A stretch of DNA of 64,000 nucleotides. Origin: Luteimonas sp. S4-F44 (GTDB lineage: Bacteria > Pseudomonadota > Gammaproteobacteria > Xanthomonadales > Xanthomonadaceae). The number at the start of each line of letters is the position of its first letter. The stretch's first letter is position 1. The notes under the pieces were generated by a model. That model was not told the DNA's origin and did no database searches. It was given only the letters and a program-made list of their open reading frames with translations. A program made the position numbers and the translations under genes. Shown here one piece after another: positions 1-64,000 of this stretch. The DNA lies in contig NZ_CP093340.1 in assembly GCF_022637415.1 (NCBI RefSeq), positions 2,914,001-2,978,000 on the forward strand. The letters are read 5' to 3'.

Positions 1-63
1 ATTCGCCCCCGTGCCGGCCACCGCGGCCGGGTGACCCGTCAGACATCAAGGAATGCCCGCCCG

Positions 64-810
64 ATGAAGATCCTCGTCGCCTACAAGCGCGTGGTGGACT
101 ACAACGTCCGCATTCAGGTCAAGCCCGACGGCTCCGGCGTCGTCGCCGACGGCGTCAAGCTGTCGGCCAACCCCTTCGACGAGATTGCGCTCGAAGAAGC
201 GCTGCGACTGCGCGACAAGGGCATCGCGACCGAGGTCGTGGTCGCCACGATCGCGCCGGCTGACGCCCAGGCGCACCTGCGCAACGGCCTGGCGATGGGC
301 GCCAACCGGGCGCTGCACGTGGTCTGCGACCAGCCGATCCAGCCGCTGACCGCGGCCCGTACGCTGCTCAAACTGGTCGAAAAGGAACAGCCGGACCTCG
401 TCATCCTCGGCAAGCAGGCGATCGACGACGACGCCAACCAGACCGGCCAGATGCTGGCAACGCTGTGGGGTCGCCCGCAGGCGACCTTCGCCAGCAAGCT
501 CGAGCTCGCCGACGGCAAAGCCACTGTGACCCGCGAGGTCGACGCCGGCCTGGAAACCCTCGAGGTGGACCTGCCTGCGGTGGTGACCACCGACCTGCGC
601 CTGAACGAGCCGCGCTTCATCAAGCTGCCCGACATCATGAAGGCCAAGGCCAAGCCGCTCGAGTCGATCCCGTTCGCCGACCTCGGCGTCGATGCGGCCG
701 ACACCCTCACCACCTCGCGTTACGAGGCGCCTGCCAAGCGCAGCAAGGGCGTCATGGTCAAGGATGCGGCCGAGCTCGTCGCCGCGTTGAAGGCCAAGGG
801 CCTGCTCTGA
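64..810 (+). CDS. etfB: Electron transfer flavoprotein beta subunit
   Basis: EtfB forms the soluble FAD/AMP-binding heterodimer with EtfA that passes electrons from acyl-CoA and other dehydrogenases to ETF-ubiquinone oxidoreductase. The 248-residue protein has the family length and begins MKILVAYKRVVDYN. It carries the adenine-nucleotide-binding fold with the ILGKQAIDDDANQTGQML stretch near residues 118-135. The ATG at 64 is chosen over an in-frame start at 31 because it matches the usual EtfB N-terminus and has an AAGGA upstream. etfA follows 100 bp downstream. Together they form the conserved left border of the xanthomonad LPS locus. Confidence 0.96.
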   Translation: MKILVAYKRVVDYNVRIQVKPDGSGVVADGVKLSANPFDEIALEEALRLRDKGIATEVVVATIAPADAQAHLRNGLAMGANRALHVVCDQPIQPLTAARTLLKLVEKEQPDLVILGKQAIDDDANQTGQMLATLWGRPQATFASKLELADGKATVTREVDAGLETLEVDLPAVVTTDLRLNEPRFIKLPDIMKAKAKPLESIPFADLGVDAADTLTTSRYEAPAKRSKGVMVKDAAELVAALKAKGLL

Positions 811-910
811 ACCGTCGCTCCCGCATCGCGGGAGCCCAGTGACTGCCGGCCGAAGCCGGAGTGCATCGACGCGGGCCTGCCCGGACGCGACGATTCCCAG
901 GAGAACTTCC

Positions 911-1855
911 ATGTCCAACGTCCTCGTCATCGCTGAACACCTCGACGGCAAGCTCAACGCCAGCGCGACCGCCAAGACCGTCGCTGCGGCACAGGCACTC
1001 TCGCCGGACACCATCGACGTCGTCGTGCTCGCCGCCGACCCTGCCGGCGCGGCGGCCGATGCGGCGACCATCGCGGGCGTCGCCAAGGTGCGCACGGTCG
1101 CCAACCCGGCCAACGCGCAGCCGCTGGCCCAGGTGCTCGGCCCGCAGATCGCCAAGCTCGCCGCGGGCTACAGCCATGTCTTCGCACCATCGACCACGTT
1201 CGGCAAGGACCTGATGCCGGTCGTCGCCGCCCTGCTCGGCGTCAACCAGATCTCCGACCTGATGACGGTCGAGGGCAGCCACACCTTCAAGCGCCCGATC
1301 TACGCGGGCAATGCCATCGTCACCGTTGAGGCACCTGCGGGCCAGCCCGTGGTCGCCACCGTGCGCACCGCGTCGTGGCAGGAAGCCGCACGCGGCGGGA
1401 ACGCGACGATCGAGCCGACTGCCGTCGATGCCGACCTGCCCACGCATACGCGCTTCGTGGCCCTGGCGGCGGGCAGCACCGATCGTCCCGACCTGCAGAG
1501 CGCCAAGCGCGTCGTGTCCGGCGGCCGCGGTGTCGGCTCGGAAGAGAACTTCAAGATCATCTTCGACTTCGCCGACAAGCTCGGCGCCGCTGTCGGCGCC
1601 TCGCGTGCGGCGGTCGACGCCGGCTACGTCCCCAATGAGTTGCAGGTCGGCCAGACCGGCAAGATCATCGCACCCGAGCTCTATGTCGCGATCGGCATCA
1701 GCGGCGCGATCCAGCATCTGACCGGCATCAAGGACGCAGGCACCATCGTCGCAATCAACAAGGACGCCGACTCGCCGATCTTCGAGATCGCGGACATCGG
1801 CCTGGTGGGGGACCTGTTCAAGGTGCTGCCGGAGTTGGAGGCGGCGCTGTCTTAG
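911..1855 (+). CDS. etfA: Electron transfer flavoprotein alpha subunit
   Basis: EtfA is the FAD-binding partner of EtfB. The 314-residue product starts [10 protein letters not shown]. Its C-terminal FAD domain is intact, with [13 protein letters not shown] near residue 200 and [19 protein letters not shown] followed by SGAIQHL near 245-270, all signatures of the family. The ATG at 911 has an AGGAGAA ribosome-binding site just before it; an in-frame upstream start at 839 would add an unlike N-terminus. The 811-910 spacer from etfB contains a short hairpin (CTCCCGC/GCGGGAG), so the two are probably co-transcribed. In Xanthomonas the LPS genes lie between etfA and metB, as here. Confidence 0.97.
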
Positions 1856-1905
1856 CGGCGCAGAGACGTTCAAGCCCATCCAACAGGCGAAGCTCAAGCA
1901 TCAGC

Positions 1906-1963
1906 CAGCCTGGGAATGCGTAGCGGACACGTTTCGACGACCGCAAGCGTCATTCCCAGGCTG
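1906..1963. repeat. 13-bp inverted repeat, possible bidirectional terminator
   Basis: CAGCCTGGGAATG (1906-1918) is exactly inverted as CATTCCCAGGCTG (1951-1963), with a 32-nt loop. It lies between the convergent etfA and the SMR-like gene, and the right arm overlaps the last codons of the latter. It may be a terminator stem. No T-tract follows on either side. Confidence 0.5.
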
Positions 1964-2291
1964 CAATGAGAATGCCAAGCCCGATGACGACGCTTCCTAC
2001 CCATACGCGTGCCGGAATGGACTCCCCGAGAAAGAGCCATGCGAAAAGGGGAACCAAGAGAAAAGACAGGCCGTAAAAGGGGAAAGCAAGGGAGAGCGGC
2101 ACACGCGCCAAGACCGCCAACCACAACAACGTCGCGAGACCGTAAACGGCGAGCGCAATGAAAAGGGTCCACGAGATCAACGTAGCCGGGCGATCGAACG
2201 ATATGCTCATTGACGCCTGCTTGAACAACACCTGCCCGCACGCGAGCATGACGAGCGTGACAACGATCATGAGCACAGTAGTAACGGTCAT
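1950..2291 (-). CDS. Small four-helix EamA/SMR-like membrane protein (candidate lipid-linked sugar flippase)
   Basis: The 113-residue protein is almost entirely membrane: about four hydrophobic helices with short loops, including the SLAFPFYGLSFLLVPLFAWL and LGESIPARVW stretches typical of SMR/EamA half-transporters such as ArnE/ArnF. Those proteins flip undecaprenyl-phosphate-linked aminoarabinose. The ATG at 2291 is preceded by GAAGG at good spacing; a longer reading frame to 2501 adds a non-membrane N-terminus and is rejected. It sits back to back with the polyprenyl-phosphate glycosyltransferase at 2449, so a role in moving a lipid-linked sugar across the inner membrane is inferred. A generic drug or metabolite SMR exporter is the alternative. 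Confidence 0.75.
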   Translation of the reverse strand: MTVTTVLMIVVTLVMLACGQVLFKQASMSISFDRPATLISWTLFIALAVYGLATLLWLAVLARVPLSLAFPFYGLSFLLVPLFAWLFLGESIPARVWVGSVVIGLGILIAAWE

Positions 2292-2448
2292 CGCACCTTC
2301 AACGCGCTCCATAGCCACTCCAAATTCGACTGCCGCTTCAGTAACACGGAGCGTCAAGTGCCAGTGCTGACCGGCACAAAACCCCGCTCCGACAAGGAAT
2401 GGCCAGGATGCTAACCCAAAACACCCCCACCGAGCAGAGGCAACCCCA

Positions 2449-3477
2449 GTGACGATATCGGCAATCGCCTCGGTCGAAGCTCCGAGCGTGGCTGTGATCA
2501 TTCCCTGCTATCGGGTCAAACGCCATGTCCTGCAGGTGATCGGCGCAATTGGAAGCGAGGTCTCCCGCATCTACTGCGTCGATGACGGCTGCCCCGAGGG
2601 GAGCGGCGACTACATTCTCGAGCACAACGTGGATCCACGCGTCCAGGTGTTGCGCAACGCGCAGAACCAGGGCGTCGGTGGCGCGGTGATGACGGGCTAC
2701 AGAGCCGCGATTGACGATGGCTACCAAGTCCTCGTGAAAATCGATGGCGACGGACAAATGGATCCCGCTCTGCTCCCGGAGTTTGTAAACCCCATCGCCC
2801 TAGCGCAGGCCGACTATACGAAAGGCAATCGCTTCTGGGAGCTTACTCAAATCAAACGGATGCCCATGATCCGACGCCTGGGCAACCTCGGGCTTTCCTT
2901 CATGGCCAAGGCGTCATCTGGATATTGGGACATCTTCGACCCCACGAATGGATACACGGCCATTCATGCGAATGTGGCTGCCCGTTTACCGTTCGATTCG
3001 ATCAGCAAACGTTACTTCTTCGAAACCGATATTCTTTTTCGCCTCAACACGCTTCGCGCCGTCGTCAAGGACATTCCGATGGATGCGCATTATGCGGACG
3101 AGACAAGCAACCTGAAGATCTCGAACATCGTCGGCGAGTTCGCGTTCAAGCATGCCAGGAATCTTTTCAAGAGAATCGGTTACAGCTATTTTCTGCGCGA
3201 TCTCCCCGTAGCCTCGATCGAACTGCTGGCGGCCATCGTACTCCTCTCGTTCGGTGTAGTGTTCGGCAGCTATCACTGGCTCCAATCCGGCGCTGCTGGC
3301 GTCGCCACGCCCGTCGGTACGATCATGCTGTCGATCGTTGCCATCACCACTGGGCTGCAGTTCATGCTGGCATTCGTGGGATACGACATCGGCAATACAC
3401 CCAGAACGCCATTGCATCCCCTGATCAGGCCCCGACCAACGCGTCGACCGAAACAGGAACAAACAGCTTCTGATTGA
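2449..3477 (+). CDS. GtrB/DPM1-like family 2 glycosyltransferase with C-terminal membrane anchor
   Basis: The 342-residue GT2 enzyme is predicted to move a sugar from a nucleotide donor onto polyprenyl phosphate. The N-terminal GT-A domain has AVIIPCYRV near residue 14, VDDGCPEGS near 45 and the metal-binding KIDGDGQMDP near 97. Two hydrophobic helices near residues 250-320 match the GtrB/DPM architecture. The start is a GTG at 2449 with CAGAGG 8 bp upstream. It is transcribed divergently from the SMR-like gene and away from the rest of the O-antigen operon. With the large GT-C-like protein at 3582 it may form a three-part system that decorates O-antigen in the periplasm. The sugar is unknown. 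Confidence 0.88.
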   Translation: MTISAIASVEAPSVAVIIPCYRVKRHVLQVIGAIGSEVSRIYCVDDGCPEGSGDYILEHNVDPRVQVLRNAQNQGVGGAVMTGYRAAIDDGYQVLVKIDGDGQMDPALLPEFVNPIALAQADYTKGNRFWELTQIKRMPMIRRLGNLGLSFMAKASSGYWDIFDPTNGYTAIHANVAARLPFDSISKRYFFETDILFRLNTLRAVVKDIPMDAHYADETSNLKISNIVGEFAFKHARNLFKRIGYSYFLRDLPVASIELLAAIVLLSFGVVFGSYHWLQSGAAGVATPVGTIMLSIVAITTGLQFMLAFVGYDIGNTPRTPLHPLIRPRPTRRPKQEQTASD

Positions 3478-3581
3478 TCCGCGCGGAGCCTAGCAATCAG
3501 GCGTGCAGCGTTCCGAGCGCGTCGATCCATTCGAACACGATCGACGAGGGGCCGCAGGCTCTCGTCGGCAAACCTGAGCGC

Positions 3582-6269
3582 CTACTCGCGCCAGGCACTG
3601 ATGTCGAAGACGGCAGCATCGCCGGATACCGCAACCTGCAGGGCCTTCTGTCTCAGCGCGTCCATATCGGCCAAGCACCCTTCCGATGCGGATTCGGGTA
3701 CGAAGACGTATCGAACGGAGTGGGAAAGAAGCCATTGCCTGTCGAAACGATGACAGACTCTGTCCAGGTAGGTTCCCGTGGTGAAGTTGGGATCGCCTTG
3801 ATAATAGAAGTAGGCCACGGGACCGACGTCGTAGAACGGGGCAACCCGGCCTCCGCCGACCGGGAAAAGCCATGTTTCAGGGCCGATCTTCACGACGGAA
3901 TTGAGCACGAGCACGCGCTCGTAGGAGCGGGAAGCATCGCCCTCCCCTGCATTGCGAACATGGCTGAACTGGACCAGGGCCGCAATATCGTCCTCACTCG
4001 GGCAGACGAGCCCCCCGCACTCGCCCTGTTTGGGGCGGTACTCGCGGGCGGAAGGCGAATCAAGCATTGCGAAGCCCAGCATCAGCACCACTGCCGCCCC
4101 CAGCGCCCTGAACATGAGGGAACGCGTGCTTCTGACGATCCCAGCCGCAGCCAGGCAGGCTAGCAACAGAATCAAGCACATTTTCAGCTGAGCGAACGCG
4201 ATCGACGCGTAAGGATAAAGCAGGTAGAGCTTTCCATCGGTCCGGAACTCCCCTGCCACCGACAGCGCCAATGACATCACCATGATCGCAGCGCATGCAC
4301 TTAGAACCGCTGCAACGACTTGTCGAATCGGCAGCCTGTGCAGGAGAACGACAACCAGGAATGTCGAGAATAGAAACAACAGGGTTCCGGCCATCCCTAC
4401 CCCCGGCATGTACTCCAGACCGGACACGAGCCGGCCTATCGGATCGATGACCAGGTTGTTCGCCCCCGCGACCAATCCCTCTGGCCGCGACACCTCGCCC
4501 AGAGCTGCATCCAAGCCGATCTTCGGGGGGTATGCCGCGCCAGTCAGGGCCCTGAAGTAGTACGGATCGGTAAAGAAGAACGGCAACGAAAGCGGCAGTA
4601 CAGAGATCACAAGCCAGCGCCGGGATCTCATCAGCATCCAGAACAGCGAGGCACCGCCCAGCAACACGCCCGTTGCGAAAATCGAAACGGGGTTGAGCAG
4701 ATGGACGGACACCGCAAAGAGCAGCAGGACTGCTGCACGGGATGCGAATGCGCCGGGCATAAACATGACGGCGGTCAGACCCGCCATGAACGCGAAGGAG
4801 ACGACGCGCCCCAGTCCCTCCTGATGGGCGTACTGCGGATAGCCGGGCAACAGAAACAGACCGAAAAGCAGTACAAGAGCAACCCAGGCGGTCGGCGCCT
4901 CCCCACCTTCCTTGGCCGCTATCCGCGCAAGCGCGCAGTCAACAATGGCAATCGCTCCGAGCGTATATGCGATAAACGGAACAGCAGCGGTGGCGTTCCT
5001 GACATCCAGAAAGCCGAGCCAGGACCAAAGAGCGAAGTACACGCCGGTACCCGCGGGATAGTTGAGGTCCTCACCGCCCCAGAAAATCTGGCGCCACGGG
5101 ACCCCCCCCAAATGTGCGACCTGATAAGCGAAGAACGCATGCTGATCTGGATCGCTGGAGAGCATCGCCACCCTGGGAAGTTCGCGGCTGGCCACCGCGA
5201 TGCAGACAAGCGCGATCAGCACGAGCTGGCCGCAGAGCGACTTCTTGTCCAGCAGCAGTGCGGCGCGAGCCGCACGCCCGCGGCCGCTCAGCGCCAGATA
5301 GGCGATGGCGGCCAGGGCCAAGAGCACGATCTCGATCTGGGTCACCGGAATGGGGATGCCGGCAGCAGACGGAAGTGACCGCAGATAAACGTAGACGATC
5401 AGAAGGGCTTGGCCCGCCAAGCTCCATAATCCGACCTGCGCGCGCGCAGGCGCGATGCCGAGCCCGGCGAACAGGGCGCATCCGACCGCGGCAAATGCGA
5501 TGCTACCGAGGAACAACGGCAAGCCGAATGCAAGTGCCGGCACCATCCGCGCCGTTTCCGGCGCCAATCCGGCGATTGCCAGCACGACCCATCCCATCAC
5601 GCAGGCCACCACCGTCGCGACAAGGAGGTTGACCCGCGACGCGCAGCCGCCGTTGGCCGCGGACGAGGCGCTGCCGCGCACACGCTCGGACCGCGCTCCG
5701 ACGACGCGCGCCAGTACTGCGGCCGATGAAAGTTCGAAGAGAAGCCAGATGCCGCCTGCTGCCATCGCCCATGAAAAGCGTGTCGAGAGCGATAACCCCG
5801 AATTGAGATCGATCGGCAAAAGGCACAGATACGGATCGTCCCCTGTGACGCGATAACGTAGCGTCGACGGCATTGACGATTCGATCGACAGATCGTTCGA
5901 ACACGCGAGCGAAGCCACCGGAACCTGCACCGTCTGCCAGGCGTGCCGCAGCCTGAGATCACTGAGTAGAATTCGGTCCGAAGGCCTTCCGGCATCGAGC
6001 CTGACCTGGAGCTCTCGCCAGTGTCTGCCGACTCCGAGCTTTGCGCGAACGCGGCCTGAGGCTGCCGTCCCTAGCGTAACGCTCGCGTCCTCGGAGAACC
6101 CCCCTTCCGGCCCAGCATAGAACACCTGTACGCGGTCAGTGCCAGCGACATCAAACGAGAGCTCTGTACGCCCCCCTGCTCGCTCCAGAGCGAGCAATGA
6201 CAGGAAGACGATCACGGCAATCATCAACGCCCTGACCACCCCGCCTTCCCCAGAGTCTCTCGTCCTCAC
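3582..6269 (-). CDS. Large polytopic membrane protein, GT-C-like (candidate periplasmic glycosyltransferase)
   Basis: The 895-residue protein has an N-terminal signal-anchor helix (about 14-30), an exported beta-rich segment to about residue 155, then many membrane helices and a C-terminal soluble tail. In the long loop near residue 370, SSDPDQHAFFAYQVAHLGG carries the acidic residues expected in the first large loop of GT-C glycosyltransferases, and an NYPAGTG stretch follows. No named family was recognised with certainty. It is the last gene of the O-antigen operon and overlaps no neighbour. The start is a GTG at 6269; an ATG at 6224 that begins just before the first helix is an alternative. 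Base composition is lower in GC than the flanking housekeeping genes. Confidence 0.72.
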   Translation of the reverse strand: MRTRDSGEGGVVRALMIAVIVFLSLLALERAGGRTELSFDVAGTDRVQVFYAGPEGGFSEDASVTLGTAASGRVRAKLGVGRHWRELQVRLDAGRPSDRILLSDLRLRHAWQTVQVPVASLACSNDLSIESSMPSTLRYRVTGDDPYLCLLPIDLNSGLSLSTRFSWAMAAGGIWLLFELSSAAVLARVVGARSERVRGSASSAANGGCASRVNLLVATVVACVMGWVVLAIAGLAPETARMVPALAFGLPLFLGSIAFAAVGCALFAGLGIAPARAQVGLWSLAGQALLIVYVYLRSLPSAAGIPIPVTQIEIVLLALAAIAYLALSGRGRAARAALLLDKKSLCGQLVLIALVCIAVASRELPRVAMLSSDPDQHAFFAYQVAHLGGVPWRQIFWGGEDLNYPAGTGVYFALWSWLGFLDVRNATAAVPFIAYTLGAIAIVDCALARIAAKEGGEAPTAWVALVLLFGLFLLPGYPQYAHQEGLGRVVSFAFMAGLTAVMFMPGAFASRAAVLLLFAVSVHLLNPVSIFATGVLLGGASLFWMLMRSRRWLVISVLPLSLPFFFTDPYYFRALTGAAYPPKIGLDAALGEVSRPEGLVAGANNLVIDPIGRLVSGLEYMPGVGMAGTLLFLFSTFLVVVLLHRLPIRQVVAAVLSACAAIMVMSLALSVAGEFRTDGKLYLLYPYASIAFAQLKMCLILLLACLAAAGIVRSTRSLMFRALGAAVVLMLGFAMLDSPSAREYRPKQGECGGLVCPSEDDIAALVQFSHVRNAGEGDASRSYERVLVLNSVVKIGPETWLFPVGGGRVAPFYDVGPVAYFYYQGDPNFTTGTYLDRVCHRFDRQWLLSHSVRYVFVPESASEGCLADMDALRQKALQVAVSGDAAVFDISAWRE

Positions 6270-6356
6270 TTTGCATCTACCCTGCTGATGAACAAAAGAA
6301 GTGTCCGTTTTGATGGGGTCGCCCCGTCAGGGCGAAGCAGGCTTCGCCCATTCCGC

Positions 6357-8621
6357 TCAGGAACCCAGGTTGCGTGGCGGATAGGCAAGCGTGAATGGCG
6401 CGTTCGACAAGCTGAAATTGGGGTTGTAATACGGATCCTGACTCAACAGCACCCCCCAGCGATTCTTGACGAACGCTTCCTCGCGTTTAAATCTGGCGAT
6501 CTTATCAGGGGTATTTTCGTATCCTCGAGATGCCGATTCGTGATGATACAACTCGGCAAAGGGCGTCCACAGGTTGCGATAGCCCGCCTCTCGGACTCGG
6601 ATGCAGAAGTCGACATCATTGAAGGCGACCACAAGACCTTCGTCCAAGCCTCCCACGGCTTCGAACACCTCTCTTCGAACAACCGCACAGGCAGCGGTTA
6701 CCGCACTGAGGTTCTGCGTGAGGCCGGCCCTGTGCTTGTCGCCTGGATAACCACGAGGCATTCCCACATACGCATGCCCAGCCACTCCGCCGATGCCGAG
6801 GATGACGCCCGCGTGCTGGATCGTATCGTTCGGGTAGTACAACATGGCACCCACGACCCCGATCTCGGGGCGAAGCGCATGGGACACCATCTCAGAAAGC
6901 CAACCTGGGTTGATGACCTCGATGTCGTTGTTGAGCAGCCCGATGACCTCTCCCTGCGTTTCGCGTGCACCGTAGTTATTGATCGCCGAATAGTTAAAAG
7001 GCGCGTTGTACGGCAGTACTCGAATCGACGGATGCGAGGTTATCCTCTCGAAGTAACCGAGGGTAGCCGACTCAGTTGAACCATTATCCAGGACCACGAT
7101 CTCGTAGTTGGGATACGTCGTGCGCTCCAGAATGGAGTCGATACATTGGCGCAGCAGGTCGACGCGATCCCGTGTAGGTATGAGCAAGGTCACCTTGGGA
7201 GCGGGGACGGGAGTCTGATAGGCGATGTGATAATAGCCACTGTACCCCGGCATCTCCTCGACCTTCGCCGGCGTACCGGTCCTAACAAAGTGCGCCTCGA
7301 TTGCGCGCATGGCCGCAAAGTGCGCATAAGTCTTCTCACCGGGCGCGAGCGCAGTCGACCCCTCAATCATTCGCCAGTGATAAAGCACTTTTGGCACGTG
7401 CCCTATCTGGTCGGGTTCGAGTCGTTCAGTCGCACGTAATGCCAGGTCCCAATCCTGTGCGCCGTCAAATCCCTCACGGAATCCGCCGATCTCCCTGATG
7501 AGATCCGCTTCGTACACCCCCAAGTGACAGACGCAGTTCTGGGACAAGAACAGGTCGGGATTCCAGTCCGATTTGAAGTAGGGGTCACTACGCTTACCCG
7601 CCTCATCGATCTTATCCTCATCGGTGAAGAGCATGCGCCAACGCGGGTTCCGCTCTAACGCCAATGCGCAGTGCTGCAACGCGAGCGGATGCAGGGCATC
7701 GTCGTGATCGAGCAATGCGATGTACTGCCCAGTTGCCAACTCGATCGCGCTATTGGACGCCGCAGCAATATGCCCATTGCGGTCCCGCCTCACCGCCCGG
7801 ATTCTGGAATCCCGCCGGACATAGGACTGGATTGTTTCCCAGACTGTCGCATCCGGTGAGGCGTCATCTGCGATGCAAAGTTCCCAGTTCTCGTAAGTTT
7901 GGGAAACGACGCTATCGATGCAGGCGCGCAGCCACTTTACCGGGGTGTTATAGGTCGGCATGACGATCGAGAACTTCGGTCTGGATCGGAGTTCCGGTAA
8001 CGCCTGCATCGCGACCGCCACGCCATCGGGCGAGCAATCGTCGTAGAAATCCGTCCACACATCGTAGTCGGACACATCGGTTGCGACGGCATAGGCGGCG
8101 TACTCACCATGGAGGCGATCCGCCATCCGGCGCGGACCACCACTAGCCAGATCCAGCGCTGTCCTGGCGATCAAGCGGACCCGTCCCGCTCCGGAACGCG
8201 CTGCCAGCAGCTCGCTCAGCATGTAACGCGCGGCCTCTATTTTCCCGAGGCGACGCAACGAGAGCTCCGCCGTGAACTCGCATGGCAGAACACTTGGATC
8301 AAAACGCAGCGAAGTGACGTCCGCCACGAACCGGACGAGCCGGCGCACCGTGTGGAGTCCAGAACGGGCATCCGAGAGCGGGATCGGAAGCGATTCCGCC
8401 TCGGCGGCGTGGCCGTGGCTGTAGGCCGGATACAGAACAGGCCCGTGAATGCGACCCCGTAGCACATGAACAGCAAGATCGAGCACATACCAACCGCCGG
8501 CCGTAGATCCTGAGGGAAGTTGGACTTCGAACGAGGGATCGTTGCCGGTGGCGCGCCAGTACGTCAGATCGGCATTACTACACTTCTCAAGCTGCTGAGT
8601 CGGACGCAACGTCAGGCTCAT
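6357..8621 (-). CDS. Double-domain family 2 glycosyltransferase (O-antigen assembly)
   Basis: The 754-residue cytoplasmic protein has two GT2 domains. Domain one, about 217-420, has SIVMPTYNTP, ADDASPD and the DHD metal motif at 305-307. Domain two, about 476-720, is WbbL/rhamnosyltransferase-like, with LLIPTRDRVDLL, VVLDNGSTE, LLNNDIEV and FNDVDFC. An N-terminal beta-rich region (about 30-125) ends in an LRFDPSVLP motif also found in neighbours. The ATG at 8621 has AGGTGA just upstream, overlapping the stop of the preceding gene, so the two are translationally coupled. It probably adds two different sugars, or two linkages, of the O-repeat on the cytoplasmic face before export by Wzm/Wzt. 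Confidence 0.9.
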   Translation of the reverse strand: MSLTLRPTQQLEKCSNADLTYWRATGNDPSFEVQLPSGSTAGGWYVLDLAVHVLRGRIHGPVLYPAYSHGHAAEAESLPIPLSDARSGLHTVRRLVRFVADVTSLRFDPSVLPCEFTAELSLRRLGKIEAARYMLSELLAARSGAGRVRLIARTALDLASGGPRRMADRLHGEYAAYAVATDVSDYDVWTDFYDDCSPDGVAVAMQALPELRSRPKFSIVMPTYNTPVKWLRACIDSVVSQTYENWELCIADDASPDATVWETIQSYVRRDSRIRAVRRDRNGHIAAASNSAIELATGQYIALLDHDDALHPLALQHCALALERNPRWRMLFTDEDKIDEAGKRSDPYFKSDWNPDLFLSQNCVCHLGVYEADLIREIGGFREGFDGAQDWDLALRATERLEPDQIGHVPKVLYHWRMIEGSTALAPGEKTYAHFAAMRAIEAHFVRTGTPAKVEEMPGYSGYYHIAYQTPVPAPKVTLLIPTRDRVDLLRQCIDSILERTTYPNYEIVVLDNGSTESATLGYFERITSHPSIRVLPYNAPFNYSAINNYGARETQGEVIGLLNNDIEVINPGWLSEMVSHALRPEIGVVGAMLYYPNDTIQHAGVILGIGGVAGHAYVGMPRGYPGDKHRAGLTQNLSAVTAACAVVRREVFEAVGGLDEGLVVAFNDVDFCIRVREAGYRNLWTPFAELYHHESASRGYENTPDKIARFKREEAFVKNRWGVLLSQDPYYNPNFSLSNAPFTLAYPPRNLGS

Positions 8622-8624
8622 AGA

Positions 8625-10826
8625 TCACCTATCCTTGTGGTGAGAGCGCGTGATGGGAGAAGCGCGCCGCGCCGGATCGAGCGAAAATGCCCTTCCGACG
8701 AGCGCAAGATTCGGGTTATACGCAGGATCGTCTTCCAATCGATCAGCCCAACGCTGCTGCATCATCACGACCTCGCGATCGAATCTCGCTTGCTTCTCGG
8801 GATTGTCTTCATAGCCGCGACTGGCTGACTCGTGGTGGTAAAGGACAACCCACGGCAGCCAGAGATTACGATAACCCGCATCCTCTACACGTAAACAAAA
8901 ATCCACATCGTTGAAGGCCACAGCGAGGTGTTCGTCCAGCCCACCGACTGCCTCAAACACCTCTCGTCGTATAGCGAGGCAGGCGGCAGTCACCGCCGAA
9001 AAGCGCTGTGCAGCCAGTGCGCGGCCGAACTGACCTGGATGCATGCGCGGTTTACGGGTGTAAGCATGCGCCGCCACCCCCTCCACACCGAGAATGACGC
9101 CGGCGTGCTGCAACGAATGATCTGGGTAAAGCAGCTTGGCGCCGACCGCCCCAACCTCGTCCCGCATGGCGTGACTCGCAATCTCGCGAAGCCAGTTCGA
9201 ATCGATGATCTCGACATCGTTGTTCAAGAGCACTAGAACCTGCGCACCCGAGCGCTCGGCTGCCCTATTGTTGAGTGCCGAGTAGTTGAAGGGCGCGTCA
9301 TCGCGCACGATGCGCACACGTCCGTCTTCGCGCAAATGATCGAAGTAGGCAAAGGTCTCCGGCCTGACCGACCCATTGTCGACAACAGTGACCGTCAGGT
9401 CGATGCCTTCGCTGCGGGCGAGCACGCTGTCGACGCACACCGAAAGCAGATCGACGCGATCGCGTGTTGGAACGATGACATCGCAGCGAAGCCCTGGTGG
9501 CCGCGCATAGCGCACCCGGGGCATGCCAGTCTCTGCAGAAACGATGACCGAGCTGACGCCTGGCGCCCGGTGCTTTTCCAGCGCATGCGCGACCGTCTCC
9601 GGTGCCGCCGGCTTGCTTCGCAGCGGTGAGTGAGCCGGGCCAGGCGCAGAAAGATGGTGCCGCCCCACGATAGGAAGATGGCGAATCCAGCGTCCGCCGA
9701 CCGTGCGATCTACATGCAGCGGGAGAAGATGACACCACGCCGAAAGATCCGCAGCGACGTCCCGCCGAAGCCCGAGCAACCATGAAACGGAGTAGAACGC
9801 AGACGGGCCGACGAAATCGTGTTGCTGCTGCAGATCCCGGTCCCAAGCAGGCTTGAAGTACGGCCGCAACGGACGGCCATCGTCCGAAAGGAAGTCTTCG
9901 TCCGTGTACAGGAGCGTGAGATCGTCTTCTGCATCCAACACCTTGAGCACGCTGACGATCGATTCAGCGGACACACGTTCATCGGCAGAGATCCAACTGA
10001 TGAAGCGCCCGTCCGCCTGATCGATGCCCGGAACAGGCTCTCGATCGAGCGATGAGAGAGGCTCGACTCGAGTCGCATCGTCTCCGAGCGCAGGCGCTGG
10101 GGCCAGGATCTGTACCGAGGCCGGAAGCGTCGCAGCAAGATGGGCAACTGCTTTCCGCAACTCGCTTAGCGGGGCGTCGGCCAAGAGCACCATTGTGAGT
10201 ACGGTTTCGCTCTCACCAACCCCGTCGGAAACGCCCGCCTGGACCGACCCTAGCGTGGTTCCCGCCGTCACCCAGCGCCGATAGGCATCCACCTCGGCGT
10301 GGGCATCCTGCTGACGGTAGACGGGCCACAGCTGCTCGGGTCGCTCCGTCAAAGCGATGGTCGAGCGCCTGTCCGCGATCTTGGCGACGCGGTCGCGTAG
10401 TAACTGCGCTCCTGACTCTCGAAGCGTACGCGCCATCCGCCAGGCCGCCTCGGCCGGCTGGAGAGGATCGAAACGAAGCGCCCCCAGGACCAACTTACCC
10501 GGGCGCGTCGTCGGGTCGAACCTGAGATGGCGGAGCGGACCGTCGACCCGAACGACCGCGTCGATGCCATCGACATCGAAATCAAGGTCTTGACGCTCTG
10601 CTTCGCTGAAGCCGTGCCCGCAATCGAGATAAACGCAAGGCTCATGAAGCTCGCCTGCAACTGTTATGCGTAACCGGTACCATCCGGCGCGAAGCGCAGG
10701 CGATATCGCATACAACAGCTGCGGATCCGAACCGTCCGCACGGATACCGTCGCCATCTCGGACGAGCTGCACGACTGATAGCTGGACCCAGCCCGGGGGG
10801 GGAATCGAGAAATTGACCTCTGTCAT
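8625..10826 (-). CDS. Double-domain glycosyltransferase with a degenerate first GT2 domain
   Basis: This 733-residue protein is a paralogue of its downstream neighbour. The second GT2 domain (from about residue 435) is intact: DVIVPTRDRVDLL, VTVVDNGS, LLNNDVEIID, FNDVDFCLRV and the shared YHHESASRGYE tail. The first domain (about 205-400) keeps the TDEDF and PYFKPAWDRD segments but lacks a clear VMPTYN start, nucleotide-binding ADDxS motif and DxD, so it is probably inactive or structural. The N-terminal beta region carries LRFDPTTRPG at 101-110. Only 3 bp separate it from each neighbour. It likely contributes one transferase activity to O-chain synthesis. Confidence 0.88.
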   Translation of the reverse strand: MTEVNFSIPPPGWVQLSVVQLVRDGDGIRADGSDPQLLYAISPALRAGWYRLRITVAGELHEPCVYLDCGHGFSEAERQDLDFDVDGIDAVVRVDGPLRHLRFDPTTRPGKLVLGALRFDPLQPAEAAWRMARTLRESGAQLLRDRVAKIADRRSTIALTERPEQLWPVYRQQDAHAEVDAYRRWVTAGTTLGSVQAGVSDGVGESETVLTMVLLADAPLSELRKAVAHLAATLPASVQILAPAPALGDDATRVEPLSSLDREPVPGIDQADGRFISWISADERVSAESIVSVLKVLDAEDDLTLLYTDEDFLSDDGRPLRPYFKPAWDRDLQQQHDFVGPSAFYSVSWLLGLRRDVAADLSAWCHLLPLHVDRTVGGRWIRHLPIVGRHHLSAPGPAHSPLRSKPAAPETVAHALEKHRAPGVSSVIVSAETGMPRVRYARPPGLRCDVIVPTRDRVDLLSVCVDSVLARSEGIDLTVTVVDNGSVRPETFAYFDHLREDGRVRIVRDDAPFNYSALNNRAAERSGAQVLVLLNNDVEIIDSNWLREIASHAMRDEVGAVGAKLLYPDHSLQHAGVILGVEGVAAHAYTRKPRMHPGQFGRALAAQRFSAVTAACLAIRREVFEAVGGLDEHLAVAFNDVDFCLRVEDAGYRNLWLPWVVLYHHESASRGYEDNPEKQARFDREVVMMQQRWADRLEDDPAYNPNLALVGRAFSLDPARRASPITRSHHKDR

Positions 10827-10829
10827 CGA

Positions 10830-12467
10830 TCAGCGCTTTTTCCACCAGGATTGCGACAGCCTGGCTTCCACGCCGCGGACCGATGTCGCCACGCCATGAA
10901 CGGTGGCCTCGAGAGAGGCAATCCGTTGGGCCTCAGACTGAATCGACTCGAGACGTGAGAGAAGCTCCGTCGCAGCCTGCATCTCTTCGGCACGTCGATC
11001 GAGAGCGAACTGCGCTGCTCCGTTCGCGGCATGCTGCAGCGCAGCGACAGCTGCCTGTAGCGTAGATGCCGCATCAGCTGCATGCGCAGCATCTGCCCCG
11101 ACGATCAGCATCCGCTCGTAGAACGCATCCAGCGCAAGCTGGAGCTCATGGCTGGCATCGGCCAGCCTAGTCGTCGCTTTCGTCGACTTCCGCGCGGCGC
11201 CGCCGATCTCGCGCACTTCCCCGATCAAAGCATCCAGACGGTGACCGAAATGGGCGAGCGTCCGCGATTGGGCAAGGACCTCAGAGACGGCCGCACGCAG
11301 CTCAGCCACGACGTCGGCCGCCGCGCCGGGAGGAACAATCACCTCGTAGTCGAGCGTCAGTTCGAGAAAGAAAACGGATGGCGCGCACTCGCCGGAAAGC
11401 TCAGGCAAGTCGAGCTCCACATAAGGATCATCGTCGAGGCCGACCCACCGTAGCCAGTTCGGCGCGCGCGGTCGCAGCAGATCCCCTCCCAACGTTACGA
11501 TCCGGGACTCGAGATTCTCGATCTCCCGAACAACGGTGCCGTCCTCCGCCAGCAACGCACAACGCGAGATGCCGAATACGCCGGGCGACTCTGCAGGATC
11601 GACACGAACCCTCCCACCTTCCGCCCCAGCGACCAGGCGGAAGCGCAAAGCCGCTGGCCCAGTTTCCAGGGACCGACTCACACAGGTCTGATTGCTTTCG
11701 GCGAAATCCTCGTTGGGCGAACGGAAATAGACCCGAACATCCTCGTAGGCCGGCTCCCAGTCACGCGTCGCGCTTGCTTCCATCGAGGGCGCCATCGCTG
11801 CAAGGAAGTTCCCTATCGACGCGTCGCGAGCGAACGCCCGTTCAAACGCATGCATGGGCGCCGGCACTTCGGACCCCACCAGTACGACACCGAGTCCATT
11901 GCTGTGCGTGAAACGGAACGTCGGATAGCGGGACGCCAGTTCGTCCATGAACTTGCCCACCCCGAAGCCTCGCTCCGTGACGGCTGTATCGTGCAGAAGC
12001 ACCACACCTTGCGCGCTGAGCTTGGGCATCCAGGTTTCAAAATCGTGACGCACCGCCTCGTAGGTGTGCAGGCCATCGATGTGCAAAAGATCGATGCTGT
12101 TGTCCGCGAAATCCGAGACAGCGTCGTCGAAGTACTTCCGGCTCAACTTGGAGAAGCGACCGTAGCGCGGCTCGTGATAGGCGCGAAGCGCCTCGTACAC
12201 CCCCTCTCCGTAGACCTGCGCATGGGCATCGCCCTGCCACGAATCGACAGCGGTACAGCGCGTTTCAATGCCGAGGTGAGCGATCGCCTGGCAGAACGCC
12301 AGATAGGAATTTCCAGTATGCGTTCCCAACTCCACGAACCGGGAGGGACGCAACAGATCGATGGCCAGGTAGGCAAACGGGATATGCCCCACCCACGAAT
12401 GTGGTTGCGACACGTGAGGCCGCAACAGTGTGACTGGGTGATGTTCCAACTTGAAATCTGTAGTCAC
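10830..12467 (-). CDS. SAM-dependent methyltransferase with beta module and C-terminal coiled coil
   Basis: In this 545-residue protein residues 1-200 form a class I methyltransferase of the Methyltransf_24/CmcI type, with SAM motif [11 protein letters not shown] at 44-54 and [16 protein letters not shown] near 127-142. Residues about 240-375 are beta-rich and include [12 protein letters not shown] (287-298). Residues about 380-540 are long amphipathic helix with heptad character, ending WWKKR. The start is GTG at 12467, overlapping the wzt stop as GTGA. The layout recalls WbdD, which caps O-chains and sets their length through a coiled-coil ruler before Wzt recognition. That role is inferred, and no kinase domain is present. 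Confidence 0.82.
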
Positions 12468-13813
12468 TCAACTCTCTCCAGCGCAATCTTTTCCATCGGC
12501 AGTCCCAGTATTCCGATCGACCAGGATTGACAGGTCGATTTGAGGACGATTGCTTCATGCAGCCAGTGCTGGATCGCATGATCGTCCATTCCGCCGTCCG
12601 CCACTGCGATAGCGATGAAGTAGTCACCCGCCTTCATGCGCGGCATCTCGAACGCGAATCTCGCACGCGCCCGTTGCCCCGCCGCGAGCGGTAAGGATTG
12701 CCCCAACGACGTCAGGTAGGTGTTGTCGCCGAATAGGAGTTGGCCCAGTCGATCTTTGAGATAGAAGCCCACGATCGGCTGATCGACGGCCAAGTCGGCC
12801 ACGATGTCGACGTCCAGCACGACAGACTCGCCTCCAACGCACCACGAAAGGTCCCTGCCGGCATCATCGCGAAGCGCCACGTCGATCACACGGGCCCGCA
12901 TTTCGCCGAACCCCGAAACAGCTGGATCGAAAGCGAAGACCTCGATGTCGTTGCGCAAATTGCTGGAATTGATCAAGTCTCGCCGCATATCGTGCCGATG
13001 TCGCACCTGCTGCGCGCCCTCACCGGCGCCCACCCGCACATCCACCCCGCCCTGGCGTTCGGCGATGAACGACTCGAGGTAACGTTGCACCACGTCCCGC
13101 GAGTCCCCGTAGGCGACAGGTGCGCCGGCGTCGATCCACAACGCCCGGTCGCAGAGTCCGCTGACCGCCGAGTCGTCGTGACTCACGAACAACAGCGTCC
13201 CACGCTCTTTGAACTCGCGCAGGAAGCGCATGCATTTCTGCGTGAAGAACGCATCGCCCACCGCGAGCGCTTCGTCGATGATCAGAATGTCTGCATCGAC
13301 ATGAGCCATTACCGAGAACGCTAAGCGCATGACCATTCCGCTCGAGTAATTACGGATGGGTTGGTCGATAAACTCGCCGATGTCGGCGAAAGCCAGAATC
13401 TGCGCCAGGCGGGCATCGATCTGCGCCGTCGACAATCCGAGAATCGCCGCATTCATGTACACATTTTCTCGCCCGGTGAACTCGGGATTGAACCCACTCC
13501 CCAACTCGAGAAGCGCCGCGATTCGACCGCGAACCTCGATGCTGCCGGCCGTCGGCGCGAGCGTGCCGGCGATCATCTGAAGGAGCGTGGATTTTCCCGA
13601 GCCGTTTCGGCCGATGATCCCCAGGGTTTCGCCACGCCTGACCTGCAGGTCCACACCCTTGAGTGCCCAGAACTCTCGATAGAAGCGCCTGGATCCCCCG
13701 AAGATGCCTTGGAGCAGACGATGCGAGGGGCGATCGTAGATCTGATAGCACTTTGCTACCCCCCTCGCCTCGATGATGACGTCGGCTTGCGAGGCCTCGC
13801 TCTCAGAGGACAT
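12464..13813 (-). CDS. wzt: O-antigen ABC exporter ATP-binding subunit with C-terminal carbohydrate-binding domain
   Basis: The 449-residue ABC ATPase energises export of the finished O-polysaccharide through Wzm. Walker A is GRNGSGKST at 68-76, the signature YSSGM at 156-160, Walker B DILIIDE at 175-181 and the switch histidine in VSHDD near 212. Residues about 280-445 form a Wzt_C-type beta domain ([31 protein letters not shown]), which in characterised systems binds the modified non-reducing end of the polymer. The ATG at 13813 (MSSESE) was preferred to an upstream in-frame start inside wzm. It overlaps the 3' end of wzm by 11 bp. Confidence 0.95.
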
Positions 13814-14636
13814 CGGCAAACCCTCGTCGCGTCTTCTGGAAGACCGCGAACCCCATATAGGCAAAGAACAACGCCCCCATCAGATACGTCGCGAGACCCG
13901 CCCAGTCTGGGGCCCGACCCCAGAATGCAACATCGCGCGCTTGATCGATGATGAACGTCAACGGATTCAGTCGGAAGATGGTTTGGTAGTTTTCCGGCAG
14001 TGTCTCGACCGGAATGATCGCCGACGACAGGAACAGGAACGCGGTCGCCAGAACACCGGTTACCTGGCCGATATCACGAAGATAGACGCTCAGCGACGAC
14101 ACCAGCCAGACAACACCCAAGGCAACGAACGCCAGCGGCAACAGAACCAGTGGCCACAACAGAACCGTTGGATGCAGCTCGTGTCGAAGCAGTAAATTCA
14201 GCGCGATGAAGACCAAGGTATTGGTCATCGCATGAAAAAGTGCCGACAGGACGACCGTCCATGGCAGCACTTCGAGTGGAAATACGATCTTCTTGACCAG
14301 GTTCGCATTGCCGGTCACCAGGGTCGGCGCCCGGCTCAGGCATTCGGCAAAGAAGCCGTGAGTGATCAACCCCATGAACAACAGCATCGCGAAGTCGGCT
14401 GTATTGCCGGTGGTCCCAGGCCAACGCGCCTTGAGGATGTAGCCGAAAGCCAGCGTATACACGACCAGCATCATGAACGGGCTGATCAGCGACCACAGCA
14501 GCCCGAAGCTGGCACCACGATAGCGGCCCAGGATGTCGCGCTTGGTCAGCTCCATGGTCAGCGATCTGTGCCGCAACCAGGCGTTGAAAGGACCGGTCAG
14601 GGTAACGACCGGCTGACGCGACGCGCTCGAGTACAT
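13803..14636 (-). CDS. wzm: O-antigen ABC exporter permease
   Basis: The 277-residue ABC-2 type integral membrane protein has six predicted helices and the family segments DILGRYRGASFGLLWSLISP and NLVKKIVFPLEVLPW. It forms the inner-membrane channel for undecaprenyl-pyrophosphate-linked O-chain with Wzt. The start at 14636 (MYSSAS) lies one base after the stop of the metB-like gene, so the O-antigen operon may be read through from the transsulfuration genes. This metB-wzm-wzt order is the same as in Xanthomonas LPS clusters. Confidence 0.95.
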   Translation of the reverse strand: MYSSASRQPVVTLTGPFNAWLRHRSLTMELTKRDILGRYRGASFGLLWSLISPFMMLVVYTLAFGYILKARWPGTTGNTADFAMLLFMGLITHGFFAECLSRAPTLVTGNANLVKKIVFPLEVLPWTVVLSALFHAMTNTLVFIALNLLLRHELHPTVLLWPLVLLPLAFVALGVVWLVSSLSVYLRDIGQVTGVLATAFLFLSSAIIPVETLPENYQTIFRLNPLTFIIDQARDVAFWGRAPDWAGLATYLMGALFFAYMGFAVFQKTRRGFADVL

Positions 14637-14637
14637 A

Positions 14638-15819
14638 TCAGCCTTCCAGTGCCGAAAGAAGATCAGCGCACAGATCCCCGAGATCCTCCACCCCCACACT
14701 CAACCGCACCAGGTCATCGTGGATCCCCAACTGCGCGCGCCGCGCCGGCGGCACCGAGGCGTGCGTCATCACCGCCGGGTGATTGACCAGGCTTTCCACG
14801 CCGCCGAGGGACTCGGCCAGCGTGAACAGTTCGGTGCGCTCGCAGAAGCGCTGCGCGGCCGCGTAGCCGCCCTTGATGCGGACCGAGACGATGCCGCCGA
14901 AGCCGTCCATCTGGCGCTTGGCGAGCGCATGCTGCGGGTGTGAAGGCAATCCTGGGTAGATCACCTGGGCCACGGCGTCGTGCCCTTCGAGAAACTCGGC
15001 CAACGCTTGGGCGTTCTCGCAATGGGCGCGCATGCGTAGGTGCAGCGTCTTGAGGCCACGCAGGGCCAGGAAGCTGTCGAAAGGGCCCTGGACGGCGCCG
15101 GCGGAGTTCTGCAGGAACGCGACCTGCTCGGCCAGGGCGGCGTCGTCACCGACGACGAGGATGCCGCCGACCATATCAGAGTGGCCGTTGAGGTATTTGG
15201 TGGCCGAATGCAAGACGATGTCGGCGCCCTGTTCGAGGGGGCGCTGGAGAATTGGCGAGGCGAAGGTGTTGTCGACGACGACGCGCAGGCCGCGGCGGTG
15301 CGCCCGCTCGGCGATCGCCTGGATGTCGACGATCTTGAGCAGCGGGTTGGTCGGCGTTTCGATCCAGACGAGCTTGGTCCTGTCGGTCACCGCGGCGTCG
15401 AACGCGTCGGGGTCGGTCAGGTCGACATAGCTGAACGTCAGACCGGCGCTGCGCGTGCGCACGCGCTCGAACAGGCGATAGGTGCCGCCGTACAGGTCGT
15501 CCATTGCGATGACGTGGTCGCCGCTATCGAGCAGTTCGAGCAGGGTCGCGGTGGCGGCCATGCCCGAGGCGAAGGCGAAGCCGCGGCTGCCGCCTTCCAG
15601 GCCAGCCACGCAACGCTCGTAGGCGAAGCGGGTGGGGTTGTGCGTGCGCGAATACTCGAAGCCCTGGTGCTGGCCCGGGCTCGACTGGGCGTAGGTCGAC
15701 GTCGCGTAGATCGGCGGCATGACCGCGCCGGTACTCGGGTCGGGCAACTGGCCGGCGTGGATCGCCTTGGTGCCGAGTGCCCACTGCGCCGGATCGGCCG
15801 CGTTGCGGTCATCGGTCAT
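14638..15819 (-). CDS. metB: Cystathionine gamma-synthase/lyase family PLP enzyme
   Basis: The 393-residue Cys/Met-metabolism PLP enzyme has the lysine expected to hold PLP at residue 208 (SATKYLNGHSD). Other family segments are YSRTHNPTR near 57-64, FASGMAA near 83-89 and the C-terminal ESLGGVESLVNHPA. It either makes cystathionine from an activated homoserine ester (MetB) or cleaves cystathionine to cysteine. The adjacent cystathionine beta-synthase favours reverse transsulfuration. The gene is usually labelled metB in Xanthomonas, where it marks the right border of the LPS locus. The ATG at 15819 has AGGAC upstream; an in-frame extension to 15912 is unlike the family. Confidence 0.93.
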   Translation of the reverse strand: MTDDRNAADPAQWALGTKAIHAGQLPDPSTGAVMPPIYATSTYAQSSPGQHQGFEYSRTHNPTRFAYERCVAGLEGGSRGFAFASGMAATATLLELLDSGDHVIAMDDLYGGTYRLFERVRTRSAGLTFSYVDLTDPDAFDAAVTDRTKLVWIETPTNPLLKIVDIQAIAERAHRRGLRVVVDNTFASPILQRPLEQGADIVLHSATKYLNGHSDMVGGILVVGDDAALAEQVAFLQNSAGAVQGPFDSFLALRGLKTLHLRMRAHCENAQALAEFLEGHDAVAQVIYPGLPSHPQHALAKRQMDGFGGIVSVRIKGGYAAAQRFCERTELFTLAESLGGVESLVNHPAVMTHASVPPARRAQLGIHDDLVRLSVGVEDLGDLCADLLSALEG

Positions 15820-15992
15820 GGAAGAAGGTCCTGTTCGACTGGCCGGCGATTCTAGCATCGGGCCTGGCGCGCCCCATGGCACGCGGACGCTTGCCGAAGG
15901 CCGTGCGCACACCGTTCAGCTAGGGTGGCGCTGGACCCGCTGCAAGTGAGGGCGCGTCGATCGAACCCCGCCCGACAGGACCCGCGCGCCGC

Positions 15993-17369
<1,377 letters not shown>

Positions 17370-17497
17370 GGGGTCCGGTCCACAGCAGGCGGGCCCCCGA
17401 TTATCGCCCATCGCCAGGGCGCCGGACGCGGCACCCGGCATTCGCGGGCGATGGCGGCCGACGAGGATGACCGCCACCGCCCGCGACTGACGTGAAC

Positions 17498-17719
17498 CTA
17501 GTGTTTCTGCATCGCGTCGTACATCGACGCCAGGCGGTCCTTCGCGGCAAGTTTCTCGCGCTTCATCTGCGACAGCGTGGCTTCATCCACCGGCAACACG
17601 CCCAACTCGGCGTTGAGCACTTTCTTGTCCAATTCCTTGTGCCGGTAGTAGAGCTGTCGGAACTCGACGTTGCCCTTCATGATTTCTTCGAGTTCCACCT
17701 GCGAGTGCGCTTCGAACAT
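17498..17719 (-). CDS. YdcH-like DUF465 small helical protein
   Basis: The 73-residue, highly charged helical-hairpin protein has the DUF465 pattern: FRQLYYRHKELDKKV in the first helix and LSQMKREKLAAKDRL in the second. A strong AGGAGGATTTC ribosome-binding site precedes the ATG at 17719. The function of the family is not established. It lies upstream of the CBS gene on the same strand, 128 bp away. Confidence 0.9.
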   Translation of the reverse strand: MFEAHSQVELEEIMKGNVEFRQLYYRHKELDKKVLNAELGVLPVDEATLSQMKREKLAAKDRLASMYDAMQKH

Positions 17720-18198
17720 GAAATCCTCCTGACACGAATGCGAACGCCCCGGCCGGCGACGGCAGGGGCGCTGCGGGGACGGCCTCCAGGAATGGGCCTC
17801 GAACGATCCGCTCGGGCATGCGACGCCGCGCTTGGGGCGGGCATCGGGGCACCTCGTGAGGGATCGTCTCGGTCATCGGCCTGGTTCGTTGACCGGATGG
17901 CGAAAGAGGAGACCACCCGGCGCAATCGACCCTACTCCGGGGTCGCAACGGCGGCAAGGCCCGGACGGCATGCTGCGACGCGGCTGCGCAGTCAGATGCG
18001 TTAAGAGCGCCGCTCGGGGACCAACGCGCATCGCGCCATGGCGCGGCCGGCAAGTTAAGATGACGCCAAGTGATTGATTCCACTTGGATTCATGGATGTG
18101 AGGCGACGCCCCCGGACCGGCGCATCAAAGCGCGGCCAAGGGCAGCGGCAAGAGCAGACAGGTCGCGCCGGACCGCCCACGACGGTCCGGCGAGCGGC
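17720..18198. other. Gene-poor interval
   Basis: No convincing coding sequence was seen in 479 bp; frames here have shadow-like Arg/Pro-rich composition. It holds an inverted repeat CCAAGTG/CACTTGG at 18066-18087 with an 8-nt loop, and a CCGGACCG/CGGTCCGG stem just below 18199 that may terminate the envelope operon read on the minus strand. Confidence 0.5.
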
Positions 18199-18774
18199 TC
18201 AAGGCTCGAGGCTCTTGAGCAGTTCGGCCTCGCGCCGCTTGAGTTCGGCTTCACGCTGGCGTGCGGCGCGCAGCTTGGCCGCCTCGCCGCTCGCGACGCC
18301 CTGCAGCACGGTCTCGGCCTGCTGGCGCGCGGCCAGTTCCTCCTCGGCCGCCAGACGCAGACGCGCGGCCTCCTCGGCCTGGATCTGCGCCTGGATGCGC
18401 AGGCGCTCAGCCTCCTGTCGTGCCCGCACGGCGTCCTGCTGGCTGGCCTCGACCAGCAACTGCGCGCGCTCGCGCTCGAGCTCGCCCAGCCCCCGACGCG
18501 CGACCTCGGTCTGCGCGGCGACTTCGGCCGTTTCCACTCGCCACTGTGCAATCTGCAGCGCGGAGGCGCGCTGGCTGCTCCGCGCGGTAGCGAGTGCGGC
18601 CAGGGCCTGGCGCGCCTGCAGACGCTCGTAGGCAGCCGCGCCGGCGGTGCCGGCATCGGCATCGATGGCCTGCAGCCGTTGCTGGAGCGCCGCGGCATCG
18701 ATGTCGTTGCCCGATTGGGCCCAGGCCGTGGACACGACCATGGTCAGGGCGAGTGTCAGAATCGACAGACGCAT
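18199..18774 (-). CDS. Exported coiled-coil protein of unknown function
   Basis: The 191-residue protein has a signal peptide (MRLSILTLALTMVVSTAWAQ). After it comes almost continuous Ala/Arg/Glu-rich helix (for example LRLAAEEELAARQQAETVL), suggesting an extended periplasmic coiled coil. It starts 2 bp after the stop of the DUF4398-like lipoprotein gene, so the two form an operon. Such pairs are common beside OmpA-like genes in xanthomonads, although no OmpA domain is encoded here. A structural envelope role is a reasonable guess only. Confidence 0.82.
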   Translation of the reverse strand: MRLSILTLALTMVVSTAWAQSGNDIDAAALQQRLQAIDADAGTAGAAAYERLQARQALAALATARSSQRASALQIAQWRVETAEVAAQTEVARRGLGELERERAQLLVEASQQDAVRARQEAERLRIQAQIQAEEAARLRLAAEEELAARQQAETVLQGVASGEAAKLRAARQREAELKRREAELLKSLEP

Positions 18775-18776
18775 GC

Positions 18777-19157
18777 TCAGTTCTCCCCCTGCAGCCGCTG
18801 GCGCAGATTGGTGATCTCGGCGCGTCGCTGCGCCAATTCGGCCTCGGTGACCGCCTGGCGCGCGCGGGCGTGGGCCAGATCGGCGAGCGCGGAGGCCGAC
18901 AGCGCGAGCGTCCGCGCTTCGGCATCGCGGCCGTTACCGGCCGCTGCCTGCGCCTGCTCGAGCGCGCGGCGCGCCTGGTCGATCTGCGTCGGGGCGTACT
19001 GGTCGGCGTCGGCGTCGCCTGCCCGGGCGACCGACAGTCGTGCGGCCGCGAGATCCTCGGTCGGTGGCGGTGCGCTGGCGCAGCCTGCGAGCGACAGGGC
19101 ACAGGCGAGCACGGCTGCGCCCAGCAGTGGCCGGATGTATGCGAAGCTTGTCTTCAT
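18777..19157 (-). CDS. DUF4398-like lipoprotein
   Basis: The 126-residue protein has a lipoprotein signal ending LSLAGC, with the cysteine near residue 23. After it come AAARLSVARAGDADADQYAP and a helical region typical of DUF4398 proteins, which sit in the outer-membrane periplasmic face. The ATG at 19157 places the lipobox correctly; the ribosome-binding site is weak, and ATG 19181 is an alternative. It is co-transcribed with the downstream coiled-coil gene and is divergent from pilU, sharing a 94-bp upstream region. Confidence 0.85.
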   Translation of the reverse strand: MKTSFAYIRPLLGAAVLACALSLAGCASAPPPTEDLAAARLSVARAGDADADQYAPTQIDQARRALEQAQAAAGNGRDAEARTLALSASALADLAHARARQAVTEAELAQRRAEITNLRQRLQGEN

Positions 19158-19251
19158 CGAAGCATCGTGCCCGAAAAGCGTCATTGCGGGCATTGTCGTC
19201 AGCAAGCCGGGGGCGCGCAATGCGCCCCGGCCGCCCGTGGGGAATTCATAC

Positions 19252-20364
19252 ATGGACATCGGCCCGTTTCTGAAGCTGATGACGGAAAAAAGCGCGTCGG
19301 ACATGTTCCTGAGCACCGGCGCGCCGATTCACATCAAGATCGAGGGCCGGCTGCAGCCGCTCGAAGGCACGCATCTGGCACCCGGGGTCGTCCGCCAGAT
19401 CGCCTACTCGATGATGGACGAGCAGCAAATCCGGCGTTTCGAGCGCGATCTTGAGATGAACATGGCCTACTCGCTGCCCGACGTCGGCCGCTTCCGCGTC
19501 AACGTCTTTCGCCAGCGCGGCGAGGCTGGCATGGTCGTGCGCGCGATCAGCAGCAAGATTCCCGACATCGCGCAGTTGCAGTTGCCGCAGGTGCTCAAGG
19601 ACGTGATCACCGCCCCACGCGGGCTGGTGCTGATCGTAGGCTCCACCGGCTCGGGCAAGTCGACGACGCTGGCCTCGATGATCGACCACCGCAACACCTG
19701 CTCGGCCGGCCACATTCTCACGATCGAGGACCCGATCGAGTACCTGCACCGTCACAAGCGCTCGCTGGTCAACCAGCGCGAGGTCGGGATCGACACCCAG
19801 ACCTTCCACAATGCGCTGAAGAATGCGATGCGCGAAGCGCCCGACGTGATCCTGATCGGCGAGATCCTCGACGCGACCACGATGGAGGCGGCGATCGCGT
19901 TCGCCGAGACCGGGCACCTGTGTCTGGCCACCCTGCACTCCAACAACGCCGACCAGACGATCGAGCGCATCCTCAATTTCTTCCCCGAGGCTGCGCACAA
20001 GAACGTGCTGATGAACCTGTCGCTGAACCTGCGCGCGGTGATCTCCCAACGCCTGGTCGAGGGCGTGGACGGCCGCCGGCTGCCGGCGACCGAAGTGCTG
20101 CTCAACACGCCGACGATCCGCGACCTGCTGCGCCGAGGCCATGTCCACGAGGTCAAGCAGGCGATGGAGGAATCGCTCGAGGAAGGCATGGAGACCTTCG
20201 ACCAGTGCCTCTATCGCCTCTACAAAAGCGGACGCATCGAGCGGGAGACCGCCCTGCGCGCGGCCGACTCGCGCGACGGCCTGGACCTCAAGTTCCGCCT
20301 CTCCGAAGGCGCGGCCGACGCCCATGACCCGTACGCGGACGTGTTCGCCCCGCAATCGCTGTAG
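19252..20364 (+). CDS. pilU: Type IV pilus retraction ATPase, PilU-type
   Basis: The 370-residue hexameric ATPase helps PilT retract type IV pili at the inner membrane. Walker A is GSTGSGKST at 130-138. The Asp box ILTIEDPIEY, the Walker B region DVILIGEILD and the His box TGHLCLATLHSN follow. The length, the N-terminus MDIGPFLKLM and the extended C-terminal tail fit PilU better than PilT (about 345 residues). The ATG at 19252 is preceded by GGGGAA. A much longer in-frame extension upstream overlaps the opposing DUF4398 operon and is rejected. pilT is not in the window. Confidence 0.92.
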   Translation: MDIGPFLKLMTEKSASDMFLSTGAPIHIKIEGRLQPLEGTHLAPGVVRQIAYSMMDEQQIRRFERDLEMNMAYSLPDVGRFRVNVFRQRGEAGMVVRAISSKIPDIAQLQLPQVLKDVITAPRGLVLIVGSTGSGKSTTLASMIDHRNTCSAGHILTIEDPIEYLHRHKRSLVNQREVGIDTQTFHNALKNAMREAPDVILIGEILDATTMEAAIAFAETGHLCLATLHSNNADQTIERILNFFPEAAHKNVLMNLSLNLRAVISQRLVEGVDGRRLPATEVLLNTPTIRDLLRRGHVHEVKQAMEESLEEGMETFDQCLYRLYKSGRIERETALRAADSRDGLDLKFRLSEGAADAHDPYADVFAPQSL

Positions 20365-20374
20365 CCCGCAGCCT

Positions 20375-21034
20375 TCAGGCAGCGTCGGGCTGGGCCTCGG
20401 GCCGCGCGGCAGCGAAGGCCGGCATCGCCAGGCAAGCCGCCTCGATCGCAAGGATGCGCGGGTACGGCGCGAGCTCGACACCGAAACGGCGGGCGTTATA
20501 GAGCTGCGGGACCAGCGCGCAATCAGCGAGCCCGGGCGCGTCGCCGACGCAGAACCTGCCCGCGTCGGGCGCCTCGCCCAGCAGGGTCTCGAACGCCGCG
20601 AGGCCGTCGGCGACCCAGCGCTCGATCCAGCGCGCGCGCCCCGCCGGATCGATCTCCCACTCGCGCTCCAGGAACTGCAGCACGCGCAGGTTGCCCAGCG
20701 GATGGATGTCGCAGGCCACCAGTTGCGCGAGCGCCCTTGCACGATGGCGCGCGATCGGATCGGACGGCAGCAGCGGCGACGACGGGAAGACCTCGTCGAG
20801 GTATTCGATGATCGCCAGCGACTGGGTCAGCATGCGCTCGCCATGCCGCAGCACCGGCACCAACTGCTGGGGATTGCGCGCCGCGTGCGGGGGCGCATGT
20901 TGCTCGCCGCCGTCGCGCAGCAGATGCACCGGCACCGACGCAAACGCCAGCGCTTTGAGGTGCAGCGCGATGCGCACGCGGTACGCAGCGCTCGAACGCC
21001 AGTAGCCGTACAGCGTCAACCCAGTGTCGGTCAC
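20375..21034 (-). CDS. maiA: Maleylacetoacetate isomerase (GST superfamily)
   Basis: The 219-residue zeta-class GST-like enzyme isomerises maleylacetoacetate to fumarylacetoacetate using glutathione, the penultimate step of tyrosine breakdown. The active-site region YGYWRSSAAYRVRIALHLK at the N-terminus carries the conserved SSxxxR motif, and LTQSLAIIEYLDE binds the glutathione gamma-glutamyl end. The start is GTG at 21034, overlapping the fahA stop as GTGA, so the pair is coupled. The hppD/hmgA genes of the same pathway lie 34 kb away. Confidence 0.93.
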   Translation of the reverse strand: MTDTGLTLYGYWRSSAAYRVRIALHLKALAFASVPVHLLRDGGEQHAPPHAARNPQQLVPVLRHGERMLTQSLAIIEYLDEVFPSSPLLPSDPIARHRARALAQLVACDIHPLGNLRVLQFLEREWEIDPAGRARWIERWVADGLAAFETLLGEAPDAGRFCVGDAPGLADCALVPQLYNARRFGVELAPYPRILAIEAACLAMPAFAAARPEAQPDAA

Positions 21035-22035
21035 GCGTCCGTATCCGCGTCGGGCACATAGCGCTCGACGACCTGCTCGATCGCACCGAAGATGCTCGCC
21101 CCCGACGCATCGAGCATCTCGATGCGCACGGTGTCGCCGAACGACAAAAACGGCGTCGTCGGCGCGCCATGCTCGAGCGTTTCCACGACGCGGCGCTCGG
21201 CGAAGCACGAGGCGCCCTTGCTGGTGTCGGCATTGGCGATGGTGCCCGAACCGACGATCGTGCCGGCGGTCAGCGGCCGCGTCCTGGCCGCGTGGGCCAC
21301 CAGCTGCGCGAAGTCGAACTGCATGTCCACGCCGGCTTCCGGCGCGCCGAACCAGTCGCCGTTGACGTGGGTCACCAGCGGCAGGTGCAGTTTGTGGTCG
21401 CGCCAGGCCTCGCCCAGTTCGTCCGGCGTCACGAATACCGGGCTCAGTGCCGACCTCGGTTTGGACTGCAGGAAGCCGAAGCCCTTGGCGAGCTCGCCGG
21501 GGATCAGGTTGCGCAGGCTGACATCGTTGACCAGGCCGACGAGCTGGATGTGGCCGGCCGCCTGGGCCGGCGTCACGGCCATCGGCACATCGTCGGTGAC
21601 CACGACGATCTCCGCTTCCAAGTCGATCCCGGAGTCCTCGCTGGTCACCTTGATCGTGTCGCGCGGGCCGTAGAACCCGGCGCTGGTCGCCTGGTACATC
21701 AGCGGGTCGGTGTAGAAGCTCTCGGGCACCTCGGCGCCACGCGCGCGCCGCACCCGCTCGACGTGTGGCAGGTAGGCGCTGCCGTCGACGAACTCGTAGG
21801 CGCGCGGCAGCGGCGCGGCGAGCCGGGCGACATCGAGATCGAAGACGCCATCGGCATCGCCGGCGTTGAGCGATTCGTAGAGCGCATTGAGCCGAGGCGC
21901 GGCGTTCGACCAGTCGTCGAGTGCCTGTTGCAGCGTCGCCGCCACGCCGGTGGCGCGCACGGCCGTGGCCAGATCGCGCGAGACGACGATCAGGGTGCCG
22001 TCGCGGCCGCCCTCCTTCAGTGAACCCAGCTTCAT
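21031..22035 (-). CDS. fahA: Fumarylacetoacetate hydrolase family protein
   Basis: The 334-residue enzyme hydrolyses fumarylacetoacetate to fumarate and acetoacetate. Family segments are DSGIDLEAEIVVVTDD (acidic metal ligands), VGLVNDVSLRNL, FGFLQSKPRSALSP and GTIVGSGTIAN. The ATG at 22035 has GGAG at good spacing. Upstream at 22061-22078 is a site 14/18 identical to one in front of hppD, suggesting joint control. It is followed by maiA with a 4-bp overlap. Confidence 0.94.
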   Translation of the reverse strand: MKLGSLKEGGRDGTLIVVSRDLATAVRATGVAATLQQALDDWSNAAPRLNALYESLNAGDADGVFDLDVARLAAPLPRAYEFVDGSAYLPHVERVRRARGAEVPESFYTDPLMYQATSAGFYGPRDTIKVTSEDSGIDLEAEIVVVTDDVPMAVTPAQAAGHIQLVGLVNDVSLRNLIPGELAKGFGFLQSKPRSALSPVFVTPDELGEAWRDHKLHLPLVTHVNGDWFGAPEAGVDMQFDFAQLVAHAARTRPLTAGTIVGSGTIANADTSKGASCFAERRVVETLEHGAPTTPFLSFGDTVRIEMLDASGASIFGAIEQVVERYVPDADTDA

Positions 22036-22060
22036 GGCAACTCCGGTTGGCGTCGGCTAT

Positions 22061-22078
22061 TCGTTTCGATTGTAACCA
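22061..22078 (-). promoter_or_regulatory. Candidate MarR-type operator upstream of fahA
   Basis: The top-strand sequence tcgtttcgattgtaacca matches tagtttcaactgcaacca at 56921-56938, between hppD and its divergent marR gene, at 14 of 18 positions. Both lie 26-42 bp upstream of the first gene of a tyrosine-catabolism operon and in the same orientation. A shared operator is inferred. Confidence 0.5.
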
Positions 22079-22093
22079 AATGCCGGGCCGCGA

Positions 22094-22828
22094 TCAGTCC
22101 TCGCCCTGGAACGCGCCACTGCGATAGGTCAGCACCAGGGTATCGCGATGGCCGGCACCGTCGACCGGCTGGATCGGCGTCGATTCGTGGATGACGCGGT
22201 GATCGTCGAGCAGCAAGGCCGACCAGGGCCGGGTGAGCGTGAAGCGTTGGCCGCTGGGGCCGTCGGCGTCGAAGACGCGGGTTTCGCCGCCCTTGATGCC
22301 CTCGCGCGCGACGAGCAGCACGGCGACGAAATCCACGCCGTCGCGATGCGCGCCTTCAGGCGTGGGCCGCCCAATGCCATCGGTCGTGTCGATACGGAAC
22401 TGGTGCGCTTCCACATACCAGGGCCGACGCGCGCGGACCTGGCCGAACACCGCGCCGAGCCCGGCGATCAGCGTCGTCCACACCGGCGCCGCCGCCGTGG
22501 CCGCGGCGACCGGGTCGAACCAGCGGTGCATGCCGCCGTGCAGCGCGTTGTAGTCCTCCGATTGCCAGTGCGCGCGTCGCGCCGCCGCGACGAGTTGGTC
22601 GCCGTGCTGCACGTAGCAGGCATGGCGGCGCCGGCGATAGCGCCCGCCGTCGCGCAGATAGCCGTCGGGCGGCAGTGCGTCCCAGTCTGTTCGCAGCGAT
22701 TGGAGATCGGCGATCGCGACATCGCACAGCGCCGACAGCGCATCGGGCGCCAGCACCGCGAAACCATGGGCCTTGAGATCGGCAACCGCACGCGCGGCGT
22801 CGGACAATGGAGGAAGCGGGCTGTGCAT
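22094..22828 (-). CDS. 2OG-Fe(II) dioxygenase family protein (PF10014-like)
   Basis: The 244-residue putative non-haem iron, 2-oxoglutarate-dependent oxygenase has iron ligands HxD in EGAHRDGVDFV near residues 162-172 and a distal His in DDHRVIHESTP near 210-220, followed by an Arg-containing strand. The family includes amino-acid hydroxylases such as L-isoleucine dioxygenases, but the substrate here cannot be deduced. It is transcribed the same way as fahA, 58 bp upstream of it, yet the operator-like site lies between the two. Confidence 0.8.
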   Translation of the reverse strand: MHSPLPPLSDAARAVADLKAHGFAVLAPDALSALCDVAIADLQSLRTDWDALPPDGYLRDGGRYRRRRHACYVQHGDQLVAAARRAHWQSEDYNALHGGMHRWFDPVAAATAAAPVWTTLIAGLGAVFGQVRARRPWYVEAHQFRIDTTDGIGRPTPEGAHRDGVDFVAVLLVAREGIKGGETRVFDADGPSGQRFTLTRPWSALLLDDHRVIHESTPIQPVDGAGHRDTLVLTYRSGAFQGED

Positions 22829-22897
22829 CGGCGGATTCTAGGGCGTGGCGCCGGCCTGCGGGCGAGGTTCGCTCGATGCCGGCGCGCACTTTCCACG

Positions 22898-22923
22898 CAA
22901 AAAAAGCCCGCCTTTCGGCGGGC
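22898..22923 (-). terminator. Intrinsic terminator of tRNA-Gln
   Basis: An 8-bp stem AGCCCGCC/GGCGGGCT with a 4-nt loop is followed on the minus strand by seven T residues, just 3' of the tRNA gene. Confidence 0.88.
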
Positions 22924-22934
22924 TCTTTCGTAGA

Positions 22935-23009
22935 TGGCAGCCCCGGATGGATTCGAACCACCGAATGCCTGAGTCAGAGTCAGGTGCCTTACCGCTTGGC
23001 GACGGGGCT
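22935..23009 (-). tRNA. tRNA-Gln, anticodon CTG
   Basis: A complete cloverleaf is read on the minus strand. The acceptor AGCCCCG pairs with CGGGGCT, and the D arm is GCC...GGC. The anticodon stem CCTGA/TCAGG encloses loop CTCTGAC (anticodon CTG). The T arm is GGTGG TTCGAAT CCATC, the discriminator is G and CCA is encoded. The G73 discriminator fits glutamine. Confidence 0.96.
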
Positions 23010-23099
23010 ATGTCGCTATTGTACCGCTGAAACCGCAAACAATCGCAAGTCCCGGCGATGCCGGATCCACGCATCGCGCGTGAATCCGAACCCGCGCGA

Positions 23100-23492
23100 T
23101 CAGCGCTTGGAGAACTGCGTGGCGCGGCGTGCCTTGTGCAGACCGACCTTCTTGCGCTCGACTTCGCGCGCGTCGCGGGTCATGAACCCGGCCTTGCGCA
23201 GTTCGGTCTTCAGCGTTTCGTCGTACTCGACCAGCGCGCGCGCAATGCCCAGGCGGATCGCACCGGCCTGGCCGGTGGTACCGCCGCCGGTGGCGGTGAC
23301 GACGACGTCGAAGGTCTCGGTGTTTTGGGTCAGCTCGAGCGGCTGGCGCACGATCATGCGCGCGGTCTCGCGGCCGAAGAACTCGTCGAGCGGACGGTCG
23401 TTGACGGTGATCTTGCCGCTGCCCTTGCGCAGGAACACGCGGGCGACGGAGGACTTGCGACGGCCGGTGCCGTAATTCTGGGTGATAGCCAT
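23100..23492 (-). CDS. rpsI: 30S ribosomal protein S9
   Basis: The 130-residue protein has the S9 core ([41 protein letters not shown]) and the basic C-terminus ending ATQFSKR, which reaches the P-site tRNA. It is cotranscribed with rplM, whose stop is 3 bp upstream, in the universal rplM-rpsI order. Confidence 0.98.
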
Positions 23493-23495
23493 GAC

Positions 23496-23924
23496 TTAGA
23501 GTTCCAGGGGCTGCGGCTGCTGGGCGGCGTGCGGATGCTCGGCACCCTTGTACACCTTGAGCTTGCGGTACATGGCACGGCCGAGCGTGTTCTTCGGCAG
23601 CATGCCCTTGACGGCGATCTCGATCACGCGTTCGGGATGGCGCTCGAGCGCCTGGCCCAGCGATTCGGTCTTGAGGTTGCCGATGTAGCCCGTGAAACGG
23701 TGATAGAGCTTGTCGGTCATCTTCTTGCCGGTCACCGCAATCTTCTCGGCGTTGATCACGACGATGTAGTCGCCGGTATCGACATGCGGGGTGTAGACAG
23801 GCTTGTGCTTGCCGCGCAGGCGGTGAGCGATTTCCGCGCTCAGGCGGCCCAGCGTCTTGCCGGTGGCGTCGACGAGATACCAGTCGCGCTGGACGGTCTC
23901 GGACTTGGCGGTGAAAGTCTTCAT
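23496..23924 (-). CDS. rplM: 50S ribosomal protein L13
   Basis: The 142-residue protein has the L13 signatures [20 protein letters not shown] and [20 protein letters not shown], followed by [12 protein letters not shown]. The ATG at 23924 gives the canonical MKTFTAK start; a longer frame to 24314 crosses the promoter region. It heads the rplM-rpsI operon, with a sigma-70-like promoter about 100 bp upstream. Confidence 0.98.
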
Positions 23925-24021
23925 GACGGGTTGGTACTCGGTCGGTGACTGGTCGGGCTGATTGCGCCGGTGGCCGGCGGAACTTCGCCTCGCGTTGTGT
24001 ACGGTGCAGCAAAGAAGCGGG

Positions 24022-24051
24022 ATCATAGCGCGGCCGGCAAGGGGCGCGCAA
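24022..24051 (-). promoter_or_regulatory. Sigma-70-like promoter for rplM-rpsI
   Basis: On the minus strand TTGCGC (24046-24051) and TATGAT (24022-24027) are separated by 18 bp, in the intergenic space upstream of rplM and downstream of the methyltransferase stop. Confidence 0.5.
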
Positions 24052-24072
24052 CTGGCAGGCAGTCCTGGCAGA

Positions 24073-24690
24073 TCAGCCCTGGCCGGCCAGGTCGTGCCCG
24101 GCATGCCCCCCTGAGGCGGGTTTTGCGATGAGTCGCCTCGAAAGTCCTGCAATGACGCCACGCGCGACACGATGTGACAACGGCTGTTTCGTGACCCGAA
24201 ACACACCGACGGTATCGCCCCACACCGCACTGTCGGCGTCGGCATCAGGCGCCCAATCGGTCGTGATCTCGACCACATCGGTGCCCCCCCAGCGCGCCAA
24301 TGCCTCGAACCCATCCGGGTAGAAGCGCCAGCAGTCCACGGGGTAGCGATGTTCTGGCCCTCTCGATGGCGCCAGCAGGAAGATCATTCCGCCAGGCGCG
24401 ACGACTCGCACCATCTCCAGCCAACTCAGCCAGAAGAAATCCATGTGTTCGATCGCCTGGCCTGACACCAGAATGTCGAACGACCCGCTCGCGAACGGCA
24501 GTCGATAAGGGGACTCGAGCACGACGTCGACGTTGGGGCCCTGCTCGAGATCGGCGCCGACATAGGACCAGACCGGATCGTCGAACACTTCCTTGTAGCT
24601 GCCGTTGACATCGTAGCTCCCGATGTCCAGCACTCGCCGCGGCTGTGAACGCGGCACATAGCGGGACACCAGGTCGCGCATGTGTCTCAT
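24073..24690 (-). CDS. SAM-dependent methyltransferase (class I)
   Basis: The 205-residue protein has motif [14 protein letters not shown] near 21-33, a post-I region [14 protein letters not shown], motif II-like [13 protein letters not shown] and [17 protein letters not shown], typical of small-molecule or sugar methyltransferases (Methyltransf_11). The ATG at 24690 is taken over an upstream in-frame start at 24870 that would run through the downstream hairpin and the 3' end of the next gene. The ribosome-binding site is weak. With the secreted protein at 24761 it occupies the space between rplM and coq7, and no shared function is evident. Confidence 0.78.
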
Positions 24691-24722
24691 CGAACTTAAA
24701 TGCAAACTTGTCTCTCCCAGAC

Positions 24723-24753
24723 CCGAAAGCGCGGGCAATGCCCGCGCTTTCGG
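24723..24753. terminator. 14-bp perfect hairpin, likely terminator of the secreted-protein gene
   Basis: CCGAAAGCGCGGGC (24723-24736) and GCCCGCGCTTTCGG (24740-24753) pair perfectly around a 3-nt loop, beginning 8 bp after the stop of the gene ending at 24761. No run of T follows, so termination strength is uncertain. Confidence 0.6.
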
Positions 24754-24760
24754 AGGTATT

Positions 24761-25792
24761 TCAGCGGCCGGGAACCCGGCAGCACGTTGCATCGACGCGG
24801 TAGCCGAACAGACCGCCGATGAGGGAGGTCGTGAGCCCGCACCTCCAACCGGTCGGGTGCCCAGCGTCATTAACGGCCGGTCCGGACGAGGCGACGGTCA
24901 GCCCAATGGGCCCGCCGCAGCCGCCTCCGGTCGCAGTGTAGCCCGCAGGACATGTCGAGGTCACGTTGACCAGATTGAGGTTGAGCAGGTTGCCGGTCTG
25001 CGTTTGGACGACGCAATCGATCGGAGTCGCCACGGGCTCCATGTAGTACCCGTAGACGTCCACGACCAGGTGCGTATTGGACGTGCTGAACGCGGTGAAC
25101 TGATTCGCGCAACCAGGCCGGCAAAGCTTCAGGGAGATCTGATTGGCAATATCGGAGCCAACAAAATTGATGGTCGCCGCATTGGGCTGGTTGGTATTGG
25201 ATGGGTAGAGCGTCATGTAGCCGACGGACTGCGCGGTGTCGACCGCGACAACGTTGGCCAACAGCACGGAGGCGTTTTCGGGAATGCCGCAGTTGGTCGC
25301 CGAGCCGCCCTGCGAGATGAAGTCGTTCGAGGTCCACCCCCGGAAGCTTCGCGTCGTGTTCCCGGTCAGCATGCCACCCGCCTGGCGAGTGTCGAGAATT
25401 CGACAAGGCGGTAACGGGGTGAAGACCAGATCGTTCTCCGTGTCGCCGATCTGGAGCGGGCGGTTGCCGGGAAGGTTTGCGGCGGAGCTTCCCCCGAACA
25501 GGGCACCGGTCATCGCGTCGAACGTGCTCGCGGACGCGGCGCGCTGCAGGTTGCCTACGTCTGCGGATGCGAATGTGCCCATCATCTGTTCCGTCCATTC
25601 TCCCGACGTCATTCCATAGCGTCGTTCGATCTGGGGGCCCCAGCGTTTTGAGATCTCTGTTGCATATCTGGCACGCTGAGAGTCCTGCGTTGGCGCTCGT
25701 TTCTCGTTCGCGTACGCGAACGTGATGACAGCTGCGAGACACACTGCAACTCCGGCAGCCAGGATCGTGTTCTGCTTATGGTTCACTTTCAT
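24761..25792 (-). CDS. Secreted protein with CRILDTR / VVDVYGYY repeat-family motifs
   Basis: The 343-residue protein has a signal peptide (hydrophobic 9-27, cleavage near AYAN). A central domain (about 120-250) shows PPCRILDTRQAGG, ASVLLANVVAVDT, GYMTLYPSN, NFVGSDIANQ and HLVVDVYGYY. This pattern recurs in extracellular proteins of several phyla whose role is unknown. The C-terminal part has six cysteines between about 255 and 340 (TCPAGYTATGGGCGG, WRCGLTT, DATCCRVPGR), suggesting disulfides. The ATG at 25792 has AAAGGAGAGGG upstream. Composition is less GC-rich than neighbours. No enzymatic motif was found. Confidence 0.8.
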   Translation of the reverse strand: MKVNHKQNTILAAGVAVCLAAVITFAYANEKRAPTQDSQRARYATEISKRWGPQIERRYGMTSGEWTEQMMGTFASADVGNLQRAASASTFDAMTGALFGGSSAANLPGNRPLQIGDTENDLVFTPLPPCRILDTRQAGGMLTGNTTRSFRGWTSNDFISQGGSATNCGIPENASVLLANVVAVDTAQSVGYMTLYPSNTNQPNAATINFVGSDIANQISLKLCRPGCANQFTAFSTSNTHLVVDVYGYYMEPVATPIDCVVQTQTGNLLNLNLVNVTSTCPAGYTATGGGCGGPIGLTVASSGPAVNDAGHPTGWRCGLTTSLIGGLFGYRVDATCCRVPGR

Positions 25793-26125
25793 GTTGAATG
25801 CCCTCTCCTTTGGGTGGCCTTGCAGAGCTATCGTTCAGATAGCAACGGAGCATTCGCTGCTACGCCGTGAAGACGGCGTGATAATTCGTTAATTTCGGAT
25901 TCAGGATTCAAAATCTGCGACCGAAGTACGTACAAGTCCGACATCGAGGTCGAATCTGGACCGCGTTCGCGGATCGAATCCCACACGCGGGGCGTTCAGA
26001 AGATGGCCCACGCTGGAAGGCACTGGCTGCCATCGAGCGGTAGTTGACGAGCGTGTGACATCGCGATTGGCGAAGCAGCGTCCAATCGCGACAATGGCCG
26101 TGCGCCCCGCCATAGGAACATCGCG
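25793..26125. other. Intergenic region between secreted protein and coq7
   Basis: 333 bp with no credible gene. It is AT-richer than the surroundings near 25880-25920 and contains a 7-bp hairpin ACGCCGT/ACGGCGT at 25862-25879. Both divergent genes must have promoters here, but no clear -35/-10 pair was identified. Confidence 0.45.
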
Positions 26126-26773
26126 ATGCCCCACGTCCGGCCACGATTCGGCCCGCTCGACCAGGTCCTGGTCGAAACCCAGCGCGCGCTGGAGACGGTC
26201 TTCGGCAATCCGCGCGCCGCCCGGCCCAATCCGGCGGCCGACACCCCCGACGTCGTGCTCGACCCGAACGAGCGCCGCCATGCGGCCGGTCTGATGCGCA
26301 TCAACCATGTCGGCGAAGTCTGCGCCCAGGGGCTGTATTTCGGGCAGGCCGCGGTCGCCCGAGAGCCCGACACCCGCCACCACCTGCTCGAGGCCGCGCA
26401 GGAGGAAACCGACCACCTGGCCTGGTGCGCGCAGCGCCTGCGCGAACTCGACAGCCGGCCCAGCGTGTTCAATCCGCTGTGGTACGGCGGCAGCTACGCG
26501 CTCGGCGTGCTGGCCGGGCTGCGTGGCGACGGCTGGAACCTCGGCTTCGTGGTCGAGACCGAACGCCAGGTCGAGGCACATCTGGACGAGCACCTGGAGA
26601 CGTTGCCGCCGGCCGATGCGCGCAGCCGTGACATCCTGCGCCAGATGAAGGAGGACGAGGCCCGGCATGCCGACCACGCCGAACTGGCCGGCGCCCGCGC
26701 GCTGCCCTGGCCAATCCCCTCGCTGATGTCGGCCGCCTCGTCGGTGATGAAGACGGTGGCGTACCGGCTGTAG
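26126..26773 (+). CDS. coq7: 3-demethoxyubiquinol 3-hydroxylase (Coq7 family)
   Basis: The 215-residue carboxylate-bridged di-iron monooxygenase hydroxylates the ubiquinone ring in the penultimate step of ubiquinone synthesis at the membrane face. Di-iron ligands sit in [13 protein letters not shown] (E), EETDHLAW (ExxH), [14 protein letters not shown] and [12 protein letters not shown] (ExxH), the repeated helical motifs of the family. It begins at ATG 26126 and is convergent with speD across a bidirectional terminator-like hairpin. In Xanthomonas it sits in the same coq7-speD-clp neighbourhood. Confidence 0.95.
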
Positions 26774-26870
26774 TCCCTCGCCGTGACGGGCGATCGGTAG
26801 CGGGCAATGCGACGCGGCAGGCGTCCGGCAACGGCCAAACGCCCATCGGATCGCCGAGCGCTCCAAACGG

Positions 26871-26903
26871 AAAACGGCCCCGCATCACGCGAAGCCGTTT
26901 TTC
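26871..26903. terminator. Bidirectional terminator between coq7 and speD
   Basis: AAAACGGC (26871-26878) pairs with GCCGTTTT (26894-26901) around a 15-nt loop. T runs follow the stem on the plus strand and, more weakly, on the minus strand, as expected between convergent genes. Confidence 0.6.
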
Positions 26904-26934
26904 GAATCATGCGCCGCCAATCACGGCGCCTGCG

Positions 26935-27726
26935 TCAATCGACGAGGTTGCGCCCGTGATAGAGCTCTTCGATCTCGCGCTTGAGGCGCGCCTCGATCTT
27001 CATCCGGTCCTTGAATGAGAGGTTGCGCGCCTTCTCCTCGAACAGGTACTGGTCGAGGTCGAAGTCCTTGAGGTGCATCTTCGTGTGGAAGATGTTCTCC
27101 TGGTAGACATTCACATCGAGCGCGTCGTAGCGCGACTTGATGTTCTTGGCCAGGTAGTCCTGGATCGAATTGATCTTGTGGTCGATGTAGTGCTTCTTGC
27201 CCTTCACGTCGCGGGTGAAGCCGCGCACGCGGTAGTCCATGACCACGATGTCCGACTCGAGGCTCTCGATCAGGTAGTTGAGCGCCTTGAGCGGCGAGAT
27301 CACGCCGCACGTCGCCACATCGATATCGGCCCGGAAGGTCGCGATGCCGTTGTCGGGGTGGGTCTCGGGATAGGTGTGGACGGTGATGTGCGACTTGTCC
27401 AGGTGCGCGACCACCGCATCGGAGATCACGCCCTTGGCGTCCTTGCGATCGATCACCGGTTCCTCGGAGATCAGGATCGTCACCGACGCGCCCTGGGGCT
27501 CGTAGTCCTGGCGGGCGACGTGCAGGATGTTCGCGCCGATGATCTCCGCGACGTCGGTCAGGATCTGCGTCAGCCGGTCGGCGTTGTAGACTTCGTCGAT
27601 GTAGGCGATATAGCGCTGGCGCTCGTCCTCGGACGAGGCGTAGCACACGTCGTAGATGTTGAACGACAGGGCCTTGGTCAGGTTGTTGAAACCCTGGAGC
27701 TTCAGGCGCGGGAGCGGTTTGACCAC
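26935..27726 (-). CDS. speD: S-adenosylmethionine decarboxylase proenzyme, E. coli type
   Basis: The enzyme decarboxylates SAM to provide aminopropyl groups for spermidine. The 263-residue chain is the long enterobacterial-type SpeD. Autocleavage before S112 in [13 protein letters not shown] would generate the pyruvoyl cofactor, and the catalytic Cys is in [10 protein letters not shown]. The start is a GTG at 27726 giving MVKPLPRL, the family N-terminus, with GAGGGT upstream; ATG starts further out are outside the conserved protein. The divergent clp gene begins 135 bp away. Confidence 0.96.
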
Positions 27727-27861
27727 AGCGGTCGACCCTCGGGGGTTGGGCGAAACGGCAATTATGCGGCAAACCGGGGCCCACTCGCGACCTCGGCACG
27801 CGGTGGTTTGCCCCCAACGGGCCGACCGCCTACTCTTCGGCATTCCCCGCTGCGACGCCTC

Positions 27862-28551
27862 ATGCCCTCCGACCCCGTGGCCCTGATCAATTCCCATGTC
27901 CGTACGCCGCACCCGATGTCACCGTCGGCGGCGGCCATCGAACGCTTCCTCGCCCACTGCCACCGCCGCCGCTATCCGCCGCGCAGCGAAGTGTTCCGCC
28001 CCGGCGATCCGGCGGGCACGCTGTACTACGTGGTCAGCGGCTCGGTCAGCATCATCACCGAGGAGGACGACGGCCGCGAACTGGTGCTGGGGTACTTCGG
28101 GCCGGGCGAGATGGTCGGCGAGATGGGCCTGTTCATCGAGTCGGACGTGCGCGAGGTCATCCTGCGCACCCGGACCCAGTGCGAACTGGCCGAGATCAGC
28201 TACGAGCGGCTCTATCAGCTGTTCGAGACCTCGCTGGCCGGGGACGCGACCTCGATCATGTATGCGATCGGCGCACAGCTCTCGCGCCGGCTGCTCGACA
28301 CCAGCCGCAAGGCCGGCCGGCTGGCGTTCCTGGACGTCACCGACCGCATCGTGCGCACGCTGCACGACCTGACCCGGGAGCCGGACGCGATGAGCCACCC
28401 GCAGGGCACCCAGTTGCGGATCTCGCGGCAGGAGCTGGCCCGGCTGGTCGGGTGCTCGCGCGAGATGGCGGGCCGGGTGCTCAAGAAGCTGCAGGCCGAT
28501 GGCAAGCTGACCGCCCGGGGCAAGACCATCGTGCTGTTCGGGACCCGGTAG
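27862..28551 (+). CDS. clp: CRP-family global regulator Clp
   Basis: The 229-residue CRP/FNR protein has an N-terminal cyclic-nucleotide fold ([33 protein letters not shown]) and a C-terminal winged helix. The recognition segment [20 protein letters not shown] is identical in type to Xanthomonas Clp. Clp controls virulence-type extracellular enzymes and is inhibited by c-di-GMP rather than activated by cAMP in Xanthomonas. The start at ATG 27862 adds a short variable N-terminus; ATG 27916 (MSPSAAA) is an alternative. It sits divergent to speD, as in other xanthomonads. Confidence 0.94.
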
Positions 28552-28556
28552 AGGCC

Positions 28557-29030
28557 ATGAGCACCGGACATTTCGCACCTCGGGGCGATCTGCCCGACGC
28601 CGATCTGCGCAGCGCGTCGGCCATCGACGCCGACGACGTCGCCGCCCTGCTCTCGGAGCTGGGCTATCCCTGCGGCGTGGACGAGGCGCGCGAGCGCATC
28701 CTGGCCATCACCGCCAATGATCGCCAGGCGCTGGTGGTCGCGCGCAGCGGCGGCCGCGTCTGCGGGCTGGTCGCACTGGACTTCATGTACTACCTGCCGC
28801 TGGGCACCACCACCTGCAGGATCACCGCGCTGGTGGTCACCGACACCGCGAAGGGCCAGGGCCTGGGCCGCCAGTTGCTGAAGGAAGCCGAGCGCCGCGC
28901 GCGCTTCGGCGGTGCAGCGCGGCTAGAACTGACCAGCGGCTCGCAGCGCACCGATGCGCATGCGTTCTACCGGGCCTGCGGCTTCTCCGACGGCACCTTG
29001 CGCTTCATCAAGCGGCTCGGCGACGCCTGA
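28557..29030 (+). CDS. GNAT family N-acetyltransferase
   Basis: The 157-residue protein has the GNAT fold. Strand-4/alpha-3 motif A appears as ITALVVTDTAKGQGLGRQLL (acetyl-CoA pyrophosphate loop QGLGRQ), and a C-terminal ELTSGSQRTDAHAFYRACGF is typical of protein or small-molecule acetyltransferases. The ATG at 28557 with GAGG upstream follows the clp stop by 5 bp, so it is cotranscribed with clp. The substrate is unknown. Confidence 0.9.
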   Translation: MSTGHFAPRGDLPDADLRSASAIDADDVAALLSELGYPCGVDEARERILAITANDRQALVVARSGGRVCGLVALDFMYYLPLGTTTCRITALVVTDTAKGQGLGRQLLKEAERRARFGGAARLELTSGSQRTDAHAFYRACGFSDGTLRFIKRLGDA

Positions 29031-29091
29031 TCGCCGACGGCGCGTCCTTCGCGCGCCGTATGCTGTGGCCGACCCTCGCAACGGACCGCAC

Positions 29092-29844
29092 ATGACGCTC
29101 GGCGACCAATTCCTGCTCTTTGTGCTGGTCGGCCTGGCCGCGCAGCTGATTGACGGCGCGCTGGGCATGGCCTTTGGCCTGGTGTCGTCCTCGGTGCTGC
29201 TAAGCATGGGCGTGCCGCCAGCGGCGGTGAGCGCCAGCGTGCACACCGCCGAGGTATTCACCACCGGCGCCTCGGGCGTGTCGCACCTGGCGATGCGCAA
29301 CGTCGACCGGCGGCTGTTCTTCCGCCTGGCGATCCCGGGCATGGTCGGCGGTGTACTCGGCGCCTATGTGCTGACCCGGTTGCCGGGCGACGTGGTGCGG
29401 CCGTTCATCTATGCCTACCTGCTGGTGCTCTCGGTGCTGATCCTGCTGCGCGCGGTGGGCCGGATGTTGCCCCGGCGCGAGGTGCAGCGGGTGCCGTTGC
29501 TCGGCTTCGTGGCCGGCCTGCTCGACGCCACCGGCGGCGGCGGCTGGGGTCCGGTCGCGACCTCGACACTGCTCGCGCGCGGCGGCACGGCGCGCACAAC
29601 CATCGGCACCGTCAATGCCGCCGAGTTCCTGGTCACGTTGTCGATCTCGGTCACGTTCTTCCTGACCATCGGCCTGCAGCACCTGGACGTGGTGCTGGGC
29701 CTGCTGGTCGGCGGCATGGTCGCCGCGCCGCTGGCGGCGCTGTTCGTGCGCCACGTCCGCGAGCGCTGGGTGCTGCTGGCGGTGGGCGTGCTGGTGATGG
29801 CGATCAGCCTCTACCAGATCGGCCGGTCGCTACTGCCCGGCTGA
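29092..29844 (+). CDS. TSUP (TauE/SafE) family membrane permease
   Basis: The 250-residue protein has about seven to eight hydrophobic helices. The repeat-family motifs are [21 protein letters not shown] near 18-38 and [20 protein letters not shown] in the second half, characteristic of putative sulfite/sulfonate or small-anion exporters. Its stop overlaps the 3' end of the convergent trpC fusion gene by 15 bp. A -10-like TATGCT lies about 35 bp upstream of the start. The substrate cannot be assigned, although nearby cysteine genes make sulfur compounds plausible. Confidence 0.88.
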
Positions 29845-31542
29845 GTCCGCCGGGGTGCCGGCGCGGTCGCGGCATCCCCAGTTGAGGATGGGCGTGCCGG
29901 CCGGCAACACGCGCCGGAACATCGCCACCGCGCCCGCCTTCGGGTTGACCACCACCGGGCGCGCCGCCGCCTTGAGCAGGGGCAGGTCCGCGCTCGAATC
30001 GGAATAGGCGATGTCGATGTCGCCATAGCCGCGCTCGCGCAGCATGCGCATCTTCTCCTCGGCGTGACAGTGGCGCGTGGCCACGACCGCGCCGAGTTTG
30101 GGGCCGACCGCGGTGCCGATCACCGGTACGGTCTCGTGGGCGACGAAGGCCAGGATCGCGCGCGCCAGTTGGGGCGGCGCACCGGTCGCCACGACCACGC
30201 GGTCGCCGGCCTCGCGGTGGCCGTGCAGCACGTCGAGTGCCGCCGGCAGCAGCCGCGGGCGGATCTGGTCGGCGTGACGGGCGACATAGAGATCGATCAG
30301 GCGATCCAGCGACCCGCGACTGTTCAAGCCCACGGTGCCGATCCAGGCATAACCGGAGATGCCGTAACGGCGGGTCGGCAGACAGGCGATCATCGGTCCG
30401 AGCAACGGCGTGGCCAGCAGCGCCAACGCCGTGCGCCAGGGGCTGCGGCGGATCAGCCAGCCGAACAGGTGGGTGCCCGAATCGCCGTCGTAGAGCGTGT
30501 GGTCGAAGTCGAAGACCACGGTGCGCGCCGCAGCGGCTGTCTCTGCATTGGTGGCAGGCTCGCCAGCCGTGGCGGCCGCTGGCGTCAGCAGCCCAGCCAG
30601 CGTCGGTGCGGCATTGTTGGCAGGCGCGTCCGCGGGCGAGGCCCGGGCCGGATCGCTGGCCTCGACGATCACCGCGGTCAGCGGCGCGCGTGGCGCGTCC
30701 GCTTCATCCGGCGCCTGCTGCGGCGGCGCGATGACCTCGGGCGCCGGCAAGGCAGATGAGAACAAGGCACTGAGCGCGGCGCCCGGGTCGGGCGCGCGCA
30801 TGAAGGCTTCGCCGACCAGGAAGGCGTCGATGCCCGCCGCGCGCATCCGCGCGACATCGTCGGGCGTATGAATGCCGCTCTCGGTGACCAGGCGCCGATC
30901 GCGCGGCACCGCGCCCTGCAGCGACAGCGTGGTATCGAGCGAGACCTCGAAGCTGCGCAGACTGCGGTTGTTGATGCCCAGCAGCGGCGACGGCACCTGC
31001 AGCGCGCGTTCGAGCTCGTCGATGTCGTGCACCTCGACCAGCACGTCGAGGTCCAGCGACATCGCCAGCCCGGCCAGCTCGACCAGCGCACGGTCGTCGA
31101 GCGCGGCGACGATCAGCAGGATGCAGTCGGCGCCAAGCGCGCGCGACTCGTGGACCTGCCAGGGGTCGACGATGAAATCCTTGCGCAGCACCGGCAGCGC
31201 GCAGGCGGCGCGCGCCTGCGCCAGGTAGTCGTCGGCGCCCTGGAAGAAGTCGATATCGGTCAGCACCGACAGGCAGGCCGCGCCGCCGGCCGCGTAGCTG
31301 CGGGCGATGTCGGCGGGGCGGAAGTCCGGGCGGATCACCCCCTTCGAGGGGCTGGCCTTCTTGACCTCGGCGATCACCGCCGCATCGCCTGCCGCGATCC
31401 TGGTCTCGATCGCCGCGGCGAACCCGCGGACCGGGCCGGCATCGGCCGCGCGCGCGGCGATCTCGGCCAGCGGGCAGGCCGCGCGGCGCGCGGCGACTTC
31501 TTCGTGTTTGCGCGCGACGATGCGCTGCAGGACGTCGTTCAA
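29830..31542 (-). CDS. trpC: TrpC (indole-3-glycerol-phosphate synthase) fused in frame to a HAD-IB phosphatase
   Basis: One uninterrupted reading frame of about 570 residues. Residues 1-262 are [64 protein letters not shown] and [14 protein letters not shown] carry the catalytic Lys/Glu/Asn residues. Residues about 265-341 are a Pro/Ala-rich linker. Residues 342-570 are a HAD phosphatase with [12 protein letters not shown] (nucleophile D345), ATGAPP and [10 protein letters not shown], resembling PgpC/serine-phosphatase-like enzymes with a hydrophobic cap. There is no stop between them. The start appears to be TTG at 31542 with no clear ribosome-binding site. The HAD part could also be translated alone from GTG 30519. 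Confidence 0.85.
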
Positions 31543-31621
31543 GATCGTAGAACCGCGGCGGACGGACAGGGCCGCCCAAGATACCGCAGGTGACGCCGCC
31601 CCCGCCGGGCGCCGGGCTCGA

Positions 31622-32659
31622 TCAATGGACCCGGCCGTTGGTCGCTGCCACGAAGGCGTCGAGCCGCGCGCGCGCGCGGCCGTCGGCGATCGCCTTGCGC
31701 GCGCGCGCGACGCCATCGGCGATCGAGTCGGCCACGTCGGCGACATACAGCGCCGCGCCGGCATTGAGGCAGACGATGTCGCGCGCCAGTCCCGGCGTGT
31801 CGTCCAGTGCGGCCAGCAGCAGCGCCTTCGATTCGGCCGCGTCGGCGACACGCAGGTTGCGGCTGGCCGCCATCGCGATACCGAAGTCCTCGGGATGGAT
31901 CTCGTACTCGTGCACCTGCCCGTCGCGCAGCTCGCCCACCAGGGTGCCGGCGCCCAGCGAGATCTCATCCATGCCGTCGCGGCCCCAGACCACCAGCGCG
32001 CGTTCGGCGCCCAGTTCCCGCAGCACGCGGACCTGGATGCCGACCAGGTCGGGATGGAACACCCCCATCAGGATGTTCGGCGCGCTGGCCGGATTGGTCA
32101 GCGGACCGAGGATGTTGAAAATCGTGCGCACGCCCATCTCGCGTCGCACCGGGGCGACGACCTGCATCGCCGGGTGGTGCACCGGCGCGAACATGAAACC
32201 GATGCCGGTGCGCGCGATGCAGTTGGCGACCGCGTCGGGCTGCAGGTCGATGCGCGCGCCCAGCGCCTCGAGCACGTCGGCGCTGCCGGATTTCGACGAC
32301 ACGCTGCGGTTGCCGTGCTTGGCGACCTTGGCACCGGCCGCGGCGACCACGAACATGCTCGCCGTGGAGATGTTGAACGTATGCGCACCGTCGCCGCCGG
32401 TGCCGACGATGTCGACCAGTTGCACGCGGTCGTCCTCGGCAACCGGTACTGGCAGTGCGAACTCGCGCATGACCTGCGCCGCGCCCGCGATCTCGTCGAC
32501 GGTCTCCTTCTTGACCCGCAGCCCCGAGAGGATCGCCGCCGTCATCAGCGGCGAGACCTCGCCGCGCATGATCTGGCGCATCAGCTCGACCATCTCGTCG
32601 CGGAAGATCTCGCGGTGCTCGATCGTGCGTTGCAGGGCTTCGTGGGGGGTGATGGGCAT
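31622..32659 (-). CDS. trpD: Anthranilate phosphoribosyltransferase
   Basis: The 345-residue enzyme joins anthranilate to PRPP in the second committed step of tryptophan synthesis. The PRPP site is [18 protein letters not shown], and [21 protein letters not shown] and [14 protein letters not shown] follow. The ATG at 32659 (MPITPHEAL) was chosen over an in-frame start at 32752, which lies in the trpG spacer. trpC begins 79 bp downstream. Confidence 0.97.
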
Positions 32660-32768
32660 CGCGACGTGGACTCCTGGCGCAGGCTGACGCTGCAGATTGT
32701 CGCCGATCCCTGCGCCGGGCCCCGAGATCGGATGGCGCGTCGGAATCAGCACTCCTCCGGCGCCCCGC

Positions 32769-33347
32769 TCAGCGCGCCAGGAAGTTCTTCAGCAGGGCAT
32801 GGCCGTGTTCGGTGAGGATCGACTCGGGGTGGAACTGCACGCCCTCGACCGGATGCGTGCGATGGCGCAGGCCCATGATCTCCTCCACCGTGCCGTCGTC
32901 GTGCTCGGTCCAGGCGGTGACCTCCAGGCACTCGGGCAGCGATGCGCGCTCGACGACCAGGGAGTGGTAGCGCGTGGCATCGAAGCCATCGGGCAGCCCG
33001 GCGAACACACCGCGGCCTTCGTGTCGGATCGGCGAGGTCTTGCCGTGCATGATCCGGCCAGCGCGGACCACCCGGCCGCCGTAGGCCTGGCCGAGCGCCT
33101 GATGACCCAGGCACACGCCCAGGATCGGCACCGTCGCGCCGAGGCGCTCGATCACCGCCAGCGACACGCCCGCCTCGTTCGGCGTGCACGGACCGGGCGA
33201 GATCACGATCCGCTCGGGCGCGAGTCGCTCGATCTGCTCGACCGTCAATGCATCGTTGCGCTCCACCCGGACTTCGGCGCCGAGCGCCTGCAGGTACTGC
33301 ACGAGGTTCCAGGTGAAGCTGTCGTAGTTGTCGAGCATCAACAGCAT
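32769..33347 (-). CDS. trpG: Anthranilate synthase component II (glutamine amidotransferase)
   Basis: The 192-residue class I amidotransferase supplies ammonia to TrpE. The triad is visible: Cys in [18 protein letters not shown] and His/Glu in [34 protein letters not shown] is the canonical start. It could also serve p-aminobenzoate synthase. Three bases separate it from the preceding SIMPL-domain gene. Confidence 0.97.
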
Positions 33348-33350
33348 GGG

Positions 33351-34130
33351 TCAGTCCGCGAGCAGGAAGATGGCGTACAGGTGTTCGGCGATCGTGACGG
33401 TGCCGACCGCGAGGCTTTCGGGGGTGATACGGCTGCCGGTGACCTGGACGCGCTCAAATACGGCAGCGGGACTCGCCGCAGGCGGCGGAGGTGTGCCGCC
33501 GCGCGTCGACGGCCATTGGCCGGCCTGGATGCCGTAAGCGAAGCTCGGGGCCACGTCGGACACGCTGTACAGGGAACCGAGACGCGCGCCGTAGCTCGTC
33601 GCCAACAGCGCCGCGGTCTCGCGGGTTCGGCGCATGGCCTCGGCCTTAAGCTCACCGCGCAGCGCGGCTTCACCGGAGAACGTCGGCTCGATACCGCCCA
33701 ATTGCACGTCTTCACCGGCAGGCAGCTTCGCGAGAAACGCGCGCGTATCCTCGGCGTTTGGAAACGTCACCCGCAATACGCGTGTCGCGCGGATACCGCG
33801 ATATACACGCCTTTGCGATTCGTAGTCGTGCTCGGGCTGCACCGAGAACGTGCTGGCGTCGATCGATTCGGCGATCGCCCCGCCCGATTTCAGCACGGTC
33901 AGCAGGGCGCCCAGATTCGCCTGCACACGCTCGCGCGCGACTTCGGGCTGCATGTCCAGTGCACTGAGCGTGATCGAGACCGTGAAACGGTCCGGCACCA
34001 CGTCCCGGGTCGCATCCCCCTTGACCAGCAGGTGCGGCAGCGACGGCAGTGCGTTGACCTGCGCCGTCGCCAACGGCGCGCACAACGCCAACAGCAGAGC
34101 CGCACATCCGCTTCCCCAAGCCCTTGTCAT
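33351..34130 (-). CDS. Exported SIMPL-domain (DUF541) protein inside the trp operon
   Basis: The 259-residue protein has a signal peptide (about 1-23, LLALCAPLATAQ) and a SIMPL domain: LLVKGDATRDVVPDRFTVSITL near 33-54 and EAALRGELKAEAMRRTRETAALLA near 150-172. SIMPL proteins are periplasmic or outer-membrane-associated and of unclear role. A strong AAGGAGACGACC precedes the ATG at 34130. It lies between trpE (41 bp away) and trpG (3 bp), on the same strand, so is expected to be transcribed with them although no tryptophan role is known. Confidence 0.93.
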   Translation of the reverse strand: MTRAWGSGCAALLLALCAPLATAQVNALPSLPHLLVKGDATRDVVPDRFTVSITLSALDMQPEVARERVQANLGALLTVLKSGGAIAESIDASTFSVQPEHDYESQRRVYRGIRATRVLRVTFPNAEDTRAFLAKLPAGEDVQLGGIEPTFSGEAALRGELKAEAMRRTRETAALLATSYGARLGSLYSVSDVAPSFAYGIQAGQWPSTRGGTPPPPAASPAAVFERVQVTGSRITPESLAVGTVTIAEHLYAIFLLAD

Positions 34131-34171
34131 GGTCGTCTCCTTAGATCCTCGTCGGAAACCCGCTAAGCGGG

Positions 34172-35656
34172 TCACAGCCCCTTCGCCGCCTGCGCCACCG
34201 CGCGGAACAACGCGCGGCCCTTGTTCATCGTCTCGGCCCATTCCATGTCAGGGTCGGAGTCGTACACGATGCCCGCCCCCGCCTGCACGTACAGACGACC
34301 GTCCTGGATCACCGCGGTACGGATCGCGATCGCGGTGTCGGCATCGCCGTGCCAGCCGATGTAGCCGACCGCGCCCGAGTAGACGTTGCGCTTGACCGGT
34401 TCGAGGCTGCGGACGATCTCCAGCGCGCGCACCTTCGGCGCGCCGCTGACCGTGCCGGCCGGAAACGTCGCGCGCAGCACGTCGGCGTAGCTCAGCCCGG
34501 CCTTCAGTCGACCGGTGACCTCGCTGACGATATGCATGACGTGGCTGTAGCGCTCGATGACGAAGCGCTCTCCGACCTCGACCGTGCCCGGTGCCGAGAC
34601 GTGCCCGACGTCGTTGCGGCCCAGGTCGATCAGCATCAGGTGCTCGGCGCGCTCCTTGGGGTCGGCAAGCAGTTCGGCCTCCAGCGCCTGGTCCTGCGCC
34701 GGGGTCGCCCCGCGCGGGCGCGTCCCGGCGATCGGGCGCACGGTGACCGCATCGCCCTGCAGGCGCACCAGGATCTCCGGCGACGAGCCCACGACCTGGG
34801 TCCCGCCGACATCGAGGAAGTACATATACGGCGATGGGTTGAGCGCGCGCAGCGCTCGGTAGACGTCCACCGGGCGTGCCTGGAACGGCACCGACATGCG
34901 TTGCGACAGCACGACCTGGAAGGCGTCGCCGGCGGCGATGTAATCCTTGACCCGGGCCACCGCGTCGATGAAGCCCTCGCGGGTGAAGCCGGACACGAAG
35001 TCCGACTCGTCCAACGCCGCCGGCTGCAGGGTTTCTGGATACCCCGCCCCGCCCTGGCGCAGCCGGTGGCTGAGCGCGTCGAGCCGACGGTTGGCGCGCG
35101 CCCAGGCCTGGGGCTCGCGCGGGTCGGCATGCACGATCAGGTACAACCGGCCCTTGAGGTTGTCGAACACCGCGACCTCGGTGCTGAGCATCAGCAGGAT
35201 GTCGGGCGTGCCCAGTTCGTCACGCACATCGGCGCGCGCCGCATCGCGCAGGCGCGGCTCGATGTACTCGATGCATTCGAAGCCGAACCAGCCGACCAGG
35301 CCGCCGGCGAAGCCCGGCAGGCCGTCGACCCGCGGGACCGAGTGCGCGGCGCGCAGACGCTCGACCTCGGCGAACGGATCGGCGACCTCCCGCGTCTCGA
35401 TTGTCTCGCCGTGCTCGCGAACAGTCAGCGTATGGCCGTGGAAGGCGTATACCCGTTCGGCCGGTAGTCCGATGATCGAATGTCGACCGAAGCGCTCGCC
35501 GCCCTCGACCGATTCGAACAGGTAGGTGTGTGGACCGTCGGCCAGTTTGAGGTAGACCGACAGCGGCGTGTCGAGGTCGGACAGCACCTCGCGCACCACC
35601 GGAATGCGTGTGTGGCCGTCAGCGGCGTACTGCTGGAACTGGGACTGCGAGATCAC
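34172..35656 (-). CDS. trpE: Anthranilate synthase component I
   Basis: The 494-residue enzyme converts chorismate to anthranilate. The chorismate-binding C-terminal half has SQRMSVPF, NPSPYMYFLDVGGTQVVGSS, PIAGTRPRG, HLMLIDLGRNDVG, FPAGTVSGAPKVRALEII-like and QAGAGIVYDSDPDMEW. The start is GTG 35656 (MISQSQFQQY) with AGGAAA upstream; longer in-frame starts lie in non-conserved sequence. No leader peptide or attenuator was identified in the 112 bp before it. Confidence 0.96.
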   Translation of the reverse strand: MISQSQFQQYAADGHTRIPVVREVLSDLDTPLSVYLKLADGPHTYLFESVEGGERFGRHSIIGLPAERVYAFHGHTLTVREHGETIETREVADPFAEVERLRAAHSVPRVDGLPGFAGGLVGWFGFECIEYIEPRLRDAARADVRDELGTPDILLMLSTEVAVFDNLKGRLYLIVHADPREPQAWARANRRLDALSHRLRQGGAGYPETLQPAALDESDFVSGFTREGFIDAVARVKDYIAAGDAFQVVLSQRMSVPFQARPVDVYRALRALNPSPYMYFLDVGGTQVVGSSPEILVRLQGDAVTVRPIAGTRPRGATPAQDQALEAELLADPKERAEHLMLIDLGRNDVGHVSAPGTVEVGERFVIERYSHVMHIVSEVTGRLKAGLSYADVLRATFPAGTVSGAPKVRALEIVRSLEPVKRNVYSGAVGYIGWHGDADTAIAIRTAVIQDGRLYVQAGAGIVYDSDPDMEWAETMNKGRALFRAVAQAAKGL

Positions 35657-35768
35657 GCGGCATTTCCTCGGGCAACGGGCGGGCGGACACGGCGGCAGAA
35701 CGCCGCCATCGCCGGTCGATGCCGAGGATCCACAGGTGCGGGGCAGCGGGAACGCGCATCCCGCTACT

Positions 35769-36728
35769 CTAGCGAGTCGCTCCCGTCGACGCGACTGTCC
35801 CGGCGCCGCGCAACGGGCAGTCCTCGGGCAAGTGCATGCGGATCCGGCCGGCGACGCATTCGACCGCGAAGCGCCGCGAGGCATGCGGTTCGCCATCGAG
35901 GTTGAGCGTGAGCGGCGCGTCCGCTTCGACGACCAGCCGCGGCAGCCGGCGACGGACCGCCACCTGATCGAGCGCGGCGACCTTGCCCTCGACCAGCGCG
36001 GTGCGCAGCGTCGTGACGACTTCGCCCTCGAGTTCGGGCACGATCGTCAGATCGATCATGCCGTCGTCGATCCAGGCATCGGGACACAGCGCCTGCCCGC
36101 CGCCGGCCTGACGGCCGTTGCCGATGCCCAGCGCGACCAACCCGCCAGCCCAGACGAACTCGGGACCGTGCACGCGCACCTGGATCGGCTCGATCCGGCC
36201 CATCCGCGACAGCCCGGTCACGAAGTAGGCCAACCCGCCGAGCACGCGCTTGAGGGCGTCGCGCGTCTCCACCGTCACCTGGGTGCCGAAGCCCCCCGAG
36301 GCCAGATTCGCGCACCACAGCACGGCGTCGTCGGCAGCCACGCGCAGCACGTCGACCGGGTGCGGGGGCTGCTCGGCGACCAGGGCGAGGGCGTCGTGCG
36401 GGACGATGGGAAGTTGCGCCGCGGTCGCGAAGTCGTTGGCGGTGCCCAGCGGCAATACGCCCAGCGACGGCAGCGCATCGGCCGCTTCCGGGCGCGCGGC
36501 GAGCGCGGAAACCACCGCATTGACCGTGCCATCGCCGCCGCCGGCGATCAGCGTCTGGACGCCGTCGGCCAACGCTTCGTCGACGAAGCGCGCGGCGTCG
36601 CCCGCCTCCCAGGTCACCCGGACCGCCAGCGCGACGCCGCGACCGCGCATCGCCGCGACCGCCTCGCGCACCGCCTCCACCCCCGCCGATTTGCCGTTGA
36701 GGATCAGACACCAGGACGGAGCAGGCAT
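35769..36728 (-). CDS. YegS/DAG-kinase-like lipid kinase
   Basis: The 319-residue diacylglycerol kinase catalytic-domain protein has LNGKSAG near residue 10, the nucleotide loop [15 protein letters not shown] near 62-76, [10 protein letters not shown] near 93-102 and ASGGFGT. These fit YegS, which phosphorylates lipids such as phosphatidylglycerol or diacylglycerol. It is the gene upstream of trpE, 112 bp away on the same strand. The substrate is uncertain. Confidence 0.9.
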
Positions 36729-36880
36729 GGGGTACGGGACGAGGGAGAGGGAGAGGGGGCGCAGCGTAGCGGAGTGCGCGGCGCGCGCTGTTAAACGCCC
36801 CTCACGCTGTCCGCTCGCGCGCCGTCATGACGCTGTCATTGAACGCCCGGAGCATGGGAGGCCATAGCAGGGACGACGGG

Positions 36881-36936
36881 CGGAGGCAGGATCAGCCTCC
36901 AATCTTCCGGAAGGCCGCATCGCGAGATGCGGCCTT
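36881..36936. terminator. Tandem hairpins downstream of rraA
   Basis: GGAGGC/GCCTCC near 36881-36900 and AAGGCCGCATC/GATGCGGCCTT at 36911-36936 form two stems in the 236-bp gap between rraA and yegS. They lie 3' of the rpe-rraA operon, so a terminator is the simplest reading, although the T-richness is on the plus-strand side. Confidence 0.5.
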
Positions 36937-36964
36937 CTTCTGTGGTGACGGCGATGAACCGCGC

Positions 36965-37450
36965 CTACAGCAGCGGCTGCGCGGCGACGATCACGCCATC
37001 GGCGTCCGCGGCGAGCCACTCACCCGCCAGAAGGGTCACGCCACCAAAGGTCACCGGCACATCGCGCAGGCCCTGATTCTGGCGGTCGGTCTTCAGCGGC
37101 ACGGTCCCCAGCGCCTTGACGCCGAGGTCCATGCCGGCGATCACCGCGCTGTCGCGGATCGCGCCATGCACGATCACGCCGGCCCAGCCGTTGGCGACCG
37201 CCTGCGCGGCCAGCAGGTCGCCGAGCATCGAGCGGCGGGTCGAACCGCCGCCGTCGATCACCAACACGCGCCCCTCGCCCGGTTCGGCGACCGCCTCTTT
37301 CACCCGCGAGTTGTCTTCCAGCGCGCGCACCGTGCTGATGCGGCCTGCGAACGCGCGGCGCCCACCGAAATCCCGCAGCGGGAGATCGAGCACGCGCACC
37401 GCGTCGGGGTGCGCGTCACACAGGTCGCAGGTGGAGATCACGTCGCTCAC
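36965..37450 (-). CDS. rraA: RraA family protein
   Basis: The 161-residue protein of the RraA/HMG aldolase-like family has [34 protein letters not shown] and the typical C-terminal DADGVIV. E. coli RraA inhibits RNase E, whereas other members are 4-hydroxy-4-methyl-2-oxoglutarate aldolases; the sequence length favours the RraA type. The start is GTG at 37450, overlapping the rpe stop (GTGA), so it is coupled to rpe. Confidence 0.92.
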
Positions 37451-38130
37451 GCGCGCACCGTAGTCGCGCGTGCGATCTGCGCGCGCATCGCCTCGACCAC
37501 CGCGCGGTAGTCGGATTGGCCGAAGATCGCCGAGCCGGCGACGAAGGTGTCGGCACCGGCCGCAGCGATCTGGCCGATGTTGTCGGGCTTGACGCCGCCG
37601 TCGATCTCCAGCCGGATCGGCTTGCCGGTGGCATCGATGCGCTTGCGCACGCGGCGCAGCTTGTCGAGCGTCGAGGGGATGAACGCCTGGCCGCCGAAAC
37701 CCGGATTGACCGACATCAGCAGCACCATGTCCAGGTCCTCAAGCACGTAGTCGAGCACCTCGACCGGCGTCGCCGGATTCAACACCAGGCCGGCCTGGCA
37801 GCCCTCGGCGCGGATCAGTTGGATCGTGCGGTGCACATGGCGGCTGGCCTCGGGATGGAAGCTGATCAGCGTCGCGCCGGCGCGGGCGAAGTCCGGCACG
37901 ATGCGGTCGACCGGCTCGACCATCAGGTGTACGTCGATCGGCGCGGTCACGCCGTGCTTACGCAGCGCCTCGCACACCAGCGGCCCGATCGTCAGATTCG
38001 GCACGTAATGGTTGTCCATCACGTCAAAGTGCACCCAGTCGGCACCGGCAGCGAGCACGGCGTCGACCTCCTCGCCGAGTCGGGCGAAGTTGGCGGACAG
38101 GATCGAGGGCGCGATGACGGCGGGCTGCAT
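37447..38130 (-). CDS. rpe: Ribulose-phosphate 3-epimerase
   Basis: The 227-residue TIM-barrel enzyme interconverts ribulose-5-P and xylulose-5-P. Metal-binding and catalytic segments are [56 protein letters not shown] and [11 protein letters not shown]. The ATG at 38130 has GGAG upstream. It heads a small operon with rraA. Confidence 0.97.
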
Positions 38131-38296
38131 GGATGGCTCCGGGGCGGCGGGAGGACGCGGCGGGGGCCGCAAGCCGCCATTCTACGCGGCGGCGCACGCC
38201 CGACTGCTCGCCGGGCACCGGCGTCCGGACTCGAGGGCCGCGCCTAAGGACGGCGCGGTCGCTGCGCTCACCGACGCTGCGCGTGCGCCGCGCGCC

Positions 38297-38641
38297 TCAG
38301 CGCCGGGGGCGCTTGCGACCGTCGCGGCCGCGGCGCAGCCGGTCGTAGGCGGCATTGAGCTCAGCGGCACGCGACTCGGCCTGGGCGCGCAACTCCGGCG
38401 CCGCGCCGGCCACGCGATCGGGATGGTACTGCGAGATCAGCCGGCGATAGGCCTGATCGATCTCAGTCTGGGTCGCGTCCGGGGACAGGCCGAACACCCC
38501 ATAGTCCTTCTGCTGGCGCGGCGCCAGCCAGCCCGCATCGAACGCATGCCCGATCACCAGCCCGATCACGCCGCCCGCCGGGTGGCGCAGCAGCAGCCAT
38601 CCGGCGATGAAGCCCAGCAGTTTTCCGTACCAGCGTTGCAT
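38297..38641 (-). CDS. Membrane-anchored J-domain protein (short DjlA-like)
   Basis: The 114-residue protein has an N-terminal membrane segment with the DjlA-type GVIGLVIGHAFDAG pattern near 24-37. A J domain (about 46-105) follows, with the Hsp70-stimulating HPD motif in LISQYHPDRVAG. The TerB domain that separates these two parts in DjlA is missing. It probably recruits DnaK to the inner membrane. The ATG at 38641 (MQRWYGK) was chosen because it begins at the membrane helix. Confidence 0.87.
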   Translation of the reverse strand: MQRWYGKLLGFIAGWLLLRHPAGGVIGLVIGHAFDAGWLAPRQQKDYGVFGLSPDATQTEIDQAYRRLISQYHPDRVAGAAPELRAQAESRAAELNAAYDRLRRGRDGRKRPRR

Positions 38642-38754
38642 GGCCGGCAGTGTAGCGGTTCGCCGCCGCGCGGGCGGTTGCGAGCCCCTCCTGCACCGCG
38701 ACCGCGTTCGCACTACACTTGCCGACCGTTTTGCGACGCAACCCGGACCACCCT

Positions 38755-39651
38755 GTGTCGACGACCCTGCTCGAAGCGAACCTGCCCGGCCTCCACCTGC
38801 GCCACCGCGGCAAGGTCCGCGACGTGTTCGAGCTCGGCGAGGAGCGGCTGCTGATCGTCGCCACCGACCGCCTGAGCGCGTTCGACGTCGTGCTGCCCGA
38901 CCCGATTCCCGGCAAGGGCGAGATGCTGTGCCAGATCAGCAATTTCTGGTTCGAGCAGACCGCCGCGCTGATGCCCAACCACCTGACCGGCGTGGACGTG
39001 GCCAGCGTGCTGCCCGCGGGGGTTGATCCGGCGCTCTATGCGCAGCGCGCGGTCGTGACGAAGAAGCTCAAGCCGGTGCCGGTCGAGGCGATCGCCCGCG
39101 GCTACCTGATCGGCAGCGGCTGGAAGGACTACCAGCGCACCGGTCGGGTCAGCGGCATCGCGTTGCCGGGGGACCTGCGCCAGGCTGAACAGCTGCCGCA
39201 GCCGATCTTCACCCCGTCGACGAAGGCCGCGGTCGGCGACCACGACGAGAACATCGACTTCGACACGATGGTGCGCCACATCGGTGCCGATCTCGCCGAA
39301 CAGGTCCGCGACGCGACGCTGCGCCTGTACGCGCATGCCGCCACGCATGCGGCCGAGCGCGGCATCATCCTGGCCGACACCAAGTTCGAGTTCGGTACTG
39401 ACGCCGACGGCCGCCTGTACGTGATGGACGAGATGCTCACCCCGGACTCGTCGCGCTACTGGCCGGCGGACGAGTACCAGGTCGGCACCAGCCCGCCGAG
39501 TTACGACAAGCAGATCGTGCGCGATTATCTGGAAACGCTGGACTGGAACAAGACCGCGCCGGGGCCGCGCCTGCCGGCCGAAGTCATCGCGCGCACCCGT
39601 GCACGCTACGCCGAGGCCCTGCATCGACTGGCGGGCATCGCCGTCGACTGA
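38755..39651 (+). CDS. purC: Phosphoribosylaminoimidazole-succinocarboxamide synthase
   Basis: SAICAR synthetase of purine biosynthesis, 298 residues of the longer non-E. coli type. Motifs are [58 protein letters not shown] and [12 protein letters not shown]. The start is GTG 38755 (MSTTLLE), as in Xanthomonas; a TTG at 38719 in frame is rejected. Its last 42 bp, encoding [13 protein letters not shown] plus stop, are repeated 4.1 kb downstream at 43708-43749. Confidence 0.96.
39610..39651 (+). repeat. purC 3'-tail direct repeat, copy 1
   Basis: The last 42 bp of purC match 43708-43749 at 38 of 42 positions, with the final 23 bp identical through the stop codon. Both copies read [17 protein letters not shown]. 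Confidence 0.9.
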
Positions 39652-39692
39652 CGGCGCGCTATGCTGGATGTTCCCAAAGGGGATCGGAGATC

Positions 39693-40154
39693 ATGCGTAC
39701 CGATGTCCTGGCGGCCGGCTGGCTGCTCTCGCTCTGTGCCTCAGCGGCAACGGCTGCTGGCCCGGTTACATCTTCGTCGCCACCACCCGATTCCAACTGC
39801 AGCCACGTCACCGACGCTGTCGCGCGGCTGGCGTGCTACGACCGAGCCTTCCCTCCGGCCTTCGGCGCCGTCCCGGCGGAGGCTATGCGCGTCGAGACGT
39901 TCGGTCTCCCGCCGCCACCTCGCGACGGTGACTCGACGTCGGAACGCATTGAGGCGCGCGTGGTGGCGGTGGACTACCTCGGGAACCGAAGAACGGTCGC
40001 CCTAGACAACGGTCAAGTCTGGGCATTGACCGAGGCGACCGCACGCGGCCCGCTGACACCGGGGGAAGCAGTGTCGATCCGAAAGGGCGCGATGGGCGGT
40101 TTCATGCTGTACACCCCAGCCGGCGTCTCGCTGCGCGCCCGCCGGTTGCGTTGA
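39693..40154 (+). CDS. Exported NGQVW / RLACYDR-motif protein
   Basis: The 153-residue protein has a signal peptide (about 1-22, CASAATAAG). The mature N-terminus carries HVTDAVARLACYDRAF, a motif seen in many small proteobacterial periplasmic proteins including T6SS-associated VasI/TagO. Its C-terminal half has VALDNGQVWALTE and VSIRKGAMGGFMLY, a beta-rich module widely annotated as hypothetical. The ATG at 39693 has GGAG upstream. It lies directly downstream of purC inside the segment bounded by the purC-tail repeats. No function is assigned. Confidence 0.82.
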   Translation: MRTDVLAAGWLLSLCASAATAAGPVTSSSPPPDSNCSHVTDAVARLACYDRAFPPAFGAVPAEAMRVETFGLPPPPRDGDSTSERIEARVVAVDYLGNRRTVALDNGQVWALTEATARGPLTPGEAVSIRKGAMGGFMLYTPAGVSLRARRLR

Positions 40155-40595
40155 CGTCGAAGGACAGAATCGCACCGCCGCTGAGCTCGGTGCAGGCAGC
40201 CCGGCCCAGGCTTTCTGCAGCGAAAGCCTTGGATCAGGCGCTCGCGCCGACCCCAACCGCCCCGACCGCGGGCACGAAGAAGTGCACCTGCGCCGAATTC
40301 TTACGTCGCGAGAATATCTAGCGATTGCTGGGCCAACGCGATCCGTATCCCAACGCCGCGCTGCAGCGCGGCCATCCGCTCCAAGGCCTAGCGCTGGCAT
40401 CATCACCGCAGCGCATCGGGCGCTCCTTGCCCCGCACCGCCCGTGCTGCTTTCCATTCGATATCTGGCACCGGCGTCCGCCGATTTCCACCCACGCCCCG
40501 CACATGACCATAGGGCCGTTTTGCAGTCGACACCCCGCGCAGCAGGCAGGACCGAGGGTCGACGGCGGACACCCGCCCGCCGCCGACCCCGGCAT
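40155..40595. other. Gene-poor interval within the purC-tail-bounded segment
   Basis: 441 bp without a credible gene. It has a hairpin AGGCTTTC/GAAAGCCT near 40209-40230 that may end the upstream gene. A GC-rich stem (GGTCGACGGCGG / GCCGCCGACC) near 40557-40588 sits just past the stop of the TonB receptor and is probably its terminator. Confidence 0.5.
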
Positions 40596-43460
40596 TTAGA
40601 AGCGGAAGCTCAGGCTGGTGAAGAAGAAACGTCCCGCCTGGTCGTAGCCGCCCAGCGAATTGCCATTCAGCACCAAGGTACCGCCGACCAGCGGCGGCTC
40701 CTTGTCGAACACGTTGTTGACGCCCACCGTCCACGTCGCAACGTCCCACAGTTCCACCGACCCGCTCAGATCGATGTAATTGTAGCTACCCAGCCCATTG
40801 CCGCGATTGACCAGGATCTCATCGGTCGTTCCCGACGTGCCGTCGTTGTTGACATAGTCCAACCCACCCACATAGCGCCAGCGCAGCCCTACTCCGTAGC
40901 GATCGAACGCATACCTGGCGCTTGCCACATGGCGCCACTCGGGCGCATTGCAGGCCTCGTTGACGCGACCAGCACAGTCGTAGGCCGTGGACGCGTCCTC
41001 GGCGACCGGCTGCTTGGTCTGCTCCAGTAGGTAGGTACCGACCAGCGAGGTGGTCAGTCGTCCGGGGCCGATCGGCCAGGCGTAGGAAGCCGTGAGATCG
41101 ATGCCGCTGAAGTCGAAGCTACCGAAATTGCCCAGAGTATCGACGACCAGTCCCGAGCTTTCGGGATCGCTACCCAACCACAGATCACCGGTCCTCGGAT
41201 CGCGACGGACGAGCCCGCACATCTCGGCCTGACCGCGCGCGCACAGGTCCAAAATGACCGAAGGCCCAATGCTTGTGATGGCGTCTTTGAGCTCGATCCG
41301 ATAGTAGTCGAGGCTCAAGTTCAAACCCTCGATAGGCGCTGCAGCAAACCCGATTGTCCACGTATCCGCGGTTTCCGGATCAAGATTGAGATTACCGCCT
41401 CCAAGAAGGTTGTACTGGCCTGCGGGATTGTCTGGCACGAAGCCATACTGACTCGGCGCCACTCCGGTCAACGCGCACTGCTCGGCGTTCCAGGTGGGCG
41501 CCGATCCCGCGCAGGGATCTGAACCGCCCCACAGACCGATACTCTGGTTCTCGTAGAGTTCGGTAATGCCGGCAGCCCGGATCGCCCGGTTCCAGCCCGT
41601 GCGCAACAGGAAGCGACCATCGGCAAACTTCGCGCCCAGGCCGGCCTTCCAAGTGTTCACGCCACCGGATGTGCTGTAGTCGGAGTAGCGATAGCCCAAC
41701 TCCAGATCGAGACCGTCGAGCGAACCGGTATCCGATAGCAAAGGCACCGCGCTTTCTAGAAAGAACTCGTCGACAGTCAGATCGCCAGCCACCGCTGTGG
41801 TGGGCCCTCCGAGGCCGGTGAAATTATTGGTGGCCATATTGGAATCGGGGGTGCGTTCATAAGTCTCCTGCCGGCGCTCGTAGCCCAGCACCAAGCTGAT
41901 CGGCTGGTTCGCCCACGGCAGGCCGACCCCGAGATCGCCGGACGCGTAGGCGTTGAACACCTTCATTGAGGTCACGTAGTTGACGATGCCAACGCCCTGA
42001 AGCGCTTTCGCCGCCTCTTCGGTCACCGCGTCCTGCCACACGTTGTAGAACGTGCAACCGCTGAACGATCCGGGTGGGCAGCCGAGCAAAGCGGACCGTA
42101 CGCGATCGGTGACGAAGTCGTTGATGCTTTCGTCCTTCACCGAGCTTCGGTTGTAGGTAAACGATGCATCGTAGGTCCAGTCTTCGTTGATCGCGCCGCC
42201 CAGGCCAGCCGTGATGCGATAACTCGTCGTTTCCTGGTTGGTCGCGCGTGGACCACCTTCCACGTTGCGCTTGTTGACCAGCACAGTGATTGCATCGTCG
42301 GTGATGCCCAGATCACTGCACAACGTGCCGATGATCGCATTATCGCAAGCAACGTCGACATCTGTGTTGAACGTGCCGCTCGGCGCAATCTGGGTGGCGC
42401 TTCGACGGTTGACGAACATCGCTTCCAAGTATGGCTGTACGTGTTCGTTGACCTCGTACTTGATACGCGTACCGGCCGTATATCGTGTATCCGGACGCTG
42501 GTAGTAATTCACCGGCGCGTAGTTGTAGAGCGCCCCGAATCCGGGTTGCCAGGCACTACCCGGACCTAGGTGGGCCTGAATGTTGCCTCCAGGAAGCGAT
42601 GGCGCGAGCACTGTAAAGTTCGCTGGATCGGCGCCGCTCGACCCGCCGCAGGCGGTACCGGAATCGTTCAGAGCGCAGGAGGAGTAATCTCGATCGCCCT
42701 GTAACAGTGCCTTGTTCTCACGCCACGTCGCCCAGGCGATCGCATGACCGCCTTCGCCGAAGCGCCCGCCGATCGACAGGTCGATGTTCTGCGAGATACC
42801 GTCGAAGCCGGAGCCTCCGGTTGGATAGTCGTACCCCACCTCATCCATGAGGCCACGCATGTAGTGGTTTTCGTTCTTGTGCTGGAACGCCGAGTACCCC
42901 ACATTGACGTTGACCCCCTCGAAATCGTCGTCCAGCACGAAGTTGACCACGCCTGCAACTGCGTCCGATCCGTAAACTGCCGATGCACCTCCCGAAAGGA
43001 CATCGACGCGACGCACAAGGGCCGAGGGAATGATGCTCAGATCCGGCGTCTCTCCCAGCCCTTTTGGAATACGGCGTCCGTTCACCAGCGACAGCGTGCG
43101 CTGGGCACCGAGATCGCGCAATGACGCGGTCGCGTACCCCTGAGATGGGTTGTTCTGGAAGTTATCGAAGCCGCTCGTAAACCCCAATTGCGGGTACTGA
43201 TTGACGAGATCTTCGACTTTGGTCGCGCCGGTGTAGCGGAACTCCTCGCCCTGGATCTCGGCAACCGGGCTGGCGGCCGTCATCGTCTGACTACGGATGC
43301 GCGTACCGGTCACAATCACCGCGTCCAACGTGGCGGGCGAGGTGGCTGGCGCGGATGTGGTGTCTTGAGCGGCCGCTGATATGCTGGTTGCACAGCACAC
43401 TGCAGTTGCGAGCGCTACCGAAAGACGGTGGCGCCGCGCGGAAATGGCGCGATTCGACAT
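40596..43460 (-). CDS. TonB-dependent outer-membrane receptor
   Basis: The 954-residue protein has a signal peptide (to about SISAAAQ), then a plug domain (about 45-170: LDAVIVTGTRIRS, LRDLGAQRTLSLVNGRRIP, RRVDVLSGGASAVYGSDAVAGVVNFVL). A 22-strand barrel follows, ending FFFTSLSFRF with the terminal Phe of outer-membrane proteins. Cysteines occur in extracellular-loop positions. The long-plug CUT-type look suggests an oligosaccharide, peptide or other organic substrate rather than a plain siderophore, but the ligand is unknown. The start at 43460 is favoured by GGGGAAA; 43475 is an alternative. Its base composition is lower in GC than purC. Confidence 0.93.
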   Translation of the reverse strand: MSNRAISARRHRLSVALATAVCCATSISAAAQDTTSAPATSPATLDAVIVTGTRIRSQTMTAASPVAEIQGEEFRYTGATKVEDLVNQYPQLGFTSGFDNFQNNPSQGYATASLRDLGAQRTLSLVNGRRIPKGLGETPDLSIIPSALVRRVDVLSGGASAVYGSDAVAGVVNFVLDDDFEGVNVNVGYSAFQHKNENHYMRGLMDEVGYDYPTGGSGFDGISQNIDLSIGGRFGEGGHAIAWATWRENKALLQGDRDYSSCALNDSGTACGGSSGADPANFTVLAPSLPGGNIQAHLGPGSAWQPGFGALYNYAPVNYYQRPDTRYTAGTRIKYEVNEHVQPYLEAMFVNRRSATQIAPSGTFNTDVDVACDNAIIGTLCSDLGITDDAITVLVNKRNVEGGPRATNQETTSYRITAGLGGAINEDWTYDASFTYNRSSVKDESINDFVTDRVRSALLGCPPGSFSGCTFYNVWQDAVTEEAAKALQGVGIVNYVTSMKVFNAYASGDLGVGLPWANQPISLVLGYERRQETYERTPDSNMATNNFTGLGGPTTAVAGDLTVDEFFLESAVPLLSDTGSLDGLDLELGYRYSDYSTSGGVNTWKAGLGAKFADGRFLLRTGWNRAIRAAGITELYENQSIGLWGGSDPCAGSAPTWNAEQCALTGVAPSQYGFVPDNPAGQYNLLGGGNLNLDPETADTWTIGFAAAPIEGLNLSLDYYRIELKDAITSIGPSVILDLCARGQAEMCGLVRRDPRTGDLWLGSDPESSGLVVDTLGNFGSFDFSGIDLTASYAWPIGPGRLTTSLVGTYLLEQTKQPVAEDASTAYDCAGRVNEACNAPEWRHVASARYAFDRYGVGLRWRYVGGLDYVNNDGTSGTTDEILVNRGNGLGSYNYIDLSGSVELWDVATWTVGVNNVFDKEPPLVGGTLVLNGNSLGGYDQAGRFFFTSLSFRF

Positions 43461-43915
43461 CTCGTTTTTCCCCATTCGAGTGATACGTGGTCGGACGATG
43501 GAGCCCCCCTCCCTGCGTCCCTTGACAGGCCCTTCGCGATTGGCGGCTGAACGCCACCGATGTCGAAACTACCATCAATTTTTCTCGAATAAGACAATCG
43601 CCTTGCGCAACCTGGCGAATTATGACGCATCGCACAATAATTGAACCGACCGCGCCCGGACGTGGTCAGAGCTCGTGACGAGAAGAGAGCCTGAAGTTCA
43701 TTGCGATGCCGAGGCCCTTCAGCGGTTGGCGGGCATCGCCGTCGACTGAAGGTGCATCGGCGCGCGCTGCATGACTGGCGCGGCGCCCGATGAGGAACGC
43801 GATCAGGGGGCCGTGCCCGCCTCCAGCCTTGGCCGACGCACACCGTCATGCCATCGGGCCGACGCGACGCGACCGACCCGACGGGACCGACGCGCACGCC
43901 GGCCCCGCCTTTGGC
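43461..43915. other. Upstream region of the TonB receptor with displaced purC tail
   Basis: 455 bp without a complete gene. 43560-43670 is notably AT-rich and presumably holds the receptor promoter. 43708-43749 is the second purC tail. 43850-43900 is a GACGCGAC/GACCGAC-like low-complexity stretch. Confidence 0.55.
43708..43749 (+). repeat. purC 3'-tail direct repeat, copy 2 (displaced)
   Basis: It encodes [13 protein letters not shown] plus stop in the same orientation as purC but has no upstream coding sequence. Four mismatches to 39610-39651 are clustered in the first half. Confidence 0.88.
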
Positions 43916-45922
43916 TCAGAAGTCGGTGACGAAGGCCACCAGGCCGCTGATCACGGCGGTATAGCTGATCGCGAGCATCGCCACCAGCAGCAAGACGGCC
44001 CACAGCCGCGCCGGCCAACCGCGTCCACCGCGCCAGGTCTCGCGCAGGTTCCATGCCGACGTGGCGAGCCCGGCGGCGATCGCGATGGCCGACAGCGCGC
44101 TCAGCGCCAGGATCCAACCGTTCAGGCCGTCGTTGATCCGGAAGTAGTCGGCCATGAACCAGGCGATCAAGCCGATCCAGCCCGCCCAGCTCAGCAGCAC
44201 CAGCCAGCTCGCGGCGCGGCTGGCCCGGTACGCGCGCACGGTGCGCGGCGGCCACGGCAGCGCGAGGCGATAGCGGCGCCGCACCAGGGCGCTCACCGGC
44301 CAGGCCAATGCACTGAGCAACAGCACCGCGAACGACACGCCCAGTACCGGCACCAGCCACGCGGCCGAGCGATAGCCCTCGACGCGCTGGAACAGCATGA
44401 ACGGCGAGATCGCATCGACAGAGAATGCGGTGACCTCGCCCGCCTCGACCACCGCGGCCAGCCGCTGCTTGCCATCCAGCGTGCGCCAGACGAACGGTGC
44501 CAGCGGATAGAAGCGGTTCGGCTGACCGTCGGTGCCGGGGAACACCGGGAACCCGACCGAACCGTCGCCGTAGTCCACGAGCTGCACTTGTTGGAGCTGC
44601 ATCAGACGCATGAAGCCCGATTCGCTGCGGCGCGAATTCAAGTAATGGCCCGCGGCGAGCAGACGGGCCTGCGCCTTCGCCGTCTCGATGTCGACCTGGG
44701 CCGTCTGCGGCGGCTGCGAGGGGAAGTAACGGTCGGCGAAGCCTTCGAGCAGTTCGCTGCGGATCGCGCCGGTCGCGCCGTCGGCACCGGTGCTGTTGAC
44801 CGACACGAAGACACCGACGCCCTGATCGCGGAACAGATACAGATACGAATGGAAGAAGATCGTGTCGCCGCCGTGACCGATCACCCGCTGTCCATTGATG
44901 TCGATTTCGTAAAAGCCCAGCGCCATGGTCCGCAGCGGCGGGACGAAGCGGGTCTGCGGCGTGTACATCTGCGCCGCGGTCGCGGCCTTGAGCAGCGGGG
45001 AGTCGCGGCCGGCCGCGGTCTCCAGGTGCGCGATCATGAAGCGCGCCATGTCGCTGCCGGTGGCCGCCAGGGCGCCGGCCGGCGACGACGGCACGACTTC
45101 GTAACCGCCGGGCTCGTCCGAGGCCAACTTGTAGCCGCGCGACATCAGCCCGGCCAGCTCGGCAGGCAGTGGTTGGCGGAAGCTCGAGCGGGTCATCCGC
45201 AACGGCTGCAGGACATGCCGCTCGATGTAATCGTCGAACGACTCGCCACTGACCCGCGAGACGATGTAGCCCGCCAGGCTGGTCGCGTAGTTCGAGTACG
45301 CCGGCACCGTGCCGGGCTCGAAGATCTGCCCGGGCACCCAGGACTTGAGGTAGTCGTCGAGCTCGGTCTTGCCGGCGCGCGCCTGCGCCTCGGTGGTCAT
45401 CAGATTCTTGACCCGCTCCTCCAGCCCGGAGGTGTGGGTCATCAGATGGCGCAGCGTGATCGGCATGCCGCGTGCCGGCACCCGGAAATCGAGGTAGTTG
45501 TTGATGTCGGCATCCAGATCCAGGCGCCCGGCCTCGACCTGTTGCATTACTGCCGTCCAGGTCAGCAATTTGGAGACCGAGCCCGGGCGGAACAGCGTGG
45601 CATCAGGATCCACGGGCTGGCGCTTGGCGACATCGGCGTAGCCGTAACCGCGCTTGGCGATGATCTCGCCATCCTTGACCACGGTGACCACACCCCCGGC
45701 GATGTTGCCGCGCGCCAGCGCATAGGGCATGAAGCCGTCGAGCCAGGCCGTCACGTCGGTTCCGGTCAGGACATGGGCCCCGTCGGCGGCCGGGGGTGTT
45801 TCGACAGTCGCCGGCAGCTCGGCGGCCGCCGGGGCCGCGGGCGCGGGCCCCGTCTGGGCGAACGTGGAGGTGCACAGCAGCAAACAGGCCAGCAACGATC
45901 GCACACGCAACGAACTGGGCAT
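43916..45922 (-). CDS. Class C beta-lactamase-fold serine hydrolase with C-terminal membrane domain
   Basis: The 668-residue protein has a signal peptide (1-23). Its periplasmic serine hydrolase domain (about 50-380) has catalytic SxxK at S115-K118 (SVSK), YSN at 209-211 and HGG in VIGHGGDT, the three motifs of the AmpC/PbpX/esterase family. A beta region follows, then four or five membrane helices from about residue 510 to the end. Such proteins are D-aminopeptidase-, esterase- or PBP4*-like, and the substrate is unknown. The ATG at 45922 has GAGGTG upstream. It lies just outside the displaced purC tail. Confidence 0.9.
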   Translation of the reverse strand: MPSSLRVRSLLACLLLCTSTFAQTGPAPAAPAAAELPATVETPPAADGAHVLTGTDVTAWLDGFMPYALARGNIAGGVVTVVKDGEIIAKRGYGYADVAKRQPVDPDATLFRPGSVSKLLTWTAVMQQVEAGRLDLDADINNYLDFRVPARGMPITLRHLMTHTSGLEERVKNLMTTEAQARAGKTELDDYLKSWVPGQIFEPGTVPAYSNYATSLAGYIVSRVSGESFDDYIERHVLQPLRMTRSSFRQPLPAELAGLMSRGYKLASDEPGGYEVVPSSPAGALAATGSDMARFMIAHLETAAGRDSPLLKAATAAQMYTPQTRFVPPLRTMALGFYEIDINGQRVIGHGGDTIFFHSYLYLFRDQGVGVFVSVNSTGADGATGAIRSELLEGFADRYFPSQPPQTAQVDIETAKAQARLLAAGHYLNSRRSESGFMRLMQLQQVQLVDYGDGSVGFPVFPGTDGQPNRFYPLAPFVWRTLDGKQRLAAVVEAGEVTAFSVDAISPFMLFQRVEGYRSAAWLVPVLGVSFAVLLLSALAWPVSALVRRRYRLALPWPPRTVRAYRASRAASWLVLLSWAGWIGLIAWFMADYFRINDGLNGWILALSALSAIAIAAGLATSAWNLRETWRGGRGWPARLWAVLLLVAMLAISYTAVISGLVAFVTDF

Positions 45923-46137
45923 CGGAAGCACCTCGACGGGACGGACGCAGGGATCAACCCGATGACTGTCTCGCCCCGAATCGGACAAGTCAAGCCTGAT
46001 CGGAGAATATTTTCGCTTCTGACGCACACACCCATTCACAAGAAAATGGCGTACGCAGCAGATCGACCCGGAGGACCGGCATCGGAGGCGCTGCAGTCTG
46101 CGAAGATGGGCACGCACCACAGCACCCGGGAGCCCGC

Positions 46138-46632
46138 ATGGACACGACACACGACGGCGAGAGCGTGCGCCCGATCGAGCGCTGGTTCGCGCATTACTCG
46201 GCCGATCATCGCAACGCAGCCAACCAGCGGATCCATGTCGTCGCCGTCCCGGCGATCCTGTGGAGTGTGGTGGCCCTGCTGTGGTGCCTGCCGCCGGGCC
46301 CGTTCTTCCGGCACGGCGCCTGGGCCGCACTGGCGATGTTCGGCGCCTGGCTGTTCTACCAGCGCGCGTCGCGCCCACTGGGCCTGGGCATGCTCACCCT
46401 CTTCATCGCGATGGCCGCGGCCACAGCCTGGTTGCATCGCACACTCGGCACGCCAGGGCTGCTGGCGCTGGGCGCGGCCGTGTTCGTGGTGGCATGGATC
46501 GCCCAGTTCATCGGCCACAGCCGGTTGTTCGAAGCCCGCAAGCCGAGCTTCCTGACCGACCTGCGCTATCTGCTGATCGGGCCGGCGTGGGTGTTGGCCA
46601 AGTTGTATCGGCGACTCGGCTGGCGGTACTGA
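46138..46632 (+). CDS. Mpo1-like (DUF962) membrane protein
   Basis: The 164-residue integral membrane protein has the Mpo1/YGL010w pattern. An N-terminal IERWFAHYSADHRNAANQRIH-type segment carries the conserved His, the end of helix one reads VVAVPAILWS, and the C-terminal WIAQFIGHSRLFEARKPSF holds further His/Glu. Yeast Mpo1 is an Fe2+-dependent 2-hydroxy fatty acid dioxygenase, so a fatty-acid alpha-oxidation role is inferred. The ATG at 46138 has GGGAG upstream. It converges with the SDR-like gene 7 bp away. Confidence 0.88.
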   Translation: MDTTHDGESVRPIERWFAHYSADHRNAANQRIHVVAVPAILWSVVALLWCLPPGPFFRHGAWAALAMFGAWLFYQRASRPLGLGMLTLFIAMAAATAWLHRTLGTPGLLALGAAVFVVAWIAQFIGHSRLFEARKPSFLTDLRYLLIGPAWVLAKLYRRLGWRY

Positions 46633-46639
46633 GGACTGC

Positions 46640-47500
46640 TCAGTCCGGGAACATCGACGCGTCAGGCAGGAACGGCCGCGGCGCGTAGCCAAACGCGGCC
46701 CGCGCCGGGGCGGGGTCGAACACCAGATCCTCGCGCATCCGCGCCACCGCCCCGACCGGCAATCCCTGCAACTGGCCGGCGCGATGTGCCAGCCGCAACG
46801 CCAGCCCGAACAACGGCGCAGGCAGCACGAGCAGCCGCGGCCGCGGCGTCAGCACCGCCAGCGTGCGCGCGACCATGTCGCGGTAGCGCAGCGTCTCGCC
46901 GCCGGGCAACGCGTAGGCCTGGCCGGCGGCAGCCGGCGCATCGACCGCGGCCAGCGCCGCGGCCGCGAGGTCGTCGGCGTGCACCGGCTGACGCAGGCCA
47001 CGCGCATCGGTGGGCAGCACGAACAGGCCACGACGGCGCGCAAGCGCGACCACGCGCGCCAGGTTGTGCGCGCTGCCGGGCCCGTAGATCAGCGTCGGCC
47101 GCAACAACGTCGCCGCCGCGCCACGATCGCCGGTGGCCGCGAACAGACGCGCCCCCGCCTCGCGCAGACGTGCGGCCAGCGCGCGTTCGTCGGGGTCGGC
47201 CGCGGCCTGTTTGGTCGCGTCGCTGGTCGATCCGAATGCCACCACGCGCGGGCTCTCGGGCCCTGTGGCCGCGTACCAGATCGAGAAGTGGTCCAGCGGT
47301 CCGCAACTGAAGACAGCATCGAAGCGGCCGGTCAACGCCGGCATCGCCTGGAAGCCGCCCCGGTGCCAGCGCAGACCCGGCTGCGGCGGACGGGCCTCGC
47401 GTGAGACCGCGTCGATCGACCAGCCGGCGGCGAGCAGGCGCGCCACCAGCGCGCGGCCGATCGCGCCACTGCCGCCCAACACCAGTGCATGCCTGTTCAT
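46640..47500 (-). CDS. NAD(P)-binding epimerase-like SDR protein
   Basis: The 286-residue extended-SDR-like protein has the nucleotide loop LVLGGSGAIGRALVARLLAAG at residues 6-26 and a TLIYGPGSAHNLARVV segment. It lacks an obvious YxxxK catalytic pair, so it may be an atypical SDR such as those acting on lipid-linked or quinone substrates. The ATG at 47500 starts directly at the Rossmann fold. It is divergent from the mrp operon with a 175-bp intergenic region. Confidence 0.83.
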   Translation of the reverse strand: MNRHALVLGGSGAIGRALVARLLAAGWSIDAVSREARPPQPGLRWHRGGFQAMPALTGRFDAVFSCGPLDHFSIWYAATGPESPRVVAFGSTSDATKQAAADPDERALAARLREAGARLFAATGDRGAAATLLRPTLIYGPGSAHNLARVVALARRRGLFVLPTDARGLRQPVHADDLAAAALAAVDAPAAAGQAYALPGGETLRYRDMVARTLAVLTPRPRLLVLPAPLFGLALRLAHRAGQLQGLPVGAVARMREDLVFDPAPARAAFGYAPRPFLPDASMFPD

Positions 47501-47675
47501 GTCCGCCCGCCCAGGACGGGCAGCCGGCACCAGGAAGACGCGAACGGCACGGAGCATGCTGACATCCTCACAGCATAGCCGGCAAAATCCACGAACTGTT
47601 CGCGCGCTTCGGTTAGACTGATCGGCCCTTGCGCGCTCGCCGGCTCTCTGGCCGACCGCCTCCACAAGGAGTCCG

Positions 47676-50453
47676 ATGCTCGAACTGTTGTTGGCCCTGC
47701 CCTTCGTGCTGGCGCTCGTCGTCGCCCTCTCGGCGCACGCGTCGCGTCGCACTACCGCCTGGCTCGCCGGCCTTGTGCCGTTGCTGGGACTGGCGGTATT
47801 GGCGGCAGCGGCCGGCGACGTGTTCGACGGCACGATCCTTCGCACCGGCTACGAATGGATTCCCGAGGCCGGGCTCGATTTCAGCCTGCGCATGGATGGC
47901 CTGGCTTGGACCTTCGCATTGATGGTGCTGGGCATCGGCGGGCTGGTGGTGCTCTACGGCGCCTACTACCTGTCGCCGAAGGACAGCTCGCGCCGGTTCT
48001 TCACCTATTTGCTGCTGTTCATGGGCGCGATGCTGGGCATGGTCCTGGCCGGCAACCTGCTGCTGCTGGCGGTGTTCTGGGAACTGACCTCGATCAGCTC
48101 GTTCCTGCTCATCGGGTTCTGGTCGCATCGCCAGGACGCCCGCCAGGGCGCGCGCATGGCCCTGACGATCACCGGCATGGGCGGTCTTGCGCTGCTGGGC
48201 GGCGTGCTGCTGATCGGGCGTATCGTCGGCAGCTACGACCTCGATGCGGTGCTCGCGGCCGGCGACACGATCCGCGCCAGCCACCTCTACCCCGCGGCGC
48301 TGGCCCTGGTGCTGCTGGGCGTGTTCACCAAGAGTGCGCAGTTCCCATTCCATTTCTGGCTGCCGCAGGCGATGGCTGCGCCCACGCCGGTCTCGGCCTA
48401 TCTGCACTCGGCGACGATGGTCAAAGCGGGCGTGTTCCTGCTCGCGCGGCTGCACCCGGCGCTGGCGGGCACCGACCTGTTCTTCTATGTCGTCACCGGT
48501 GTCGGTGCGACGACATTGCTGGTCGGCGCCTGGTTCGCGATCTTCCAGCACGATATTAAGGGGCTGCTGGCCTACTCGACGATCTCGCACCTGGGCCTGA
48601 TCACGCTGCTGTTCGGCCTGTCGACCGACATGGCCGTGGTCGCCGGCCTGTTCCACATCCTCAACCACGCCATGTTCAAGGCCTCGCTGTTCATGGCGGC
48701 GGGCATCATCGACCACGAGGCCGGGACCCGCGACATGCGCCGGCTCGGCAACCTCCGGCGCCTGATGCCGATGACCAGCGCCCTGGCGATCATCGCCTCG
48801 CTGGCGATGGCGGGTATTCCGCTGCTCAATGGCTTCCTGTCCAAGGAGATGTTCTTCGCCGAGGCGCTGGAGATCGGCGGGCACGGCACGGTGCGGCTGG
48901 TCATCAGCGTCGCCGCGCTGCTGGCAGGCGTGTTCGGCATCGCCTACAGCCTGCGCTTCGTGCACGACACGTTCTTCGGCAACGGGCCGCGCGCACTGGA
49001 TGTGGTACCACACGAGCCGCCGCGCTGGATGCGCATCCCGGTCGGTGTGCTCGCGGTCTTGTGCCTGGTGATCGGCATCGCGCCCGCGTTGACGGTGCAG
49101 CCGCTGCTGCGCACGATGGTCGCCGGCACGCTCGGCGATGCCGCGCCCGCGTTCAGTCTCGCGGTCTGGCACGGGGTGAACCTGCCGCTGCTGATGAGCG
49201 TGGCCAGCCTGGTGCTGGGCGTGACGCTGTACTTCGGCCTGCGCCGGTTGCTCGACTTCCACGCGGTGGTCACCCGGTCGATTGGCCGGCACGTGTTCCA
49301 CGTCAACATCGAACGCCTGTTCTCGCTGGCGCGCGCCTTCACCGCACGCGTGGCCAACGGCCGCCTGCAGCGCAGCTTGCTGGGCCTGCTGCTGGTCGCG
49401 TTGCTGCTCGCCGGCTGGCCGCTCATCGGCGAGATCGGCGCGATCCTGGCCGCCGCACCGCGCTCGCAGACCATGCCGGCGATCGGCTGGATCCTGTGGA
49501 CGCTGCTGGTGGCCGCATCGATCGGCACGGTCATCGTGCACGGCAAGCGGCTGACCGCGCTGATCGTGATCGGTGGTGTCGGCCTGACCGTGAGCCTGAT
49601 GTTCGTCTACCTGTCGGCGCCGGATCTGGCACTGACCCAGCTGCTGGTGGAGATGGTCACCATCGCGCTGATGATGATGGCGCTCAATTACCTGCCCAAG
49701 CAGTCGAAGGTCGCGCGTACGCCGCTGCGCAAGGTCCGCGACGTCGCGATCTCGCTGATCGCCGGCGGCGGACTGGCAACGCTGGCCTACGCGATGATGA
49801 TGGCGCCAGTGGACACGATCTCCGGCGAACTGCTGGTGCGCTCGCTGCCCGAGGCCTACGGACGCAACGTTGTCAACGTGATCCTGGTCGACTTCCGCGG
49901 CTTCGACACCTTCGGCGAGATCACCGTGTTCGGCACCGCGGCGCTGGTGGTGCACGCGCTGCTGCGCTGGGCGCGGCTGCAGCCCGACGAAGTGATGCCC
50001 GGCCCGCCTGTGCAACTGCCGATCGCGGCCGACCTCACTCAGTTGCTGTTCCCGCTGGCGCTCACGGTCTCGATCTACCTGTTCCTGCGAGGGCACAACG
50101 CCCCGGGCGGCGGCTTCATCGCCGGCCTGGTGTTCGCGGTGCCGGTGCTGGTGAAGTATGTCCTGCAGGGCGCGCGCGCGGTCGAGGCGACGTTCGGCTT
50201 CGACTACCTGCGCGGCATCGGCATCGGCCTGCTGCTGGCCGTCATCGGCGGCGTCGGCTCGTGGTGGTTCGGCCTTCCGTTCCTGACCAGCGGCCACATC
50301 GACCTGAACCTGCCCGTCGTGGGCCTGCTGCCGCTGGCCAGCGCCCTCGTCTTCGACACCGGCGTCTACGTAGTGGTGTTCGCCGGCACGCTGCTGATGC
50401 TCTCCACGATGGGCACGGTCAAGCAGCGCCAGGCCAGCGAGGAGGCGCCCTGA
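47676..50453 (+). CDS. mrpA: Mrp Na+/H+ antiporter subunit A with fused MnhB domain
   Basis: The 925-residue polytopic protein is the largest subunit of the multisubunit cation/proton antiporter. The proton-conducting NuoL-like core shows MLGMVLAGNLLLLAVFWELTS-type helices, KSAQFPFHFWLPQAMAAPTPVSA, SATMVKAGVFLLARL and FHILNHAMFKASLFM. Its C-terminal part (about 770-925) matches MrpB (FLRGHNAPGGGFIAGLVFA), so subunits A and B are one chain, as in group 2 Pha/Mnh systems. AAGGAG precedes ATG 47676. It heads a tightly overlapping operon through 53484. Confidence 0.95.
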   Translation: MLELLLALPFVLALVVALSAHASRRTTAWLAGLVPLLGLAVLAAAAGDVFDGTILRTGYEWIPEAGLDFSLRMDGLAWTFALMVLGIGGLVVLYGAYYLSPKDSSRRFFTYLLLFMGAMLGMVLAGNLLLLAVFWELTSISSFLLIGFWSHRQDARQGARMALTITGMGGLALLGGVLLIGRIVGSYDLDAVLAAGDTIRASHLYPAALALVLLGVFTKSAQFPFHFWLPQAMAAPTPVSAYLHSATMVKAGVFLLARLHPALAGTDLFFYVVTGVGATTLLVGAWFAIFQHDIKGLLAYSTISHLGLITLLFGLSTDMAVVAGLFHILNHAMFKASLFMAAGIIDHEAGTRDMRRLGNLRRLMPMTSALAIIASLAMAGIPLLNGFLSKEMFFAEALEIGGHGTVRLVISVAALLAGVFGIAYSLRFVHDTFFGNGPRALDVVPHEPPRWMRIPVGVLAVLCLVIGIAPALTVQPLLRTMVAGTLGDAAPAFSLAVWHGVNLPLLMSVASLVLGVTLYFGLRRLLDFHAVVTRSIGRHVFHVNIERLFSLARAFTARVANGRLQRSLLGLLLVALLLAGWPLIGEIGAILAAAPRSQTMPAIGWILWTLLVAASIGTVIVHGKRLTALIVIGGVGLTVSLMFVYLSAPDLALTQLLVEMVTIALMMMALNYLPKQSKVARTPLRKVRDVAISLIAGGGLATLAYAMMMAPVDTISGELLVRSLPEAYGRNVVNVILVDFRGFDTFGEITVFGTAALVVHALLRWARLQPDEVMPGPPVQLPIAADLTQLLFPLALTVSIYLFLRGHNAPGGGFIAGLVFAVPVLVKYVLQGARAVEATFGFDYLRGIGIGLLLAVIGGVGSWWFGLPFLTSGHIDLNLPVVGLLPLASALVFDTGVYVVVFAGTLLMLSTMGTVKQRQASEEAP

Positions 50454-50818
50454 TGGAATTCGCGATCGCCAGCGCCATCGGCGTGCTTGCCGCCTCGGGT
50501 GTGTACCTGCTGCTGCGCGCACGCACCTTCGACGTCATCCTCGGACTGACATTGCTCTCGTATGCCACCAACCTGCTGATCTTCTCGTCAGGCCGCATCG
50601 TGGTCGGCAAGCCCCCGATCCTGGGCGACGGCATTCCAGAAACGCTGGCCAGCTACACCGATCCGCTGCCGCAAGCGCTGGTGCTGACCGCCATCGTGAT
50701 CGCCTTCGCAATGACCGCGGTGACCGTGGTCATCGCGATGCGCGAGCATTCGGACCTGCGCACCGACCATGTTGACGGCGAAGAACCCGACGATGAGCAG
50801 CGCGGGGGCGGGCGATGA
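50453..50818 (+). CDS. mrpC: Mrp antiporter subunit C (NuoK-like)
   Basis: The 121-residue protein has three helices and the NuoK-type segment FDVILGLTLLSYATNLLIF, followed by DPLPQALVLTAIVIAFAMTA. The start shares a base with the mrpA stop (TGATG). It gives antiport structure to the complex; the acidic C-terminal tail is cytoplasmic. Confidence 0.94.
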   Translation: MEFAIASAIGVLAASGVYLLLRARTFDVILGLTLLSYATNLLIFSSGRIVVGKPPILGDGIPETLASYTDPLPQALVLTAIVIAFAMTAVTVVIAMREHSDLRTDHVDGEEPDDEQRGGGR

Positions 50819-52344
50819 ACCACATCGCGATCGCGCCGATCCTGGTACCGCTGATCACCGGCGCCTTGCTGCTGCTGTTGGAGCGCCGGCATCGCGCCTC
50901 GACGCTGCGGCTGTGGGCGTGGATGGGCATGGCGGTGCTGCTGGCGGTCAGCGTCGCGTTGCTGCTGCAGGTCCAGCGCGAGGAGATGCTGGTCTATCTG
51001 CTCGGCGACTGGCCTGCTCGGCTGGGCATCGCGCTGATGGTCGATCGCCTCTCGGCGATGATGGTGATGACCACCACGCTGCTCGCGATCCCGTGCCTGC
51101 TCTATGCCTGCGCCGGCTGGGACAAGCGCGCACTGCACTTCCATGCCTTGTTCCAGGTCCAGCTCGCGGGCCTCAACGGCTCGTTCCTGACCGGCGACCT
51201 GTTCAACCTGTTCGTGTTCTTCGAGGTGATGCTGATCGCCTCCTACGGTCTGCTGCTGAGCGGCGCGCGCGGCGCGCGGATCAAGGCCGGCATGCACTAC
51301 GTGGTGTTCAACATCGCGGCATCGACGGTGTTTTTGCTCGCGCTCGGACTGCTCTACGGCCTGCTGGGCACATTGAACATGGCCGAGCTGGCGGTGCGTG
51401 TGGCGCAGGTGCCGCCCGAGACCGCGCCGCTGGTTCGGGCCGGTGCCGGCTTGCTGCTGTTGGTGTTCTGCGCCAAAGCCGCGCTGTTGCCGTTGTACCT
51501 GTGGCTGCCGGAAGCCTACGCACGGGCACCGGCAGCGGTGGCGGCACTGTTCACCATCATGACCAAGGTCGGCCTCTACGCGATCCTGCGTGTTTTCACC
51601 CTGGTGTTCGGCGCCGACGCCGGCCTGCTGGCCGACCTCGCCTGGCCGTGGCTGCTGCCGGCCGGCGCAGCGACGATGGTGCTGGCCGCTCTCGGCGTGG
51701 TCGGCGCGCCGCGACTGCGCATCGGCGTGGCGTATCTGGTGCTGTTGTCGGCGGGCATGCTGTTCGTCGCGTTCGCGCTCGCCAACCGTGGCGCGATCTC
51801 CGCCGGGCTGTATTACCTGCCCCACAGCGTGTTCGTGACCGCGGCGCTGTTCCTGCTGGCCGACATCATCCAGCGCCACCGCGGCAGCACCGGTGATTAC
51901 CTGATGCCGATCGCCTCGATGCCTGGCAAGACGGTGCCGGCGCTGCTGTTCCTGATCGCGGCGATCTCGGTCACCGGCCTGCCGCCGCTGTCAGGCTTCA
52001 TCGGCAAGCTGCAACTACTCAACTCGGTTCCCGAGTCGGTTATCGGCTGGGTCTGGGCCGCGATCCTGGTCAGCAGCCTGATGGCGATCATCGGCCTGTC
52101 GCGCAGCGGCACGCGGCTGTTCTGGCGCGTCGATCCGGTTCCCGAGGGCACAGCGCCGATGCCGCTGCGCCGCTCGGAGATCGCCGCGACCATGCTGCTG
52201 CTCGGCTACGGTGTAGCGATGACGATCTTCGCCGGGCCGCTGCTGCGTTACACCGACGCGACCGCCGCACAACTGCTCGATACCGGCGCGACGGTCGAGC
52301 GCGTCGGCGGGACCACGCCGTTGATCCGGGAGCCCTCACGATGA
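50815..52344 (+). CDS. mrpD: Mrp antiporter subunit D (NuoM/N-like)
   Basis: The 509-residue protein has about 14 helices, with proton-channel signatures FNLFVFFEVMLIASYGLLL, KAALLPLYLWLPEAYARAPA and TGLPPLSGFIGKLQLL. ATG 50815 overlaps the mrpC stop by 4 bp (ATGA). Confidence 0.95.
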   Translation: MNHIAIAPILVPLITGALLLLLERRHRASTLRLWAWMGMAVLLAVSVALLLQVQREEMLVYLLGDWPARLGIALMVDRLSAMMVMTTTLLAIPCLLYACAGWDKRALHFHALFQVQLAGLNGSFLTGDLFNLFVFFEVMLIASYGLLLSGARGARIKAGMHYVVFNIAASTVFLLALGLLYGLLGTLNMAELAVRVAQVPPETAPLVRAGAGLLLLVFCAKAALLPLYLWLPEAYARAPAAVAALFTIMTKVGLYAILRVFTLVFGADAGLLADLAWPWLLPAGAATMVLAALGVVGAPRLRIGVAYLVLLSAGMLFVAFALANRGAISAGLYYLPHSVFVTAALFLLADIIQRHRGSTGDYLMPIASMPGKTVPALLFLIAAISVTGLPPLSGFIGKLQLLNSVPESVIGWVWAAILVSSLMAIIGLSRSGTRLFWRVDPVPEGTAPMPLRRSEIAATMLLLGYGVAMTIFAGPLLRYTDATAAQLLDTGATVERVGGTTPLIREPSR

Positions 52345-52829
52345 AGCGCCGTCTGCTGCCGTCGATCCCGCAGAGCCTGACGGTCTTCGCGTTCTGGCTG
52401 TTGATGGCCGAGGACTTCAGCCCGGCCAACATCGTCATGGCACTGCTGCTGGCCTGGCTGATGCCGCTGCTGGCCTCGCGGATGGAACGCGAGTTCGCCC
52501 AACTGGGCCGGCTGCGCGGCGTCTGGGCGCTCGGCGCGCGCGTGCTATGGGACATTGTAGTCGCCAACATGACCGTCGCCCGGCAGGTGCTCGGCCCCCG
52601 CGACAAGCTCAACTCCCAGTTTGTCTGGTTGCCGCTGGATCTCACCAACATCCACGGCATCTCCGCGCTGACAAGCCTGATCACGCTGACGCCCGGAACC
52701 GTGTCCGCGGAACTGTCGGAAGACCGCCGGTTTCTGTTGATCCACTGCCTGAGTACCGACGATCCCGACGCGCTGGTCGCCGAGATCAAGGATCGCTACG
52801 AGGCCCCGCTGCGGGAGATCTTCCCATGA
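52341..52829 (+). CDS. mrpE: Mrp antiporter subunit E
   Basis: The 162-residue protein has two N-terminal helices and a soluble C-terminal domain with the family segment TSLITLTPGTVSAELSED and HCLSTDDPD. It starts at ATG 52341, overlapping mrpD by 4 bp. Confidence 0.94.
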   Translation: MKRRLLPSIPQSLTVFAFWLLMAEDFSPANIVMALLLAWLMPLLASRMEREFAQLGRLRGVWALGARVLWDIVVANMTVARQVLGPRDKLNSQFVWLPLDLTNIHGISALTSLITLTPGTVSAELSEDRRFLLIHCLSTDDPDALVAEIKDRYEAPLREIFP

Positions 52830-53110
52830 ACGGCAATCCCCTGATCGAACTGGCCATCATTGCCGGGATGCACCTGGTCGGCATCGCCATGCTGTTGTCG
52901 ACGTGGCGATTGCTGCGCGGTCCCACTGCGCCCGACCGCATCCTCGCGCTCGACACGCTCTACGTCAGCTCGATCGCCCAGCTCATTCTGTTCGGCATGC
53001 TGATGGACACCGAGATCTACTTCGAGGCGGCACTGATCATCGCGATGCTCGGCTTCGTCGGTACCGTGGTGCTGAGCAAGTACGTGATCCGCCGGGACGT
53101 CGTCGAATGA
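52826..53110 (+). CDS. mrpF: Mrp antiporter subunit F
   Basis: The 94-residue, three-helix protein has RGPTAPDRILALDTLY and EAALIIAMLGFVGTVVLSKY, diagnostic of MrpF. ATG 52826 overlaps the mrpE stop by 4 bp. Confidence 0.94.
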   Translation: MNGNPLIELAIIAGMHLVGIAMLLSTWRLLRGPTAPDRILALDTLYVSSIAQLILFGMLMDTEIYFEAALIIAMLGFVGTVVLSKYVIRRDVVE

Positions 53111-53484
53111 ACATCGTCCTCGACCTCGTCATCGCGCTGTTGCTGCTGGTGGGGTGCTTCTTCACCTTGCTCGGCGCGATCGCGCTGCTCAAGCTGCGCG
53201 ACTTCTTCCAGCGTGTCCACGGCCCGGCCAAGGCCAGCACGCTGGGCGTGGGCTGCATTCTGTTCGCCTCGATCCTCTACCACTCGGTCAACGAGAGCGG
53301 CGTGCATCCGCGCGAACTGCTGATCACCGTGTTTCTGTTCCTGACCGCTCCGATCAGCGCGCACTTGATGTCGCGCGCCGCGCTGTCGCTGATGGACAAC
53401 CGGCCTCCGCACCCCAAGCGTACGCCCGATGCGAGCCAGCGCGTGGTCGACGACGACGATCCGGCCCCGCCCGAGCGCGACTGA
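53107..53484 (+). CDS. mrpG: Mrp antiporter subunit G
   Basis: The 125-residue protein has three helices with the MrpG core FTLLGAIALLKLRDFFQRVHG followed by PAKASTLGVG and TAPISAHLMSRAAL, plus an acidic, hydrophilic C-terminal tail. It starts at ATG 53107 overlapping mrpF, and is the last gene of the operon. Confidence 0.94.
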   Translation: MNIVLDLVIALLLLVGCFFTLLGAIALLKLRDFFQRVHGPAKASTLGVGCILFASILYHSVNESGVHPRELLITVFLFLTAPISAHLMSRAALSLMDNRPPHPKRTPDASQRVVDDDDPAPPERD

Positions 53485-53525
53485 CCCAGGCCAGCCGCGC
53501 CTTTCGGGCGTGAGACGACGCGCCG

Positions 53526-54188
53526 TCAGCCGCAGCCTTCGACGTAGTCGATCTGCGGCGGCACGCCGATGCGCCATTCGGTGACCTTGCCGGCCGCATC
53601 GGTCTCGAACACCAGAGCCTTGTCGCCTTCGGCGACACGCAGCGTTTGCGCACCCGCCACGTACTTGTGCGGCGAGGCTTCGACGCGCCCGCCGTAGAGA
53701 CGCTCGATCTCGGCCCGGTCCATGCCGACCTTGCCACCGCCCGGCGCGGTGTAGCCCTCGTTGCGGACGTCGATCCGGACGAAGCGATCGCCCTCCATCA
53801 TGAAACCGAGCCGGTAGTCGGTGGTGCCGATCGGCTGTGGCTTGAGGATGTAACAGCCGCCCGGCTCCGAGGGCGCCGCGTCGCCGAGGTCGTTGCCCCA
53901 GGACATGCGCACCTCCTCTTCAGTGCTGCCGAAGGCAGCCGGTCCGAAGCCGTCGAATGTGATCACGCCATCGACCACCTGCGGGATGTTCGTGCCCGGC
54001 GCCTGCGCGGGGGCCGGCGGCGTGTCGGTGCCGTCGGCCGGCATCGGCGGCGAGCCCGCGGGCGCGGGGTCGGCGACCTGCGGCGTGCGGCCATCGGCGT
54101 CGGCGCCCGAGGTCGGCGCGGACGAGCGGTCGCCGCAGGCCGACAATGCGAGCGCAAGCAAGGCGACGGCAGGCAGGGTCTGCTTCAT
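53526..54188 (-). CDS. Lipoprotein of unknown function
   Basis: The 220-residue protein has a lipobox LALSAC near residue 18, then a Pro/Ala/Gly-rich linker to about residue 70. A compact domain follows: GVITFDGFGPAAFGSTEEEV and GKVGMDRAEIERLYGGRVE. That pattern resembles periplasmic lectin-like or SH3-type small domains seen in hypothetical lipoproteins; no family was recognised. The ATG at 54188 has GGAG upstream. It converges with the mrp operon. Confidence 0.85.
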   Translation of the reverse strand: MKQTLPAVALLALALSACGDRSSAPTSGADADGRTPQVADPAPAGSPPMPADGTDTPPAPAQAPGTNIPQVVDGVITFDGFGPAAFGSTEEEVRMSWGNDLGDAAPSEPGGCYILKPQPIGTTDYRLGFMMEGDRFVRIDVRNEGYTAPGGGKVGMDRAEIERLYGGRVEASPHKYVAGAQTLRVAEGDKALVFETDAAGKVTEWRIGVPPQIDYVEGCG

Positions 54189-54349
54189 GGGCAACTCCAC
54201 GGACAATGACCGCACCAGCGTCGGCGAGCCCATGTGAATAAGCTGCGAACTGGGCGACCAACCGCGGCCGACGCACACCGGCGCGACCGAGCGGTGCCGC
54301 CGCGCTTGCCGCCCTGCATCGACCGCTGTTGCAGGCAGGCTGTCCTGCG

Positions 54350-55702
54350 CTAACGCGGCGGGACGAACCGGCGCTCCAGGCCCGCCCAGACGGTCTGGTA
54401 GTCCGCCTGCCGATGCGGGGCCTCGAGCGCCTGCATCGTCGGCCGCAGGACCCCACGGGTCTCGAACATGAAGGCCATCGTCTCGGCGATCACGTCGGGT
54501 TTGGAGAGGTCGGCGGCGCTGGCCTTGTCGAACGTGGCCGCATCCGGCCCGTGACCGCTCATGCAGTTGTGCAGCGAACAGGCACCGGGCGAGAAGCCAT
54601 CGGCCTTGGCGTCGTACTGGCCGTGCACCAGTCCCATGAACTCGCTGGCGACGTTGCGATGGAACCACGGCGGCCGGAACGTATGCTGGGCCACCAGCCA
54701 ACGCGGCGGGAAGATCGCGAAGTCGAGATTGGCCGTGCCGGGGGTGTCGCTGGGCGAGGTGAGCACGGTGAAGATGCTCGGGTCCGGGTGGTCGAAGCTG
54801 ATCGAGCCGATCGTGTTGAACCGGCGCAGGTCGTACTTGTACGGCGCGTAGTTGCCATGCCAGCCGACGACGTCGAGCGGCGAATGCCCGATCGGCGCCT
54901 GCCACAGATGCCCCTGGAACTTTGCGATCAGCGAGAAGTCACCTTCGATGTCTTCGTAGCGCGCGACCGGGGTCAGGAAGTCGCGCGGATTGGCCAGGCC
55001 GTTGGCGCCGATCGGGCCGAGGTCGGGCAGCCGCAGCGCGCGCCCCTGGTTCTCGCACACGTAGCCGCGGCTCGCCCCGTCGGGCAGTTCGACGCGAAAG
55101 CGGATGCCGCGCGGAATCACCGCGATTTCCTGCGGCTCGACTTCCAGCGTGCCGAGCTCGGTCGCCACGACCAGGCGCCCCAGCTGCGGCACCAGCAACA
55201 ACTCGCCGTCGGCACTGTAGAAGAAGCGGTCGGCCATCGACGTATTGGCCGCGTAGACGTGGATGCCCACGCCGTCGTAGGCCCCGGCGCCGCCACTGCC
55301 GCCCATCGAGAACAGGCCATCGACGAAATCGACCGGCGTCTCGGGCAATGGGATCGGGCTCCAGCGCAGTTGCTCGGGCGTCACCGGGCCGCGATCGAAC
55401 CCGTCGTGGAAGCGCGGCTGCGCAAACGGCACGAAGCGCCCGTGCAGCACCGCCGGGCGGATGCGATACAGCCAACTACGGCGGTTCTCGCCGCGCGGCG
55501 CGGTGAACGCGGTGCCCGACAGTTGCTCTGCGTAGAGCCCGTGCGCGACGCGCTGCGGCGAATTTTGGCCGACCGGCAACGTGCCCGGCTCGGCCTGGGT
55601 CGCGAACTCGTTGCCGAATCCGGACATGTACTCGAGCACCGGGCGCGCCTGCGCCGCGGCCTGCGGCATCGGGATGATTGTGTCGTCGATCGTTGCGTTC
55701 AT
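54350..55702 (-). CDS. hmgA: Homogentisate 1,2-dioxygenase
   Basis: The 450-residue non-haem iron enzyme opens the homogentisate ring to maleylacetoacetate. Iron-ligand region [18 protein letters not shown] and the NCMSGHGPD segment hold the His/Glu/His ligands; [13 protein letters not shown] is the conserved N-terminus. The ATG at 55702 (MNATIDD) follows hppD by 70 bp on the same strand, so both are probably one operon. Its product is the substrate of MaiA at 20375. Confidence 0.97.
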
Positions 55703-55772
55703 CGCGTCACCTCGAGGATCGTTGCCATCGCCGCCACACGGTCGTCACGCGCGCCGCACGCCGGGCGCCATG

Positions 55773-56879
55773 TCACAGCACGCCGCGCTTCATCTGGTCG
55801 CGCTCGATGCTTTCGAACAGCGCCTGGAAGTTGCCCTCGCCGAAGCCCTCGTTGCCCTTGCGCTGGATGATCTCGAAGAAGATCGGGCCGAACGCATTCT
55901 CGGTGAAGATCTGCAGCAGCTTGCGCTGCTTGGTCTCCGGATCGGCATCGATCAGGATCTTGTTCCGGCGCAACCGCGGCACGTCCTCGCCATGGTTGGG
56001 AATGCGCTGGTCGATCACGTCGAAATAGGTCTCGGGCGTATCGAGGAAGGTGATGCCATGCTCGCGCATCTTCTCGATCGAGCTGTAGATGTCGTCGGTG
56101 AAGCAGGCGATGTGCTGGATACCCTCGCCCTTGTAGGCATCGAGGTACTCGTTGATCTGCGACTTGGGGTCACTGGACTCGTTGAGCGGAATGCGCACGA
56201 TGCCATCAGGCGCGGTCATCGCCTTGGACACCAGGCCGGTCTTGCTGCCCTTGATGTCGAAGTAACGGATCTCGCGGAAGTTGAACAGCTTCTCGTAGTA
56301 ATCCGACCACTTCTGCATGTTGCCGAAGTAGAGGTTGTGCGTGAGATGGTCGATGAAGGTCAGGCCGAACCCGACCGGGTTCTGGTCGGCGCCCTCGACC
56401 GGCACGTAGTCGTCGCCGTAGATCGAACCCGCATCGCCGTAGCGATCAACCAGATAGAGCATGCAGTCACCGATGCCCTTGACCACCGGCGCATCGACCG
56501 CCTTGGTGGATTCGCGCGCGCCGATCGCCTCGCCGCCGTTCTCCAACACACGTCCGTAGACCTCGTCGGCCGGCCGCTTGAACCGGATCGCGAACCCGCA
56601 GGCCGAGGGACCGTGAGCCTTGGCGAAATCGGCGGCGAACGAGTCGGGGTCGGCGTTGAGCAGGAAGTTCACCCCGCCCTGGCGGTACACGGTGATCGGC
56701 CGCGACTTGTGCCGGAGCACCGCCGAAAAGCCCATGTTGCGGAAGTACGCATGCATGGCATCGGCCTGGCCTGCCGGCGCTGCGAACTCGACGAATTCGA
56801 AGCCGTCGATGCCCATCGGATTCTCGAACGTGGTGACGTTCATGCCCAGATTGGGGCCGGTGTGTGCGGGGGCGCTCAT
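55773..56879 (-). CDS. hppD: 4-hydroxyphenylpyruvate dioxygenase
   Basis: The 368-residue alpha-ketoacid-dependent dioxygenase makes homogentisate from hydroxyphenylpyruvate. The iron ligands are visible as His in FIDHLTHNL, His in GIQHIACFTDDI and Glu in PIFFEIIQRKGN. The ATG at 56879 with GGAGTA upstream is chosen; a longer frame runs into the divergent marR gene. It is likely repressed by the MarR protein through the shared 79-bp region. Confidence 0.97.
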   Translation of the reverse strand: MSAPAHTGPNLGMNVTTFENPMGIDGFEFVEFAAPAGQADAMHAYFRNMGFSAVLRHKSRPITVYRQGGVNFLLNADPDSFAADFAKAHGPSACGFAIRFKRPADEVYGRVLENGGEAIGARESTKAVDAPVVKGIGDCMLYLVDRYGDAGSIYGDDYVPVEGADQNPVGFGLTFIDHLTHNLYFGNMQKWSDYYEKLFNFREIRYFDIKGSKTGLVSKAMTAPDGIVRIPLNESSDPKSQINEYLDAYKGEGIQHIACFTDDIYSSIEKMREHGITFLDTPETYFDVIDQRIPNHGEDVPRLRRNKILIDADPETKQRKLLQIFTENAFGPIFFEIIQRKGNEGFGEGNFQALFESIERDQMKRGVL

Positions 56880-56920
56880 GGGATACTCCGTGGCGTGACG
56901 AGGGCTTGGATGCCCGTTTA

Positions 56921-56938
56921 TAGTTTCAACTGCAACCA
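56921..56938. promoter_or_regulatory. Candidate operator between hppD and marR
   Basis: tagtttcaactgcaacca is partly palindromic (GTTtCAACTGcAAC core). It lies in the divergent hppD/marR intergenic region and matches 22061-22078 upstream of fahA at 14/18 positions. This position is usual for MarR autoregulatory operators. Confidence 0.55.
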
Positions 56939-56958
56939 CTTGCAAGGCGCACCGCACC

Positions 56959-57450
56959 ATGACGCAGTCGGTATCCCCTGTCGCTGAAGACGGGCAGGTC
57001 CCCCAGGCTCCTGAACACGCCACGCTCGACCTGGAGACGTTCCTGCCCTATCGGCTCAGTGTGCTGACCAATCACATCAGCCGGGGACTGGCGGACATCT
57101 ATTCCGAGCGGTTCGGGATCGGCGTGACCGAGTGGCGGGTCATCGCGGTGCTCGGCCGCGACCGCGGGCTGTCGGCGAACGAAGTGGCCGAACGCACCGC
57201 GATGGATAAGGTCGCCGTCAGCCGCGCAGTCGCCCGGCTGCTGGAGCGCGCGTTGCTGCTGCGCGGCATGCACGACAGCGACCGCCGACGCTCGGTGCTC
57301 GCGCTCAGCCCTGCCGGCGAAGCGGTCTACGACGTCGTGGCCCCGCTGGCGCTGGACTACCAACAGCGGGTGATGGCCCCGCTCGATGCCGACGAGCGCG
57401 CGACACTGCTCCGGCTGATGGACAAGCTCGAAGCGTCGCTGGCCGGCTGA
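56959..57450 (+). CDS. MarR family transcriptional regulator
   Basis: The 163-residue winged-helix protein has LTNHISRGLADIYSERFGIG and the helix-turn-helix NEVAERTAMDKVAVSRAVARL, then wing MHDSDRRRSVLALSPAGE, the MarR core. It is divergent from hppD with 79 bp between starts and is the obvious candidate regulator of tyrosine degradation, as HpdA/HmgR-type regulators are elsewhere. The ligand is presumably a pathway intermediate (inference). Confidence 0.92.
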   Translation: MTQSVSPVAEDGQVPQAPEHATLDLETFLPYRLSVLTNHISRGLADIYSERFGIGVTEWRVIAVLGRDRGLSANEVAERTAMDKVAVSRAVARLLERALLLRGMHDSDRRRSVLALSPAGEAVYDVVAPLALDYQQRVMAPLDADERATLLRLMDKLEASLAG

Positions 57451-57467
57451 TCTCCGGCTGCACAGAC

Positions 57468-57497
57468 GACAACGGCGGCCCGAAGGCCGCCGTTGTC
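57468..57497. terminator. Bidirectional hairpin terminator between marR and POT transporter
   Basis: GACAACGGCGGCC (57468-57480) and GGCCGCCGTTGTC (57485-57497) form a perfect 13-bp stem with a CGAA tetraloop, between convergent genes. Only a weak T run is present. Confidence 0.75.
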
Positions 57498-57515
57498 CGA
57501 TCCGATTCGACCGGC

Positions 57516-59039
57516 TTACTTCACGCCGTGCATCAAGCGGTTGACCAGCGGCGCGATCACGAACAGCAGCACACCGGCGCCGGCCAGCGCCCAGAAGCCG
57601 AACGTGTAACCGGCCTGCGCCGAGGCGGCGGTCATGCCGCTTTCGCCACTGACCTGACCGGCGAAGATGCCCGCCAGGTTGTTGCCGATCGCGATCGACA
57701 GGAACCAGCAACCCATCGCCATGCCGGCCACGCGCGTGGGCGCGAGCTTGGTCGTCATCGACAGACCGATCGGCGACAGGCACAGCTCGCCGATCGACTG
57801 GATCATATACACCGCGAACAGCGTCCAGAACGGGATCTTGCCGTTGCCATCGACCATGCTGTTGAGCGCGATCATCAACAGCAGGAACGCCAGGCCGTTG
57901 AAAATCAGGCCCAGACCGAACTTGCGCGGGATCGACGGATTGGCCCGGCCCATCTTGACCCACATCCAGGCCATGAGCGGTGCGAAGGTGATGATGGCGA
58001 TCGAGTTCACCGACTGGAACCACTCCAGCGGGAAGGTCCAGCTGCCGAATTCACGGTCGACGATGCGGTCGGCGAGGAAGGTGAACGAGCTGCCGGCCTG
58101 CTCGAAGAACATCCAGAACAGCACGTTGAACACGAAGATGATTAGCATCGCGATCACCTTGTCGCGCGCCATCTTGCCCTCGCGGATGCCCTCGACCAGC
58201 AGCATCACCGCCGGCACCACGAACAGCGCCATCAGGATCGCCTGCAGTGCGCTCGCATCGATGGTGAGCAGGAAATAGAACAGCGGGATCCCGATGGCGG
58301 CGCCGAGTACGGCCACCAGACCCACGCGTGCGAGGCCTTGCTGGCCCGGTGCCGGCAGCCCGATGCCCTTGAGCTGGCTGCGGCCGGCCCAGAACCACAC
58401 CAGGCTGATCACCATGCCGATGCCGGCGGCGATGAACACCCACTGGTAATGCGGGTCGGTGTCGGTGCCGAACACCTTGCGCGCCAGCCAGCCGGTGACC
58501 ACCGGGGCGATCATCGCGCCGATGTTGATGCCCATGTAGAAGATCGTGAACCCGGCATCGCGGCGCGCGTCGCCCTGCATGTACAGCTTGCCGACCATGG
58601 TCGAGATGATCGGCTTGAACATGCCGTTGCCGACGATGATCGTCGCCAGGCCCAGCTTGAACAGCGGCTCGTTCGGCGAAGCCAGCATGAACAGGCCCAG
58701 CGCCATGAACATCGCGCCCAGCAGGATCGAACGCTGGAAGCCGATCAGCTTGTCGGCGACGTAGCCGCCGAAGATCGCGCCCGCATACACCAGCGCCAGG
58801 TACGCGCCGTACATCTCGCTCGCCGGCCGCTCGCCGGCTGCATCGCCGCCGTGGAACTGCGCGACGATGTACAGCACCATCGCCCAGCGGATGCCGTAGA
58901 ACGCGAAGCGCTCCCAGAACTCCGACATGAAGAGCATCCACAGCGGGCGTGGATGGCCGAGTAGCTGGGGGAACTCGGGCGGATTGGCGGGCGGCGGCGG
59001 TACAGCCGCGACTTTGGGCTCGACGACGTCGGCGCTCAT
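57516..59039 (-). CDS. POT family proton-dependent oligopeptide transporter
   Basis: The 507-residue MFS protein has the POT proton-coupling motif EFWERFAFYG at 40-49, FIVGNGMFKP-like and MGINIGAM segments, and FYMGINIGAMIAPVVTGWL. There are about 12-14 helices, and the ENNLAGIFAGQ-like region (GNNLAGIFAGQ) near the C-terminus is typical. It imports di- and tripeptides with protons. The ATG at 59039 is preceded by weak AGGATC. The substrate range is not deducible. Confidence 0.93.
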   Translation of the reverse strand: MSADVVEPKVAAVPPPPANPPEFPQLLGHPRPLWMLFMSEFWERFAFYGIRWAMVLYIVAQFHGGDAAGERPASEMYGAYLALVYAGAIFGGYVADKLIGFQRSILLGAMFMALGLFMLASPNEPLFKLGLATIIVGNGMFKPIISTMVGKLYMQGDARRDAGFTIFYMGINIGAMIAPVVTGWLARKVFGTDTDPHYQWVFIAAGIGMVISLVWFWAGRSQLKGIGLPAPGQQGLARVGLVAVLGAAIGIPLFYFLLTIDASALQAILMALFVVPAVMLLVEGIREGKMARDKVIAMLIIFVFNVLFWMFFEQAGSSFTFLADRIVDREFGSWTFPLEWFQSVNSIAIITFAPLMAWMWVKMGRANPSIPRKFGLGLIFNGLAFLLLMIALNSMVDGNGKIPFWTLFAVYMIQSIGELCLSPIGLSMTTKLAPTRVAGMAMGCWFLSIAIGNNLAGIFAGQVSGESGMTAASAQAGYTFGFWALAGAGVLLFVIAPLVNRLMHGVK

Positions 59040-59450
59040 GGAGATCCTTGCATAAGGGAAGCTGGGACGACCCGGCCGATCGCGACCGCCGGGGAGCGGC
59101 GAGAATCCCAGCCCGGAGCCCGGGCGTCAACGTGGCGTCAACGCCCGTCCTTTCCCTTGCGCGCCGCGCCCCCTGTTCAGCCAGCGGGATCGATGTCGCT
59201 CGCGCCCGGCGACGTTGACCACGTTCACCCGGTCGAGGACTTGCGTCCCTGCTGACCCGCCACACGAGATGCGCGGCGTGTCAGTCCCCGAACCACGGAT
59301 TCCGCGTCGGCGCAATGCGCGGTTCCGGTGGCAGCGGGATGTCGTGGCGGAGTGGGACGAATCGAGACGCATCCCGCTGTGTCCGTCTCATCGCCTTGGG
59401 CGAGGCCCTGAGCGAGTCATACGCGCTTGGGCGCAAGCGCACTCGTCAGC
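59040..59450. other. Interval with displaced abgT tail and coding debris
   Basis: 411 bp without a full gene. It contains the displaced abgT tail (59171-59210). A minus-strand 36-codon frame at 59281-59391 ends IPLPPEPRIAPTRNPWFGD; its composition looks protein-like and it may be the end of a lost gene, but no homologue was recognised. Confidence 0.5.
59171..59210 (-). repeat. abgT 3'-tail direct repeat, displaced copy
   Basis: It matches 60233-60272 at 35 of 40 positions, with the first 20 bp identical. On the minus strand it reads GASDIDPAG plus stop, versus GASYDYPAG plus stop for the intact abgT gene. Confidence 0.85.
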
Positions 59451-59768
59451 TCAGCTATTGGATGTTGGCTTGTGGTTGGAAAGGAGATTAAGCACGTCTT
59501 TGGGTGGACTTCTGAATGCCGGCAGGCCGTTGGCACCCACCACATTCTCCGTCAAGGAATGCTTGACGTTTGGCGTGCCGCCGCGACAGGAGTCGAAACA
59601 TGCCGATTCTTCGGCCGCGCATTGCGCTGGGCTGGTGCTGCTCTGCAGACAACTCTGGTATTCGGCACGACAGAACGCCATGCAGGATGCTTTGGCATCA
59701 GTGGGGAGACATGCCGCTGCAGCAGAGGCGACGGTGAATACCGCGACGAAACTCGTTGTGCACTTCAT
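59451..59768 (-). CDS. Small exported protein with symmetric six-cysteine pattern
   Basis: The 105-residue protein has a hydrophobic signal sequence (about 5-20). Six cysteines at 29, 33, 40, 50, 57 and 61 are spaced C-x3-C-x6-C-x9-C-x6-C-x3-C, a mirror-symmetric arrangement that suggests a disulfide-linked helical hairpin. An additional Cys20 could be a lipid-attachment site or part of the signal. A strong AAGGAGATTTC before ATG 59768 supports expression. The C-terminal 40 residues are Asn/Ser-rich and unstructured-looking. Base composition is lower in GC than neighbours. No family was recognised. Confidence 0.75.
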   Translation of the reverse strand: MKCTTSFVAVFTVASAAAACLPTDAKASCMAFCRAEYQSCLQSSTSPAQCAAEESACFDSCRGGTPNVKHSLTENVVGANGLPAFRSPPKDVLNLLSNHKPTSNS

Positions 59769-59893
59769 CCTGAAATCTCCTTTTCGGGAACCATTCCCGC
59801 TTGCGTTCTAGCACTGCCCCCATGCCCGGAAATCGATCAGCGTCACGGTTTGGCCGCACTCGTCAGTGGCGCCTTGCAGCCAGAGCGCATGCA

Positions 59894-60223
59894 GTTACCA
59901 GAACCGGATACGCCGGTTCCCTGGCAGGGCGAGCCGATCGGTGGGCGCCGGATGAAACGCCGCGTACCACGCATCCATGTTCCTCACGGTCAGCGCGCGT
60001 TCCCGGCCGGGCGCGTGGGCATCGGACTGCAGCATGGTGCGCATGAACGGCTCACGTAGGCGGTGCGCCAGGCCTGGAAGAAGCGCTGATCGGCGGTCAT
60101 GCCGTCACGGGTCGGGCGCGCGCGCGCGGGCAGACGCCGGAATGCGGCGTAGGCCACCTCGAGGCCCGCGAGGTGGGCGATGGTCTCCCCGGTCATCAGC
60201 GTACCGTTGACATGGAGGCCGGG
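59894..60223 (-). pseudogene. Remnant of M13-family (PepO/neprilysin) metallopeptidase, C-terminal end, frameshifted
   Basis: Only about the last 110 residues remain of a protein normally near 650-700. Frame one reads GLHVNGTLMTGETIAHLAGL, then DGMTADQRFFQAWRTAYV. A one-base shift near 60053 continues as EPFMRTMLQSDAHAPGR, then LTVRNMDAWYAAFHPAP and a terminal RIRFW plus stop at 59894. These match the conserved end of M13 peptidases (GENIADLGGL and VRNxDAWYxAF and VxIW patterns). The zinc-binding HExxH part is absent. Homology begins within about 20 bp of the abgT tail, so the truncation coincides with that junction. Confidence 0.85.
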
Positions 60224-60232
60224 TAGCCCCGC

Positions 60233-60272
60233 CCCTGTTCAGCCAGCGGGATAGTCGTAGCTCGCGCCCAGC
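60233..60272 (-). repeat. abgT 3'-tail direct repeat, gene copy
   Basis: The last codons and stop of abgT plus 6 bp; partner of 59171-59210 (35/40 identity). Confidence 0.85.
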
Positions 60273-61819
60273 CCCAGCGGGATACCCAGCGCCCAGAACG
60301 CCAGCAGGAACGATGTCCACAGCACCGACAGCGCGATCGAGTACGGAATCATGATCGACACCAGCGTGCCGATGCCGGCCGCGGTCACGTAGCGCTGGCA
60401 GAACACCACGATCAGCGGGAAGTACGGCATCAGCGGGGTCAGAATCGTCGTCATCGAATCGCCGACCCGGTACGCCGCCTGGGTCAGGTCCGGCGACACG
60501 CCCAGCTGCATCATCAGCGGCACCATGATCGGTGCCAGCAGCGCCCACTTGGCCGAAGCCGAACCGATGAACAGGTTGACCACGCCGGTCATCAGGATCA
60601 GGCCGATGATGGTCAGCCACATCGGCAGCCCCAGCGCCTTGAGGAAGTCCGCGCCCTCCACCGCCATCAGCGTGCCCAGGCCCGAGCCGTTGAACGCGGC
60701 CAGGAACTGCGCGATGAAGAACGCGATGACGATGTAGTACCCCATGCCGCTCATCGACTTGGTCATCGCCGCGATGACATCGCGGTGCGAACGGACCGTG
60801 CCGGCGACGGCGCCGTAGACCACGCCCGGCAGCAGGAACAGCACGAAGATCAGCGCGACGATCGACTGCATCACCGGCGCAGCCGCGACCAGCAGCGGAT
60901 GGCTGCCCTCGGGCACGGCGTCTGCCGGCGCGCGCCACGGCGAGGTCTCGGGCATCAGCGTCAGCGCGAACAGCAGGGACGCGACGAGCATCGCGACCAC
61001 GGCCCAGGTCAGGCCACGCTTCTCGGCCGCGCGCAGCGGGTCCATCTTCGGCAGGTTGGCCGGGTCGCCGTCGACGACCGTGCGCGCCAGCCTCGGCTCG
61101 ACGATGCGGTCGGTGACGAACCAGCCGATCGCGATGATCAGCAGGCTCGAGGCGGTGGTGAAGATCCAGTTGTTGAGCGGGTTGATCGTCAGCGCCGGGT
61201 CCAGAATGCGTCCGGCCTCCTGGGTGAAACCGGCCAGCAACGGGTCCAGCGACGAGGGCACCAGCAGCGTGGCCGAGAATCCCCCCGACACGCCGCAGAA
61301 TGCGGCAGCGATTCCGGCGAGCGGGTGGCGCCCGGCGGCGTAGAAGATCACCCCACCCAGCGGGATCACCAGCACGTAGCCGGCATCGACCGCGACGTGG
61401 CTCAGCACCGCGACCGCGACCAGTGCCGGCGTCAGCAGCATCTTCGGCGTCACCGACAGCACGCTGCGCAATGCAGCATTGATGAAGCCAGTATGTTCGG
61501 CCACGCCCAGCCCCAGCATCGCGACCAGCACCACGCCCAGCGGCGCGAAGCCCAGGAATACCCGCACCATGTTGGCCATGAACGCGGTCAGCGACTCACC
61601 CGAGAGCTGGTTGACGATCTGGATCGGCGTGCCGCTGCGTGGATCGATCGCGGCGAAATCCACGCCCGACAGCGCCCAGGACAGCGCCCACACCGCGAGC
61701 ATCAACAGTAGGAACAACATCGCAGGATCCGGCAGCCGGTTGCCGGTGCGTTCGATCGCGTCGAGAAGACGGGCGACAATGCCGCGCGGTGCGCCGGTGT
61801 CGGACGTAGGCTGGCTCAT
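60239..61819 (-). CDS. AbgT family transporter
   Basis: The 526-residue inner-membrane protein has the AbgT/MtrF pattern: NRLPDPAMLFLLLMLAVW, FAPLGVVLVAMLGLGVAEHTG, SHVAVDAGYVLVIPLGGVIFY, GSASAKWALLAPIMVPLMM and VGDSMTTILTPLMPYFPLI. Members import p-aminobenzoyl-glutamate (AbgT) or export sulfonamide antimetabolites (MtrF, YdaH). No abgA/B hydrolase genes are adjacent, so efflux is at least as likely. The ATG at 61819 (MSQPTSD) is chosen. Its 3' end is duplicated 1.06 kb downstream. Confidence 0.93.
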   Translation of the reverse strand: MSQPTSDTGAPRGIVARLLDAIERTGNRLPDPAMLFLLLMLAVWALSWALSGVDFAAIDPRSGTPIQIVNQLSGESLTAFMANMVRVFLGFAPLGVVLVAMLGLGVAEHTGFINAALRSVLSVTPKMLLTPALVAVAVLSHVAVDAGYVLVIPLGGVIFYAAGRHPLAGIAAAFCGVSGGFSATLLVPSSLDPLLAGFTQEAGRILDPALTINPLNNWIFTTASSLLIIAIGWFVTDRIVEPRLARTVVDGDPANLPKMDPLRAAEKRGLTWAVVAMLVASLLFALTLMPETSPWRAPADAVPEGSHPLLVAAAPVMQSIVALIFVLFLLPGVVYGAVAGTVRSHRDVIAAMTKSMSGMGYYIVIAFFIAQFLAAFNGSGLGTLMAVEGADFLKALGLPMWLTIIGLILMTGVVNLFIGSASAKWALLAPIMVPLMMQLGVSPDLTQAAYRVGDSMTTILTPLMPYFPLIVVFCQRYVTAAGIGTLVSIMIPYSIALSVLWTSFLLAFWALGIPLGLGASYDYPAG

Positions 61820-61964
61820 GCGATGGAGTCCCCTGCAAAGCGTGCGATCGCGCATCCTAGCAGCACGTTGCAGCCTCACGCCGGCAGGCGGCCCGCATCT
61901 GCCGCCGTCCTTTCCGCGGCGCCCGGCCGTCGCATCGGCCGAACGCGCGGACTGCGCTGCGAGA

Positions 61965-64000
61965 TCAGCGCACGATGCTGGCGCGCACGCTGACCCGCTC
62001 GAATGCGCGTTCGCCGACCACGCGCAGGTACCAGCGCCCCGCGGCAGGCGCGGCCACCTGGATCAGTTCGTTGTTGCCCGGACGGCGCGACTGCACGTCG
62101 AAATCCTCCGGCGTCGGCATCGCGTCATGTGACGCGTACAGCGACACATCGCCGCTGCCGCCCGAAGTCAGCACCCGCAGCGTGCGCGCGCCTTCGGGCA
62201 CATCGATGCGGAAGAGCTGCGACGTGCCCGCCGCGCCCGACACGCCCTGGACCGGCACGCCATCGGTCAACGGCAGCGCCGGATCGGCGAGCACCTCGGT
62301 CGATGCGCTGGCGCTGTTGTCGCCCTCGTCCGGATCGTGGGTCTGCGAGGTCGCGGCGACCGTCAGCACCAGCGTCCGGCCGACCGCCGAGGCCGGCGCG
62401 GTCGCCGACAGCGCGAACGCCGCTTCGCCGGCAGCCGTCAGCGTCTCGTGGTTGCATGACAGCGTCGTCGTGCCGCCGCCGACGACCGGCGCCTCGCAAT
62501 CCCAACCCGCCGGTGCGGTGACCACCAGGTCCGCGAGTTCGGCGTCGATGACCGCACCGACGCCGGGGAACTGCGCGGCATCGGGCCCGGCGTTGCGCAC
62601 CACCGCCGAGAACGCAAGCGGTGCGCCCTCGACGACCTCGGCATTCGCCGCCTCGGCCTCGATGCCCAGGTCGGCCAGCGTCGCCGGCTGCAGCCGCAGC
62701 AGCAGCACTGTGGGGTCATGGTCGGACAACCGGGTCGGCGTGGTCGCATCGTTGCGCGCGACCTCGGGGAAATCGGCGTTGATGCGCGCATGGCTGATGT
62801 CGAGCCCGGCGACCAGCGGCGAATCGACGACGGCCTGGTTCACCAGCACGTGGTCGAGCGACTGCGCCTGGTAGTCGAAGACGAAGGAGTAGCGCGCCGC
62901 GTCGGCCGCCTCCAGCGTCATGTTCAACAGCGACGGCGCCACCAGTACCGCGCCGTCGCCGTCGACCGCGGTCTGCGCATCCGGCGATGGCAGACCGGTC
63001 GTTGTGCCCATCGCATCGACGTAGCCGTCGTTGAACTCGAAGGCATTGAAGTCGCCCAGCACGACGATGTGCCGGCCGGCATCGGCCCGCTGCATGTCGT
63101 CGATCAGCGTGGCCAGGAACTCGGCCTGCCGCTGGCGCTTGGCGCGCACGCGGGCGCCGCCGCTGATCCAGCCGTTGCTGCCGCCGTCGTCGGCCTCGAT
63201 GCCGTTGAGCGAGCGCTGGTGGACGACGATCGCGGTGAACGGGAAGCGGCGGCCGTCGGCGAAATGCGCGACCGCATCAAGCACCAGCGGCGGCCGGTCG
63301 TTGAGCACACTGGTCGAGCCGTTCGGATTGACCAGCACCGCGTCGGCGCCTTGCTGCACGACCGCGCGTACCTCGATCCGGGCGATGCCCGGCGCGACAG
63401 CGCCGGTCCGCACCAGAAACCCGACATCGATGCCGCCGACGTCGAAGCCTTCCTGCAGATAGGCGACGTAGCCTGGATCGGGCCGGCCCGCGGCCACCGC
63501 ATCGGCATTGATCCGCGCGGCCAGCTGCTGCAGCACGCCGAGATTCTCGACCTCGGTCACGCCGACGACATCGGGCGCGTGCAGAAAGGCGCGGATACCG
63601 ATCGACGCCTTGGCCAGCCGTCGCTCCAGCGCCGCGGCGGTCAGCGTCGGGCCGCTGTTACCGTCGTTGGTGGTGTCGAAGAAGCGCTGCAGGTTGTAGG
63701 TCGCCAGGCTCACATGGTCGGGGCCTGGCAGCGCCGCCGGACGCACCTGCCCGGCACCGCTGCAGTCGGTCTCGAGCGCGCCCTCGGGGTAGATCGTGTA
63801 GCGGCGGAACGTGTAGTCGAGCGGGCCGGTCAGCGAGCCGCCGACGATGCGGCAGCCCGCGGCGAGATCGGCTGTCGGCGCACCGATCGTGGCGCTGTTG
63901 ACCACGATCGTCTCGGGATTGAAATCCCAGCGCGGGATCGCCGGCGCACTGCTGCCCAAGGGATCGGGATCGGGTACCTGGATACCCGGCTCGCGGAACG
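61965..64000 (-). CDS. Extracellular ExeM/NucH-like nuclease, C-terminal part (5' end outside window)
   Basis: At least 678 residues are visible; the frame stays open to the right edge, so the N-terminus is missing. The endonuclease/exonuclease/phosphatase domain has ATYNLQRFFDTT, GVTEVENLG, VVLGDFNAFEFNDGYVDAMG, SLDHVLVNQ and LSDHDPTVLL, with the catalytic Glu, Asp, Asn and His residues. A CARDB/DUF11-like beta domain (about 430-560) and a pre-peptidase C-terminal-type domain (SGGSGDVSLYAS, GRWYLRVVG) follow. It is probably secreted to degrade extracellular DNA. The TTG at 63959 sits inside the conserved sequence and is not the true start. Confidence 0.92.
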   Translation of the reverse strand, partial: FREPGIQVPDPDPLGSSAPAIPRWDFNPETIVVNSATIGAPTADLAAGCRIVGGSLTGPLDYTFRRYTIYPEGALETDCSGAGQVRPAALPGPDHVSLATYNLQRFFDTTNDGNSGPTLTAAALERRLAKASIGIRAFLHAPDVVGVTEVENLGVLQQLAARINADAVAAGRPDPGYVAYLQEGFDVGGIDVGFLVRTGAVAPGIARIEVRAVVQQGADAVLVNPNGSTSVLNDRPPLVLDAVAHFADGRRFPFTAIVVHQRSLNGIEADDGGSNGWISGGARVRAKRQRQAEFLATLIDDMQRADAGRHIVVLGDFNAFEFNDGYVDAMGTTTGLPSPDAQTAVDGDGAVLVAPSLLNMTLEAADAARYSFVFDYQAQSLDHVLVNQAVVDSPLVAGLDISHARINADFPEVARNDATTPTRLSDHDPTVLLLRLQPATLADLGIEAEAANAEVVEGAPLAFSAVVRNAGPDAAQFPGVGAVIDAELADLVVTAPAGWDCEAPVVGGGTTTLSCNHETLTAAGEAAFALSATAPASAVGRTLVLTVAATSQTHDPDEGDNSASASTEVLADPALPLTDGVPVQGVSGAAGTSQLFRIDVPEGARTLRVLTSGGSGDVSLYASHDAMPTPEDFDVQSRRPGNNELIQVAAPAAGRWYLRVVGERAFERVSVRASIVR

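Follow-up and report, generated by a model that had tools for sequence, protein, structure and literature searches.

Genes and repeats behind purC

The window analysed here is a stretch of 64,000 nucleotides from the genome of Luteimonas sp. S4-F44. The left flank of the locus is formed by purC (38755..39651, forward strand), which was recognized by its PurC match, has a complete 3′ end and is 99% identical to its counterpart in G007 and 98% identical to that in G037, the closest relatives compared. Alignment showed that the end of the gene, a coding tail of 42 bp at 39610..39651, is repeated in the same orientation at 43708..43749, from where the displaced distal copy runs on into native downstream DNA. 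The two copies agree at 38/42 positions, their final 23 bp including the TGA are identical, and the distance from start to start is 4098 bp; coordinates, orientation and both identities are as described in an earlier note on this DNA. All four differences lie within the first 19 bases (chance 0.035), and weaker similarity extends the repeat to 46-53 bp. In a local alignment of the last 60 purC bases of the window against the DNA from 39652 to 46138, the repeat scored 32.0 compared to 14.5 as the maximum of 200 tail shuffles. Allowing up to 3 mismatches, the 23-mer of the tail occurs twice in the 3.685-Mb genome, both times at this locus, and a reversed-pattern control gave 0 occurrences. The distal tail can still be read as a purC C-terminus. 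Compared to G007 and G037 it carries three synonymous changes only (chance 0.02-0.06), which look as though it had served as a functional end of purC before it was displaced. The earlier statement that no gene stands in front of this tail agrees with a search of 43500-43760 against 52 genomes, where, among the matches listed, the best one situated entirely ahead of the tail had an E value of 0.02.

Between the tails lies the segment 39652..43707. Its first gene (39693..40154, forward strand) encodes a small exported protein of 153 aa with an NGQVW motif and a weak TOBE_2 match. It is followed on the same strand by 40361..40595, which is the remnant of the 3′ end of a TPR/2OG-Fe(II) oxygenase gene. 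A TonB-dependent receptor of 959 aa with a Plug domain match occupies 40596..43475 on the reverse strand in an intact open frame, so that the exported protein and the receptor are both found where the earlier note had placed them. The remaining DNA (43476..43707) comprises the upstream region of the receptor and the right end of the insert, and contains neither an integrase nor a purC body. Small exported protein, TPR/2OG-oxygenase and convergent TonB receptor are an accessory module of the genus. In the window the middle gene of this module is decayed, and the interval that it occupies falls about 1.4 kb short of that in G016. No intact TPR/2OG gene of Luteimonas sp. TWI1416 or TWI662 was named among the best 120 matches, a clustered list that gives this result little weight; identity within it drops from 99, 90 and 88% to 61%. 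The decay may be common to the TWI strains. Going by the family names, the cassette would import some substrate via the receptor and would lack the oxygenase still present in most relatives.

The segment had been called AT-richer, and this holds with a GC content of 60.7% for the receptor and 55.6% for 43476-43707 versus 66.2% for the window. As proof of a foreign origin of the receptor, low GC is weakened by other receptor genes that are equally low or lower. One other receptor ORF of the genome has a lower GC content (58-59%) and one a similar content (about 62-63%), in a survey where frames were picked mechanically, several GC3 values came from wrong frames and total GC alone was used. In several related genomes, the same receptor family has a GC content of 61-63%.

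Beyond the distal tail follows a serine hydrolase gene of the beta-lactamase family (PF00144; 43916..46378 as an open reading frame, reverse strand). Its true start is probably further downstream in the gene, and in G007 and G037 it is the gene that natively adjoins purC. An Mpo1-like gene (46138..46632, forward strand, family match) forms the right border.

A variable slot and its empty version in relatives

PurC matches were obtained in 50 of 52 genomes of the genus, one per genome, with G018 and G036 lacking a match. Regions downstream of purC were compared for 40 of the 49 relatives, some of them short because of contig ends; G004, G008, G011, G021, G022, G035, G038, G040 and G041 are not among them. 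purC is followed by Mpo1 in 38/40 regions, and the cargo between these conserved flanking genes differs among G006, G029, G020, G016/G024 and G007/G037. Luteimonas genomes have a variable slot between purC and Mpo1. L. huabeiensis (G016) and G024 carry the same module between purC and Mpo1, without the hydrolase and with no displaced tail beyond the receptor. The module also occupies other loci in Luteimonas genomes, and in G007, G037 and G029 it is not at purC.

In both G007 and G037 the segment is missing at the same point. There purC carries a single tail and joins the sequence corresponding to window position 43750 directly, with a 46-bp overlap that represents the duplicated tail. Therefore, the segment 39652-43707 was inserted, and it is the tail at 43708 that continues into the native downstream DNA. 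The earlier note had proposed to look for such an empty site, and its view that the old tail was pushed to the far side is borne out. The flanking genes show an even DNA identity of 91-95% to these two genomes, and similarity to them is no higher on the right side of the insert than on the left. The hydrolase adjoins Mpo1 in G029 as well, and therefore the order seen in the sisters G007 and G037 is the older one.

No displaced tail comparable to that of the window (32.0) was observed in the 40 relatives, each of which was measured against the maximum of 50 shuffles. Two regions slightly exceeded theirs, namely L054 (G025) with 13.5 versus 13.0 at a point some 36 bp past purC, and L066 (G016) with 18.0 versus 15.5, within the TPR gene; three further regions tied with their own shuffle maximum. 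Among the 41 tails compared, none but those of the window, G007 and G037 has the exact 18-base ending GGCATCGCCGTCGACTGA; G043 has it with one mismatch. Because of this distribution, direct transfer of purC together with the module from a G016-like species was rejected.

A tree of PurC and MrpA, built from 33 of 41 sequences and omitting G029, whose MrpA is cut by the contig stretch, places the window beside G007 and G037. The receptor of the window groups with those of G016, G024 and G001 (support 100), and the species does not. Whether G016/G024 or G001 is nearest to it is a branch with a support of 53-59. Receptor identity is 78.7% between window and G016 and 76.2% between G001 and G016, whereas MrpA (75.2 versus 82.9), PurC (80.5 versus 89.6) and Mpo1 (71.0 versus 78.8) rank the same pairs oppositely. 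We infer a horizontal origin of the receptor. A mosaic identity change along purC that would mark a crossover was not seen against 11 relatives.

Origin of the insertion

We consider a cassette exchange at a core-gene slot, carried out by host recombination anchored in the 3′ end of purC, the probable origin of the insertion (probability roughly 0.6). Such an exchange would do without an integrase. The lineage of the window would first have carried purC, hydrolase and Mpo1, as its sisters still do, and would then have acquired a 4-kb cassette with small exported protein, TPR/2OG oxygenase and TonB receptor, of the kind found behind purC in G016 and G024. It could have entered with one end recombining through homology in purC and the other joined illegitimately within the native tail, or as a circularised fragment by one crossover in the tail. 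By either of these presumed routes the end of purC would stay complete and a second tail would remain past the insert. The donor was presumably closely related to the species of the window, because both tails carry the ending of its clade. As G016 and G024, the carriers of the module at purC, have different purC endings, a donor with the ending of the window's clade is assumed. A match of 42 bp is short for a RecA-type crossover, and att sites would also leave repeats at both ends. The genome encodes a ComEC-type competence protein.

The trace had been read as pointing to site-specific integration, with transfer by homologous tails as another option; the insertion stands, and of the two readings the homologous tails fit better. 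If the segment were an integrative element, whether non-autonomous or decayed, its two tails would be attL and attR, a tyrosine recombinase would target the 3′ end of purC, and the integrase would have been lost or supplied in trans. Cis-mobilizable elements leave the gene end intact, with direct repeats at the borders and the old end on the far side. The locus shows this anatomy, with purC intact, its end directly repeated at both borders and the native tail beyond the insert, and the gathering of all differences in one half of the repeat also speaks for it. On the other hand, no PF00589 gene lies in the segment or nearby, so that the earlier claim of integrase absence holds for the segment genes. 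Two of the three PF00589 genes of the genome are presumably Xer-like, and the third, non-Xer-like one, the nearest, is about 69 kb away. Among the matches listed for the genus, none is within 20 kb of purC; a scan for a tyrosine-recombinase motif was run without a positive control. Neither a site-specific recombinase in the segment nor a CIME partner among the sampled genomes was found, nor the same attachment sequence in other elements or as attP. A search for elements sharing the tail had also been suggested; it gave nothing comparable in the 40 of 49 relatives and 0 exact matches to the 23-base tail in viral contigs. The module lacks such tails both where it occurs elsewhere and where it stands behind purC, as in G016 and G024. 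This evidence consists of absences and therefore makes an att-bounded element less likely only; we regard it as unlikely. A rather doubtful variant is that the cassette is a minimal non-autonomous element between purC-tail attachment sites, with an unsampled Luteimonas element supplying in trans the integrase that moves it. Phage or plasmid carriage was rejected: 11 plasmid records and one phage record have short matches to the plug region of the receptor, no plasmid match spans 80% of the query, and viral contigs lack both the exact tail and the receptor pattern (six exact peptide patterns, which detect close relatives only).

The same anatomy would result if the cassette had been first behind purC and a fragment with purC tail, hydrolase and Mpo1 had later arrived from a G007-like relative, and G016 and G024 indeed have purC, module and Mpo1 without the hydrolase. 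This reverse order is quite improbable given the hydrolase next to Mpo1 and the lack of a module at purC in G007, G037 and G029, and given a right-hand flank of the insert that is no nearer to G007 and G037 than the left-hand one. Very improbable is vertical retention, in which the genus ancestor would already have had the module behind purC and most lineages would since have lost it. The receptor does diverge from that of G016 (79%) about as core genes do (75-81%), and G016, G024 and the window have the module at the same place, but G007, G037 and G029 would have had to lose it, as would most of the 40 relatives, receptor distances do not track core-gene distances, and the second tail is left unexplained. 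That the distal tail, readable as a purC C-terminus, ends an ancient tandem purC paralogue is hardly credible: purC similarity is absent before about 43703, each of 50 genomes has one purC match, and G007 and G037 have a single tail at the site. Equally hard to credit is the insertion of a transposon that duplicated a long target site. The directly repeated borders would suit it, but none of the 8 inverted-repeat pairs listed links the two ends, no transposase was seen among the segment genes, and usual target-site duplications are far shorter than 42 bp.

Meaning and comparison with known systems

At this locus, the entry of a receptor cassette into a core-gene slot is clearly visible and polarised: two sister species have the empty site, and no integrase was detected. 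The insertion behind purC has left an unusually legible scar, and it advises caution, since site-specific integration is not established by a displaced gene tail on its own. The locus also draws attention to the purC-Mpo1 slot and to a module found at several Luteimonas loci, which can be traced across species. If an integrative element acting in trans were true, the 3′ end of purC would be a new integration site in Xanthomonadaceae. In the literature searched, we found no earlier report of the purC locus and no paper joining TonB-dependent receptor, 2OG-Fe, tetratricopeptide and Xanthomonas.

SGI1 is a genomic island that integrates at the 3′ end of trmE (PMC8409611). It resembles the purC insert in the intact gene end, the direct repeats at both borders and the old end on the far side. 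Unlike SGI1 and the cis-mobilizable elements, the purC insert has no integrase, and no autonomous element sharing its repeat was found. Gene-transfer hotspots that lack an integrase and are flanked by core genes undergoing recombination have been described (Oliveira et al. 2017, PMC5635113). As in those hotspots, variable cargo lies between conserved genes, no recombinase was found, and recombination in the flanks could explain the exchange. However, that model involves double homologous recombination at both flanks and no displaced gene tail, whereas the insert in the window has one border inside the purC tail itself. One-sided homologous integration, known as homology-facilitated illegitimate recombination, and circularisation with a single crossover have also been described (PMC3240628). 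Although those events were seen in experiments with marker DNA and the purC event is read from sequence only, a homologous end plus an illegitimate join, or a single-crossover direct repeat, yields the anatomy of the window.

Repeated purC tail and the uninterrupted site in relatives

The final 42 bases of purC (39610-39651) recur in the same orientation at 43708-43749, with 38/42 positions identical and no differences over the last 23 bases. Their alignment score of 32.0 compares with at most 14.5 among 200 shuffles. A genome-wide search with the 23-mer, allowing up to three mismatches, returned two sites, both at the purC locus (reversed control, 0). The repeat of the purC 3′ tail claimed in the earlier note is thus borne out. 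Among 41 purC tails compared, the ending GGCATCGCCGTCGACTGA is exact solely in the window and in two Luteimonas genomes, G007 and G037 (G043 has one mismatch), and therefore both window copies are of this clade's type. Compared with G007/G037, the displaced tail carries three differences, all synonymous (chance 0.02-0.06), and the proximal tail differs by a Q to H replacement and a single synonymous difference. All four between-copy differences fall in the first 19 bases (chance 0.035). This clustering and the synonymous pattern are mild evidence that each tail was the end of a functional purC, in genomes closely related to one another, before the two came together.

PurC was matched in 50 of the 52 genomes of the genus, most closely in G007 (99%) and G037 (98%). 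The earlier note had suggested looking for genomes with purC directly before the sequence starting at 43750, and blastn found this arrangement in both genomes. Window segments 37466-39656 and 43708-58250 match stretches of the G007 region that overlap by 46 bp, and the G037 region behaves alike. DNA identity to G007/G037 is even on both sides of the insert across six flank genes: RPE (94.5/95.0%), purC (94.9/94.8%), a beta-lactamase-family hydrolase ORF (93.2/92.8%), Mpo1 (93.1/93.9%), NAD-epimerase (91.3/92.0%) and MrpA (94.9/95.0%). In a PurC+MrpA tree of 33 of the 41 sequences, these two genomes and the window form one group (support 1.00). In G029, the hydrolase adjoins Mpo1, as in G007/G037. 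Because of the empty site, the even flank identities, the tree and this gene order, sequence comparison identifies 39652-43707 as a derived insertion, with native downstream DNA continuous with the tail at 43708 and not with the proximal tail.

Collinearity with G007 and G037 is also interrupted at 36942-37465, a window-specific stretch holding a 161-aa ORF (36965-37450, minus strand) that we take to be RraA-like. At its counterpart, both genomes carry a shorter stretch without a match to the window.

The purC-Mpo1 interval and its cargo

The comparison of regions downstream of purC covered 40 of the 49 further genomes that have the gene. In 38 of them Mpo1 follows purC, at distances between a few bases (G031) and about 12 kb (G029); the regions of G048 and G015 gave no match to Mpo1. 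Gene content of the longer intervals differs between genomes. Selection by codon-position GC gave several ORFs in G029, two in G020 and an export-type set in G006, presumably a peptidase/ABC transporter, an insulinase-type peptidase and an HlyD-type protein, judging from translations. G016 (Luteimonas huabeiensis HB2) and G024 carry the receptor module here. None of the 40 regions held a displaced tail scoring near that of the window; two slightly exceeded their own shuffle maximum. About 36 bp behind purC in G025 (L054), a faint purC-tail likeness (score 13.5, 50-shuffle maximum 13.0) is probably due to chance.

The close TonB receptor family occurs in 24/52 genomes (E ≤4e-277; the next group starts at 3e-102). 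In a sample of 297 genomes from the taxonomic family, 37 (14/54 genera) have a receptor at E ≤1e-250. The small exported NGQVW protein accompanies it in 23 of the 24 genomes, G001 excepted, with three more weak matches elsewhere. Between the two, 22/24 loci encode a TPR protein with a 2OG-Fe(II) oxygenase domain (PF13759), the match being weak and partial in G044 and partial in a few other loci; among the 24 loci, a match to this gene is absent in G001 and the window. Window 40361-40595 aligns with its 3′ end: blastn against G016 gives a match starting at 40361 and continuing into the receptor (75%), and against G024 a separate piece (65%, E 2e-10). The tblastn pieces lie in more than one frame, and this stretch is thus a remnant of the oxygenase gene.

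Mechanical ORF clustering located the module at no fewer than three sites on chromosomes of the genus. The first has common neighbouring genes in 10 or more genomes, the second occurs in five (G021, G015, G009, G051, G034), and the third is the purC locus (G016, G024, window). G001 has the receptor alone, past Mpo1 and one further gene. This recurrence is seen in regions L139-L158, L066 and L063.

The window receptor is 97% identical to that of Luteimonas sp. TWI1416 (next matches ≤79%), and the best match of the small protein comes from strain TWI662 (80% identity). The annotated start of that TWI662 protein, MLD, agrees with ATGCTGGAT at window 39661, in another frame in the window. The receptor groups with G016, G024 and G001 (support 100), the species with G007 and G037; support for G016/G024 or G001 as nearest is only 53-59. 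Receptor GC3 (73.5) is the lowest of the 24, but it is 79-82 in related genomes, and one of the genome's other receptor genes has lower total GC, so composition is only suggestive of foreign origin.

Possible routes of insertion

Insertion probably took place through host recombination with purC as the anchor, either one-sided or via a circle, a route that would need nothing else to account for the anatomy; the genome encodes a ComEC-type protein. The main rival, a recombinase acting in trans on the att-like tails, would leave much the same picture. A motif scan for tyrosine recombinases, run without a positive control, gave no match in 41 sequences extending up to 13 kb past purC. Of the PF00589 places listed for the genus, none is closer than 20 kb to purC; the shortest distance among them is about 42 kb (G017). 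The window's genome has three PF00589 genes, at 480249, 588145 and 3026670; some 69 kb separate the third from the insert, which it follows. We take the two high-scoring genes, 480249 and 588145, to be Xer-like; the one outside the window at 3026670-3027179 is the only other.

The insertion is real and well polarised, with a legible scar. Its recombination step is unproven, and it is ordinary in kind. One-sided integration and circle routes have been reported before (PMC3240628), as has recombination in core genes that flank integrase-less hotspots (PMC5635113).
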